This document shows positions 1-64,000 of a DNA stretch of 64,000 nucleotides, piece by piece. Source of the DNA: Cudoniella acicularis (Eukaryota > Ascomycota > Leotiomycetes > Helotiales > Helotiaceae); assembly GCA_013054445.1 (NCBI GenBank), contig JAAMPI010000092.1:1-64000 (forward strand), in the 5' to 3' direction. Position numbers and translations under genes: made by a program. The notes beneath the pieces were generated by a model that was not told the DNA's origin, did not search any database, and saw only the letters and a list, made by a program, of their open reading frames with translations. Position 1 is the stretch's first letter, and every line of letters starts with the position of its first letter.

Positions 1-759
1 GGCCTTCGTCGGGCGTCGAGCCCCCTGGTAGGCTGGAGAAGTGTCTGGAGTACGGGGTGAGGGGTGGGGAGGATGGGGTTTGCGGGTTCTGGTCGTGGAG
101 GCGGCAGCTGTTGTTGGGAATAGTGTCAGTAAGTAAGATTATTCTGCGTCAAGAGATAAAGAAATGCAGCAGTCGCAGGCCATACAAGGCAGGAGGGAAC
201 TACTACTTACGCCTCGGAGCAATACAGGAAAGTATTGTTGGCGGGCAGAAATTGCTTTTCGCAGGTCATGCTGTGTCATTCGTCAGCTCTGCATCCTCCT
301 GATTCTCTCATATGCACCCCACACTTTTCCATCTCTTGGGGGTCATGGGGACTGCAAGGGAAACTTGGTCGTTCCTGGGGAACCCCACCGTCTCAACGGC
401 ATCCAAAAGAAATCGACCTACCAGAACTGCGGGAACCCCTCTCCACTGTCGCGGACACCCTCATCTTCTCTGTCCCGATCCCTCGTGCTGGTTGTTCGCC
501 CACCGCTCCAGCCCGCGCCGACAACTTTGGTATTATTGTACTGAGGGGTCGTCCTCCTGCTCAAGGGTGCTGGCCGCGCCGATTTCTTCTCGGCCACCAC
601 GTAATCTTTGCCAGATCTTCTCCTCGAGTGATGGGATTTCTTCTCCGAGTGCGTGCGAGGGGATAATGGTGGAGGAGACGTCGCCGCGGCGCTGCGGGTC
701 TGCACTGGTGGGGGGCGTGACTGCGCCAGTTTGTCGGTTTGGCGGTCAATGGCTCGCAA
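1..759 (-). CDS. Ecl1-like zinc-binding protein, truncated by window edge
   Basis: Three exons can be joined on the minus strand: 422-759, 211-270 and 1-107. The introns are 271-421 (gtaggt...cacag) and 108-210 (gtaagt...aacag, with a ttactgac branch site). Splicing restores a cysteine module, F-C-M-T-C-E-K-Q followed 13 residues later by L-Y-C-S-E-A-C-R. This CxxC...CxxxC pattern matches the Ecl1/LIFE-span family of small fungal zinc-binding regulators, which in fission yeast extend chronological life span. Both introns sit in the same phase across the module, which supports the model. The first exon is Arg/Ser/Pro-rich with no ATG; it is open up to a TAA near 869, so the true start probably lies in an unresolved upstream exon. 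The Ser/Pro-rich C-terminus (S-R-H-F-S-S-L-P-G-G-S) continues beyond position 1. Family call fairly sure; 5' end unsure. Confidence 0.62.
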
Positions 760-2293
760 TTCCTTTCTCTCTGGAAAAGCTGAGGGGAAGTGTGGATTGA
801 TATGTTGATGTATTGAAGCTGCGGATGCTGCGGCGTTCGTGTTGGGGTCTTGTGGTTTTTAAACGGCCTCGTGATGTGATGGCTGGTGCTGATGTGATAG
901 ATGATTAAAATAAAATAAAAATTTGGGTAGTCGCCGTGCTGATAAGGAGGATGACTCTTCACGCCTTCTCGGCCTCGGGTGATGCGATCGCGGACGCGGT
1001 TCCTGGTGTAATTTTTCAAATGAACAAATAATATATAAGACTGTCCCGAAAAAGGAGTTGCCCCCAAGGATGGTGTTGTGCTCTTTATATATGGCCGTCC
1101 GACAGCGGAGGAGATTATCGTGAGACGGTGGGAGGGTTGGTTGGCTGTGGGCGATTTTGTTATCAGAAACCTCGGGGAATTGTCGAGACGGTGATAGGGG
1201 ACTGAGGGGCAGCCGGCTAGTTATGGAGCAGGATTCAAGTGCAACCGACACTGCAGAGTTTGCAGGCGAGCGACGGTGACAGTCAAGTGAGCAAGGGAAC
1301 TTGGAAATGACACCACGAGTGAGGTCTTGTATCTTTGTACTTGTATGGAGTGCAGCGAACAGTTGTGTTGCTTCAACTGGCTCTATGTCTTTCCGAGGGG
1401 CACACAGCAGCAAGCGATGGCGTTATCTCAGACCGGCGATTTCGATTTTCAGGGTCCACGTCGCGGATTCCCAGTGCAGTGGTTACTATAGGCACAAGTA
1501 TTGTGCAGTTGCCGATGGCGTGCTGGAAGTCAAGGCGATACAGGACAGTATAGTGCTGAAGTCGTGATTGTTCTCTTGCAATTAGGTGCTGGCTGGGCCT
1601 ATACATATGTATTGACACTCGGGGCCTTCGTCGTGTCGATCAGTGAGGGGTCCGCTGACTTTTCCACGGATGCGACGCCGTGCAGGAGAAGGCAGAAGAC
1701 ATCAGGGTTCACTTACATTATTGTTGACAGGGCCTGCAGCATTGGTATTCGTTAGCAATGGATTGCAAAACCCCCTCTTATTGCATCATGATCCAGCGCT
1801 GACTCGTACATGTGCAGGTGTTTCGTCTTCTCAGCCCTCCGGGTGTATGCCACTGTATGCCACTGTATGCCAATGTATACTACTCTATACTGCTCGCCTC
1901 GCATATAGCTCTCCACCGTGGCTCATTATTGGCTTGGATTACAGCTACGCACAACGCCCAGAGAGGTGCTGCCAGGCACGTTCTCGATCCATGGCGCGTC
2001 TTACGTGCTTTTTGCGTATTGGACAGTCTGGACTCTGGAATCTGGACGGCGAAGGCTTCCGACCAGTGACCAGGGCCACACGAGGCCGTGAGTGTGGATG
2101 TGGATGTGGATTGTGGGCGCATCTGAACCCCCACTCAGGAACCAGCGACCCTCCACGAGTCCCATTGACATGGAGTCACGGACATCGCCATCTCACTCAG
2201 CATTGCCTCAGAGTTGGCTCCAGCGAGGCTCGGCGAGTCAGTTTCCAAGCTTCAAGCCTGTTGCAAGGTGAAAGGCGCATAGTGGGAAAGTGC

Positions 2294-2322
2294 AAAGCGC
2301 AAAGCGCAAAGCGCAAAGTGAC
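2294..2322. repeat. GCAAAGC 7-bp microsatellite
   Basis: Four near-perfect head-to-tail copies of a seven-base unit (gcgcaaa). Confidence 0.8.
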
Positions 2323-5300
2323 AATTGCACCTTGTGAGCTGCACCAGATGAGCATGTACGAGTGAGTTGGAGCTTCTGAGCTGGAGCTCCCTCGACAATA
2401 GACCAATTATAGAAACCTGTCATTTCTCACATATCCCGTCCTGCCAGCGGAACATGCAGCTCCAGTTCCCTCGTCGGCATCCCAAGATCCAAAACCTTCT
2501 CAAGGAGCTCAAGCATCAACCTCAAGCATCTCAACCCATCTCACCACTCACCACTCACAAGCATCCCCTCCCCCACCACCACATCCAGGCACAATTCCCC
2601 CAAAGAGGTATCCCGAAGGCGCCACCGTCGTCATCCTGGCTTCCGAGATGCATCAAAACGTTTTCTCTCTATCGCTGCCTGCGAGCCATTCATCGCTTTG
2701 AAGCGGCATTCATGCTCTGCCATTTCCACATCTTTTGGGGGTCCCGAGTACAAATCCGCTCTTTTGCCCCCGTTGAACAAGATACCGTTCTCACTCGCAA
2801 TTCGCTCTGGCAAAGAGGTGATGCGTGCATGCTTTGCCTCGAAGCGCTGGATATTGATCTCAAGCAAGGTACCCGTGGGGTCCTTGAACTCTGCCCATTC
2901 CATTTATGATTTTCTCACTCCTGATTTCTCGTCCGAGGTCCCTTGGTACAGGTTCCCTTCCCGCGATTTTGCCGGATAGGATAGCAGACCAGATATGATA
3001 CGATGGCGATAGCGAGGGAACCAGGCTCTCGTCCCCTCTCTTTTGTGTCGCACAACGCAGTCAGTGCAGTCCACATAAATTCAGCCTATCAGACCCGACA
3101 CCCGACGAGCTTTACCTGGTAATGAAGAGAGGGGCACAATGTCGAGGTAGAGTGTTTTTTTCAACGACCTCCCTTATTGAAATTTGATAATGCACGAAGA
3201 AGGTTCTGTTTTACCCCCCATATTTCATACTTCTCGTCAATCTACGTGTACAGTGCATGCATTGTACCATACAAGTACAGCACTCGATCGAAGCCTGTCG
3301 ATCTCCGACCATAGTGGTTGTTGTGTGGCTCCTGTTGTCTTACGTACCCCTCATTTTCGGTGTGAAGGTGTATTACAGAACGGTAGTTGAACCCGGCCTG
3401 TGGATTGCTGTCTTCGGGATATTCTGCAAGTATGGACGTCAACTTTGGGCACCGTTGAGGTTACTGGCTACACAAGTCCCGAGTTTTTCATCAGTCTCTC
3501 CATATATCTTCACTGTGCCAAGCCACCGGAAAGGGTCCACTCTCTGCAGTTCTTACATCGTCTTACCCCAAAGGACTTCGGGATTTTCTGGTCTTCTCGT
3601 TGGATGCAGACACACAGTTGACGAATATCTTCCAAGGCGACGTTGGCCTTCTTTCGACCACCGCTCCACCAACTCCACCAACTCCACCAGCTTCACAACC
3701 CACACCATGCCACTAATATCAATTATAAAAAGCCTCTCGGACTCCCCACTAATTTCCAATGTCGCACAGCACAGCACATGAGCCACTCACCCATATGCAC
3801 GCCTTCCAAAAACCAGCACGGTACCTCAATCACAATCACAAAGCCAATCACAACCACCATCACATTCCCTCTCTCTGGATCCTGGAATCGTGGCTTGCCT
3901 CCACTGTCTTATCCAACTTACCCAAGCTACCTACCCACGAAAGGCAGAATCCATGCTGCAGCACACGCGTGGGGTTCAAAGACTCCGTCACTTCAAAACC
4001 TCCCATCTATCCGCTCGACACAATTCTCATTCATTACTTCCTATAATCATTTCATCAATCTTACCGGTTCAATACTGTCAATTATTCTCTTAGCAGCTTA
4101 TTACTTTGCTCGTGGATTTCTAACTTCAACCCCCACGACCTACCTCATTTACAGTATCAATATGCATGTTCTTTTCACGGCTATACAGCGCAAAGCGAGC
4201 GCCAAGATCATTGCCCGCCCAAATTTCCGAATCCCGCTGAAAGGTTAAGGTTAAGAAAGGGTCTTTTGTTCCATATTGTGGCTTTCATTTTCATTTCTAC
4301 TTCCACTTTTTCTTTTTTCTTTTTCAGCGTCAACCGCGGGACTCTATATACAAATTTTTAACAATTGATGAAATCAAATCAAATCAACAAATCAACCAAA
4401 AAAAGCCTCTCTAAGTATTTTATCCACTTTATTATTACAGATTTTTCAATTTCACATTTCTCCACCTTAGTTACTGCAAGTAACGTCAGATAATGAATCT
4501 CTTTTTATCTAAATATCACATGATTCTCCTCGGGCTCATTTTCCTTTAGTTAGATCAGATCAGATCAGATCGAATGATCCGATCGTTCGGAGAATTTCTC
4601 TTCCGAGTGTAAGTGCGCAAGTGCGGAAGTTTGTTCCCCACTCCTCTCCACTTGGTACTCGACCACAACACATCCCCACTCTCCTCTCCTCTACACTCCA
4701 CTTGTTACTCGTCAACAACATCAGCACACCGGTACAGCAGTACAGCAGTACATCAACAACCTATGCACCCGCCCCTCCCCACTCCATTCCCATACATTTT
4801 TCACTACAGTAGATCTCTAAGTTTAACTTTGACTTCGAGTTTCGAGTTTCAAATTTTAGGGCGATCGATCGATCTTCCGGCCCCCTTGCCCCGCCTCTTC
4901 CGCTTCTGCTTCCACCTCGCGTTTGCCTCCCATAGGTGACTTGATTACTTTACTTACTTAGTATTTCGATTTCATCGTCTTATCTTGTAGTCTTGGTTTA
5001 AACTCGATATACACTTGAGGTGCTCTCTTATGTTATATTATTCTACACACTCTCCCCCCTCTCTCCCTCTGTCCATCCTGGCAATTATTTCTATTTTCTT
5101 AAAAGGGTTTATTTATCTATTATTATAATTCTATTCTTTTATATTTTATAGCTATTAATATATAACTGATATCTTTACACAGCAGTTTAGTAAGCATTAG
5201 ATACTCGCGAGCATAAAACAAAAACAATGCATTCAATAATCTTAAGGCATAATCGAGATCTTGTTGCGATTGAAACTTAGTGTAATCTTATATAAAACAT

Positions 5301-5423
5301 TAAAATTACAAACCTCTCTCTCTTGATCCTTTCTCTACTTCTCCTCTTCAAACTTCAAAAACAATAGTTTCAAGTTAGTTATATTCCCCCCTCCCTCCCG
5401 ATCAAACACGATACTCAGCTAAC

Positions 5424-5528
5424 CCCCTACCTACCTACCTACCTACCTACCTACCTACCTTCTCTATACCACTTTCCACTTTTCACTCTTCATTCACATC
5501 TCTCTCTCTCTCTCTCTATATATATATT
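5424..5528. repeat. CCTA and CT/TA microsatellites
   Basis: About nine tandem CTAC/CCTA units at 5424-5460. A CT run and then a TA run follow at about 5500-5528. Such tracts are common in non-coding fungal DNA. Confidence 0.85.
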
Positions 5529-6525
5529 CCAATAGAACTCCAATGCATATTCTTTTTATTAAATATATGTTTAGACAAGAGAGAAGATAAAAGAAAGCAG
5601 AGAAAGAAATATAATAATATAAAGAGAAAAATTGCTTTGCTATTTATAAGAGGGAAAAAATTCAGAGACCGAAAATTAAAACCCACTTCTTCTGAAGTTG
5701 AAAAAATGATAGGTGAATAGAGATAGCGAAGATTTAGAATCATGATATATTGGGTGGGTGAGTGAGTGGGTGAGTACGTGGGTAGATAGATATGTAAGTA
5801 GGCTCCTCCACCACCATCCATCTTTCTCTATACATATTAAAAGTGAAAATGCCCCCCCCTTCCCCTCCCCTAAACTTGGCAACCTAGCTTCCTCAGCTCA
5901 CGATAAACCTACCTACCTGATTATTTATCCCTCCTAATCAAAGTTACTAACTTACCATTACTTAGTTCGTGCTAACTAGCCAGAACCACCTGTCCTACGG
6001 AATTAGCGTGCGAGATCTATATTATTATTATTTTTTATGGCAGAAAGAGATATAGGGAGGGAGGGTAAAGGAAAGCACTTGGGAAGCGAATTTCAAGGAG
6101 GCGTGGGATTAGGAGGAGGGGAAATATAGGAGGTAGGGGTTGAGGAAGGTGGCGGAGGTGAAGAGATGTTGAAAGTGGAGGAGAGATGGGAAGGGAGGAC
6201 TCGAGCAAAAAAATTCCCTAATGGAGAAAAAGGACATCAGAGAGAACTCACGGGAACAGAAATGCTACAGTGGTAAAAAGATTGCAGAGATGGAGAAAAG
6301 TGCCCGTATTGATACTCCCACAAGGCAACTCACGATAATCTAAAGTACAGACAGACACGAACGACAAACCCACCCAAGCAGTCAGTCCAAAAGAAAGGAT
6401 TCTATAATGCATGCAGACCCAACCAACCAACCGCCCTCCCTCTGTGACGCCGACGCTGTGGTATCTATCTCATCTATTATGCATATCCCATAACATCCAT
6501 CCTATCGTACTATACAATATAACAT

Positions 6526-8364
6526 CTACCAAGGAACCGCCGTATCCAAAGTAGGAACTCCTTGACCCCGCCCACGACCTCTCCAAGAGGTTTCGGAGTG
6601 CCCGGCTCTGCTAGGTCTTGGTCCACGTTCGTTTCCTGCCCCTGAAGCAGACGGCTTGACGACAGCACCTCTTCCAGAGGTTCGTCCCTCTCCACCTCCA
6701 CGCGCCCTACTTGCTCCTGGCACGTCCGCGACAATGTTTAATCCAGGGGTGCCCTTCAATCCCATTTTCCCGACGACTTTCTTTGTGATGCCTGGTATTT
6801 CTGAAGCTCCCAGACCTTCGAGGGCGAACTTGTTTGCTTCTTTAATGAGAGTAACAGTGTCCCAGCCCATGGCTTTGAAATGCGTTTTGTAGAATCCCAA
6901 CCACGCCTGGTACGTCTTGGCTTGAGTCTCCATTCGCTCCGTTACAGCTGTCACTGCTTCCTTCGCACTCAGATCTGCTGGCGTATCCTCGAAATTAATC
7001 TCTTTCAAGGTCCATTTGGGGAAGAATGTTTCAGGCTGTGCGACAATGAATGTTCCTCTCCCTTCCTTCCCAGCACGAGCAGTTCGTCCTAATCGGTGGA
7101 TATATGATTCCTTATCTGAAGGTATGCCGACCTGGAAAACGTTCGTTACATCCGGAAAATCCATGCCTCTTGCCACCACATCTGTAGCAATCAAGATTCC
7201 ATTCTTTGCCTCTCTAAACGCATTTGTCGCAGCGGTTCTCTTCCCTTGAGCGACACGCGAGTGCAGCACATTGACATTTGGCATATTGGGCATAGCTTGG
7301 AGTACCGCGCCGTAGAAGTCTACGAGCGCTGCTGTTGGTGCAAATACTATGGCTTTGAAAGTATCCGCACCCTCGATTGCGATTTCTGAGCGCAGGGAAC
7401 CAATCAAGGCGGCCGCAACGTCAGAAAATGCAGGCACAACGACAAGGTGCTGCGGCACACGTTCGTGGGTATTGATCTCGCCTTCAGGGATGGTCGAGAT
7501 GAATTTGTAGTCTTTTGCCAAGACGAGATGTGCGACTTTTTCGACGTGTGGTGCAATTGTTGCAGAGAAGAGCATGCCCTGTCTGTTGGTTTTCGCCTTA
7601 TCTGGAAGATGGCTGACAATCTTCTTCAGATCATTCATAAATCCCATATCGAGTAGTCGATCGGCTTCATCGAGAACGAGGGTATCGAGGTTTCGGAAAG
7701 CATCTCTGATTCGTTCATCGCTCAAGTGATCGAGAAGTCGCCCTGGTGTAGCAATGAGAATATCACAGCCTCCTAAAATCTGCTTCTCCTCCGTGTTCTT
7801 GTTTGTACCCCCAATCGCGAAGCTGATCTTATATCGTGGGAGTCGTTTCAGGAGTGCTGTTGCTTCTTTGGCAATTTGCATGGACAATTCGCGTGTTGGC
7901 GAGATGACGAGGAGAGAGACCCCAGAGCCGTTTCCTCGGTTTTTGTTGATGAGGGTTTGGATTGCTGGAAGTAGAAATGCTACCGTCTTTCCCGTTCCAG
8001 TCTTTGCTTGTGCCAAACAATCAATTCGGTTTGCGAGCAGCTCGTGGAGAGTTGCGGCTTGTACTGGCATCATATGGTCGAACTTGAGATCCTCAGTGAT
8101 TGTTTGTAGCACGACAGGATGTATCAGATTTTCCTTGCCTAAATCTGCAAAGCGTGGAGTATCCAAAGGAACAGGTGCTGTGAGAGGTGGTGTTGACACT
8201 CGAGGAATAGGAGGCGCGATTTGTTGTGAAGGACCGCTTGTTGAAAATGGCTTCTTACCTTTGTAAGGTTGCCTTCTGGCTGGTGTTCTTTTGGAGTCCT
8301 GCATCGTGATGTTGATGAGGTTTCGCAGAACTTGACTGCGACGTAAAGTGGAAATAGAGAACAT
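6526..8364 (-). CDS. Mitochondrial DEAD-box ATP-dependent RNA helicase (MSS116-like)
   Basis: Intronless, 612 residues from the ATG at 8364. The frame opens six codons earlier, but with a TTG. The helicase motifs appear in order: Q-motif region (D-H-M-M-P-V-Q), Walker A A-K-T-G-T-G-K-T, P-T-R-E-L, A-T-P-G-R, D-E-A-D, S-A-T, the I-V-F-A-P-T strand, A-T-D-V-V-A-R-G-M-D-F-P-D-V and H-R-L-G-R-T-A-R-A-G. The N-terminus is short, basic and Ser/Leu-rich, with few acidic residues, like a mitochondrial targeting peptide. The C-terminus is a Gly/Arg/Ser-rich tail typical of the MSS116/CYT-19 group, which remodels group I/II introns and mitochondrial RNA. All key residues are intact. Exact orthology to yeast MSS116 is inferred from motifs and the leader. 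Confidence 0.93.
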   Translation of the reverse strand: MFSISTLRRSQVLRNLINITMQDSKRTPARRQPYKGKKPFSTSGPSQQIAPPIPRVSTPPLTAPVPLDTPRFADLGKENLIHPVVLQTITEDLKFDHMMPVQAATLHELLANRIDCLAQAKTGTGKTVAFLLPAIQTLINKNRGNGSGVSLLVISPTRELSMQIAKEATALLKRLPRYKISFAIGGTNKNTEEKQILGGCDILIATPGRLLDHLSDERIRDAFRNLDTLVLDEADRLLDMGFMNDLKKIVSHLPDKAKTNRQGMLFSATIAPHVEKVAHLVLAKDYKFISTIPEGEINTHERVPQHLVVVPAFSDVAAALIGSLRSEIAIEGADTFKAIVFAPTAALVDFYGAVLQAMPNMPNVNVLHSRVAQGKRTAATNAFREAKNGILIATDVVARGMDFPDVTNVFQVGIPSDKESYIHRLGRTARAGKEGRGTFIVAQPETFFPKWTLKEINFEDTPADLSAKEAVTAVTERMETQAKTYQAWLGFYKTHFKAMGWDTVTLIKEANKFALEGLGASEIPGITKKVVGKMGLKGTPGLNIVADVPGASRARGGGEGRTSGRGAVVKPSASGAGNERGPRPSRAGHSETSWRGRGRGQGVPTLDTAVPW

Positions 8365-9417
8365 GGATACGGTTTTTGACAAAGAAGATTTTCGTTCGGA
8401 AACTTCAAAGGAACAAGTCGTTACTGACTCAGCACGATAACGATAAGAAGGTGCAGGGAAAGGAAGGTTAAGCGAGGGGGGTACTCGGATAAAAAGGGGG
8501 CGGCTTAGGGGAAAAGGTGGTTTCTTATGGTGAGATACAGACTACGAGACTTTTTAACTCGGCATTCGACACAGAAATTTAAAATTATACATAAAAGTTT
8601 CAAAACTATTAGTTTTCTAAATAATCACAATCTGTGGATGACTAACAAGCAGCGCCAAGGTGAGATCTCATCTAATATGCTCCACAGTTTAGCACTTTAT
8701 TTGTATAATTACTTCCATACGGGCGAGAATCGTTTCTTAGGGCCTTGCGCTGCGCATATCATTCTTATTAATAAATCCAACTGGAGCGATTATGGCATCA
8801 ATTTAACATTTTTGGCACAGTCACGTGGATATTACTTGTATTTGCTCTCTATTGTTTTTGCATCCCAATTCCAACTCAAGCAAACTTTCAGAAGAATTTA
8901 GAAGGAGTCCAAATGTAAGAATCAATCTAACTCTAAATTATTTAAGTTATTATTGATTTCTATTTTTTATCACATCCACCGCAAGTTGGATTATCACGTG
9001 ATTTCGTGAAAAAGCACCTCGAACGTTAATTCAAATGAAGATAAGCTAGCGTACGAGGCCTAAATATACAATTCTAGTAGGAGCTTCATATGGGTCTACC
9101 TATTCTAAGTAAAGTAATTATTCTTAGTTATTTTATAACTTTGAAGTGTTTTTGCGGGTTTTCGCTTAGACGCTAACTTACGGCACGTGAGATACTTTTG
9201 AAATATTTTCGAAGCTCATTATGAGCGGCCAGCAAGCATGGAAAGACTGTCATTTGTAAATTTTCATAAGTGACTAGAGATAAAAAATGGACACAACGTG
9301 ATATCAAAGCATGCCAGATGCTCTAAGAGTTATATTTTATTACAGAAAAGTTATAATACCAGTCCAGCCGGCAATCCACATCAGAAAATAGACAATGCGA
9401 CCGTCACATCAGAGCCC
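8365..9417. other. Intergenic, AT-rich
   Basis: Upstream of the helicase on its strand and downstream of the next minus-strand gene. No conserved coding frame was seen; open frames are short and AT-rich. Confidence 0.6.
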
Positions 9418-9984
9418 CTAAATGCTCCTCTGCATTTGCACGATCTGTGAAATGCTCATAGCAGGCTCTTTCCTCCGAATAACGTGAGAATTGTTATTTG
9501 GCTGCAAAGCCTGCTCAGATGGCGCCTCAGACAAAACCCTACTCGTATCATCAGCTCTGTTCAACATTTACCTAGGAAAACTTGACAATCAAACTCACAT
9601 CCCAGACAAGACGACAAAAACCCGCACGAAATCCTTCAAGTCTTCCATATGAACCATAAGCTTCTCTCTATCACCACCAAATTGAAAGCGCGTGAGGTTT
9701 AGAAGAGGAAATTTTCCTGTGGTGCCTCTGGCATATCTGTCCAATATGTCTTTGATTCTGCACAGCATCGTGTTGCAGATCAGCTGTTGCGTAAGCCACG
9801 CCTTCATTTCTTCGTCGTCGAGAACTTGGGTTTCGGATTTGCGATGCAGGGCCTCGAGGATGGAACACAGTTGCTGAGCATGCGAGCTTATTGTCTCGAC
9901 GAAATCGGGTGTTTTCTGGAGGCTTGAAACTATGAGGTGGATGGCTTTGATGATCTCGAGGCTAGCTCCGATTGCTTGGTCCAT
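9418..9984 (-). CDS. Small helical protein, possibly a STAND/NACHT N-terminal-like domain
   Basis: Two exons, 9599-9984 and 9418-9538, with a 60-bp intron (gtgagt...gagtag). Splicing removes a stop and gives 168 residues ending at TAG. The sequence is helical and amphipathic (I-I-K-A-I-H-L-I-V-S-S-L-Q-K-T; H-A-Q-Q-L-C-S-I-L-E-A-L). That resembles the short helical N-terminal domains placed before NACHT/ankyrin modules in fungal NOD-like proteins, but no nucleotide-binding domain follows, so it would be a stand-alone domain. The family resemblance is my inference from pattern. Without a search I call it hypothetical. Confidence 0.5.
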
Positions 9985-10996
9985 GGTGAAGAAATTGGAA
10001 GAGAAGTCAATTGAAGACTTGAAGATTGCCGACCAGCGGATTAAAGGGGGTTGAAATGTAGGTTTCGATTACCAGAAGAGAAAATGCGTCGACAATAGGA
10101 GATTTTTGAAGAGAGAACAAAACTAAGAGAAGGTTAGTATTACGACGATGGCACCGAGTGCACATCAATGCTCAGAAATTGATCCATTGGTGCACCTTCT
10201 CACAAAGTGTTTCATACAACAGAATGGACGAACCAAGGGAGTCAAAGGGATGGGAATTCCAGAATATCTATGGTTCGGATTATCGTAAGACCAGCTCTAC
10301 TTGGAACAAAGAGTTAATTATAGTACTGTGTACTCCCAGCTTTGAACTTCTTAGCAAGTTTCTGCCGTTGTGTTAAATTTTAAAACAGTATGACAAAGAG
10401 AACGCTTCAAGAATTGGGGCTGCGGGATGTGCTCCGAAACGTTGCGTATTCTGGTTGTAAACCTAGAGATTCTAGAGTGGATCTCTGCCTCCTTTATTCC
10501 CGATGGCAAAGATAAAACCATAGTGAAACTCGGGTTTCTCCAGAAGGATAATTGTGATCGGATTGTAAGATTGAAGGGATGGTGGCACCAAATCCATGGA
10601 GGTGTGAGGGTAGTGTTAGATAGCATGGCCACCGATTGAGGGTCCACCCGCAAGGGATTAGTTAAGTTGACGGCTACATTCATATCTACGTACAGGGAAT
10701 CGACAGAGAGTAAGGAAATATTGGGCCCTTTTTAGGGGTCCGAAAAGAGAGGGAGTGTAAACTGAACTGAATTCTAAATCTACAGAAAAAGGTTCAAGCT
10801 AAATACAAAGAACCGAGTAAATCAGCTAAGGGTAAGTTATATAAGCTTGGATGACTGCCTCTGATAGAACGCTCTGGCTTTTAAACCCCTGAACCCCTAA
10901 AAGAAATGATATAAGTGGGTCCACACTTTAACAGGAAACGATTGTCCTTGAAAAGTGAACCATATTCCCAAGCAGAGCAAACCTTCAGACCAGAGC
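9985..10996. other. Intergenic between two minus-strand genes
   Basis: A 110-codon frame on the minus strand (10351-10683) starts with ATG, but its composition is unremarkable and I recognise no domain. It may be chance. Nothing else stands out. Confidence 0.45.
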
Positions 10997-12115
10997 CTAG
11001 GCGCGAAGTGTAGCCAAGTGATGACCCGTATCCAACCCCACCAGATTAGAGCTTTGTCCATCACAAACCTGGATCGCCTGCACTGGCTCTGTGGGACTGT
11101 GGTATAAGCCATGAAGTTGAGGAATCTCCGCCATAAAGCCATCCCTTCTCGCTCCCCATCGGTATTCAATCTTGTCAAACCCAACACCCAACGCCCTCAA
11201 CCCATGCTGAATAGCTGCGTCCAAGAAACCATCCATGTCCGCCGCCCGCTGCAACTTATCGGGTGCCGATTGAGTTCGGAAATAGGGCTCGAAAAGTGAG
11301 TTGAATAATTCCAAGTACGGTGTTTTCTTGTAATAGTCTGGGCTGGGTCTTTCCGCATTCCGGATGGCGAACCTGCTGATATAAACGGGTACTTTAGAAA
11401 ACACTGAACCAAGGAACTTGTTAGCCCACATTTCGAAGGAGAGGAGGGTATAGGGTAGCAAAGATAGGAACATACATTCAACTCCCCGAATCAAATCTCG
11501 GAGTTTATCAAGAGCGTATATATCCACGGGCTGTAAAGGAAGAAGTGATTGGCGCGGGTTTCCTTCAACCGAGATACTCTTCAGGAGAATTGAGAATAGA
11601 ATATAGTGAAACATGGGTTTGCGGGTTCTGCTATTCTCGAGAAGGGTACAAATTTCTTCGGGGGTGTAGTTATGTGGATTGGGGAAAAGACTGGTGTCTT
11701 TGCCCTGAGTGATGAACTCAATGGGAGGTGGCTCTGGAAAGAGCAAGGCTTCAATTCGAGCCACAGAATCTTTTATCGTTGGAGATGACGAGCCGTAAAC
11801 TATCCATTTGCCAAGGTAGATGTTTATGGAAGATGCCAGGTCACAGTAGGAAGAAAGCAGGTTGGAATCTGAATCCGCTAGGTCGGTGTTGTGTACCCCT
11901 GGACCGCCCCATACCTTGGGGTATTTGGCGAGTTGCCGTTCCACTGTGGCAATTTTGTCGTTGGCCTGATTCAGTTCTTGCTCGAATGCTTGCTGTTGCT
12001 GCGTACGATGGCGCCGAAAGCGAAGAAACAAAAATGCAAATATTGAGAGGAGAATGCATACACACAGAAGCAGTGGGAGGGTTATGGCAAGCGCCAATGA
12101 GGTTTCGGAAATCAT
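10997..12115 (-). CDS. Membrane-anchored fungal protein of unknown function
   Basis: An open frame of 372 codons from the ATG at 12115. Residues about 7-32 form one hydrophobic segment (A-L-A-I-T-L-P-L-L-L-C-V) followed by R-F-R-R-H-R, so the protein is probably single-pass with a cytosolic or lumenal soluble body. A Gln/Glu-rich stretch follows, possibly a coiled coil. A good intron, 11404-11475 (gtatgt, gctaac branch, ttcag), lies inside the frame. Its 72 bp is a multiple of three and contains no stop, so both spliced (348 aa) and retained (372 aa) products are readable. The spliced form is more likely given the consensus sites. I do not recognise the soluble domain. Confidence 0.6.
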   Translation of the reverse strand: MISETSLALAITLPLLLCVCILLSIFAFLFLRFRRHRTQQQQAFEQELNQANDKIATVERQLAKYPKVWGGPGVHNTDLADSDSNLLSSYCDLASSINIYLGKWIVYGSSSPTIKDSVARIEALLFPEPPPIEFITQGKDTSLFPNPHNYTPEEICTLLENSRTRKPMFHYILFSILLKSISVEGNPRQSLLPLQPVDIYALDKLRDLIRGVECMFLSLLPYTLLSFEMWANKFLGSVFSKVPVYISRFAIRNAERPSPDYYKKTPYLELFNSLFEPYFRTQSAPDKLQRAADMDGFLDAAIQHGLRALGVGFDKIEYRWGARRDGFMAEIPQLHGLYHSPTEPVQAIQVCDGQSSNLVGLDTGHHLATLRA

Positions 12116-13019
12116 AGTGGATGCTGAATGCTCTGCCTTCGTGGGCAGAGTTGTCGAGAGGGTAAGATCTTACAAAAATTAGGGGCAAGTGCTGTTTGAA
12201 GTCGAATAACTTTCTTTGTCTGCCCTCGAACGCCACGTTTAAAAGCTATACTGCTTTCTAACCGCTTTTCTCCCGATTTCTTTGACATTTTCTTTGACAT
12301 GTCTCTTGGAGATACAACCAGACGAGCCTCAGCTTTTCGAAATCCTCGTGTCCAAAAAAGGATGTCTCGTTCACGATTATTGGGTTTTCTACGGGACTCA
12401 CTGCGGGACGTAAGGCAGGTATCCGAAAATAGGACCCGTGATGAAGGCTAAAGCCATTCCCGGAGCGGATATCCCGCCCTTCAAGTCCCCCCTTTTGGAG
12501 CCCCACAGTCGTGTAAATTTTATGCCGCGACAACATAAACAGGACGGTCATAAAGCTTTATCGCGTATCGAATTATTCCTCTGCATGAATCGATTTTTGC
12601 CTGCAATTGGGATTTTACGTTCAAGTATTTCCTTTTTCAGGCTTTTTTTCGTGCGTAGTGGCTGTATGCAAAAGCTCCTGAATTCATGGTTCACCGTCAT
12701 TTAATCGCGGCACAAGGCCTGGTTAGATTCTGGGAAGAATCACAAGTGTCTTAAACTGGGCCTCTCGCTCTGATGGTAGTGCCCGGGCGTCAGGAAGCGT
12801 TCTAGGAACATCATCTTTGTTGTCTTTCCTCCATTATCAGAAAACTGCATGTAGCCGCTTCAAGCAATGCACGCGAATCGCAACCCAAAATCTTTCAATT
12901 AGGTATGAAGACATTGAGAAAACCTTCCGTGATGTTGACAGGTCCTTTCCGCGCGACGAACTGGGGATAAAGAGCAGTCCTGTCCGCGCGAAGGATCCCA
13001 TCGACCATCGACGACTTCA
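12116..13019. other. Intergenic
   Basis: Upstream regions of the divergent membrane protein (minus) and Hsp70-like relic (plus). No coding signal recognised. Confidence 0.55.
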
Positions 13020-14987
13020 ATGGCGCTCGGAGCAAAAGAGACAGTGATATGTGTTGATTTCGGAATGACAGGCTCTGGTAAGTTCAGGATCCTTTTCAAC
13101 CATTTTCCCAAAGCAGCTTCTGAAATTCGGGATTCCTGGCAGTGGCAAGATGGCGGCTTCCGAACGAGCCGTGGTCAGATACCAACAAACTCAAAAAGAC
13201 TCCGACTAGAGTGGCATATAACCCCTAGGACATCGCAGGTCCTCCCATTGTATGGGGAGCTGCCTGTGGCAGACTGCCGCCCAGCCAGATCAAAGAATGC
13301 TTCAAAACCTTCATTGGAGCTACCGACTTCTCTGTCGACGCCAACGCTTTCCCCTGGGTACCCACTTCGCAAACAGAGCTCCATCGCTGGGTTCGCGACT
13401 ATTTGCTGATGCTCTGTGCTAACGTTGTGTCGACCATCAACATAAGAGCAGCGCCAGGCTAGCAAGATGCGGACATTACTTGGAACTTTACCGTGCCGGG
13501 CAGTTGGGCGAAATTTCCAGTAGTGGCGGACTTCAGGAGGTTAGCAGAAGATGCTATTTCCAGCAGCTTTGAGAATACAAAAAGTGTCCGTGTTTGCTGC
13601 GATGTGACAGAGGCGACCGCGTCTGCTCTTTCTCTCCTGGTCAACATCGACAACGAGGCAGCTCCAACTCAAGAGAGGCGCTATAACATTGGCAACACGG
13701 TTATTACTTGCGATATTGGCGGTTCGACAACGGATACTGCTGTCTCGACAGTGTCTAGTGCGGGAAGGCTGCACACCTGGCCGCAGTTGGAGTCAGTCTC
13801 AACTGGTACTGTGACCATCGAGAAAGCCTTCTGGCTCCATGCGAGGGAGATTTTACAGAGCGCGGGAGTTTCGGACCCCGACCTTGTTGCACTAGAGGTC
13901 ACCCGAAGCTGGAGATTTCGAGATACATATGTCAAGTTTGCGAATCACCGGAGTGACCAGCCCCTGCGCGTCGAGATCAAGCTCCCGGCGGATTTTCATT
14001 TGCTGGCGTGGGAGCCACAGGAACCACCTCAAGCCAACTTATCAATTATCTGAGAAGGGTCACTTTTTATACATAGGTACATATATCCCTGGCATTATGT
14101 TCTTTGTCTCCCTCTAATAGTCGTTGCTGAAGGGGCGTATTCGAGTCGTTCTATACCGATTTCGTGGAACAAATCGAAGAAGCTATTGACGAAGCTGTCA
14201 ACAAATTAGCTGAGAAGAGAAAGTACCCGGTAAGTACTAGAGATCCTAGACCTTCCTATATCTAATTGATCAAGACTGTCATCGGGCTCTGTGGAGGAGG
14301 ATCTCGAATACTGTATGCAGTACATCGTCTTCAACGCAGATATGGAGATGTACTTTGTACCTTGGGCCACACACAAACCACCATTTTCCCGTGGGTGCCT
14401 CCCCTCTCTAGTCCCGTGCTTGAGTATTCTAACATCCACAGGGAGATGGCAACTGTCATAGGCAATTCTTTGATGTGGGACCAATCGAGACTCAAGGAAT
14501 TCACAAGTGTGACGAGTTTTGCTATTGAAACGAGAGAGGGGATTGAATGGAGGCGTTCTGAAGCAAATCTTGTAAGCAGAATATCACTTGCCGGGATTTT
14601 CTAACAGGATGACTAGAAACCGTCAACCTTTGCTGGAGCATACAAATGGTTTGTCAGTTTTACCTGCAGTAAAAATGGTGATCGCAGTACGCATAAGATC
14701 ATCGCCGTGCCATCGAACTCTGCTCTCCCCAACAAATTTTCAGATGGTAAGAGTAATTCCCCGAGCGCCGAAGTCTGCTAACTTCCGAAGCTTCGCAGAT
14801 CTTGGATTCTATAAGTTGGGTCGTTCGCGTGGACCTCAGAAATGAAAAAAGGGGTGGGCTATTTGGGAAGAGAAAGTACCGAATTATTTGCTACATCGCT
14901 GGCCCACTGGACATCATGATCAAAGCCAAGTCTCTTGTGGGTGATGAAGATATTGCGTGCACAGTTCAGAGGGTTGGGAGGCAATGA
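13020..14987 (+). pseudogene. Hsp70-like ATPase, broken by stops and frame changes
   Basis: The first exon (13020-13077) encodes an actin-like ATPase phosphate-1 motif, V-I-C-V-D-F-G-M-T-G-S. A gtaagt...ggcag intron (13078-13142) follows. The next frame carries P-P-I-V-W-G-A-A-C-G and, at 13680-13745, the phosphate-2 motif C-D-I-G-G-S-T-T-D-T-A. This frame is cut by TAG at 13226-13228 and 13460-13462. Near 13980 the recognisable sequence moves to another frame (G-F-S-F-A-G-V-G-A-T-G-T-T-S-S). Later pieces (F-Y-T-D-F-V-E-Q-I-E-E-A-I; G-G-G-S-R-I-L-Y-A) and a final segment ending at 14987 still look Hsp70-like. The family is the expanded fungal Hsp70-like group often linked to heterokaryon-incompatibility genes. 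Coding function is lost unless these are sequencing errors. Confidence 0.78.
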
Positions 14988-15554
14988 GCGAAGACCAGTT
15001 CAAAAATTCAGCAACTTACATCTTTAAAACATTCTTTCCCTCGGCTGACACTGCACCTTCTCTCCTTGGCGCTCTCACTTCATAATGCCCTCTCCTGAAA
15101 TATTTCACTTAAATTTACTATCCCAGTCAGGGGCTCCTTCCCTAACAAAACCCGAAACTGTACTTTTCTCATTGATTTTTCGGTATATCTTGCTGTGTAC
15201 CTTTTTGATTAATCGTTAGAAATTCGGCAAAGACTTTATAATCACAAATCCTTACTTTACCTCAACTTGTCACTCTCGAAAACCGCAAGCGCAAGTGCAT
15301 ATCTCAGGTGTCAGGGGTAATTATTCGGGTGTCAAAGTCTACCATGGTGCTCGAAAAAAAAATTCTAGTCAGATTATCGTCTTTCGAAAGAAGGTAAAAG
15401 CATTTCAATCTACCAAGCTACCAATATATCAAGGAAAGCACACACCCGCGTCCTCAGCCACCTCTCTCCCCCGACTCCACTCCTTCAAATCCATTCAGAC
15501 ACACCCTCCCATCTTCCATATCGCACACTACTGATCTCCCATCACGCCCACACT
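14988..15554. other. Intergenic
   Basis: Lies downstream of both the Hsp70-like relic and the RiPP-type precursor gene, which converge here. No coding signal seen. Confidence 0.6.
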
Positions 15555-15979
15555 CTACTCATCACCTCCCTCCAACTCCTCCCTAGCATACTGCGCATAA
15601 ATCCGAAATCCGCCGCCACCATTCCCATTAACAGGCTCTCTCTTCTCCTCCCTTTTCTCTTTCAACCCAGCATCGGCTTCTTCCCTAGCATATTGCGCAT
15701 AGATTTTGAACCCTTCACCGCCGCCGTTGACAGGGCTGGGGTCACGCGTTCCGAAGGCGATAGGGGTGTCAGAGCGTTTTTCAACCCCGTTGACGAGTTG
15801 CCGGGTGTAAATTACGAATTCGGGGTCTGGGGGGTTTATGTTAGTGACCGTTGTGTTGGTGGGATAAAAGATTGAGCCAGCAGATGGGGTAGAGATGTAC
15901 CTGGAGAAGCGACAGGGACTGCAGAGACAGTGGTGGTGATTGCCAGAGCGAAGGTGGCAAGGATGGTAGAGAAATGCAT
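15555..15979 (-). CDS. Candidate dikaritin-type RiPP precursor (secreted, Kex2-processed repeats)
   Basis: Two exons, 15901-15979 and 15555-15826, with a 74-bp intron (gtacat, cactaac branch, cccccag), give 116 residues. Residues 1-20 are a clear signal peptide ending T-T-T-V-S-A. The mature part holds three related units centred on F30-V-I-Y-T-R-Q, F66-K-I-Y-A-Q-Y and F100-R-I-Y-A-Q-Y. The last two sit in a longer repeat: P-V-N-G, a Gly-rich spacer, F-(K/R)-I-Y-A-Q-Y-A-R-E-E. Dibasic K-R sites at 43-44, 84-85 and 88-89 suit Kex2 cleavage. This is the architecture of dikaritin precursors (ustiloxin, phomopsin, asperipin, epichloecyclin types), in which an aromatic-rich core is excised and cyclised. 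The neighbour at 16709, facing away across 0.73 kb, encodes a UstYa-family protein, and a second follows. Precursor role is inferred; the gene structure is seen. Confidence 0.82.
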
Positions 15980-16708
15980 TTTGGAAGAGAAGAAGCGATT
16001 TTGCGGTGTTTGCGGTGTTTGCGTTGTTTGAAGTTACTTTGAGAAGTTGTGGAGGAAGGAATGTTATCTGATTGAGGAGACTGATGAGAAAGTTGAGAGA
16101 TCAGGCGAATGACTTCCTTTTAACTCTTGTCTCGAAGTCTCGAGGGATGATCAAAACGTCACAGTGTAATAATAATTCAGACTTTTATTCATGCGGTTCA
16201 CTTGCGTTCCGAAAATTCCTACCGTCCTGTTGCAGTTCCAACGGATCAAGACGTGGGAGTATATCGTCTCGCAGCATTTCTTGGTATTTGAAGTGCGTAA
16301 CGAGGTTCAAGCTGAACAAGGTGGAATATGGTGTTGTAACCTGTCAGCAGGAACGCGGAACCCGCATTTGGTTAAAAGAGAGTTCATGCGAAGCGCAAAG
16401 GATTCAACTTCTAACTATCTGAAACGTTTCAAACTTCACTTAGAAATAATCCCCACTTGCTAATCGAGGGGAAGGTTGAAGTTCGGTATACTTCCATTTT
16501 TAAGGAAGGGTCCTGAAGCATAGGGCTTTACCGCGCATGTCTTATGTACCCTTCCCACGGCTATTTTGGCTGCACAATGCTGCCTCGCTACGCTCCACCT
16601 CTAATATCTTCTACTCTCGAACATTAATTGTGCAATGCAAATACCTGCGATTCTCCAAGCTCCCCCATACCCAATTGCCCATCAATCATTCCCCTTCTGA
16701 CTCAAAAA
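15980..16708. promoter_or_regulatory. Bidirectional intergenic region of the RiPP-type locus
   Basis: 729 bp between the divergent starts of the precursor (minus) and the first UstYa gene (plus), suited to shared control. Tandem TTTGCGG(T)GT units lie at about 16000-16030, just upstream of the precursor start. No specific operator was identified. Confidence 0.5.
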
Positions 16709-17826
16709 ATGTCTCTCGACCTTAAATCTTCTTGGAAAAAACTATCAAGTGCGAAATTGGGTTCGTGGTCACCGCTTTCTCAGCAACGGTCCAAAATGGA
16801 TATGCCTCAGGACGACAACGAGCACTTGATGTCGGACAGCAGATCATCAACAGAGGTTGACGACTCTTATTATCCCCAGAAACCTCGAAATTGGTCCCGG
16901 GGTTGGGTTCTACACCTACTCATTCTCGGAATAAATATCGGGTTTGGAATCTTCATGCTGCGAGCATCGAGAACTTCAATAATCTGTCCAGAATCAACGT
17001 CTCAAGAATCATTAGAATTTGGGAAATTAAGAAAACACGAACTTGGTATTTATGTTCACATTCGATTTTTGCGAAACACTACTAATGACAGGATTAGTAC
17101 TCACTGAACCGGTCATTGAATATCAAGACCAGGTCTTTATATCCAGTGGTTTCCACCGGCATGCGCACGATGAGCCATCCATCTATGAAACTCCTCGAAC
17201 CCACGAGACAGACAAAGCGTGGGAGAAACTCACTACAGGTAGGCAAAAATCTCTCTAAACCCATAATTCTATATATTTACAAGGGTTTAATTTCTGACAA
17301 AACTCGATCGATTCAGTGGGATTCGTGTCCCTAACAGCGGAGCAAAACTCACAGCTTGCAAACTCCACCGTGGAGTCTCTCTCTCGGCCCGGAACATACC
17401 CCGTAGCTCTCGGAGTATTCCATCAACTGCACTGCCTCGTAAGATTACTATTATATTCCTAAGTTCAAAATAAAATTTTGTGTCCTGACAAAAGAGCGCA
17501 GAATTACATCCGCATCCTCCTATTCCCCCAAGAAGGCGACGGGAAAGGAGAGACAGATGCCCAGAGAGCACATCACAAGAATCACTGTTTGGATTACCTC
17601 CGACAAGTTGTTCAATGCCATGGCGGTAAGATTTCTCTCTTCATTTTGGAAATTTAAGAGTAAAGGTTGGACTAACGATGTCTTAGATACCACACCCCTC
17701 TCCGTGTATTATGAGAAGACACACTCCGGGTACGCGTTTGATCATGCTGTCACTCACAGCTGCAGGAATTTCGACAAGATTTATGATTGGGCTGCCGAAA
17801 ATGCGGCGGATTTGCATATCGAATGA
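16709..17826 (+). CDS. UstYa-family (DUF3328) oxidase, copy 1
   Basis: Five exons: 16709-17045, 17098-17238, 17317-17438, 17502-17625 and 17687-17826. All introns are GT-AG and the total is 287 residues. The first acceptor could also be six bases upstream (17091) without changing frame. The layout is typical of UstYa/UstYb: an acidic cytosolic N-terminus, one membrane segment at about 66-84 ([15 protein letters not shown]), then the lumenal domain. Both signature motifs are present: H195-Q-L-H-C-L and, 28 residues on, H228-C-L-D-Y-L-R-Q...C-H-G-D. In known clusters these proteins catalyse oxidative macrocyclisation of the precursor core through Tyr/Phe side chains. Pairing with the divergent precursor gene supports that role here. 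Ends H-I-E, TGA at 17824. Confidence 0.92.
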
Positions 17827-18579
17827 TTCGTTTCGCTTTTTGTTAGCGATTCGCGCTTGAAAGTGCAATGTATAGAGCTTAGAATATTTGTTTGAAATTG
17901 AAATCGTGGAAAACCCATTATTCCTTTGCCTGGTTAAGACAATTTGCCTCAGGGTGTGAGATTGGAAAAGGTTGTCTTGTGATCTTGAGAGAAGAGATTA
18001 AGTGAGAGGATAGTGCGTTTGAAAAAAGAACACTAGCCGGATATCCTAGGTACCAGACCTCAGTGTAAATCTCCTCTGCATGTCTTATCTTGATATTTTA
18101 GCGTTTTATTTTAGGCAGAATCCTCCCTTATTTAGTCGTCTCGGGACAGTTAGATTTGGTCGTTACATTTTACGTTGATAGAGCTATGTAACCTTATCAA
18201 ATGATGTTCACGTGAGGAGAGGTACTTACAAAAGGAGAGGTGCTTAGAAAAGGAGAGGTGCTTAGAAAAGGAGAGGTGCTTAGAAAAGGAGAGGTGCTTA
18301 GAAAAGGAGAGGTGCTTAGAAAAGGAGGGGTAATCAAAAAACTTGAGAAATTCATGATCTATAATAGATGGATTCTTACGATTCAAAAGTTTAATCATGA
18401 TATTAAAATCTGACTATAGATACCTCACTTCAAACTTTAATAAGACCCTCGACTTATTCCCCTTACTAAAACCCAACTCCCGACCCCTCTTACACATACA
18501 AACCCCACTATTTAAATCCCACTCCTATCCCCGCCCATTTCACTCACCAACCAACCAAACACATGGCGCAATTCACACC
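17827..18579. other. Intergenic between convergent UstYa genes
   Basis: Terminator regions of the two convergent UstYa genes plus the 18-bp minisatellite listed separately. No other coding signal. Confidence 0.6.
18217..18342. repeat. 18-bp minisatellite (gagaggtgcttagaaaag)
   Basis: Seven units in tandem. The middle five (18235-18324) are identical; the first and last are diverged. Because 18 is divisible by three, the minus strand reads as an open frame with the hexapeptide F-S-K-H-L-S repeated. That frame has no signal peptide, so I treat it as a minisatellite between the two UstYa genes. Confidence 0.9.
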
Positions 18580-19794
18580 TCAGGCAACACCCAACCCACT
18601 CGTATTCCTCCCCCTCGCCCACTCATAAATGCCCTCCCAATCTCTACACGTATGCCTAATTCGAAAATCCGGCTTATACCTCCCCTCATTCTTTTCATCT
18701 CGTTCAAGAGTAATTGGCGTTAGATCCTGTTTATTTCTCAGCGCCCCCTTTATATCACAGCAGAGAAGAAGAGACAGATAGGATGAAGAAGCAGAAAGAT
18801 GACTTACGCCATGGCACATAAGTACTTGACGGAGGTAATCAATACAATGTACTGTTGTAATTTATTTTGTTAGTTTAGACTTCGGGTTTTTAAGTGAAAG
18901 TGGGGATGGGGATAGGGATGGGGAGAGGGGGAAGGAAATCACACACCAAGATGTCTCTCCCTCGACCATTCACTCTCGTGCTCATGATGCTGCCCACCCT
19001 TTGCATAACTCGCTTGGCGTAAATAATCCTATCCCACATATCAACATCTCCCCATCTCTTTCACCTTTCCATAACAAAAAAACGAGGTGTAAAAGGGAGA
19101 AAGGGAGACATACCAAACAATGCAACTGATGAAACACCTCTAGCGTAACAAGATACTCCCCCTTCACATCCCCATTTATATCAGTAAGCTCCGCCGTCTC
19201 GAGATTTTCTAATTGGGAGTATTCTTTTGAGGTGAGGACGACGTTCCCTACTGTGGATGTTTTATGAGGTTAGTTGGAGGCTTGAAGACCGGGTGGAGCG
19301 GCTGGAAGGATGTGAAATACCATCGATTAATTCCTGCCACTTCTCGTTGGTTACTGAGGACGGTGTACCGATGTAGGCATTATTTGGTTCTTCTTTCTCG
19401 GTGGAGGAGAAGCCACTAGGATCGAAATACACCGTTTTATAGCTAACTGCTTGTTTGGCGAATGCTTTATATTTAAATAAAATCAGTAATGTTTCCCTCT
19501 TAATTGTGATTGAGGAGAGAAAATGGAGAACTTGCGCAATTCAGAGGGTAGTAAATCGCCTACACGAGGGTAAAAGTGGGAGATTATCAGGAGGGCGGAG
19601 AGGAGGAGGAGGAGGATGTGGATGGTGATTTGGTATGCCGTGTATGAAGCTTTTTGGTTAGGGAATTTGGGGAGGAAGGCGTTGTGTATCGTTGTTAGGT
19701 GGTGGTGATGAAGTGATGAGTTTGAATTCTCGATATTGACATTAACATCTTCGTGTTTGAGGGGGGTATAGTGGACAGTTGAATGAGGGGACAT
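18580..19794 (-). CDS. UstYa-family (DUF3328) oxidase, copy 2
   Basis: Six exons on the minus strand: 19536-19794, 19321-19464, 19114-19247, 18947-19028, 18808-18851 and 18580-18726. Together they give 269 residues. Four introns are GT-AG. The first, 19465-19535, uses a GC donor (gcaagt), and only that choice keeps the frame. Residues about 53-72 form one membrane segment (Y-Q-I-T-I-H-I-L-L-L-L-L-S-A-L-L-I-I). Both family signatures are present: H174[10 protein letters not shown] and H208-C-I-D-Y-L-R-Q...C-H-G-D. A His/Glu-rich insert (G-Q-H-H-E-H-E-S-E) lies between them. Two UstYa proteins per precursor is common in dikaritin clusters and fits more than one ring closure. It converges on copy 1. 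Confidence 0.9.
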
Positions 19795-22700
19795 TTTGTT
19801 ATATTGCTCAGTCGGAGAAAGTAGATGAATTTCACCCCGCGCAATTGTCGAGAAAAGCCAAATTTGGCTTAGCAGAGAAAGCGAAACAGTGTGAAAAGTA
19901 GCTGAGTAAAAGTTTAGAAACAACGAGGTCCATCCAGAGAAAGAGACCTAGAGAGACATCTAGATCGCGGCCGTGTTGGCGAAAAACTTAGCCCCGGTAT
20001 AATCAGGCCCACAACATTGAATGCTACTTTCTGTTGACGCCTCTTCGCCGCCTTCAGAGATAGACACTTGATACATAAGGATGAAAGGTTTCAGATTCCG
20101 ACTCTTCTGCGTGACGATGTCATGTTGGGGTTTGATATTGCACAGCACCGCACCGCATAGCGCAGATGTCTCGAACTTCAAAGCATCTGCGCTTCCATCA
20201 AAAATCCCCAAAAAATCACTCACGATTTTTGAAGTCCTAGTCGCTATTTCAGTTAAAGCGAGAACGCTGCTTTCGGAAATTTTGGTGCGGCGGTAGTATC
20301 AGAAAATAGGGAAGCTCGAGTCGAGAATTATGGATGTTTCATGTCGCGATAAGGTTATTTAAATATAGCGTCGGGAAAAGAACATCCAAATGATCCAATA
20401 ATAATTTATAAATAGTAAAATAAGATACCAAGCAAGATATATGAATTACACGTGAAATAGATACTTGAAATCAGAAAATTCAATCAGAAAGAAGAGAGGT
20501 TGGCCCTGCTGAGGAGCTGGAAGAGAATTCAAAAGGGGTCGTTTCTGAAGGGGGCTTTTTTGGAACGTACCTGCACATTATTCACATGCGTTTGAAGATG
20601 AGAACTCATGCAGAACCGTTAGCTGCATGCAAAAACCACACTCGCTGTGTACCACTGCACCTTCATGTCGGTTTGCCAGAGACTTGTGAACAACTGTAAT
20701 TTCCGTGGTCGAAAATCTTTTCTCGTGGTACCGTGGCGCGGACAAGCTTTTTGGCGTTGCGCCTAATGCAAAGGCACTTCCAATGATACGCAAACACTGC
20801 AGTGCATCATGTGTGCCACAGTAGTTCGGGAAAGATTTCTCCAGCCAATTCCGGTTCAGGCGTTTGCGAATAGGGGTAGAAGCGGGTGACCACAGATTCT
20901 GACTTGTTTTAAGGGGTTCTGCGTCCAAGAATCTATTGATTGCTCGTACTCCCGCAATAGTAGTAGAATAGTTGCGTCTAATAACTTGATGATGGCTGAA
21001 TTGTAATCGGAAGAGATGCTGGAGGATTTCTGGAAGGAGCTTCTTGTGGCCAGAAAAGGTGGAGAATGAAGGACGTGTTGAAATTCTAAAAATCTTGGGT
21101 GAAAGCATGCCTGTTGAACCCCTGAAATCACATTTTCGTGTCTGAGAAAGGTGCTTGGTCGTGAAAAAGAAACGTGATACAGGTACCCTCATTCCAGGTG
21201 CAAAAATGGTGGCGTTTTTCGTTTGAATGCTGTGCTTCCAGGCTTGCTTCTTCCCGAGACAGGCCACGTCATGGACGTTTGTGGAGCGGACAATTTTATG
21301 AGACATCTCAACATCAACGTCCATCGATCTCACAGTGCTCACTGCCATGTCTGCGATATTTCCGCAACATGCTTTCTATCATCCTGTATTTTTGTATCAC
21401 CTTGTCTCTCGAAATCCCTCTTCAGAGCCCACGTCGCCCCCGAACACAAACAAAGCACCTTCGCCATACCTGTATCGTGCACGATTGATGAGCCAAGGCC
21501 AACAATATCTTGATTTCCCCGCGCATCGTATCTCGAAATCTCATCATTGCCCCTTTTGGACGATGAATGGTCTCGACTGCTCGCCGGGGTCGGTCTTCTA
21601 CCAGAAGCCTTCATCCCAAATGAGAAGGTCGCTTCAGGACTACTGTTGTTAGACCAAGAGCTAGAATCTAGCTGGTCTTTCGGGTCGAAGGCAAACGCTG
21701 AATTGAAGCCTGAAGATGTACTCTCTTGGAGATCCCGAAGCCAAAAGGAACTATCTGGAATCAATAGGATATTGTACAAGACCCTGGCCGACTCCTTTTC
21801 GCAATTGTCCGCGGTCGATTCGTCGAGGCTTTGGTGTTGTTCAAAGGTTGTTAAAGGCTGCGTCCAATGCCTTGGGATGGCCATCAGCTAGACGCACGCA
21901 CACACCGGGAGGCACCTTCGAAATGCCTTCTCGGTGGGCCAGCACAATACCATGTCTTATCGCGTTGCTCCTGTATGCTTGAGGGAAATTAGCCATCCCC
22001 GTGTTGTTCGTCCTTGCTGGTGGAGAACCTCGGTCCTTTGAAAGGGGCAAAATAATGCCAAGGGGGTATCTTCAGGAGAACAGTCCGGCGGTCTTGGGCC
22101 TAATAATAGATGGATCTCGAGATCTCCATATCGGGATCCGGAACCATTTCGCGCATCGGTTGGTTTGTTCTCGCTCTTCTTGGCCTTCTATCTATCGGGT
22201 GTGTTCAGCGACCAGAGCGCTGCAGCAGCTAGCCGGTACCCTATGATAGCTCCTATCATGGACCCTATCGGAATTCGAACAGGGGCGCGAGGCGGGGGAT
22301 CTACAGGCGACAGACTCCCCAGGTACCTAGGTACACGGCAGCTTCAAGACGCAGAGATGCGCCTTCCCAGTAAGTCAAATCGGATACTGTGCTTTCCCTG
22401 TGCTCTCCTAGCCTTGAAGCCTCTTTCCTGGTTAAGTAATTGTAAGCAGCAAAAGCGGTGGCCAATAATTGTCCCTTTTGGCTTGATGTTGAAGATTTCC
22501 AAAGGTGTAGCGTTGCCGAGAATAAAAATATTGGTGCAGAACACGGTACGACTCTAGTACTGTTGCGCTGCAGTCTATGGTGACTCGTGAGCTGGTACTC
22601 AGGTAGCCATACCATGTTTTCCCTGCTTCCTCTCGTTGATCTTGTCCAGGTGGGCCGGCAGTGCTACAGCAGTAGTCTTCAGCCTCCAGATCACCTCCAA

Positions 22701-22923
22701 GAATCCAAGCCACGACCGCCTTTCTTCTTAGCACACTTTCTAGCCTCCTCCGACGCATCCAAATTCTCAGCGCCCTCCGAAATAACCACTTGCATTGCAT
22801 ATATCAAGAATGAAAAACTGACTTTAACAGGAGGGTTTTTTGGGTTCTTGCCGCCTTCTCTCCCCTCTTCTTTGCGCTTCTACTCTTTGTGCTTTGAAAA
22901 TTCCTTCGTTTTTGTTCATAGCG
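19795..22923. other. Region without a confident gene
   Basis: About 3.1 kb. An open minus-strand frame at about 19960-20290 (S-D-F-L-G-I-F-D-G-S-A-D-A-L) has no ATG and a gtgagt that could be a donor; it might be an isolated exon. A plus-strand frame at 21223-21888 reads protein-like (L-L-D-D-E-W-S-R-L-L-A-G-V-G-L-L) but is interrupted by TGA near 21513. I recognise neither. These may be gene relics. A CG-richer stretch with short inverted motifs lies at 22200-22340. Confidence 0.45.
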
Positions 22924-25900
22924 ATGCCTCGCATCCTCTCCACACTCATTCTCGCTCTTGTTCTCTCCTTTTTTGTTTGTAATGTCAATTCACTCGCTTC
23001 TACGGACACCATCACATGGGGTGGTGATAATTCCCGAACCGGATACCAAACGTAAATTCCTCACAATGCCATAATTTCTCTTGCTGACTTCTCTAGTAAT
23101 CATAATATGGACCCATCGATTGTTGGAAGCTCCCAGTTTGGTCAGCTGTTCAAGACTCTCCTTCCAGGCAGTTACAATGGTGCTCCAGAGCAAATTTACT
23201 CCCAGCCATTGGTGTACACAACCTCTGATGGCGTGCAATACATCTATGTGGCTACCACACAGAACAATCTTTACAAACTTAACGCAAAGACTGGTGCCAT
23301 TGTCGCTCAAAGGAACCTTCACATTCCGTTCCTGACCGCAGATCTAAACGGCTGTGTGGATATTAACCCACACGTCGGAGTTACTGCGACTGGAGTCATC
23401 GATCCAGACACTGATACTCTGTATTTGACGTCGAAGACCTACGCAAACCAATCTGGTGGTAACGGTCCTCAAGGAAGGCCAGCCGGTCGATATTACTTAC
23501 ACGCCATCAATGTTAATGATCTTTCCGAACAACCAAACTTCCCTGTCGATCTGGAGGGCACTGTAGCAAGAAATAATCCAATTCGAAGCTTCAATGGTGG
23601 TATCCATCACCAGCGCCCAGCTCTTATTCACACGGGCCAATTCATATATGCTGGGTTCGCCTCCCATTGCGTTCAGTGGAATTTTACTGGATGGATTATG
23701 GGTTGGGACAAAACTACCGGTGCTAATGTTGAGCGATGGGCTATGGAAGGTGCTGGTGTTCCGAATACCACTCCAGGAGGTGGTATATGGATGTCTGGTG
23801 GCGGTATCTCATCAGATGATGCCGGATCACTATTTCTAGCGTCAGGAAATGGCTACGCTTCCCAACTCAGCACGATTCCCGTCAATGGTCGCAATCCCCC
23901 AACTGCTTTAGAAGAAGCAGCATTACACTTGACTATCAATTCGGATGGTAGTCTTACCATCGTGGACTTTTTCATGCCCTGGGAAAAGACACAACTGGAC
24001 GGCGCTGATCGAGATCTTGGTACCACACCTCTCGAATTGCTACCCAGCGAGTTTTCTTGTGGCGACATCAAGCGCATCGGTGTGGTCACGGGCAAGAGTG
24101 GGAAAACTTATTGGTTGAATTTGGATGATTTGGGAGGATACCAGAATGGGCCAAATAAACTTGATGATATAATCCAAGTCTACCAAAACGAAAATTCCGT
24201 TTATTCTGGAGCTGGTGTTTATCCTTTGGAGGGTGGATATATTTACATCAATGGTAAGTCTAGATTTTTAGTTGAATTGGGCCCTCATCCGATGTATCAC
24301 TGCATAAGTTCCTATCCTCGAAGCTAATGAGGGTCAATAGTTATTCAATACCCTACCCACGTCTTCAAATTCAGTTGCTCAAATGGTGCCCCTTCCTTTA
24401 CGAAAGTTGCCGATTCCCCAGGCAATAACGCATACGTCCTGGGTACTGGACACGGAACCGTCACATCTCTCAACGGCCAACCTGGAACGGGACTTCTCTG
24501 GACCAGTGACGTTCAAGGGTTAAATCTTCGAATTTACAATGCCGTTCCCCAAAATGGCAATTTGACCATGATCAATTCCTTCAACATTCCCGGTGTAACA
24601 AAGTTTACCAGACCAGTCTTCGGTGATGGTCGAGTGTATATTGGAACGAATTTAGGATATATCTATGGTTTCGGGTCACCAGTTAACCTTCCCATTAACT
24701 GCACATCTCCACTTAACTTTGGAACTGCAAACCTCAATACCCCAACAGCACAAATCACTATCAATTGCACGACAAACATTCTTGTCACGGTTTCAAACAT
24801 CACTTTGACTGGAGATCCTAATTTCAATATCTCGGGCTTGCCAACACTTCCTCTTACAGTTGCAGCTGATAGCACCTTCAGTTTCCAGGCTGCATTTAAC
24901 CCACAAACAGTTGGACCCCTGTCTTCTGATGTCCTAGTTGGTACGACTAATGGTATTGCTGGTTACAGTATCAGCACGCCAATCACCTTGAGGGGTGCTG
25001 GCCAAAGCGTAAATCCTCTGCTAGTTGTCAGCCCCGTAACCTTAGCTTTCCAAGGTGTCATTACGGGGGCACAAGTCGGAGGAGTTAACGAGTCCGTCAT
25101 TTTCACAAACCTTGGGAATTCCGATTTGACAATTTCGAACATTCTTTTCAGCGTCACCAGCGAAACTGGACCTTTTGTTCCCGCTAATATTACCTCTTCT
25201 GGTTCTCAGGTGGGACCCTTCACATTCATTGGTCTTCCATCTGTCATTCCTGGTAACTCTGGGGTCACTGTCACTGTCAACTTCGACACGTCAGTTAGTG
25301 GCAATTTTGCGACATATATCAACGTTCTCTCAGATGGTGGTGAAAAGATTTTTGATACTGTGGGGACTTCTGGGTCGGCTCCAGTGGCTCTTCTTGAGTT
25401 CCAAACTCCGGATGGCCAAGAATGGGTTCAATACCAACAGGGTCAAAATTTCACGTTTGGCAATGTGACGGAGAACACCACCCGCTACTTGAAAATGCGC
25501 TTAACGAACAATGCCACCGCAGATAGCGCTAGGCTTTCCCTCACTGTTTCAAAACCTCCATTTGGTGTTGCCGGAATAATTGGCGCCAACAACCAAGTCG
25601 ATCTAGCCGAAGGTACCACTCTAGCTCCCGGCGAAAACGCGACTGCGACTCTCTATTGCTCGGTTCCGAAAGAGCAATGGAATACGGATCCTTACTCTGG
25701 AAATGCTCAATGGACGATGAACGTGGATGATCCTAATTTTGGAAAGCAATACATTCAATTTGATTGCAATGCTGTGTCGGAGCAAGCACCTCCTTTGCAG
25801 CCAAATGGTTTAGGATTTTACCGCTATACGGGATGTTTCAAGGATAATAATCCTGGCCGTCAGTTGAAGACCCAGCTATACAGCAGTCCAAATAATACCG

Positions 25901-28267
25901 AAGCTATGTGTATTTCAGTTTGCACTGCAGCTGGTCTGACCTTCTGTGGAACCCAGTATACCCAAGAGTGCTGGGGTGGACCAAATATCCCTAATCTGAT
26001 GGTCGACGATAGCAACTGCAATTATGCCTGCACCGGTGATGTCAATCAGATTTGCGGAGGCAACGGTGTTGGCTCTAATGCTGGCGGGAGTTACATCTCC
26101 CTGTTTGCTGATTCTCGAACCTTTAATGGCAACATGACTACAACTACTCCGACCGGTCCTTTTGTGAATCCAGGCGTTGGTGGATACACGAGCTTGGGCT
26201 GTTACACAGAAGGAAATGGTGTCCGAGCTCTTCAGCAACAAATTACTCCGGTAGCAAAGACAGTAGCCAACTGTGTTGCTGGATGTTCGGCCTCAAGCTA
26301 TCAATATGCTGGTTTGGAATATGGTGGGGAGTGTTGGTGTGGCAATTATTTGGGAACTGGCTCTGTTCCTACGGCCTCTACCGATTGCTCTATGACTTGT
26401 GCTGATAACAGTACCGAGTATTGTGGTGCTAGTAGCAGACTCAATATCTACCAACGCGGCAACGGCATTGTGAGTCTATCAAGTAGTTCATCCACCAGTT
26501 CGTCTAGCAGTTCGTTGGCTACAAGCTCCGCACCCACATTAAGTGGTAATTTCTCCACAACACTCACATCATCCATTTCAACTACCCAGCCAGCGATGCC
26601 TACACCAACAGGTCCTCAGATCAAACAGTTTGTTGGTAATTGGGCATTCCAGGGATGCTGGACTGAGGGAATCAATACGCGTGCGCTTTCAAGCAAAACC
26701 TACGCCAATGACTCTATGACCTTAGAGTCTTGTGCGGCATTTTGCACCAGCTATATAATGTTCGGTGTTGAATATGGTCGAGAATGTAAGTCGATTCGAT
26801 TCGAGTCCTAGCCTTGAGACTGACCTTGCTTTAGGTTATTGCGGTAACATATTGGCTCCAAGCAGTATGAACGCCACCTCCCAGTCTGATTGTTATTTCC
26901 TATGTCCCGGAAATGGTCTCGAGTTCTGCGGGGCTAGTAATCGTCTTGAGCTGTATGCCGCTATATCTTCGGCAACCTCAACAACCGTTGCCTCAAATAC
27001 GTCCACAGCGCTTACCAATGTTCCTACTACAATTGACACGGCAACAATGACAAAATCTTCAGTCACTCTTTCATCTAGTACAAGCAGCTCCCAGGGATCT
27101 GCTCTCTCTACTGTCGTCCCCACAAATTCTTCAACTATATCTAGCGGGTCAGCACCATCCTCGACATCTTCGGCCATCACCTCATCCTCGACGAGTGTAT
27201 CAAGTCTGATTTTATCGAATATTTCCAGCGGGTCGGTAACATCGTCAGCATCTTCAGCAACAATAACCTTGTCCTTGGCAAGCAGTTCGAGCGCAGTTCC
27301 ATCCACTTCGTCTACCAGCACCTCGACTCAAACTGAGCCTACCATCGTACCTTCTGCTGGTCCTTATAGATATCTCGGCTGCTACACTGATGCAACAAAC
27401 GCTCGAGCTTTAAGTTCTGCGTTTTATCCAAATAACACCAACACAATTGCCCTATGCGCAAGCGAATGCTCGGCATACACTTACTTCGGCGCCGAGTATG
27501 GAAGAGAATGTTGGTGTGGAAATTCTTTTGGCGCTGGCTCAGTCATTACCCAAGACAGTGACTGCAGCATAACATGTGCGGGCGACCCAACCAGTTACTG
27601 CGGGGCAGGCAATCGACTGAGTGTTTACATCAAGAATGGAACACTCTCTTCTGGGGGCTCAAATTTCAGCCAAAACTTAGTTGCCGTCCCAGCACTCATC
27701 GGCACATCGTTATTATCCCAGTCTTTATCAACCGGAACATCTTCGTCCAGCTCAGTAGTGTCTCCCAGCAGCGCGCCATCCACAACCTCAAGCTCTCTCC
27801 TCTCTAGCTCTAGCAGCACCTCAACAAGCTCCGCCTCCTCAACATCCTCCAAACCAACCCCCGCGGTCTCCCCCGGCAACGCCAACTTCACCTACTTCTC
27901 CTGCGTCACAGAACCCTCCTCAGGCCGGCTCCTCCCCAGCCAAGTCCTCTACAACGGCACCGGCATGACGATCGAGATGTGTCTCTCGACCTGCTGGGAC
28001 TACGCCTACGCGGGCGTCGAGTATGGCCGTGAGTGCTGGTGCGGGAACACGCTCAACGTCGCTGGTAATCTTGGCGCTACGCCTAGCGCGAATGTCTCGG
28101 ACTCGCAGTGTAATTTCTTGTGTCCGGGAAATAGTACCGAGTATTGTGGTGCGGGGTCGAGGTTGAATTTGTATTGGTTTGATAGTGTGAAGGCTGCTGC
28201 TAATGCGAATGCGGGTGTGGTTGTGGGCGGGAATGCTACTTCGAGTGCGGTTTCGGTGCCGCTGTGA
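22924..28267 (+). CDS. Large secreted protein: beta-propeller-like, ASH-like and five WSC domains
   Basis: Four exons, 22924-23051, 23097-24253, 24341-26785 and 26835-28267, give 1720 residues with all introns GT-AG. A signal peptide (residues 1-24) is followed by a PQQ-type propeller-like region to about 590 (repeats such as Y-I-Y-V-A-T-T-Q-N-N-L-Y-K-L-N-A-K-T-G). From about 593 to 860 there are Ig-like repeats of the choice-of-anchor/ASH type (L-N-F-G-T-A-N-L; V-I-F-T-N-L-G-N-S-D-L-T-I). Five WSC modules then start near residues 920, 1042, 1195, 1421 and 1596, each with eight-cysteine patterns such as E-Y-G-R-E-C-W-C-G-N and Y-C-G-A-G. Ser/Thr-rich linkers, likely O-mannosylated, separate several of them. 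WSC domains bind cell-wall polysaccharide. No convincing GPI signal or membrane segment is visible at the C-terminus, so it is probably a secreted or wall-bound protein. Confidence 0.9.
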
Positions 28268-29613
28268 GACGTGACTTCAGGTGCGACTTTAAGTTTGAAA
28301 ACTGCCCGGCTTTCGATTTCGGTCGGTGGTTTGGCGGTGAGCATGGGGATGGGGACGGGAGTTTACAAAGTAGACAGATCTTTTGGGACGTTGAGAGTTG
28401 AAATTGAAATTAAGGTGTTTTTTGGACGCGAAAATAAAATAGAGTTTTTGAGAATAGAGCGATGCATACACGAAAGCGGTGCGGGCTGTGTGGCATTAGG
28501 AATGTTATTGTAAAGCTTTGTTGTTATAATTATATAGCTAGTGACTAGAAAGTACCTCTGCTCTTCCCGTTTGTCACTTTGCTATATATATATATATATA
28601 TATGCACACGATATAGAGTTAGTTATTCTTTCATACGCACTCGAAAAAATCGGCCTCTACGCTGTCACGTGTTGCTTGCTGTCTGTTACGCCTGTTCACG
28701 AGTACCTTAACAGCTTCTCTTCTATAAACATCTAGAAAACATCAAATCTCTAAGATTCAAAACATAAAAATATACAAAGAGGTGACTTTTCTAGAATATT
28801 TATAGAATTTTGTGATTGAGATTTTTTCCCCTTCTGTTTCCATTACTCTTTTGGATCTTTTGAAGTGTATAAGGAAGGCTTGAGCTTTAACGGAGCGGGC
28901 GCTCTTTACTTAAACTACGAGGGGTACAGACAAATACAACACCACACTGAAATTCCACTGCATAACAGAAACACGAAACGGTGAGACACTTACTCACTAC
29001 CTACATATCTATGTATTTAAAGCATCTACATACGGTAACATATAAAACACCTCCCATTTGTGAAGAAACTTAACGAATCCTTGATGATCATTTTTCTTGT
29101 GGTCATTTCGATCTTTTGAAGTGCTCCTCTCTCCTCTATCAGCCATGATTAGCGTGGTAAGCGAGAAACTGAGTAACCGTGCATTTATCGTGAGAATAGA
29201 TACATTTGGAAATCTCACGATTGCGGCCTGGAAGATAGGGAGGTAGTGGACGAAGGACAGGAAAGTGCTTGTCCCACAGGGGAAATATTGCAAATCTGGG
29301 AAGTGTTCGCAGTGAAAAGGGCGAGGACATCTGCTTCCGGGAATTATTTTATTTTGGTGCTTAGCTGAACTAATAATAAAGGAGGCGCGGGGAGCATATG
29401 GAGAGAAGAGCAAGAGCAAAAATTGTTTGTCATTCAAAGTAGGAAATAGTGCTTGGCCGTCTAACGCAGCTACATCCATGGTATGTAGAGACCAATACTC
29501 GTACAAAGCAAAAGATCAAATGTAAAAACCAAACGCCACAACCATGTCGATTTCCATAAAAGTACCCACAATCCACAAGCAAAGAAAGCCACAAGCAAAA
29601 TCCAGTCATCCCC
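28268..29613. other. Intergenic with a TA microsatellite
   Basis: 3' flanks of the convergent WSC and BTB genes. A TA repeat lies at about 28583-28604. No coding signal. Confidence 0.65.
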
Positions 29614-30594
29614 TCAAAAGAATTGCACCCTCCTCTGCTCGCCACACCCCTTGCATTCAACCTCCACATCATACATATCATTCTCCTCCCTCATTCCACA
29701 CTCCCCGCACAAAATCGGAATTTGCACCTCGACTGGTCTATTTGGATCGCGCACAAGATACGTCAGAACATCAGCATGAAAATCTGGAATGTCCCTTGTG
29801 ACTTCCAAAAATCGAGATCGCACGGGCTCTTCAAGCAGATTTGGCATTTCCATAACAGCTGCTTCCACGACTGCGAAGCGCAAAGAAGGATTTTCCATAG
29901 TGGTGTGTTGGTAGATCTCGGCGACGGAGGAAAAGTAGACTTCGAGGTTCGTGACAAAGTTGTTGAGATTGTGTTTGTATTTTGCTGCTGCGTAGAGTTC
30001 GAGGCCCTTGATGCCGAGGGTGATGGCGAGGATGAAGACTTTGACGTGGGTTGGGAGGGAGAAGGTTGGTTCGACACCGATGGTTGTGTATTGAGAGCCG
30101 TAAAGGTATTCCATTGTTAAAGACACTGCTTCTTCGTCGAATTCGGATAGATTGAGAAGATCGGGCTCCTTTTGCAAGTCAGAATTGGGGAGTGGGATTT
30201 CGATTGGAATTCTCACCTCTGGGTAAATTTTTGATTCGAGAAAATGCGATTGCGAAAAGACAACCACTTTATGCGCTTTCCATTCACGCTCACCGTGGAG
30301 TACAGTAAGGTCGGAGTATTTGCCAGATATAAGAGAACTGCGCGACGGATTAGTTATGCTTTTGGACCAAGTCGAGCTTTGTGGGGACAGAAATTACGCG
30401 TTAAGAGCTTCCAGAGGGTTAAAAGGACTAGAGAGTGAATTTCGAGAAGGTGACGAGGGCGCATCAGGTAGAACTGGTGATGGCGATGCGCGGGCGGTGG
30501 CCTCGGAAAGAGTTGGTGACGAGATGGTGTATGCCATTACATCTGCTTTTCGAGATTCGTGGAGGAGTTGGCTTTCTGCTTCGCGATCTTCCAT
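29614..30594 (-). CDS. BTB/POZ-domain protein with C-terminal zinc-ribbon-like motif
   Basis: The main exon, up to about 30390, encodes a fungal BTB domain: Y-S-D-L-T-V-L-H-G-E-R-E-W-K-A-H-K-V-V-V-F-S-Q-S, later E-Y-L-Y-G-S-Q-Y, then a helical tail. The C-terminus has two CxxC pairs, L-C-G-E-C-G and E-C-K-G-C-G-E-Q, like a zinc ribbon. Reading upstream in the same frame meets TAA near 30403, so an upstream exon is needed. The best candidate starts at ATG 30594 (M-E-D-R-E-A-E-S), using a weak gtcacc donor near 30460 and an acceptor ending in aaag. The 5' end is therefore approximate. BTB proteins of this type are often Cul3 adaptors or transcription cofactors; the role here is unknown. Confidence 0.7.
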
Positions 30595-31314
30595 GTAAGT
30601 GTTTGTTTTGGGTAGCGCACGTGGGTTGACAGAAAGTGAAGGTGAATGTGCAGATGCGGGTAATGGAGGTTTTGTTTGGGAAGGAGCGATGATGCCGCAT
30701 TCAACCTTGAGACGCGCGATGCAGTTCATTGTGGAGACGCGATTTGGCAGGCAAAAGGGAAATCGCTGGGTCAAAATTTGTTATTGGTAGTGCCAATGTG
30801 CAAAGAGATTGCTTTTCAAGAACTTATCGAGCCTTTCTCCCCCTCGAGATGCGTTGGTGGTTGAAGTCGGGCATGATACAGCACGAGAAGGCAAACGCGA
30901 TATGTTATGACTTGGGGGAACCAAACAAACATTGAATTTGAAGGTGAGCTAAAAAAAAAGAAAAAGAAAAAAAAGCTGTGAACGGACTGCATCATCGTTT
31001 TCTGGAGATAACTCTCCGCTACTCGCAACTGCACGGGTGACCAAAACTAATGACAGCAATAGAAGTCTCAACAGCAATAGCAAAATGAACGGCAGGAGAA
31101 TTTTCAATAGTAGCAAGAAAAGTAACAACAAGAGAGGATTTCAACAGGAATAGAATTTTCGGCAGCAGTGGCTCTCACTCTAATAACACTTCTCCGAACA
31201 ATGTTATTCACCTCAAAACCCCGGACAAAAGCACAACCAAAGCCACAAATATAACAAACCAGCACCACAATCGACAAAACAACAGACAAAAAGAAAAAGG
31301 GGCAAAACCTTACC
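30595..31314. other. Intergenic
   Basis: Upstream of the BTB gene. Includes an A-rich/AAAG tract at 30950-30975. No recognised coding sequence. Confidence 0.5.
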
Positions 31315-31684
31315 TCAAAAATCGCCAAAAGGCCTCCAATCCTTCCCCAACTTCAACCCATAATTAATAGCCACGGACAGCGGCTTAGCCTCTTCCCACT
31401 CCATCCCCAGCTCGTAAAAAGTCTCCAGAACAGCTAGGTACTGCTTGTAAGCGTCCCTGGTGTCTGAATCTTCCCATTCCCAGTCTATCTCGTCCGTTCC
31501 GCCAGCAGTTGGGAATGAGACGAACACGGGAGTTGGAGCTGGGTTTGGAGCGGTTGGAGGTACTGCTGGCGTGCGTATGTCAGAATTGTTGGTGTTGCTG
31601 GTGTTGGGAAGGTGGAGGAGAGAGCGGGAGAGGAGGGGGGAAGGGATGCCATTTTCTGAACGAGTTTGAGTTGGTGGATGGGAG
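31315..31684 (-). CDS. Short acidic protein, unrecognised, low confidence
   Basis: One open frame from a possible acceptor (a pyrimidine tract ending cacag at 31685) to TGA at 31315. A Pro/Ser/Thr-rich part is followed by an acidic, aromatic C-terminus (E-I-D-W-E-W-E-D-S-D-T-R-D-A-Y; A-I-N-Y-G-L-K-L-G-K-D-W). It has no ATG, so a first exon would be needed upstream. A gtaagg donor directly after the stop suggests an intron in the 3' UTR or an alternative ending. Composition suggests coding sequence, but I cannot assign a family. Confidence 0.35.
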
Positions 31685-33695
31685 CTGTGAGAAGGAGGAA
31701 AGGCAAAGGAGAGAAAGGAAAAGAAGAAGGGAAGAAGAGATGGTAGAGGTGGTGATTAAATAATTACCTAGTGGCTGGGTTCGTTCCTCTAATATCTTGA
31801 GACGATAGGAAGTTGACTATTGTGAAGTTGGCTACCAGATGAACGGGATCACAGTGAATGCTGACTTTCTCTGAACTTAGTTCGAAGAACGAAAATAACA
31901 TGAAGGTCCGAATCTTCATAATCCCAGAAATCTCTTAACCCTTGAAGCAGAGGCCAAGTTGCCAAGTTGCCAACGAGCATGCCCTCGCTTTCCGAATCCA
32001 TAGCACAAGAATGTAAGTCTTAGTTCAGAGGGGCTTTCTTTTACCGCACTCATTTATTAGCGACGGAACCAAACATATTCTTCTTTCCTAACATGACTTT
32101 GAGCTTCTGGGAGAGATTAAGAGGGACAACAAGGGCACCATACTACTGCTCTCTGAGCTTGACTTCGATGCGATCAAAACTTAACCTTTAAGGGGGGTTT
32201 GAATATGTTGCGGTAGTGCGTGCCGAAAGTGAAGTAGGGATAAATCTACTAGTATTAGTAAGGAACTCACTCAAAAACCTTCAAGTTTGGCTCCGCTGTA
32301 AACGAACGACTTTCAAATTCGAATGCACTGTCATTCTTTCCGTTCTGTCAATTGCGTCGCCACTTGCACTTTGAAATTCAAATCCAGAACTCTTTGATCC
32401 ATTGACCACCTATGACATTTTCTTAGTATTTATATTATAAACCTAGTCATCCCTGTCCGGAAAACCATATTCAAGAAGTCGGCTGGCTCTATAAACAGCA
32501 AACTTCACTTTCGTGAACAGGCCAAATGAACGACAAACCAAAAATTCACGAATATGGATAATCCCGCAACAAGCGTGTGAGACTCTCAAGGCTAAGCAAC
32601 CACCTTTCTTGATGTTAGTTCCGTGAGAAAGCGTTCAGTATAAGGAGAGCCCTTCCTTCCCTCGCGCATAGTCCTTGCGCCACTCGCGTAGAAAATCGTC
32701 TCCGTTGGCCATCGTCTTGCTTCTGTCTTGGTCCTTTTTATACCTAAGTTATTGTAGGGGTGGAGAATTAAATTGAAGTCTAGAGCTATTTAGCAATTTA
32801 CTCTCGAGTCTCGATCGGAACAGAAATGATGTTATTCTACTGAAAGAGTCAGACATTTGTAGAAGATTATTTAAGAGCGTATATATTCTTAGGGATAATC
32901 GCGAAAACTTAGCAAGAATGTTCAAAATAGACGTAAGGAATTCGAAAAGGGGGTCGCAACTCGAAACAGCTGTAGCTACAGTATATTTGTTAACAAAATG
33001 CTAATTGTGTTATTATTTCCATTGAAGAGTTTCGTTATGGCTTAAAAAGTTAATAAAGTTCCCGAAAATAAACTGTCGTGCTATAGCTAGCAAGTTTGTA
33101 TTTTTTTCAAAACAATCGTGGGCGTGGTTCTAAAAGCTCCAAGACGTCTCCTAAAGGAGCCTAGAGTTCAGCACTCGCTCACTAAATTTGGTGCTTCTTT
33201 TTAGCGAGTCAAGCCTGAACCGCAAACCGGAACACAACTTAATGAAATTGGGTTAAGTGTGCAACTTTCGCCCAAGAACTGATTCTAGCGGTACGAATGA
33301 GGTAATAATGAGAAGTGTTGGGCTTAAGACGTGGCCGCAAAAAAGTATTTAATAATGATTGCTTTGATCTTTTCTTCTTGATTCTGCAACTTCCACTTGC
33401 GCAGCAACAAGAAATGGAAGAGACAGAGATGGAGAATTTGAGAGGGGAAGAGGTAAGTACTCAGTTTGCGTATTAATTCATGTTGTGCTAACAGTTTTGC
33501 AGGAAAGAGGCAAGAATAAAGCTTCAGAGAAAATCGAAGGATATAAACGCCGCCTATCGACATATTGAACCCTCAAGTCTCGATCCAACTATCTTGTCTG
33601 CGACAACAACTACTCTTATACGAAACACATGCCCTCTCCCTAGTCCATGTCTATAATGGCCCCAGCACGTCTAGAATGGTCCCATGAGGAAGTGT

Positions 33696-33880
33696 GAAGA
33701 ATCAAAAATTGCCCTAAGGCGACGCATGCCCCTCCCGGCATCGAGGTACTGTCAACCAGGCAATTCTTGAGCTGCCAAATTGTTGGGTGGGATTGGTTAA
33801 AGAGAAAAGAAAGATAAGAGTGGGAGGGAGAAGCAGGAATTTACATGCCCCAACTGATTGAGCCGACAAGAATAGCAGGG
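33696..33880. repeat. Diverged direct duplication, copy A
   Basis: Shares ordered blocks with copy B about 390 bp downstream: atcaaaaa(t)t, CGACGCA, ATTCTTGAGCT, CCAA(A/G)TTGTTGGG and TTAAAGAGAAAAGA, then a purine-rich run. No protein is encoded by either copy. Confidence 0.7.
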
Positions 33881-34086
33881 GCGCTGCAGCAGATCGGCGA
33901 CCGCGTTTTACGCTTCAATGCTGTCATTGCCCCTCCCCCAACTGACATTTCTCAATAGGTCGAACTAGAAGAGAAGTATATCTTCAATTGTGAGGTTTCT
34001 TCTTCGCAACTCTGGCAAGCTAGATATTGCAATGAAAAAAGACGTCGCATCGCTCTGAAGCAGTGTAATACGGAGGATACAGGTGG

Positions 34087-34270
34087 AAATATCAAAAAAT
34101 TTCCCAAGTCGACGCAAGCGCCTCCCCGATACCTGAAGAGCATATCGGCAACCTAGCGATTCTTGAGCTACCAAGTTGTTGGGGTAATCTTGTTAAAGAG
34201 AAAAGAAGAAGAGGAAGAGAGGGCGGGAGGAGGGAACTTATATACCCCATTCGACCATCGAACGAGCTAG
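34087..34270. repeat. Diverged direct duplication, copy B
   Basis: Same block order as copy A (33696-33880), with substitutions and small indels. The purine-rich stretch is longer (gaagaagaggaagagag). Suggests an old segmental duplication, not a mobile element; no terminal repeats seen. Confidence 0.7.
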
Positions 34271-37200
34271 CAATTGCAGAAAGTGCGTTGTTATGCGTTG
34301 GTGACTGCCGACTGTTCTGTAGCGCTTTCACTTGGGAAAGGCAGGGTTTGGGATAGCTAACAGTAACAGCATGAGATTTCCTGCCTTTGCCAACGAAGGA
34401 ACTTGCGAATGAGCATGTACAAACAATTGCGACAGGAGCGAGGGATGTTCATCTGGTGACCAGCAGAATTGAGAAGGAAAAGATATCTCAGATCTGGGAA
34501 GGCATGAAGGGGAGTAGCAAGGAAGATTAGCTCAACGCCCAGTGCGAAGAAGAAGACCAGATTCGGAAGGCACACTCGAGTACTTGCTCTCAACTATGAT
34601 TGAGGGCAGAGATTTTAAATTCTCGTGAAGGGTCACAGTCGAATGGAATGGTTATTTGGAACTAGTTTTGCTTATTAGTAGAGAAGCATGATACGGATTG
34701 AAGGTGAGAGCTTACCCTGTTAACGTTTCCATTTTACTGAAGTCAAGACAGGTCCAAGCTATGTCAATATATATATCTGAAGCTTTTGCAAGAGCTGCGC
34801 CACCTCGGGTATGCAGTCCCGAACAAATTGGATGTCGTTCGTTCGTGGCCGCCTCAGATAGAAACCTGCAGTTGCTTTCCTTGAACTGCCGTTGGCTAGT
34901 CTCGATTGTGGCATTCATTCGGATGAGCAGGGGGGAAGATCTGAAGATGAGAGTCGCAGAATGCGAAGGTGTTTTTGGTTGATTGAGGAAGATCTGAGTA
35001 TGAGAGTCTGAGAGTGCGAAAGATGGATGATTTTGGTCTATTGTGGCTTCGTTTCGTTCGTTTAGCTCTGAGAGAAGCAGCTCAGAGTTATGTGAAAGCA
35101 GTACAGGTTCAAATGAAGAATAGGACGTAGAATACTGGCAATGAAATGCTTTCCATACACAATAGCCATTTCGATTTTCTAATGGTGGTCTGAAAAACAA
35201 AGAACAGATAGAAAAAAAGATAGAAAATCTTGTATATTTTAGAAACATTGTTTATTGCATATGAAGTTCAAAAATGTGGGAATATATTAGTAGTGATCGA
35301 TGCTCATCGATGACCGAAACACTGGAGCCATTTCGGTCTCGATCTCTTCTCTTCCTTGAAAGTAAGAATGAGATTGGGATCCAGGGGAACATGGCCTCAT
35401 CAGTACTGTGCAGGTCAATCAACAAGGCTCAGAATTTTCGGTAAGATATGAAGAACCACGGTGCGCAAAGGCTGTTGAATCGCTTGTCCATACTTCTCTG
35501 AATCATGATGGCGGCAGAAGGAAGAAAATAGGTGCCGGCGAAGAATGAAGATGAATAATTAATGAGCAGAATCTTATTAAATTTTGAAAAGCAGTGGAAA
35601 GTCGTCCCCATGCGGTATTATTTTGAACATCTTTGTCTTTTGTGTTTGTCTTCGTGCGGTTGATAGGAAAGAAGATCAAAATCAAGACGAGATGCGGTCG
35701 TATCGGCTCCGTTCGGGTGCTGTTCGGCCTCTCCCGAGAAGGCTAGCGCCGGAGTTGCTTCGGCCGGGTCGGAGGAAGACCCATCGCTCTTCAGCTCTCT
35801 TCCCTTTTTCATCCGTCCACACGCTTTCCAACGACTATCGAGGCATCGTCAAATGCCATCAACATCATGTTGGAGTATCACCGACTAGACTCCGAAGTCA
35901 AGGGCACCAACTGCGCAGCATGAATATACTTTACAAGAGATGGAGGACGACCCAGACATCACGATGACATTCGCTTGCTCATCCGCAACCGTGGCGGCTA
36001 ATTCAGCAACATCGTATCAAATCCACTATGGCAGTGCAAACCATCAAGGAATACAATATCGCTTGATAGTTCTTCGCGATCCGGAATATTGTCAGCGCTG
36101 TCCGGTTGATCAACCCTCGCCTCCCACCCCATATCGAATCAGGCGGCAGTGGAGGAGTCCTTGGAGACATCTGCATTTGGAAGAATCTTCATACGACGCT
36201 CTATTGAACCTCGATGTCTTCGGGCCCTTACTTTCTTTCCACGTGCTCTCCTACTTCCATATCTCATAAGTCTCCAGGTCGCTTGGCTCTCTAATATGGA
36301 AGGCTCATCCGTGCGGGCACCTATGATCTTCCAAGAGTTCTTCTGTCATCATAGGTTTCCCCATGCACCCCGCAATATTATCGGGGGATAAAATCAGGAG
36401 ATCGATCTTACCCCAGGACGGCACTCAACGATTTTAATTCTTATTCGTCAAATTTCACTCTCACGTAGTGCCAAGGCTGCAGGATAGAGTGCATACTCTC
36501 GCCGAGGCTACGAACAAGGCAATTTCTTATTTCCCCTTGATGGTGTGAAGTGGAGGCACTTTCAGTGTGCTGCTCACTATACTTGCAGGCGGAAAGATGT
36601 GTTACGAACGAAACTTCAGCAATGTCTTCATCGTTCACTGCCTCCATTTGCACCAGTCCCATGAATCACAGATGGCAGGGCCCTGTGCTTCACTCCCTCC
36701 AAAATCCCGCCTTACTGTCTGAAAACTCCACAGAGAATATATTTCGCCCCTAGGTTTTTCGTAGTACGAATGTGCTATTCCTCAAGAAACCTCTCAAATT
36801 CCGCGCTCATACGTTTAGATATTACTGGTGTCGCCGCTGATTGGTTGTCCTTATTAGTCGTTTCATATTATGAGATGGGAACTAATGGAATCCCATCCGG
36901 AAACAGGCTGTTCTCCGCGATTGATTTTCGCCCAAAATTTCATTTGTCGGATCTTTTAATTATATTTTACCCCAATCGGTGTTGATTTTTGAGATTGGGG
37001 CTGAATGGGCATTAGTTCCGCCGAACGGTCTTTCCATTGCCGTTCCACAAGTATTTTGCCTCACTTAAGACGATAAATAATTTGTTCAATTGATCACAAG
37101 GACCATGTCGTCGATACATCCGCAAATCTTCGGCCCTGAATCCCCTGTACCCTTTCAGGCAGAGGAGAGTGGGCCCCGCTCACTGACCGATGTATGTCCG

Positions 37201-37298
37201 TCAAGTTGCTCTATAAGATGTGAGACCTTTCTGGTCCTCAAATTTCATCTTGGCAGTCATCCAACATCATCACCAGTTTCAACGAGTTTGTCATCAAT

Positions 37299-38706
37299 AT
37301 GAGATATTCTTTTGGATTCGCAGCCCTTGCGGCTGTTGCCGTTGCAGCACCGACTGAGACTGAGAAGAATGTCTCTCCTCGTGCCAACGCCGCTGCTTGC
37401 TCCACTGCTGTTAAGATCGCCGCTGGCAGCAACATTTTCTCGTCTCGAACTCTTCACGCTAACTCTGCTTACGCTTCCGAGATCTCAACAGCAATGGCAA
37501 GTGTGACTGATGACACAATCAAGGCCCAAGGCTCCAAGGTTGCCGCCACTGGTAGTTTCTTGTGGATGTGAGTTGCGGAAAAGAGGTCCTCCTAGCTTGA
37601 GAATGCCGCTGACATAATTACTTAGCGACACCATCTCCCGTGTTCCAATTGTGGCTACAATGTTGGCCGAGACCCCATGTACCGATGTCCTCGGTCTGGT
37701 GATTTACGATCTCCCGGGCCGTGATTGTGCTGCCAAGGCCTCCAACGGAGAGCTCAAGACAGGAGAGCTTTCTCGATATAAGGCAGAATACATTGACCGT
37801 ACGTTCATGAAATAACCAACAATATTGTGGCTCCGAACTGACGCATCTTCTCAGCAATTGTTGCTGCCATCAAGGCCGCTCCCAACGTTGCAGTCGCATT
37901 GTTGATCGAGCCTGATTCCCTTCCTAATTTGGTCACCAACGCCAACTTGACCACTTGCTCCTCAGCCAAATCGGATTACGAATCTGGTGTCGCATATGCG
38001 TTGAAGAACCTTAACCTGCCCAATGTCGCTATGTACATTGATGCTGGTCACGGTGGATGGCTTGGATGGGACGCCAACCTCCGTTCGTCTTCTTCTCCCT
38101 TAATGAATAAACAAATTCGCTAATTAAACGATAGAGCCCGGTTCTGATGGTATCACCAAGGTCTACAAGGCAGCTGGCTCCCCCAAACAAGTCATGGGTT
38201 TTGCCACTAACACAGCTGGATGGAACGCATGGACCCAAACTCCAGGCGAGTTCTCCACTGCCACAGATGCCAAATACAACAAGTGCCAGGATGAGAAGAG
38301 ATACGTCAACGCTTTCGCACCTCTCCTCAAGAAGGGTGGCATGCCCAACCACGCCATTGTCGATACCGGACGTAACGCCGTCACTGGTCTCCGAAAGGCC
38401 TGGGGAGATTGGTGCAACGTCAACGGTGCTGGCTTCGGTGTCCGACCCACTGCCACCACCGGTGACCCCCTTGTCGATGCTTTCGTCTGGGTCAAGCCCG
38501 GTGGAGAGTCTGATGGTACCAGCGACACCACTGCCAACCGTTATGATTCTTTCTGCGGACACGATGATGGTAAGTAGTTTATATTCCCCTCCCTGATGTA
38601 TCTCTCTGACATTCTCTTTCTAGCATTCAAGCCAGCCCCAGAAGCTGGTCAATGGAACGAGGCATACTTCGAGATGCTCCTCAAGAATGCCGTTCCCCAA
38701 TTCTAA
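37299..38706 (+). CDS. GH6 cellobiohydrolase, secreted, no CBM1
   Basis: Five exons (37299-37567, 37626-37798, 37855-38082, 38135-38569, 38624-38706) encode 395 residues. After an N-terminal signal peptide (A-A-L-A-A-V-A-V-A-A), the GH6 fold is clear: L-V-I-Y-D-L-P-G-R-D-C-A-A with the conserved loop Asp, L-L-I-E-P-D-S-L-P-N-L-V-T-N, then P-N-V-A-M-Y-I-D-A-G-H-G-G-W-L-G-W with the catalytic-acid Asp. V-D-T-G-R-N and the C-terminal W-N-E-A-Y-F-E-M-L follow. The enzyme should release cellobiose from the non-reducing end of cellulose, although endo-acting GH6 members exist. It lacks the cellulose-binding CBM1 and Ser/Thr linker common on secreted fungal Cel6A. All introns are GT-AG and all splice phases agree. 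Confidence 0.96.
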
Positions 38707-40484
38707 ATTCCTCACAACACGTCCGATAAAAAGCCATGGGGACAAAAACCTCATTCATTATGGAGTTTATTGTAAAAGTCGCTCGTTTTCCTCGCGCTTT
38801 TTCGAGAAAGTTTGGTCTTCGACTAGTATATATTGACGAAAAGTGAGTTGGGGGGTGGTCGCGAAAATTGTACATACATCATAGTTGGTTGGAATGCACA
38901 TAGTCAGCGAGCGAGTGACTTAACCTGCTGATGAAAGTGCCGTGCAATTATTCTGCTTGCACTTGATATTTAGAGCAGGAATTCGTCCTATTGGGTGCGT
39001 CGGCGCTAATCACTGAGGCTTTTGTCGTTGGTGGGGTTCATCCGTTCTGGCATAAGTGTGCTTTGAGCCTAAACCCACCTATCTCTTCAATTTGTCACAT
39101 CGAGTTCCTTGGCACCACTCTCGTGAATTGATATCATCGCAAATATTTATATTTCTTTTTTTGATAAATTCATACGTTGTCATTGGCATTTAACTGCAAT
39201 TCAACTACTGGCATTGCATTGGAATTGAAAAGATCTAAACAGGGAGGGATAAAAGCTGCCTCTGCCCTTTCCTCAGTTTTCTTTCCAAACATTCATCTTC
39301 CCTCGTTTGCATTCAGGATTCTCGATGGTTCGGCACCTCTTATATACTAGATATGTTTCTCTTTGCGCCTTTTGTCAAGCCGCTTCCTCGAGTCTCTGTT
39401 AGGCCGGTGGCGCCGAACATTGTTGAAAACAGTTTTGGTAAAGATCAGGCATTGTGTTATGTGTAGAAAAAGATCCTCAGTTCATTTGTGCGGTTTTTGC
39501 CGTACTGTTTAAACATTACATTTTTCATTAGCTGTTACTATGCTCTCTTGTTGGGTGGCTTTTTCCTCGTGGCGAATCTCTAGCGAATCGCTGGAACATT
39601 GCTTCTTGAAAGGTCTCAAATAAACAGCCTTACCACAACGCCTCCGGAAACCCCGGACTAGACCCTGGGTCTTTATTGGCGAGTAAATGTGACTACGGAC
39701 CCTGCTGGATATTGCTGGGATTTTGACTTCCCACCCCGCCGTCGCTAGACTTTGAAGCTATTCCAAACTTCCTAATTCTGAAGAGAACACCTATGACATG
39801 GGAAATTCCAAAAAGTCGACTCGGTCTGTTTTTATTGAGTGTCAGGTCGCTATCGCTAATGCTTCACTAAAAAGGGTTAGAAAAAGACCGCCCAAGTACT
39901 TCTACAACGGGCTCACCGTAAGCCTGCGACATAGCACTTCAATGATAAGTCAGAGTTTTCTACCCAGCTGTGCCAACCTTGAGATGCGGCACACTCGAAG
40001 TTCAGCCCGGGGGGTCCGGAGACCCTTCGGTATTTTCCGTGCGACTTGCTGTCTTTCCACTTATTTGTCAATGGGCAGATTTCAACAGTCAAGCTTCTCA
40101 ACATCCCTTCTCACCTTAAAAGTATTCGTTTAGAAAAAAATAAAATGACAAGAATAGCTGATTACGAAGTAGGATGTGATTTTTCTTTATGCTTTCCGTG
40201 AACTAGGACTTCCTCTTTCTAACTTCGAATATCTGAGGGTTCTTTCGCTAGGATTTTTCAAGTGTTTCGGTCAAGAGGTTTAGGGCTTCTCTGTCTCACG
40301 CTCCGCCCACAATCATCTGTACTTGTCTCTGACTAGTTTTAGTGCTGTAAGACAATAGCAGTTATTAAAAACCCCTCTTTTCCCCCAAGTCGTAAGGCTG
40401 ATCAACGCAACCTTCGCAAAATTCCATCTCTCACATAGTCTGGAACTTCCATTTCGATCAATCCTTAAGCACTTCAATTTTATC
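38707..40484. other. Intergenic
   Basis: 1.8 kb between the GH6 gene and the CAP relic. Only short unconserved frames. Confidence 0.6.
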
Positions 40485-41164
40485 ATGAAAACCCTCGCTT
40501 CCCTCGCCACAGCCGTGGCTTTCTCAAGCATCGCTACCGCAGCGGCACCACTAACACAAGGCAACCCAACCTTCGTCCCCATCGCCCTCACCTACATTAA
40601 TCAATACCGTGCCACACATGCCGCCCCACCCCTAACCTAGGACGCAACCCTCGCGACCATCGCACGCGTAAAAGCCACACTCTGCACCATAGACCACTCC
40701 GTACGCCCTTCTTTCTCTTCTTTCCCCTCCCCACTTCCCCACCATACATAACAAGCCCAGCTAAAGAATATATTCTCATCTAGGGACCCTACGGCTCCAC
40801 CATCTACTCATACATCCCTATGCTCCTAGCTACCACCCTGGACTAGACGACCGAAACCAAAACCGGCATCGACGCCTGGATTTCCGCTACAGAAATCGCA
40901 GCTATCGAAGCGGGAAATTTCGCAGGCGGAAGTGATTTGTTGCAGTTGGTGTGGAAAGCTACGACAAAGGTGGGGTGTGCGTGGAATTTTGAGCAATGTA
41001 GTCTTGCTGTTGATGGGGCTTATTACCTTTATTACGGGTTTAATCCAAAGGGAGGCGTGCTGACTAAGGAGGAGATTGAGAGTAATGTTGATCCGGTGGA
41101 AGGGAAGTCTTGGGGGTTGGTTGTTGGGAGTCTTCCTGATGCTGCGGTTCCTGCTCGGGTTTGA
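40485..41164 (+). pseudogene. CAP/PR-1-like secreted protein with two in-frame TAG codons
   Basis: Two exons, 40485-40700 and 40784-41164, with a GT-AG intron (gtacgc...atctag). The first gives a signal peptide (S-L-A-T-A-V-A-F-S-S-I-A-T-A) and the start of a CAP domain, A-L-T-Y-I-N-Q-Y-R-A-T-H-A-A-P-P-L-T. TAG at 40638-40640 then stands where the family has Trp (P-L-x-W-D). Exon 2 holds Y-G-S-T-I-Y-S-Y, a second TAG at 40844-40846, and the family motif L-L-Q-L-V-W-K-A-T-T-K-V-G-C-A. The frame stays open either side of the stops, so decay is recent or the stops are errors. CAP proteins bind sterols or lipids and are often secreted during host contact. Confidence 0.8.
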
Positions 41165-42359
41165 GTGTGTGGGTGGCTTTTGATGCTGGACTTGTAATTT
41201 GACTTGAAAATAATAGAATCACTCGTTCTCTAAGCCTATTTTTTTTTTTATATTCTGTAGGTGAAAACGATGGGCTCATTAAGGGAACGGGTGTTCGCGC
41301 CTCTATTGCTTTGCATACTTAATGCTTTCGGTGCTACTAATCGCTCCCCTATTTCGCCCCTTGCTATTGCAAACCTCGCTTGCGGCATGCACACGCCGCA
41401 CACCCACCATACTTCGTATAGCAGAGGAAAGAAACCCATAAATTAGCCCCAGCAAATACCAACCAAAATAGAAAGAGATTTACTGGGTAAACTTGCTCTG
41501 CTTGAGCTTTCTATGCGTTGAACATTTGCTTTCGAAACTGACACCTGCTATCTCGTCTCACTGCTCTGCTTTCATTAACCACCAAACGGGACGGACTCAA
41601 AACCAACCAATGCATTCAACAATCGACAACAAACACCATCATATCTGCCTTCAATTTCCCCGAAAATACAAAAGGAAAAATTACTACGGAAAGGGAAAAA
41701 GCGCAAATAGTTCGGCAGAGTTACTTTTTGGTTTGACGACACTGCGCAGAATCTACCCTGCTCGCAACGAGAGTATATTTAAATTCCCCCCCCCCCCCCC
41801 CCCCCCCGGGTACAATCGACCGTGCANNNNTTTTGAATTATCAGCACGAGGAAAACCTAGGCGACAAGAATTGAGAAGAGGCGAAGAAAACGAGAATTGA
41901 AAAGGCGCTGGCCATAGGCGAAGATGCTTGTTTACAGTAATACTGCCGTTAATATTTTCACCTGGCGTTGATCATATACTGTTCGGCTTACTCGGCTCCC
42001 TCCTCGCCAATATAAGGTGGCAGTATTTTGCTCTGTACCGATATATCGGCCCGATCAATCTAGACAGACCGCTTTTTTGACTGCCTTGGGATCGTCGGCA
42101 ACCCCCACCCTCCTCTGTCTCGGGGAATTGAAGCCGGATCTCCAGAGAATGTTAGCGAGTTGCTCCATGCACATCATTTTGGCCTGATTTGGTGAAAAGC
42201 GCCATGTTTGAGGGGTTTTGAAAGTAATGGTTTTGGGACGGTCCAAGGGCATAGACTCAATTTCAGGTACTAAAATCAGGCTTTCCGTGTCTTAAGACAG
42301 GCATTAGTCGCCCGGTCAGACGTTGACTAAGCCAGTAACAGGTTTGCAACCTCTGCAAG
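41165..42359. other. Intergenic with poly-C tract and assembly gap
   Basis: Contains a run of about 22 C at 41786-41807 and four undetermined bases at 41827-41830, so sequence around here is unreliable. No gene recognised. Confidence 0.7.
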
Positions 42360-43431
42360 TTAATGCGCCTCCATAGCTTGCCTTCCAATAGTCTTAATGT
42401 CGGGAATATCTTTCAGCGCCTCTTGGAATTCAACCCATCCCTTCATCTTTTTCAATACGTGCTCTCCATACACCACCTCTTCGCCCTCGACACCTTTGAC
42501 CACACAATGGAGACCGGGTTCAAAGAAAAATGGAACAGAGTATCGTCCTGTTGCCGGATCCTGATGCTTCACAGCTCTGACTCGATGATAAGTAGCAACC
42601 CATCTTCCGCCACTAACCATCGCCATCAAGTCTCCGATATTAACCACAACGCTTCCTGGTACATATGGTGCGGCTATCCAGTCTCCCTTGCTATTTAGAA
42701 CTTCCAAGCCGCCAGTTTTATCTTGATGCAGGAGTGTAAGAATACCCGAGTCGGTATGTGGAGTGCAGATCAGTTTTTGTGTTCGAATAGTTGGCACTGG
42801 TGGATAATGGAGAAGTCGTAGAGTGCTGAGTGAATCTGTGAGGTAGTTGTCGAAAAAGGAGGGGGGCTTTCCAAGCGCAACAGCGAGAAGGGTCAGAATA
42901 CGAGTAGCAAGGCTTTGAAGCTCGGAGTGCAAGGTTTCACAGTGTGACCGCAAGAGAGGACGCGTAACAGGGAAGACATTCGGTTCGGTGAGGTTGAATT
43001 TGCGACCGGTGAGTGGAGATAAAGTTGTTGCAGCCCGCGTTGTGGGTGAGCCAATCTCAAAGCCTTCTTTGAGGTTATCGGCTCCAAGTTGAGGTGGGAA
43101 GTAGCTGGAAAGAACTGTTAGCACCGGCAATATCAAGAATGGGAGATACACACCCTCGATAAGTATTCTTGTTCTCCGCGACAAAGGTGTTCTTCGCCAG
43201 CTTCATCTTTTCCGATTCAGATAGCCCACTAGGACCAAAGAAGTTGGCGCACAACTCAAACACATCGTCGTGCGAGAAGGTCAGAGGAAGATCGGTCAGG
43301 TAGGCAAACCCAGTAGTAGCAAAGACTTCATCTAGTCGAGAAGACAGGGCAAGTAGAGCCTCATCTTTGGCAGTAGGAGAAGAGAGCACTGAGAGGGAGA
43401 CGATCGGAAGAGCAGAGAACGACGTCGACAT
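42360..43431 (-). CDS. 2-oxoglutarate/Fe(II)-dependent oxygenase (isopenicillin N synthase-like)
   Basis: Two exons, 43154-43431 and 42360-43104, with a 49-bp intron (gtgtgt...ttccag), give 340 residues. The N-terminal DIOX_N region (P-I-V-S-L-S-V-L; L-A-K-N-T-F) is followed by the jelly-roll core. The iron ligands are visible in T-P-H-T-D-S-G-I-L-T-L-L (about residue 209) and T-Y-H-R-V-R (about 263), with the 2OG-binding pair in G-R-Y-S-V-P-F-F. The usual length is about 330-350. Substrate unknown; relatives oxidise hormones or secondary metabolites. The SnoaL-like gene 1.1 kb upstream on the same strand may work in the same pathway, but this is inference only. Confidence 0.93.
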
Positions 43432-44559
43432 TTTGTATGGCGTACCTGGATATATGGCGGAGAGAAAAGTATATAGGAGCGAGAGTTTGCAGAACCTTTA
43501 ACCTTACCTCGGCCATACCTACTAGGTAGGTACGGTACGACGCGTTTTGCACTTTCCTGTTTGACATTCTTCTTTCTCACCTTGTGCTTGTGGGCCATGG
43601 TTGCCTTTGCCCATTGACAATGCCACCTACCTACCTAGGTCGTAGGTACCTAGGTTCTCGAGTAGGAGTACCCAGTGTGAATGCAAGTTCACTAGAATTA
43701 TACCAGGTATTCGTCGTGCTCAGCTTTCTGCCGTTGGCATGTCGTGGCTCAAGCTATTCGCGGAGTCAGTAGAGCTAAGGGCCAGATCTGTATAAGTTTG
43801 AAGGTTTGGTATATTGTCGACGCCGCAAAATTCACACGAGTGATGGTGCTCGCGTGCTAAGTTCCCAAATTGGCTGGGCGGTGAGTGCTGAAAGCGGGCA
43901 AAACTTCCCAATGTTATGCGACACGTCGGAAGAATTGTTTCTCCGTTCCTGTCGCATTCAAGCACCAGATTCAGCTTCAAGCCTTCAACGCGTCTGATCA
44001 TCAATCTGCAGCTCTCAAGATGCGAGTCGATACGATTGCTTCATTCTCCAATAATTTTCAACGCGCTACAGCCTCGAAACGACATCTGCTCCTCCACAAA
44101 TTGTCACGAAGCACCCACTCGATACTTCGACCTCGGCTGCTTGGTTAAAGCGACCCATTACTCCGTACTCTCGCTCATATCTGCTGTTTTGGGCATGGGA
44201 ACAGAGAAAATCGCAGCGCAGCAATTGTGCTTGATTTGGCAGACCTCTGGAAGAAGTCCTAATACACCACCGATTCTCACGCTACGAAGACACGGATATG
44301 TTGCGACTCGACCCTGGGAAACTGGACACGCCCTTTGGGGAAAAGACGCCTGAATGACTTCTTTTGTTCGCGAATTACTTGTTCTTGCAGGACTAAATTA
44401 TTCTTCAGACCGTCCAACAAATGCTCGGAACTAAATCGCGACAAACATGGCAAACTCCGCCAAAATCGAACTTCTCGTTCATTAAAACTCTCCCGTTCCC
44501 TATTCGCCACTGCTCCGAATATTCTGTCTCGTGGCACATCCTTCAAATCCCAAGGGCTG
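43432..44559. other. Intergenic with CCTAGGTA-type palindromic motifs
   Basis: Upstream of the oxygenase gene. Between 43500 and 43660 there are several TACCTAGGTA/CTACTAGGTAGG motifs on both strands, which could be regulatory or simply low-complexity. No coding signal. Confidence 0.5.
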
Positions 44560-45273
44560 TCACCCTACAGTGGCCCCAGTCACAGGATGAGAATAGTGAA
44601 AAGGCAACATCCTCGTCTCAGGCCAGACCTCTTTTCCTTCCGTCACAATTTCGTCTGGGCCCAATGGATCCTCAGGAAAGCACTTCTCGACACCTGTCAT
44701 TGCCTCACCACCGAACCAACCCTTTTCATAGTCCGCCTGCCATAACATATTGTACCCCAATGTCAAAATCTTCCATTTTCCATCCTCAAAGATGTACTCA
44801 TTCTCATACAACCCCCCTTCCCAGAATTGTTCTTGTACTCCTTTTGGCCTGTTTTCTTTTGCTATTGAGGTGTGGCTTCCCCCTTGCAGGAAGCATCTGA
44901 ATCTCCCTTTTGCAGTTCTCTGACCACTCTCGTTTTGACTGATGGTGATGATATCTTGCATCATCAAGTGATCCAACAAGAGACCTTTCGTGGGTTTATT
45001 AGTGCCACCAGTGAAAAGGACCCCAAACCAGTCGACGAAAAGGCGTGTGATGCCGGTCTTTCCATGCCAGACTCCATTCAAGAAGTGGACTGACGCCAAT
45101 GGAGAATCCGAAAAAAGGTCGACAACTGATGGGTACAGGCATTTGTCGGAATAGTATCCATAACTGTGGTGAAGGTGTCTGATTGCGGTGATATCCTCAA
45201 GATTTTGGAGACGATCCGCGAGATTGGTAATAGCACGTTCCAATTGGGCGATGGAATCCGGAGAGACTGCCAT
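44560..45273 (-). CDS. SnoaL-like domain protein
   Basis: Intronless, 237 residues from the ATG at 45273. A short coiled-coil-like start (I-T-N-L-A-D-R-L-Q-N-L-E-D-I-T-A-I) leads into a SnoaL-type alpha+beta cone fold: L-H-H-S-Y-G-Y-Y-S-D-K, V-D-L-F, W-H-G-K-T-G-I, then strands G-R-F-R-C-F-L-Q-G-G and W-E-G-G-L-Y-E-N-E-Y-I-F-E-D-G-K-W-K-I. This matches the SnoaL_4 type common in fungal secondary-metabolite and dehydratase-like proteins. Role unknown. Confidence 0.85.
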   Translation of the reverse strand: MAVSPDSIAQLERAITNLADRLQNLEDITAIRHLHHSYGYYSDKCLYPSVVDLFSDSPLASVHFLNGVWHGKTGITRLFVDWFGVLFTGGTNKPTKGLLLDHLMMQDIITISQNESGQRTAKGRFRCFLQGGSHTSIAKENRPKGVQEQFWEGGLYENEYIFEDGKWKILTLGYNMLWQADYEKGWFGGEAMTGVEKCFPEDPLGPDEIVTEGKEVWPETRMLPFHYSHPVTGATVG

Positions 45274-46293
45274 GTTGTTGAAGGGAAAGTAATTTTGAAA
45301 ATGATCTGATTTTGCTGAAATTTGGGCGTCTAGTCTACCCTTTTATTATTGACGTATTCCATGGTGCGAGCTTCTCAGCATGCACCTTATCTCGCACGGT
45401 TCCCAGGCTTGGCTTTCCACATTCTGCTAGAGATAAAGCCGTGCGACTGCTGCACTGAGCCCGTGAGGTCGCGAATCCGATTTGAAGAGCACACACTTCT
45501 CGGTCGGATTCACATCGCATATACAAAAAGCTTGGAGTTGACTTTCCTGAATGCGGTAAGCTAGAGCGGGCCGATTGTACGTGTCAATGCCTTAGATCAT
45601 AAAATCCCTGCTAATATCTACCAGTAAAGATATGCCTTCTCAGACAGATGAAACGTGGCGCACTCCATGGAAAGTCTGTGCAGGGAAGGTTTCGCGAAAC
45701 TTGCTATGACTTTGTCTCAATGCTTACCGTCTTGTGATAATATATCACAACTGGTAAAGCGTTGCTTCAAGTCCACTGCATTAATAAACACCCGTCTCGA
45801 GACGAAGCATCGCTTTTCCTCAACAGCATCGCCAAGAGATATCTTTGCTCCAAAACCAATTCTCGGTCGATTGACAAATACTTAGTCGGGTATTTCTGAA
45901 TACCCCGTTTCTGGTCTAGTTGGACTTGATCATATGCAAAACTCGCAGCTTCACTCACGTGTTTTCGCCCGAGAAGCCCTCCCTTTGAATGTGAAGGGAT
46001 ACCTCTTCTCACATCTGGGTTAGATATTTCTTTTCAGCCTCGTGCGTTTGAACCGAATACCTCGAAGAAACCCGAAATGGGAGAAACAGCTCGAGTATTA
46101 AGTTAAGTGTTTCAAGTGTGGTTGATTGTACAGAAAATTAAAAGCCCAGTCTACTGTCTGCAGAACTAGCTATTTATGTGCTGGCGCGGCCATGTGATAT
46201 ACCACCATGGTCAACTCGATTCTCGAGTGAACCATATCCTTTCAAAACATGCAACAGTGACCACAACATCCTGACATCCTCGCGAATCTAGGT
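45274..46293. other. Intergenic
   Basis: No recognisable gene. Between two minus-strand genes. Confidence 0.6.
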
Positions 46294-46670
46294 CTAGACA
46301 CATGGCGGCGGGAACAATTTCACAATCACTGCGTTTATCTTTGCTGAATGGCAACCTGGGCATAGGCAGAGCTGTTTTCAAATATTTGTCAGTCCAGCGT
46401 TCTTTACACGTCAATGTGAAGGACCTTTCTAGCGCTCCTTGTACTTACCTTAACTGATCCTGTCAAGTTGCTCGCAGCTTGGTCACCCAACTCCACGCAT
46501 TTGGCCATCTGTGCTTTTGTCCCGTTTCCGGCGGTTTGTGAAAGGCACAGACTGGAGTTTATAACATCTAAACATGCCAGCTGGTTCTTGGGACACAAAT
46601 CAACTGTTGTTTGGGTGTTCACTCCCGCGAGCGCGAGGAAAAGGGGAATAAGGTTGATCCCGAAACGCAT
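46294..46670 (-). CDS. Small secreted cysteine-rich protein (eight Cys)
   Basis: Two exons, 46449-46670 and 46294-46371, joined across a 77-bp intron (gtaagt, ctgac branch, aaacag), give 99 residues. A signal peptide covers residues 1-20 (L-I-P-L-F-L-A-L-A-G-V). The mature chain of about 79 residues has eight cysteines: four in exon 1 (L-C-P, A-C-L, L-C-L, K-C-V) and four in exon 2 (L-C-L-C-P-G-C and P-P-C-V). Without the splice the exon 2 cysteines are lost. Size, signal and even cysteine count fit an apoplastic effector or other secreted small protein. No named family recognised. Confidence 0.75.
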
Positions 46671-48270
46671 TTTGACAAGGTTTGTTTTTCGATTTCAGGG
46701 AAGACTTCTCTAAAAATCAAAAACAACATATTCAAGGGGTTATCTACCTAAATATATCTATTCTTCGTCTATATCTCTTATCCATTCACCTTAATCAATT
46801 CCGAAGCTCGCCACCCTTTACATGTTTTTGAGTTTTCGATGGCTATATCGGAACAATTTCGAAGTCTTGTAGCCCGCTATATTGTTACCCCGTTGGTATT
46901 TTGCCATGGTTCGGCACTTCGCACCTCACCTACATGTATGCCCCGCACGGTTGCGGGTGGGGTTGATGCACTAGGTTGATTTGGGTATCCATTCAACTTG
47001 AGATATTTATTTCGCGACTTCGCATCGAACACTTCAAAGAAACTGCACTACGTTACTTTGTGATACTACCGTAGTTCAATGCAAACGATCTGACTGTTCC
47101 TTTAGTCCTTTTGAGATCCTCGAATTTCATCTTAAATTCGTAACTATTTCATAAATTCCAAGTGTTGGGTGTTATTTTGCGGACAGCCTCGCGAAAAGCC
47201 CCACACAACGGTCGAAGGGAATAAAATCGTTGAAAACACCGAGTTTGAGAAAATGTATGTATTTAATTTCCAAGAGTTGATAGATGCAGTACACAAGCTT
47301 TCAACTTTGATGCACCTTTATCTTGGTGACATTGCCCCCAATTAAGTCAGTGGGACCTTAATTGCTAGAGAAGATTCTATTCGGACTTGATTCGCTGAAA
47401 TGCTTCGATTGAAGACATATTGAGAAGTCTTGATGTTAGTAGTTGGCTTTGTCTGGATATACCGCCCTCGCAGCTCCTTGTTCAGACATTGGTCCAGACC
47501 AATTCATAGATAGGTGTACTGTCAACGATGGTTTTAAGCTCGGGTTGTTGACTGGTTAGTGGCACAATACAATATGGAAGGGACTCAGGAGTGTGACCAC
47601 AACCACTCATAAGCAAGTCTACATATTCGGCAGTTAGACAGCCCCTCGCAATAAGAGTATCTCGATGTTATCCAAACTTCAATACGTCTGCCAAGCTCGA
47701 TATCTGTGACCAGTTGATTGCTATAATCTCGCAGGCTGTTCAGGCAGAACAGCCGGAGAGAAAGCTCATGGATAAAGATTAACCAACATCGATTTCGTAT
47801 TTCCTATTTGCAAAAGGTACTTCAGCAGAATAAACACTCGCTGCCAGCGGGGTCAGGGTACCTTGTTCAGGAAGAGGAGTACACAAATAATTTGTCCGTA
47901 TGCTTTCACAATAAATTACTGCTGGGCAGCGGCCTCGGCAGCCGAAGCCGCTTGATATTGGGCTGCAACTTCTTTCCCACCTTCAATAAAAATTGGATCG
48001 CTCCGGTATCCAAGTAGCCCAAAATACTTCTAATCTTCGCTGCGTCCTCTACCACTGTATGTATGTATTGCCATCTTCGGACCATCCTCGGCACTTTAGA
48101 CTTATAGCATCTAATTTGGGAGCATCTACATCGAGGGTCCCAGCATTGCCACGAGAGATTTATTGAAAAGACCTCCGCGACCTTCACCCGGATTGCCTCA
48201 TACCTTTATTATTCTTTTGTGTTATTGATCTCAATTGCTCTCAAATCCCAGTGCGAATCAGCAAGACACG
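46671..48270. other. Intergenic
   Basis: Shared upstream region of the divergent cysteine-rich protein and DUF1996 genes. No coding signal. Confidence 0.6.
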
Positions 48271-49685
48271 ATGCAGTGGACTTCACTTCTTATGTTGGCA
48301 CTCACAGTGCCCAGCAGTGCATTGATTCGGTTCCAATGCGCACAACTCGTACGTCAGAGGCTGGATCCCTTGGTAAACCCGGGTTTGATCCCTTCTCCCC
48401 ATGTGCATCAAATTGTCGGTGGTGTAAGTAGAATTATCTCCGAAAAATATCCTGACAATTACTGATTGAGACCGATAGGACTCCTTCAATGCTACGATGG
48501 ACCCCAAGAAGGATATGCCAGGCGAATCAACATGCACAACTTGCCAGTTCAGCGAAGACTTTTCCAATTATTGGACTGCTGTCCTCTATTTCAAGGCAAG
48601 AAACGGCACATATAAACGCGTACCTCAACTCGCCAACGCTGGATTCAACGGTTCGGCCGGTGGCGGTATGACCGTTTACTACATGCAAGATCCCCTTTAT
48701 GATACGACACAAAAGTCCAAAGTCAAAGCATTCCAACCGGTATGTAAATAGGAAATAAACCGCCCTACATTTTAGGAGTTCTGAATATGGGTATTAATAA
48801 AGAGAACAGGGTTTCCGCATGTTCATTGGCGATATCACTGCCCGTTCTTTAAGTGATGCTTCCCACTTCCGACAACTCACTTACACCTGCCTGCAAAATT
48901 TCGGCGATCGATCCCCGGAGACTCTCGCTTTCCCAAATCATGCTTGCAAAGTGGGTATCATGTCCTCGCTCCGCTTCCCGACTTGCTGGGACGGCGTGAA
49001 CCTTGATAGCCCTGATCATATGGCACATATGAGTTACCCGGAGACCGGTACTTTTGAGAGTTCTGGACCTTGCCCGTAAGAACTTTTTTTTCTTTCATTT
49101 TTTTTTACTCTAATTTAAAGACGGGTTTCCGAGTATAAATGCACTTTCGGACCAACCAAAAGTCAACTCTTTTACCCCTTCCCTCCCTAAAAAGGAAAGG
49201 CTAAAATAAGCGTACGCTAATCCAAAATTTGGCAGTGCCACCCACCCCGTCCGAACCTCTCAAGTTATGTTCGAGGTCATCTGGGACACATCGAAATTCA
49301 ACAACAAAGATGATTGGCCAGAGGATGGAAGCCAGCCTTTCGTCTGGTCCTTTGGTGACGGAACTGGCTATGCCAACCACGCAGATTACGTCTTTGGGTG
49401 GAAGAACGATGCTCTCCAGAAGATTTTGGATACTTCTTGCTATGCCGCTTCCTGTGGTGGTAAGCAACAATCGATTGCTGACATGAATAAGTGCTCGAAA
49501 GGGGCAGTTGTTAATGAGGATATCGATAGCTGTAAGTTGTGAACTTTATATTCCACTCTTTTTTGCCTTTAGGGAATCAGTTTCATTTTCCCGGAACAAT
49601 TGCTGACCACAGATTTTTCGTATACTTAGGGCTCCCAGCCCTCCCTGGTGGTCATCAAGCGAGTTACTCTAAGAGTCCTAATTAA
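48271..49685 (+). CDS. DUF1996 secreted protein
   Basis: Five exons (48271-48423, 48479-48739, 48810-49075, 49236-49531, 49630-49685) give 343 residues; all introns are GT-AG and the third is 160 bp. A short signal peptide (L-L-M-L-A-L-T-V-P-S-S-A) is followed by the DUF1996 hallmarks: R-F-Q-C-A-Q-L-V, P-H-V-H-Q-I-V-G-G, C-T-T-C-Q-F-S-E-D, G-F-R-M-F-I-G-D, F-P-T-C-W-D-G-V-N-L-D-S-P-D-H-M-A-H-M-S-Y-P and the E-D-I-D-S-W-L-P-A-L-P-G-G end. The final W is formed across the last intron, which supports it. These extracellular proteins are widespread in Pezizomycotina and often carry WSC domains; none is fused here. Biochemical function is unknown. Confidence 0.93.
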
Positions 49686-50893
49686 GATCGGATTCGTTTC
49701 GCGTCATGAGGAGAGAATCGAGTTCCATTCTCGAGATATCTTCATATGGAGGGGTCGGGGATAGAGTTTGAAGGCTTTTACTTTCACTTTTATGTAGACA
49801 ACTGGGCTGTAACCAAATCCCTCATTTTTAGATAAATGCTTCTTTTACTATTTTTCTCCCATCGAATCAAGTCATATCCTAGTATTGTGGTTCTCCGGAA
49901 GTCAATGGCGGCTGGCATTCCAGCGGCATCTTTGACGCCTAACGAACTGTCGAAAGGAGGCTTAAGAAGCGCAATCCCAACCAGATCAAGCAGGTGGGAG
50001 GCCAGCTATTTATGCACGAAATAGAAGAGAAGATCAGAGCAAGCTGAGCAAATAGGGGGTGTGAGGCTAGGCTTTCGACACGAACCACTCCCTTTCGCCA
50101 CCCTGCCTAAACGAGAAATTCGTCACGCCTGGTAGAACTGGATTATATACTTTCTCGTGCAAAAAAAGTTTTATTTTATGTATTTTCTTGTGGCATGCCC
50201 TACGAATACCAAATTCCACCACCTTGAGGGATGAAAACTTGACGAGCGCTGCTGTAGAAGTTGCCTGGCAGGAGCTTGGCTACAGGGAGAACTGCGCTGG
50301 CCCAAGGCTCGTTTAGGCACCCCTTGGCTTTTCATGCCCTGAAAAAGCGCGCTCAGATACGCTGAAGCAGTCCAATACCAATGTGCAATGCTCGCATAGG
50401 CAATTATTTATCAACTAATCTTTAAATGTGTTTTTTCGTACTTGACTAGATTTCTCAGTTAATGAGGTAATTGTATAGAAAAATAAATCTTATCAACCAC
50501 ACAGAACTCAATTCTCACGGGGAAGATCATTGTCACGTGGACGAAGTTTTGCACGATGGTGCGTAAATCCCTGTTGCTCACCCACTCGCCGAGCCACTAC
50601 CACCCCCAGAGCCTCGTCGTCGCAACGTTTCATATCTTGATGGCGATGCCTTTTCATCATGGACAACGACATAATTCTTCTCTTCGCAATATCCGGATCG
50701 TATCAATATCGCACCCAGGGATACCCTACTGCTGCCTTTCTCTCGAAGTTGGCAGTTCGCCACGAATTCAGGTTGCAAAGCGGACAGCGCAGCCTCGCTG
50801 AGACCAACCCTCAGTGGAAAATTGATCTTTAAAGCTTGTATAAAAAGCGGTAGGATTCCAAATATCCTAATAAGGAAACGTCAACTAAACACG
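49686..50893. other. Intergenic, upstream of the velvet-domain gene
   Basis: 1.2 kb without a recognisable gene. Expected to include the promoter of the downstream regulator. Confidence 0.6.
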
Positions 50894-53800
50894 ATGATTA
50901 ATAGTCCCTTCGTCCAAGTCTCCCCGCTGAGTGGCATACGATCACGTGACACATACCCAGCACTCTCTTCAGAGGAGGTAGGAGGTTGGAGTTTGTACAG
51001 TACCAAAGAGCGACTCGATACCTTTATCTGTGAATTCAAAAAGTTGGGGATGATGGAGGACTCCGTATCATTTACCCCTAAGTGGTCTGCGGCTTTCAAC
51101 TTGCCGGCTTGTACACCTCAACTTCCTCCTCCCGACAACACCCCTTTAAATCCAAAATATCCTTTTCATAAAAGTCCAATAATCGAGCCTATGGAACCAA
51201 ATATACATAAGAAATATGGCATTCATACGCTTTCAAACCCTCCATCGAATCTCAACAGTTGGGACTCAGGATCCTCTGGAACGGGACTTCCACCGCTTCC
51301 TATCTCCAAGCCACTTCTTCTTTCTGCCGAAAAATATGGGAGCCTGGAGTTGTCTAGAGAAATACTTCCGCCAATTTCAATCCACCAGTCTACTCCTCCT
51401 AAATATACCATACGGATGCGACAACAGCCTCTATCTGCTAGAGCTTTTGGGTTTGGCGAGAGAGAACGCAGAATAATCGACCCGCCACCAATTCTTCAAT
51501 TGATAGTAGAGGATCCGAAGGCCACACCAGAAGAAATCAAGATCTTGACCAAGAGGTCGTGCGTGGTTCACTGTACCTTGTGGGATCCAGTCGCCGATCA
51601 GAACGCTACAGCCATGCCGGGTACCACTGACAAAAGACAGCAAAGCAGGCTGATGGGCACCATAGTTTCTTCACCCCTATATTGTTTAGATGAGTATGAT
51701 GTTGAAGGATGCTTCTTCGCTTTTCCTGATTTATCAGTGCGGACTCCTGGGAGGTATAGCCTACGATTCAGTTTGACGATGCTTGACCCAATGAATACGA
51801 ATCTGGGGCATAGAGTCCCTGTTGTTTCAACTGTATGGAGTGATATGTTTCAAGTATATAACGCTAAGGACTTTTCCTGGGAGGAAACCGATAACAGAGT
51901 TGACTAAGAGAGTTTTGGGCTTTCGACGAAACTCAAATTCATCTATTGGTTTTCATCGTGGAAGCTCAGGATCCCCTGGGATAGGAATCCCGCTGCTAGC
52001 AGATGAAACCCCAATATGTTTGTCATCCTCCCCAGATCTTTCAAAGCAACCAACCACGAGTCCTTCATATCAAACTATACCATCTTGTGAGGGGGAAAGG
52101 AGATTGTCTCCACAACCTTACGATAGAAGTGTTCCACCTTTCTCGATCTCAACATCTAATTCTAGAGTTCCAAAATCTCACAGCCAATTTCCAGGGCAAC
52201 GCGACTCGGGTTATGAGTCTTCTATTGACTCTGGCACTATTACTTCACTCCCCTCCGATATCCCAACCGATACAAATACCGACTTGTCCACCTCTGCACT
52301 GCCAGTCCACGATTCCTACTGGGAGGGGTACAATCGCGCGGCTATTTCAGACCCCATAATTCCTGATTCGCATATTCACGACAACCAGATGGGAGGTCTA
52401 TCAATGCAACATCTACCACATCGCTTGGAAGGGGTTGTGTTCGGTGAATCTTGTGTTCAGGATAGTGAACCTCTGAAGAAGGTCGAAAGCGAGGTAATGG
52501 CCCGAAAGCCAGGCGTCAAGGCCCAAGGAAGGAAGAGGTCCAAGACAGGATGCTTAAGTAAGTGAAACCCATTATCTCGAATGCGAGGATGTATCGCTGA
52601 TATCTCTTACCTGAATCACAGCCTGCCGAAAGCGTCGTATTAAGTGTGGCGAGGAGCGTCCAACTTGCTCTAATTGCATCAAATCAAAGCGGCAGTGTGA
52701 AGGGTATAACCAAAGAGTTGTCTTCAAAGATCCCCTGAGTGCTTATCGAATATCACCGTTTACCTTAGTTCAACCATCAATACTTGGAATTGGACCAATT
52801 CCAAAAACTTCTTTGCCTAACACGAACCTCTCTCCTGTCACTCAACAAAAACCTTCTGGCTTGCCCTCCAATTTTGAAAACGTGGAGCAACCACAACATG
52901 TCACAACTTCTCAGCCTGATTTAATGGACTACGCATTCGACATGGGTACAGAGGAGTCCTACGTGTGCACGAAAAATGAAACTGATTGCCCTCGTATCGA
53001 GGATGAGATTCTGGTCTTCCATAACGAAAATACCAGCTCTTCACTTGGGCCATTACCGCAGAATGCCGACACTGTGTCAATACTAACCACCTCAATCAAG
53101 ACCGAGCATCTCACGGGGCTTACGGAGACCTTTAAGCTTGAGAAATCTACACCGTGCGACACTTCTTCCTCATGGTCCGACGATGAGACTGATTGGGGCG
53201 AAGATGAAGCGACGCCAAGTCCGTATAATCTCGATATCTATAACTGGTCAGAGACCGGCAAGTCATCTTTCACTGAGTGCAAGATGAATTTCATGGACCC
53301 AATACTTTCTCCAGTCAAACAAAAATTTGTTGAGGCTATAATGCAGGAATTTTGGATGATTTTCAATGAAGACATTGAAGCTATAAAGTAAGTTATTGGT
53401 CGAATGAAGTACTAAGTGCTGATTCGCACTCAGACATACAGAAAATTCGATCACAGAAGAGGCCGATTATTACCAAACAACACCCCCCAGCGACGGAGGG
53501 GATAGCCAGCAAAATCCAAACACTTCAGCTTCACCAACAAGGTCTGTACCGCCGAGCCAGAGACAAGCTGGACAAATACGCAGAAGAGACTCTCAAGGCG
53601 ATCCAAATGAAAACGATGACGAGGAGAGGAATCCTAAGCGGCCGAGGACGATTTTCTCTCCGCCCGTGAAGAAAGACGACAATACGAAATTTGCATGCCC
53701 CTATCGCAAACGTGATCCGCGGAAGTACCATGTTCGAGATTGGCGACCTTGTGCACTGACTCCTCTCGAGACAGTAGCCCGGGTAAAGTATGTGACCTAG

Positions 53801-54967
53801 TAATATGCTCGAAATTTGTTCGCTAATATCTCGCAGAGGCCATTTATATAAACATCATCGGATTTTCCCATGCCAACGTTGTAAAGTGCACTTCCGAGAT
53901 CAGGAAGAAGTCAATCAACATCTCAAGGAGCCTAAAGGTTGCGAGTTAATAGAGACAGAACAGCCGGATGGGGTCACAAGTGAGGTAGTGGAAAAACTGA
54001 GGAGTAGGAAGAAAGCTCATAGGGATCAATCCGAAGAAGATAGGTGGAAAGAGATCTACAAATTGCTATTTCCGGATGAAATTATCCCCAGTCCTTGTAA
54101 GTCACCATTGTCTAATCTATTTTGTTTCCTTCATGACTATGACCGATTATGTTTTCGTTATTGGCATCTCAGTCGAGCTCTCTTCTGTAACAGTCTACTC
54201 ATGCCGTTATAGATTTTGAGCCTGTCCAAGAAGACGTCGTCGAATCACCTGACTCCCGAGCGCTTTCCGATTATGAAGAATACTGCCGCGGGGAGTTACC
54301 AAGAGAATTCAGAGCAGCTCTTGAAACCATTGTTCGCAACGAAGCACAACCCATCGAAGAAAGCATAAGGAGCCAACTGACAAATATTATCCGCGATTGT
54401 CAGGACCGAGTATTTTCTAGGTACAGAGCTTCAGCAACGTCTACAGGTCGGACGCCCTCTAGAAATGCAACGAGATCACCATCAGCGAATGCAAGGCCGG
54501 CCGCCTCTCAGAACGCGGAATATATCCCACCATTTTTTGAGCCTCCTTCCCCACAGATCCACCTTTCATCCCGCCTGGAGTCATCTTCACAAGACAGCTC
54601 TTCCACATTTGCTGAGTATAATAACTCATCAGATTCTGGTTATGCTAGTCACGTTCCATCAACTCTCTTAGCGCAGTCAGAAGGCTCAAATACAAGTATT
54701 CCTATACAAGGCTTTCAACCAAGCCAGCCTCATTCTGTTTCTGAACAGCTCTTCAATTATCATGAACCATATCAGGGGTTTTCTGGCTTTGAGGGCTTCG
54801 ACTCAGATGCACAAGAATTGCAAATTGCGCCCGATGAATCTAGTAATAGGACAGAAATAGAGGACCATGATTGGATAGGTAGCTTCGATAGTACCGCGCT
54901 TGAAGGAGTCGCTTGGGATCAGATCATGAATATGGATCTGCTTTCGGCTCTGCCAAGCGAGGCGTGA
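50894..54967 (+). CDS. Velvet + Zn2Cys6 + C2H2-like fusion regulator, one frame break
   Basis: Five exons: 50894-52557, 52622-53387, 53434-53787, 53837-54096 and 54213-54967. All splice phases agree if one T of the TTTT run at 51872-51875 is ignored, giving about 1265 residues. Residues about 171-348 form a velvet domain: Y-T-I-R-M-R-Q-Q-P, A-R-A-F-G-F-G-E, P-P-P-I-L-Q-L-I-V, C-V-V-H-C-T-L-W-D, and Y-N-A-K-D-F followed by P-G-R-K across the break. A Ser-rich linker leads to a Zn2Cys6 cluster at about 553-583 (C-L-T-C-R-K-R-R-I-K-C...C-S-N-C...C). From about 897 there is the fungal C2H2-like block F-A-C-P-Y-R-K-R-D-P...H-L-Y-K-H-H and C-Q-R-C-K...H. The tail is long, disordered and acidic. Read as printed, the velvet part ends at TAA 51905-51907. 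Likely a nuclear regulator. Confidence 0.8.
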
Positions 54968-56419
54968 TAGTGTGTTGCTATCTAATGTCTTTATTTATTT
55001 ATGCGTCTAAGACATATCTAATCAGCAGCAGGCATCCTGCTACCCGAAAAGGTTGCTAACAATCTTCCTAAGCAGCCATCACCATTCAATACTGTGTTCA
55101 TTCCAGACATCTAGCCGACTCCAACCCATTCGTATCCACCCTTTGGTTTTCCGCAGCAGGAACCAAGCTGCGTTAGCTCAGTTAACCAGTCTACCTTGGC
55201 CGCCACCCCAGTAGCGTTTCTGTATTCAGCTGTCGACAACATGCCAACTGCTAACAACCCGCCTCAAGCGAAGCTTTCTGCAAAAGATTTCCTCGCGATT
55301 GAAGCCATCTTCCAAGACTCGCCAAGCATTCAATCCCAGAGCAAGAAGCGAGTCTCTGATTCTGAAGGCCAATCCACCGTCGAGCAGATCTTCATTTCGA
55401 TAGCGCGCTCCCTGTTGTCCCTAATACGGGAGAGACACGCATCTTCGATTCATCGATTCCAGGTCGTCAAGCTAGGAAATCAACTGAAACAGAGAGCATC
55501 TAATCACTACTTCGGCAGCATCCGACTTCTAGTGATCGTTCTGCCACTGATCTAAACATTCAACAATCCCAGGGAAAGATGACACCACCTATCGACCTGA
55601 CCACGTCACCCAAGATGGCTTCCATTCCTTCAAATATTTCCAACGAAGATACACCCGTTTCCGCCTCAGCGTTCCGTACTAGGAGTTACAAACATATGCA
55701 AAGCATCAAGAAACTGGGAACCGCATCGAAGGAACAGAAGAACTCCGCCTGGCAATCTGGAAGACGTATCTTTCACAGCCGGACATTTACTCCACACTCT
55801 TGACTTTGAAAGAAACGAAGACCCAAGGGATGAATCATGAGGATATCCTAGCCGGCGCATGCGTCGTTAACATGGCTGGCGATACGAACAGGTCTTGGGG
55901 CTGGGGTCCATGCTCACCGACATGCGCTTTGAGACACAAGCCAACATCTCGACAGCACCCTATTTGCGCCAACTACGCTCAGATCATCGAATTTGTCTCT
56001 GTTGTTGAGAACGGCGGGGGAGTGAACGAAATGATGGCGCTGGTAGCGAATCTAGGGAAAACGAAGAAAACACGCGTCCAGACATCGCACCTTTGTGGTG
56101 TGACATAATGTTTGCAAGATGGTCATACAAGTTCGGAACACTATTCAATCAATCTCTCCCGCCAGAAGCGCCACTCAAGCAATCAACCATGCACGCACAC
56201 CCCAAGGTGTATTCGAAGCGCATCTTCTGCAGCCCTCTTCTGTGACAGTCTACTCATGCCGTTATAAGTTACTCAGTTATTTTGAGATATTTTGGTTGGA
56301 TAGAGTGGTCGGTATTCCTGAAGCCTTTGAATCACAAAGTTACTGTGAGATAATTTGGAATGAATCCTCTCCTCTACCTGGGTAGCCCAACAACACATGT
56401 TTGGATGCCGAGAACCAAC
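54968..56419. pseudogene. Decayed coding remnants downstream of the fusion regulator
   Basis: Several protein-like frames in different phases: 55196-55555, 55579-55803 (P-P-I-D-L-T-T-S-P-K) and 55790-56106 (W-G-W-G-P-C-S-P-T-C-A-L). They are separated by stops and shifts. A TAA interrupts the middle one near 55500. At 56235-56266 there is a 32-bp near-copy (one mismatch) of the end of the last intron of the upstream regulator, followed by ATTTTGAG as in its last exon. This suggests an old partial duplication of that gene. I assign no function. Confidence 0.45.
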
Positions 56420-56818
56420 TTAGTTAGAATCCTCATTCTCCTCTTCCTCCGTCTCTCCTTCCTCCGCCTCCCCTTCCTCCGTCTCCCCTTCCTCTTCCTC
56501 GTGATCAAGCTCCTTTAGCTTATCCAGGTCGCTTTTTACCTGGATCTTCATGAACTTGAATCCTGGGTCATGACTGAGTTCCAGTTTATTGAGCTTGTTT
56601 AGGCCGACTCGGATTTTGTGGCACAAGTCTGTTTTGCGGTCGCCATGGCCAATCTGGCAGAGCGAGCCGACTTTGGAAGCCAAATTCTTTGTTTGTCTGC
56701 CATAATATTCATCTGTCATACCGAAATAGAAAGGCGCCCAAAATTTATATTTTGGGGCAGCGACGACGTTGGAGGTTATGACGGCGAGGATGGTTGTTGC
56801 GATCCAGGTAAGATGCAT
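56420..56818 (-). CDS. Small secreted acidic protein
   Basis: Intronless, 132 residues. The signal peptide at about 1-21 ends V-V-A-A. The mature part has two cysteines (S-L-C, D-L-C), an aromatic stretch (K-F-W-A-P-F-Y-F-G-M-T-D-E-Y-Y-G) and a Glu-rich tail of repeated E-G-E-T-E-E/E-G-E-A-E-E units from about residue 106. The acidic repeats are encoded by tandem CTC/CCT-rich DNA, so their length may vary between strains. No family recognised; likely secreted. Confidence 0.7.
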   Translation of the reverse strand: MHLTWIATTILAVITSNVVAAPKYKFWAPFYFGMTDEYYGRQTKNLASKVGSLCQIGHGDRKTDLCHKIRVGLNKLNKLELSHDPGFKFMKIQVKSDLDKLKELDHEEEEGETEEGEAEEGETEEEENEDSN

Positions 56819-57089
56819 TGTGAGTTACTGTGCTGGTGTGAGTAATTTTGACAGAAGGAAGATTGTGTATTACTGTGAGTGTGTTTTTGATAAAATAAGC
56901 AGAGAGTTTGTGCTGCTGTGGATGATTGTGGTGCGGAGAGGAGAGAGCTTGTCTTGGTGTGAGTGATTGATGAAAGAAGAAAAGAAGAAGGGGGTCGCAG
57001 GGGTGTTTTATGAAAGTCCAGAGGCCAGCTGCTCGCACCTTCCCACCTCTCGGTCCATTTCGTCATACCTGGACTTTGAGTCTAGAGCT

Positions 57090-57740
57090 GAGACTTTCAG
57101 TTAGTGTGAGACTCTCTACCATCAATCTCTCTCAGATTTCCGTCTAGAGATGAGATTATTACCTAATATGAGACACTCTTCCTTAGTGATTTCTAAAGTA
57201 TAGGCTGGATAAACCTGGACCTGAGAAAATAACTTCATTTTCTCACTTGCTGTGGGGTATCCTGGACTCTGCGCGCGACGGATCCTGCTTAGTTAAAGTT
57301 GGTTTTTGGGACAGGAGCTGGTAGTCTCAGCTGGTGTGAGACACTCTTCCTTTAATGTGATGTAAACTCACTTCTAGCTTTTAGGCCGGGTCAACCAGAC
57401 CCAAGAAAAGCATCTCGATTTCTCTCCTACTTTGAGACACTCCGTGATCTATTTTTTATTTTCTTTTTGGACCTTGGGACTTTGGAACTGGAGAAATAGA
57501 AGATAGAAATTTATCACCTGGTGTGAGACACTCTACACTGGCTCCTTAGTTTCTGGGACTATAGCTGAGTTCACCACCTAGTGTGAAACATCTCCTATGA
57601 ATAGTTTTAGACTTTGGAACTGAAGATGAAAAAGACATAATTTTCTCCCTTTGTGCGAGAGACTTTGCGAGCTAAAAAGGTTCCAGGTTAGGACTAGAGT
57701 TGAGATTCTCATTTAGTGTGAAACATTCCTCTACATATCT
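57090..57740. repeat. Degenerate repeat family with core GTGTGAGACACTCT
   Basis: About eight copies of a (t)(a/g)gtgtgagacactctt-like core, near 57101, 57161, 57331, 57431, 57519, 57575, 57650 and 57713. Each is preceded by a related 40-80 bp block rich in 'ggactttgga', 'gagctgaga' and 'ccaga'. No coding frame. Confidence 0.7.
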
Positions 57741-58203
57741 GGTACTTTAGAAAGAATTACTTTGCTAATTTCATTGTAGTATCTTTTTAGTAGGAAGACG
57801 AATTGCATCTTCGGTCCCCCTTCTAAAAGTTTTCTAGCTGAATATTACAGAAAAGTATACTTTTGGTTTGATTCCTGCATATTGCACAGCAGGAAATGGT
57901 TTCTTGGATATCTGGTCAAGAATTTCAGCACCAGCCCTTGGTATGAGCTCTTCAGGTTCACGCAGCCACCGAGTTATTTCTATTTTCAAAATAAAATAAG
58001 CAATTTTCAAGTGTTTATCAGTGTGACGCTTTTGACGGCCCGGCCCCAAGTTTTTGTGGAACGAGGTACTCACTAATAGTTGCTAATTTAGTAATTCTTG
58101 TCCTTAAAGCCCCGGAGGGAAACGATTCCTCCGTACACTCCGCTTTAATTCTCTAAACCAGAAACCGATTTAGTTCCCCACAAGGCGGACTCCATTACAG
58201 AAA

Positions 58204-58612
58204 CTACTTTGTGAAGACGCCACTCGGATCCCATTTCTGCTTCAGCATCTTCAGCTTTTCTACCCTGGCTTCTCCAGGATAACGCCTCTGTACTGGGAAA
58301 TCAACGAAATCTTCTTATTTTTGGCCACGCCGCATCAGTGCGAGTGCGCGAGATTCGAAGTTAGCTACAACATCGCGATTTTCCTCTTGGTGGTACCATG
58401 AAAAACAATTCCTGTTAAATTGTTAGAAGAGCCGCGCAAATTTCACAAATTTTGATTTGTAAAAAAAAAGGATATGAAATTTCTTACCTCCAAAGAAGGA
58501 CAGCTTAATAACCAAAAGCGGAATCTTGAGGTGTTTTATATCCTGGCCATGTGTCTTCCCATCAATAGGTAGTTGAAAGATGCAACCATGTTCCTATTTT
58601 CTCCTATCTCTC
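58204..58612 (-). pseudogene. C-terminal relic of an FAD-linked (berberine-bridge-like) oxidoreductase
   Basis: Minus-strand frame ending at TAG 58204-58206 reads R-R-Y-P-G-E-A-R-V-E-K-L-K-M-L-K-Q-K-W-D, followed by P-S-G-V-F. This is the typical C-terminus of FAD-binding oxidoreductases with a BBE domain. Upstream in the same frame, N-R-D-V-V-A-N-F-E-S-R-A-L-A-L-M-R-R-G-Q is followed by a TAA near 58320. Across a plausible intron (gtaaga...taacag) a piece with H-G-Q-D-I-K-H-L-K-I-P-L-L-V-I reaches about 58610. The FAD domain itself is not visible. A broken remnant. Confidence 0.65.
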
Positions 58613-59519
58613 CTTATCAAGATCAAGGAGCAATAATTTCTTCTAAGAGAACTGTCCATGGAGCTTGAACAGAATAGGAAAATGCCTTGAGGGGAGGTTA
58701 TTGGGGGAGAGGGTTCGAAGAAATCGTTATCAATGATATATTGACACCAAGCACGAAAAGAGTTCCCACTCAGGCAAACAGATATTAAAATCGTGTGAAT
58801 GGGGGAATCCACCTCCGATTTGTAGCTGTACTGGGGCCCAGGTTCTTGGTTGGTCGGGAAGGCGACAGTCTGACAATCACCGTGTCCGTGTTCGTTGTTG
58901 TGGACATAGCCATAAACACGGTGTAAGTTAACGTCGACATGAGTTTGCGAGGAGGTCACTGCAAGTGCCCTGGTGGAGCATGACTCGGTGCAAGCTACCA
59001 ATCAAAGACCTGGACAGCGTTTTCCGTTTTAGGTCAAGCGACATCTTCCCCCTGAATCCCCCCACTATTGAGCAAGTTGTCGTGGGGCAAACCTTGCCGG
59101 CTAAGCTTGGCACAACCCCAGGAATAAGCGGAGGAGAACAAAGACATTGCCTGTTTAATTGGGAGAACGCGATGCAAAAAAACAATGTGGATCCAGGTGT
59201 CAGAGAGATCCTTGACTATCGGCCTTTTCCCATCAAACCGGCGCCAATCTTTATTGAACATTTTCCTAATGTGTAACTTTTCACACACGGCGATTACTGC
59301 GTATGCCGGTGCAATGCTGCCCCGAGACAAATATCTAGGGGCTTTTTTTTTTTTTGGCATTTAAACCTCGACGCAAGTTTTGCCTTTGAAACATTCTTGA
59401 TAAATCATCTCAAATCAGAATTCGAATTTCTACACATACTCTTCCTAGCCTTCATTTCAAAGGTAGGATAGACGAAGAAGAACATCTCCGAGTCCATTAA
59501 GTGTGAAACTGCGCTTGAG
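58613..59519. other. Intergenic, possible further oxidoreductase debris
   Basis: Minus-strand frames at 58640-59000 and 59034-59276 are open but I cannot link them to the FAD oxidoreductase. Poly-T near 59345. Treated as non-coding. Confidence 0.4.
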
Positions 59520-61141
59520 ATGCTTTCGCAAAGAGGTAACAAATTTGTTGAACTCCAAGATATACCATGGCGGTTTCCAGCGGGTGGCAACAATCGGTAT
59601 CACAAGGAGTCCAACCCAGATGGAGTAATTTCCTTTTCTATGGCAGAGAATGTGAGTAAGAAATTGTTTAGAAATGTTCAAGAAAAAGCGATACTGACTC
59701 AATGCACACTGCTCAGTGTCTAGTAAGCAAAGAGCTACAAGAGTTCGTTGAAAAAAATGTAAGGAAAAGTAAAATCCTCTTGGCATATCGTAGTTAAACA
59801 ATCGCAAGGTTAAAATACCCGAACTTGCCTTCACCTACTCCTTCAGCACAATGGGTGGACCAAAATTTCCCATCGCCATGGCATCGCACATGAACAATTA
59901 TTTCAACCCTTTCTCGCCTGTCCTCCCGGAGCAGATTCTCACTGGGGCAGGCCTCACTGCCATTCACGAGATGCTAGCTCTTTCGCTCGGAGACCCTGGA
60001 GATGGAATTCTGGTTAGCAGACCAATATATGGTCGCTTCGAGCTGGATTTTGGGAACACGGCGGACCTGAAGATCGTTTATGCGAACATGGGAAATACTG
60101 ATCCCTTTGAATTAGATGTTGTGGGCAAGTATCGCAAGGCGTTTGAAAATGCCGAGAAAATTAGAGTGAAGATCAGGGCATTGTTGATTGTAAATCCAAA
60201 CAATCCTATGGGTATGTTTTATGTCGGCGTTTGAATTTAGAAGAAAGCTGAAGTTGAACAGGACGTTGCTACCCGCGCGAAACAATCAAAGAGATTATGA
60301 GTTCTGCGAGGAGAAGCAAATTCATATGATCAGCGATGAAGTCTATGCTCTTTCCGTTTACGAAACCGTCAATAAAGATGCGCCAACGTTCACTTCAGCT
60401 CTGTCAATAAACCCGGACGGTGTTATCGACCCAGAGAGACTTCACATTTTGTACGGGATGTCTAAGGTTTGTCGAAATTTCACCTTTAAGAGATATTATA
60501 GTGCTAACTCACTTCATCAGGATTTTGCCGCGGCGGGTCTCCGTCTTGGCTGTCTCATTACAAAGTATGCGCCATTGCGCAAAGCCATAGCTGCAAATAT
60601 CCGCTTCCATAATCCATCCGGCATGTCAATCGCAATTGGAACGAAGATACTCGAGAACAAGGAATTTGTCAGGGATTTCATTGCTCTGAGTAGGAAGAGG
60701 CTGTCGGAAGCGTATGGATATACTACAGGAGTTCTGGAAAAGGCCAGGGTAAAATTTTCCAAGGGAGGGTACATGATTCGTAGAGAATTCGGTGTAATGG
60801 CAAGCTAATTAACTTTGAAAATAGGAATGCAGGCTTCTTCCTGTATATCGACCTTAGGCCTTGGCTTTTCAAAGATATTTCAGGAGAAGGAAGTGAGAGG
60901 GAATTTGCGCTTACCCAATATCTTTTAGATAGAGGTGTTGTGGTGCAACCTTGCGAAGAGCATAATGAGATGCCAGGTTTCTTCAGACTGGTGTTCACAA
61001 TGGAAACGCAGGTTTTGGAGGTGGGGTTGAGAAGGTATGATAATATTCCTTGGAAATTGCTAGATGAAAAAAGTGAGCTGACTTTGGAATTTTAGATTGG
61101 TTGGAGCACTCAAAGAATTGGAAATAAATGGGGCAAAATGA
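59520..61141 (+). pseudogene. ACC-synthase-like PLP aminotransferase with a one-base frame break
   Basis: Seven exons can be read: 59520-59651, 59717-59758, 59809-60211, 60262-60466, 60521-60768, 60825-61034 and 61096-61141, about 428 residues once the break is allowed for. Conserved features of class I/II aminotransferases of the 1-aminocyclopropane-1-carboxylate synthase group are in order: M-G-G-P-K-F-P, T-G-A-G-L-T-A-I-H-E, N-P-N-N-P-M-G-R-C-Y-P, M-I-S-D-E-V-Y-A, and the PLP lysine in G-M-S-K followed by D-F-A-A-A-G-L-R-L-G across an intron. Near 60299-60301 the frame slips: I-M is followed by S-S-A-R in the printed frame, but E-F-C-E-E-K-Q-I in the next, as if one base were missing. Everything else is intact, so a sequencing error or a very recent mutation are both possible. 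Confidence 0.82.
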
Positions 61142-62052
61142 TTAGGCATGCCTTCTTGAATATTTTTTCTTTGCCCATGGGCCTGGCGATTGAATGGATG
61201 GGAGAGATCTAGAAAGCGCATGAGAATTGGCGCTAGTTAATATATTTGCAGCGGGCGCCAGAAAATCATTCTAAAAATCTTGAAGAATGTTTTACAATGA
61301 CGGAAAGGATTTTAAAATTCTAAATTTTTTTTTAAAAATGGACAAGTGCGAAAAGGGGGAAAATAAGTTGCCAAGGCTTGCATAACGTTCATAAATTTAT
61401 TCAACATGCATAAACTTATGCATCGTCAATTGTACAACCTCTCAAAATGAGTTGAGGAGAACTTCAACCACCACCGGAACCACAACATCATCACTTTCCA
61501 ACCTCAACATCCGCAAACATCACAAGATCGTTCTCCTTGCGACAATAATAGGTATGTAGGTCTCTATTCAATTGATTCCGATGAGATATAGTGTCCTCAC
61601 GAGCTGCAATTCTGAGTCGCGTTTGTGTGGCAATATTGCGCAGTGATGAAGGGTGGCTGGCAAAAGCTCATTCTCATCCATGTGAGTTTGAGATATTCTC
61701 ATATATTTCAGACTTGTCCTCAAAAACGGGGATCAAGGTATAAGAAACATGAGATTAAAAGATATTGGAGCAGTTTTCTGGTGGATAGTTACTGGATGAA
61801 TTTTCCAGATCTTGAGACATGATTCTTTCCAGCTGTTTTTCGCATTCGATGCTAACCTGTATCATCTCACAGAGGAAACGATTAGAATTCACATTGTCAC
61901 GTTATTTTGGAGACTAAAAGTGAATTGAACCGATTGTCGCGATCCTCAACGCGACTGCGTTGATGAATTGATAAACCACAATTTCGGCCCCGCCATTCAA
62001 GATATTCCCCAACCCTTCCCTTCTCAACGCAAACCAACAAATCCTCCCAACA
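61142..62052. other. Intergenic
   Basis: 0.9 kb, AT-rich. Promoter region for the BTB-bromodomain gene expected near its right end. No coding signal. Confidence 0.6.
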
Positions 62053-63445
62053 ATGGCAGAGATGGCGAATCAAGGTGTCGATCTCACTGGTGACACAGGA
62101 CAGCTCTCTACGACGGTATCATGGCAGTAAGTCGCTCCTTCAACAAGATCCATCCTCTTTGCGCCAGAAGGTTGAGGTACTAATATCGTTCGCCCAGTGA
62201 ACCTCATCCGATCTTTGTGATTGTTCTCGTTGGCAAAGAAGAAATACCTTACGGTATCCAAAAGGACCTTCTCTGCGCTCAATCACCCTTCTACCGTGAG
62301 CACTTCGCGAAGCAAGGTCAAGTCAATCAAGTCGAACATCTCGTCAAGCTCCCTGATACGGATATCGAGACATTTGGCTGCTTTCAGAACTTCATATATA
62401 CTAGTTACATGTATGATAAACGCGGTGGACGCGAGATTCCTGACTATCCTCTCCTCATGGGCGTATGGAAACTCGCAACGCAACTCAAGATGGCTCCCTT
62501 GCGGGCTTCTGTACTGGATGTTATGGCGGAGCGGCGTCAGACAACGAATGCTATTCCAGGCACGGCGCTCTTAAAGCAAGCTTGGAAGGAGACAGAGGAG
62601 GGCAGTGGGCTTCGCAAGATGCTTATTGGTTGGGCAGCAGAGCACAGTGAGTTCCTTCCGCGTTTTTCAGTGAATTCTCATCACACATCAGACCGAAACT
62701 AATGCGCTTCGCAGTGCGCTCCTCGCCAGACATCCGAAATACTTTCGCAAAGTCTCTCCCTCAAGAAATTCTCAGCGAACTTGTCATCGTCATGAGCGAA
62801 CTTCCAGCTACACCTGCCTATATACCACAAGCTTTAAAGCACCCCCTTCCAAATAACCCCGTCGAGATAGACTTTGAACAAGCGCGACCTGTCAGCAAAC
62901 GTGCCCGAAAGTCAGACGCCGGCATCATGAACTCCGCTCCCGACGACGCCTTCGAAGTCAAGCCTGTGATCAAGAAACCTGCGCGCAAGTCAGAGCCTGG
63001 CGGTCGCAAAGTCAAGGGTCGCGTTGCTTCGGGCCGCGCCGGACTATCAAATGCGCCAATCGTGATTGATCCAGAGAAGGACATGGTTTATTGCAGAGAT
63101 CTTATTCATCGCATGCTTTCCGGACCTGGTTTTTGGACCCGTCTGGTTGGACCGTTCAGGGACCCTGTGGATCCCACCGTCCACAACGCTCCCAACTACT
63201 TCGATGTTGTGAAGCGGCCAATAGACCTGAATACAATCCAGAGGAAGATGAACAACAACGAATACACCACTTCGCAGGAGTTTGAAGCCGATATCCGTCT
63301 CATTTTCCAGAATTGCTATGAGTATTGGACGCCTGAGGACCCAGTATTCAAGGATTGTGAGAACTTCGAGAAGTACTTTAATACAAAGTGGGCTGAGAGG
63401 CATAAGTGGGTTCCACCATACGTTAAGACTGAGGTTATCGATTAA
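62053..63445 (+). CDS. BTB-bromodomain protein
   Basis: Three exons, 62053-62126, 62198-62646 and 62715-63445, give 417 residues with GT-AG introns. A BTB-like domain covers about 28-125 (I-F-V-I-V-L-V-G-K-E-E-I-P-Y; L-L-C-A-Q-S-P-F-Y-R-E-H-F; F-I-Y-T-S-Y-M-Y). A basic linker at about 215-285 contains two A-R-K-S motifs and likely nuclear-localisation signals. A bromodomain covers about 296-400 (P-V-D-P-T; Y-F-D-V-V-K-R-P-I-D-L-N-T-I-Q-R-K-M; F-Q-N-C-Y-E-Y-W). The final position of the N-C-Y-x-Y-N motif, normally the acetyl-lysine-binding Asn, is Trp here. It is probably a nuclear chromatin-associated protein, and the pocket may not bind acetyl-lysine in the usual way. Confidence 0.9.
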
Positions 63446-64000
63446 ACTGTGGATGATTTTCACTTGCAAGAAGCATGGCGTTGGGGGTATAAGGTTCCGA
63501 ACAGTGTAATCATCACACTGTAATGGCTGGCGGCCTGACCAATCTTCTAAAGTTTGCATTGCTCAGAGGTTCTTTGGCCTGTTAGCTGCTACTGCATGTA
63601 CTTACATAATCAATTAGTGTTGCTTCCCATGTCCTATTTGTATAATATTTATAACCTCTTCTGTTGTGAGTGTCTCTTCTTTTCGTTTATGAGTATCTTT
63701 CCTCGTGTGAGTCCCTCTTTTCTTCTTTTATGAGTGCCTCTCCTGTTGTGAGTATCTCTTGTATAAGTGTCTTTTTTTCATATAAATGTCTTTCCTCTTA
63801 TTTTATAAGCATCTCTCCTCTTCCGCTCTAAGAAGTCTTCTTCGTGTGAGTACTTCTCTTTTATAGATATAGATATCTCTTCTCGTATAAGTATCTCGGG
63901 GGGGGGGCGGGTTAGGTATCTTTTCTTGTATAAATATATCTTTTTTTATGTATTTTAATTTATTTACTATATATTTATTAAGTTAACAAATATCTAAGAT
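63446..64000. repeat. Degenerate GTGAGTATCTCTT array, then AT-rich end
   Basis: From about 63664 to 63935 the sequence is a drifting tandem array of (g)tgagt(a/g)tctctt-type units about 22-28 bp long, on a CT-rich background, with a run of G at 63898-63907. The last bases are AT-rich. No coding signal. Confidence 0.7.

Follow-up and report, generated by a model that had tools for sequence, protein, structure and literature searches.

According to the broad definition, a dikaritin is a peptide derived from a KEP precursor that is cyclised by a UstYa homologue; a 2022 review counts five dikaritins with known products (PMC10512285), and 838 KEP types have come from a survey in which DUF3328 gene counts were highest at the gene adjoining the KEP gene and, among KEPs linked to DUF3328, 65.6% of repeats contained tyrosine (PMC7329392). 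In asperipin-2a, DUF3328/UstY enzymes form the ether between Tyr-O and Phe-C-beta at a dicopper site (PMC12186524). In the window analysed here (a 64,000-nucleotide stretch of a Cudoniella acicularis contig, labelled C1749 in the genome) three genes lie within 15555..19794, namely a precursor on the minus strand, UstYa-1 on the plus strand and UstYa-2 on the minus strand (Table 1). It is very likely that these constitute a minimal dikaritin-type RiPP locus whose secreted peptide would be oxidised by both UstYa enzymes. A putative signal peptide, Kex2-separated cores with two good repeats, adjoining UstYa genes and HxxHC motifs, as expected of a dikaritin in the broad sense, are all found.

The locus shares with that of asperipin-2a (aprA/aprY, Aspergillus flavus) a repeat precursor, an aromatic core (FYYTGY in asperipin-2a) and a UstYa-family cyclase, and the four-gene asperipin-2a cluster is likewise described without a tyrosinase (PMC6514808). 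It differs in the core itself and in having two UstYa genes rather than one. Of the 52 flanking open segments with 70 residues or more, 25 were run against Pfam (8.9-15.6 and 19.75-23.2 kb), and in these no counterpart of the asperipin-2a transporter and reductase genes was recognised. The signal peptide, the KR-bounded repeats and the presence of at least two UstYa homologues are also features of the ustiloxins and phomopsins (ustA/phomA). In contrast to those systems, there is no tyrosinase (PF00264) on the contig among the matches listed (at least 48 genome-wide), Pfam showed no methyltransferase in the flanking segments it covered, and the EDYxI core motif (PMC6339444) is absent from FVIYTRQ, FKIYAQY and FRIYAQY. 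With neither EDYxI nor, among the matches listed, a tyrosinase on the contig, the ustiloxin/phomopsin subtype was rejected, and the locus is best read as asperipin-like, and as dikaritin-type in the broad sense. Imperfect repeats and a DUF3328 gene in a small cluster, of four genes in that case, are found too for the epichloecyclins (gigA; PMC7317419). The epichloecyclin repeats are, unlike those here, 27 residues long, the likeness being drawn from the published description, and no counterpart of the kexin gene, nor any other peptidase domain, was recognised in the flanking segments subjected to Pfam, from which short exons could escape. The gigA core includes F-K-I-x-Y, and would on that count be the core most like the one found here. 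The locus combines two putative cyclases with a single repeated core, no other tailoring gene having been recognised, and so offers a simple system in which to assign bonds to individual UstYa enzymes.

The KEPs of the 2019 and 2020 surveys resemble the focal precursor in being secreted and in carrying peptides between dibasic sites. Both surveys require at least three repeats (PMC7329392, PMC6339444), in one case of at least eight residues between Kex2 sites (PMC7329392). The focal precursor, in which two repeats are clear and the remaining copy has diverged, falls outside this rule and would therefore probably have been missed; its low repeat number suggests that such loci are undercounted by three-repeat surveys.

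The precursor and UstYa-1 genes are divergent, with 729 bp between their start codons, and UstYa-2 converges on UstYa-1. This arrangement had been proposed in the initial annotation and is confirmed by the gene models. The limits proposed there are exact, the precursor stop codon ending at 15555 and the UstYa-2 ATG beginning at 19794. No RNA families were detected in 14000-21500 at the threshold of that search, and a search of a phage collection with the precursor gene gave, as expected, no match.

Table 1. Positions in the window of the genes, precursor elements and presumed promoter of the locus.
Feature	Positions	Strand	Basis
Precursor exon 2: cores, spacers, Kex2 sites, through stop codon	15555..15826	-	gene model
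Core copy 3, FRIYAQY, within GFRIYAQYAREE	15588..15608	-	translated precursor
Kex2-type site KR, residues 88-89	15639..15644	-	window position by arithmetic
Kex2-type site KR, residues 84-85	15651..15656	-	window position by arithmetic
Core copy 2, FKIYAQY, within GFKIYAQYAREE	15690..15710	-	translated precursor
Kex2-type site KR, residues 43-44	15774..15779	-	window position by arithmetic
Core copy 1, FVIYTRQ, diverged	15798..15818	-	translated precursor
Precursor intron, 74 nt, GT-AG, phase 1, directly after signal-peptide exon	15827..15900	-	gene model
Precursor exon 1: signal peptide, MHFSTILATFALAITTTVSA-VPVASP	15901..15979	-	hydropathy
Presumed shared promoter, between divergent starts	15980..16708	.	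gene ends; promoter function inferred
UstYa-1, 5 exons, 287 aa, intact	16709..17826	+	PF11807 147.3 bits, E=7.9e-43
UstYa-2, 6 exons, 260 aa, intact	18580..19794	-	PF11807 158.8 bits, E=2.4e-46

The spliced model of the precursor (minus strand 15979..15555) has a single intron and an open frame of 116 residues, and agrees with the earlier description of a 116-residue protein with a signal-peptide-like start and K-R sites, of which there are three. The N-terminus is hydrophobic, with the most hydrophobic 12-mer being FSTILATFALAI (Kyte-Doolittle mean 2.1), and has a cleavage-like VSA-V, which by inspection and hydropathy points to a putative ER signal peptide. With one alternative donor/acceptor pair the repeats likewise stay in frame, but the product shortens to 103 residues and copy 1 is lost. 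All the cores previously named, F-K-I-Y-A-Q-Y, F-R-I-Y-A-Q-Y and the diverged F-V-I-Y-T-R-Q, were located in the translation, where they start at residues 66, 100 and 30 respectively. As for there being three Phe/Tyr repeats, this stands for copies 2 and 3, which are clear, but is weak for copy 1, which retains F-x-I-Y only.

Between copies 2 and 3 there are 9 base differences over 36 positions, yet just one residue in 12 is changed. One residue change or fewer was seen in 1 and 10 of 200,000 trials under two substitution models, and because such a pattern almost never arises by random substitution the core peptide, judged by its codons, is under selection. Over the next seven codons, up to the stop of copy 3, 13 of 21 bases differ. 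The conserved block extends beyond FxIYAQY as far as AREE and the core abuts no Kex2 site, which leaves the ends of the core unfixed. The lack of a directly following Kex2 site, unlike in most sister precursors of the same genome, was counted against the locus. An alternative alignment of copy 1 opens a gap of three residues and sets Y-T-R-Q opposite Y-A-R-E, which makes the right edge of the core uncertain. The core had been called unfamiliar, and the string IYAQYA gave no match in the main texts of the literature searched, the KEP surveys giving their sequences in supplements; the core is not described in that literature, while the kind of locus is already known. A third genomic match to the codon pattern of IYAQYA, on contig C1195, is not a precursor.

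Both enzymes belong, as had been proposed, to the UstYa family: their scores far exceed the Pfam UstYa cut-off, with UstYa-1 covering positions 2-220 and UstYa-2 positions 18-220 of the 220 in the PF11807 profile, and each has two copies of the HxxHC motif of UstYa proteins (PMC12048977). In UstYa-1 a hydrophobic segment from residue 66 precedes HQLHC (195) and HKNHC (225), and in UstYa-2 one from residue 56 precedes HQLHC (165) and HLVHC (196). The two are 37.5% identical over 168 residues. Splice sites were chosen by hand such that the frame and the family motifs were preserved; in an unspliced six-frame search 17103-17624 on the plus strand and 19099-19257 and 18607-18732 on the minus strand scored above the family cut-off. 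Comparison of the UstYa-1 sequence with solved structures revealed no relative, the sole match (E=1.3) being unrelated.

It would seem likely that the precursor enters the secretory pathway through its signal peptide and that a Kex2 protease, encoded elsewhere, cuts after Lys-Arg; cleavage at the three KR sites is predicted to give three fragments with one core each. Cross-linking of the core peptide by UstYa-1 and UstYa-2 is probable given the enzyme family, with an aromatic ring presumably being joined oxidatively to another core residue. The likeliest bonds would be ethers from a Tyr phenol oxygen to a C-beta, in a ladder of Phe1, Tyr4 and Tyr7 (i, i+3, i+6), and the flanks may be trimmed by peptidases encoded elsewhere. 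The expected product is one small cyclic or bicyclic peptide as two near-identical K/R variants, and copy 1 would perhaps give a single-ring product. More tentatively, and on balance doubtfully, the product could be a new bicyclic scaffold in which Tyr4-O is bonded to Phe1 C-beta and Tyr7-O to Tyr4 C-beta, giving two consecutive i,i+3 rings, each perhaps from one UstYa enzyme. With the Tyr-O-Leu ring made from FLWGY in arabipeptin A as a model, the rings would be 17-membered, and FVIYTRQ, without the last Tyr, would yield a single-ring analogue from the same precursor. The proposal of a cyclic-peptide locus is supported by the precursor, the Kex2-type sites, the two UstYa genes, the layout and the selection. 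It is weaker than first put in the marginal copy 1, in the unfixed core ends and in the cross-links, whose presence and number are predicted from the enzyme family.

That UstYa proteins also work in non-RiPP pathways (PMC12048977) was counted against the locus. So was the result that no transporter, peptidase or methyltransferase was recognised in the flanking segments run against Pfam and no tyrosinase on the contig among the matches listed, as nothing recognised there accounts for export or trimming. The enzymes might oxidise the peptide by hydroxylation, desaturation or halogenation without ring closure, which we consider unlikely; as this departs from the preferred cyclisation in the last step only, the two probabilities overlap and do not sum to one. 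Members of the family carry out hydroxylation and chlorination in the cyclochlorotine cluster (PMC12048977) and desaturation in the phomopsin pathway (PMC10512285), but with two or three aromatics per core and a pair of UstYa genes the locus is similar to the ustiloxin and asperipin-2a systems, in which rings are closed (PMC6514808).

Release of the peptide in linear, unmodified form after KEX2 processing, as a signal or pheromone-like molecule, with the UstYa enzymes acting on something else, would account for the signal peptide, dibasic sites and repeats, which are likewise common to linear KEPs, and for the sub-threshold match of the precursor N-terminus to MF_alpha_N (E=0.23, 11.9 bits; cut-off 22). 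A DUF3328 neighbour is moreover found for 22% of surveyed KEPs, not a majority (PMC7329392). This reading is nonetheless quite improbable, as two UstYa genes lie within 4 kb at the precursor locus, one of them divergently paired with the precursor, mating-factor and pheromone KEPs are, with three exceptions, without DUF3328 neighbours (PMC7329392), and the two Tyr and the Phe of the constrained block keep a fixed spacing. Chance adjacency was rejected, an unrelated gene being within 5 kb of a UstYa group in about 2% of cases by arithmetic from the genome-wide density. The diverged copy 1 and a repeat number that is low beside sister loci (up to 7 copies) could also indicate a decaying dikaritin precursor, once of many repeats and now of two and a relic, with little or no product. 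With an open frame, both UstYa genes intact and the divergence of copies 2 and 3 biased to synonymous changes, such decay is very improbable, and a dead precursor was rejected on the codon pattern of these copies.

UstYa gene-like groups number about 88 in this genome of 53.2 Mb and are spread over 62 contigs; of 21 UstYa contigs examined besides the focal one, 11 carry repeat precursors, so the focal locus has many counterparts. Scanning for open frames that contain both repeats and dibasic pairs gave matches in 11 of 22 UstYa stretches of this genome and in 5 of the 220 stretches simulated by a Markov model, none of the 220 reaching three copies, with no match in the remaining 58.5 kb of the window. 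The focal precursor scores as two copies, the level also reached by the five simulations, which was counted against it; what speaks for it is a match 12 residues long, with 11 of them identical, together with the codon pattern. On the UstYa contigs C1370, C1160 and C1124 a PF00264 match is within 5 kb of a UstYa match. An alpha-pheromone pattern had two matches, one of which contains an in-frame stop codon. A phase-1 donor at the same place as in the focal precursor gives a working model in three of six other UstYa-linked precursors (L032, L013 and L030), further donors also being possible in L032 and L030; L027 and L029 are ambiguous and L028 gave no model. In at least four others (L010, L024, L019 and L014) the signal peptide and repeats are in one open frame without this intron.

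The precursor, its KR sites and the two UstYa genes were all located, and the anatomy is as the initial annotation described it. The genome comprises 53.2 Mb in 1836 contigs, the window being bases 1-64000 of C1749.

Features of the locus and of the surrounding window
Feature	Position	Strand	Details
DEAD helicase	6529-8541		Pfam; further from locus
Open segment	11000-12169		sub-cut-off DUF3377 match
Focal precursor	15979..15555	minus	116 aa after removal of a 74-nt GT-AG intron
Tandem repeat	16000-16030		nine-base unit TTTGCGGTG, 3.4 copies, just upstream of the precursor ATG
UstYa-1	16709..17826	plus	4 introns, 287 aa; PF11807 match residues 58-280
Tandem repeat	18215-18331		18-bp unit, 6.5 copies, 96% match, between the convergent UstYa genes
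UstYa-2	19794..18580	minus	5 introns, 260 aa; PF11807 match residues 59-252
WSC-domain segments	24331-28264		Pfam; further from locus
2OG-Fe(II) oxygenase	42363-43202		Pfam; far from locus
SnoaL-like protein	44563-45342		Pfam; far from locus
Velvet factor	50675-51904		Pfam; far from locus
Zn2Cys6 regulator	52615-53388		Pfam; far from locus

The precursor begins with a putative signal peptide followed by VPVASPDPE, FVIYTRQ (copy 1), LVNGVEKR and a spacer, and continues with GFKIYAQYAREE, a second spacer containing KEKREEKR, EPVNGNGGG, GFRIYAQYAREE and LEGGDE before the stop. Cutting after the KR pairs at residues 43-44, 84-85 and 88-89 would release the core-bearing fragments 21-44, 45-85 and 90-116 and one short linker, the first fragment presupposing signal cleavage after residue 20. 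A search of the genome with the whole precursor, which scored only candidates from a rapid preliminary screen, gave no paralogue at E≤10.

That the core is real is indicated by a comparison of copies 2 and 3. Across the block GF(K/R)IYAQYAREE nine of 36 bases differ, spread over seven codons. In six of these codons the difference is confined to the third base and the residue is unchanged; the seventh (AAA against CGG) exchanges Lys for Arg, such that one of 12 residues is altered. Nine substitutions placed at random in simulation caused on average about six residue changes; one change or fewer arose in 1 of 200,000 trials, or in 10 of 200,000 with transitions favoured. Given how rarely random substitution yields so few residue differences for so many base differences, the core peptide itself is under constraint. 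In the seven codons after the block, at the end of which copy 3 reaches its stop, 13 of 21 bases differ. Copy 1, in ungapped register, has only F, I and Y in common with the other copies and also permits a second alignment. The three Phe/Tyr repeats originally proposed are therefore better described as two clear copies and one weak one.

Three stretches of UstYa-1 and UstYa-2 exceed the family cut-off in a six-frame search even without splicing. Their splice sites, all GT-AG, were picked by hand from the frame and family motifs; for intron 1 of UstYa-2 a weak donor (GTGTAG) was accepted because it maintains the frame, and several acceptors are possible for intron 1 of UstYa-1. In each protein a hydrophobic segment lies around residue 60 and the HxxHC motif occurs twice; the two proteins are 37.5% identical over 168 residues. 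In an exon-by-exon search the closest genomic match to each, other than its partner, is a gene on contig C40 with 28% (UstYa-1) or 34% (UstYa-2) identity, so neither gene appears to have been duplicated recently.

What is observed for the locus, then, is a set of genes, domains, motifs, a repeat and dibasic sites, and the most likely kind of locus is the dikaritin type that the initial annotation had suggested. Dikaritins arise by Kex2 processing and UstYa cyclisation (PMC10512285). The DUF3328/UstY enzymes are described as using dicopper chemistry, with a Tyr-O to Phe-C-beta ether in asperipin-2a (PMC12186524), which has two ether rings (PMC9233826, PMC6514808). In the focal core the residues joined would be Phe1, Tyr4 and Tyr7, whose i, i+3, i+6 spacing would permit two rings in succession, each 17-membered like the one described for arabipeptin A (PMC11253845). 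We take the arabipeptin A bond to span i,i+3 from the name of its substrate, FLWGY (PMC12186524). The alternative that the UstYa proteins oxidise the peptide other than by ring closure overlaps with the dikaritin-type explanation.

Among the 48 tyrosinase matches listed, none is on C1749. Tyrosinase matches lie less than 5 kb from UstYa matches on C1370, C1160 and C1124, which are candidates for clusters of the ustiloxin/phomopsin type. Pfam searches of 25 of the 52 flanking open segments 70 aa or longer recognised no peptidase, methyltransferase, P450, oxidoreductase or transporter domain, and export and trimming would therefore fall to genes elsewhere or to unrecognised genes. The core-trimming proteases of ustiloxin B are likewise not known, according to a review (PMC6514808).

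The core, noted initially as unfamiliar, does appear to be new, though the locus only adds to a large class that is already known and has many members in this genome. A full-text search of main texts gave no paper containing IYAQYA, and the core is unnamed in the titles and displayed abstract openings of the UstYa/DUF3328, dikaritin and KEP (KEX2-processed repeat protein) papers listed. Since both KEP surveys require three repeats (PMC7329392, PMC6339444), the focal precursor is probably absent from them. The interest of the locus lies in its bare two-enzyme layout and the aromatic ladder in the core.

A profile search of the whole genome gave at least 121 PF11807 exon matches on at least 62 contigs, and joining one-strand matches within 1 kb yields about 88 UstYa gene-like groups among the matches listed. 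Across 1461 strains, a 2020 survey recorded 9399 DUF3328 genes (PMC7329392), from which we compute a mean of about six per strain, yeasts included; by this rough comparison the genome is rich in UstYa genes. So large a set for one fungus suggests a big cyclic-peptide arsenal.

Sister precursors were sought in 22 stretches, drawn from 21 of the other 61 UstYa contigs, by scanning for open frames that contain both repeats and dibasic pairs. The scan was positive in 11 of the 22, against 5 of 220 simulated stretches, and at least three copies were present in 10 of 22 against 0 of 220, the focal precursor having two. The window's other 58.5 kb gave no match. When the frames were read, precursor-like proteins were found on 11 of the 21 contigs, those on C866 and C107 being reached via a shadow frame and that on C681, which meets the contig end, being less sure; the remaining 10 had none at the scan's sensitivity. 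An intron like that of the focal gene, in phase 1 and following the signal peptide, features in the working model of three of the six sister precursors modelled (two are ambiguous and one is without a model). At least four other precursors are without it, so the intron is common to only part of the set.

On contig C279 (17.1 kb) a precursor with six repeats of the STDGPSIAIPWTKNYGEY type is surrounded by six or seven UstYa gene-like groups, making this a putative enzyme-rich RiPP cluster. Near the start of C866, on the minus strand, a precursor containing repeats of the NDYAIR type is truncated where the contig begins and lies about 2.6 kb from a stop-free UstYa match; its YAI stretch recalls the ustiloxin type. 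The HHTEAQIAAKKAKA repeats of the C107 precursor recall the di-histidine types among the KEPs of PMC7329392. Eight more KEP-like precursors adjoin UstYa genes (stretches L013, L032, L024, L027, L028, L029, L030 and L019), with repeats that differ among them, for example NYYYYGE, ELDGDLYNYK, NEADVDSIQW and DGDDQVVYTWSKP.
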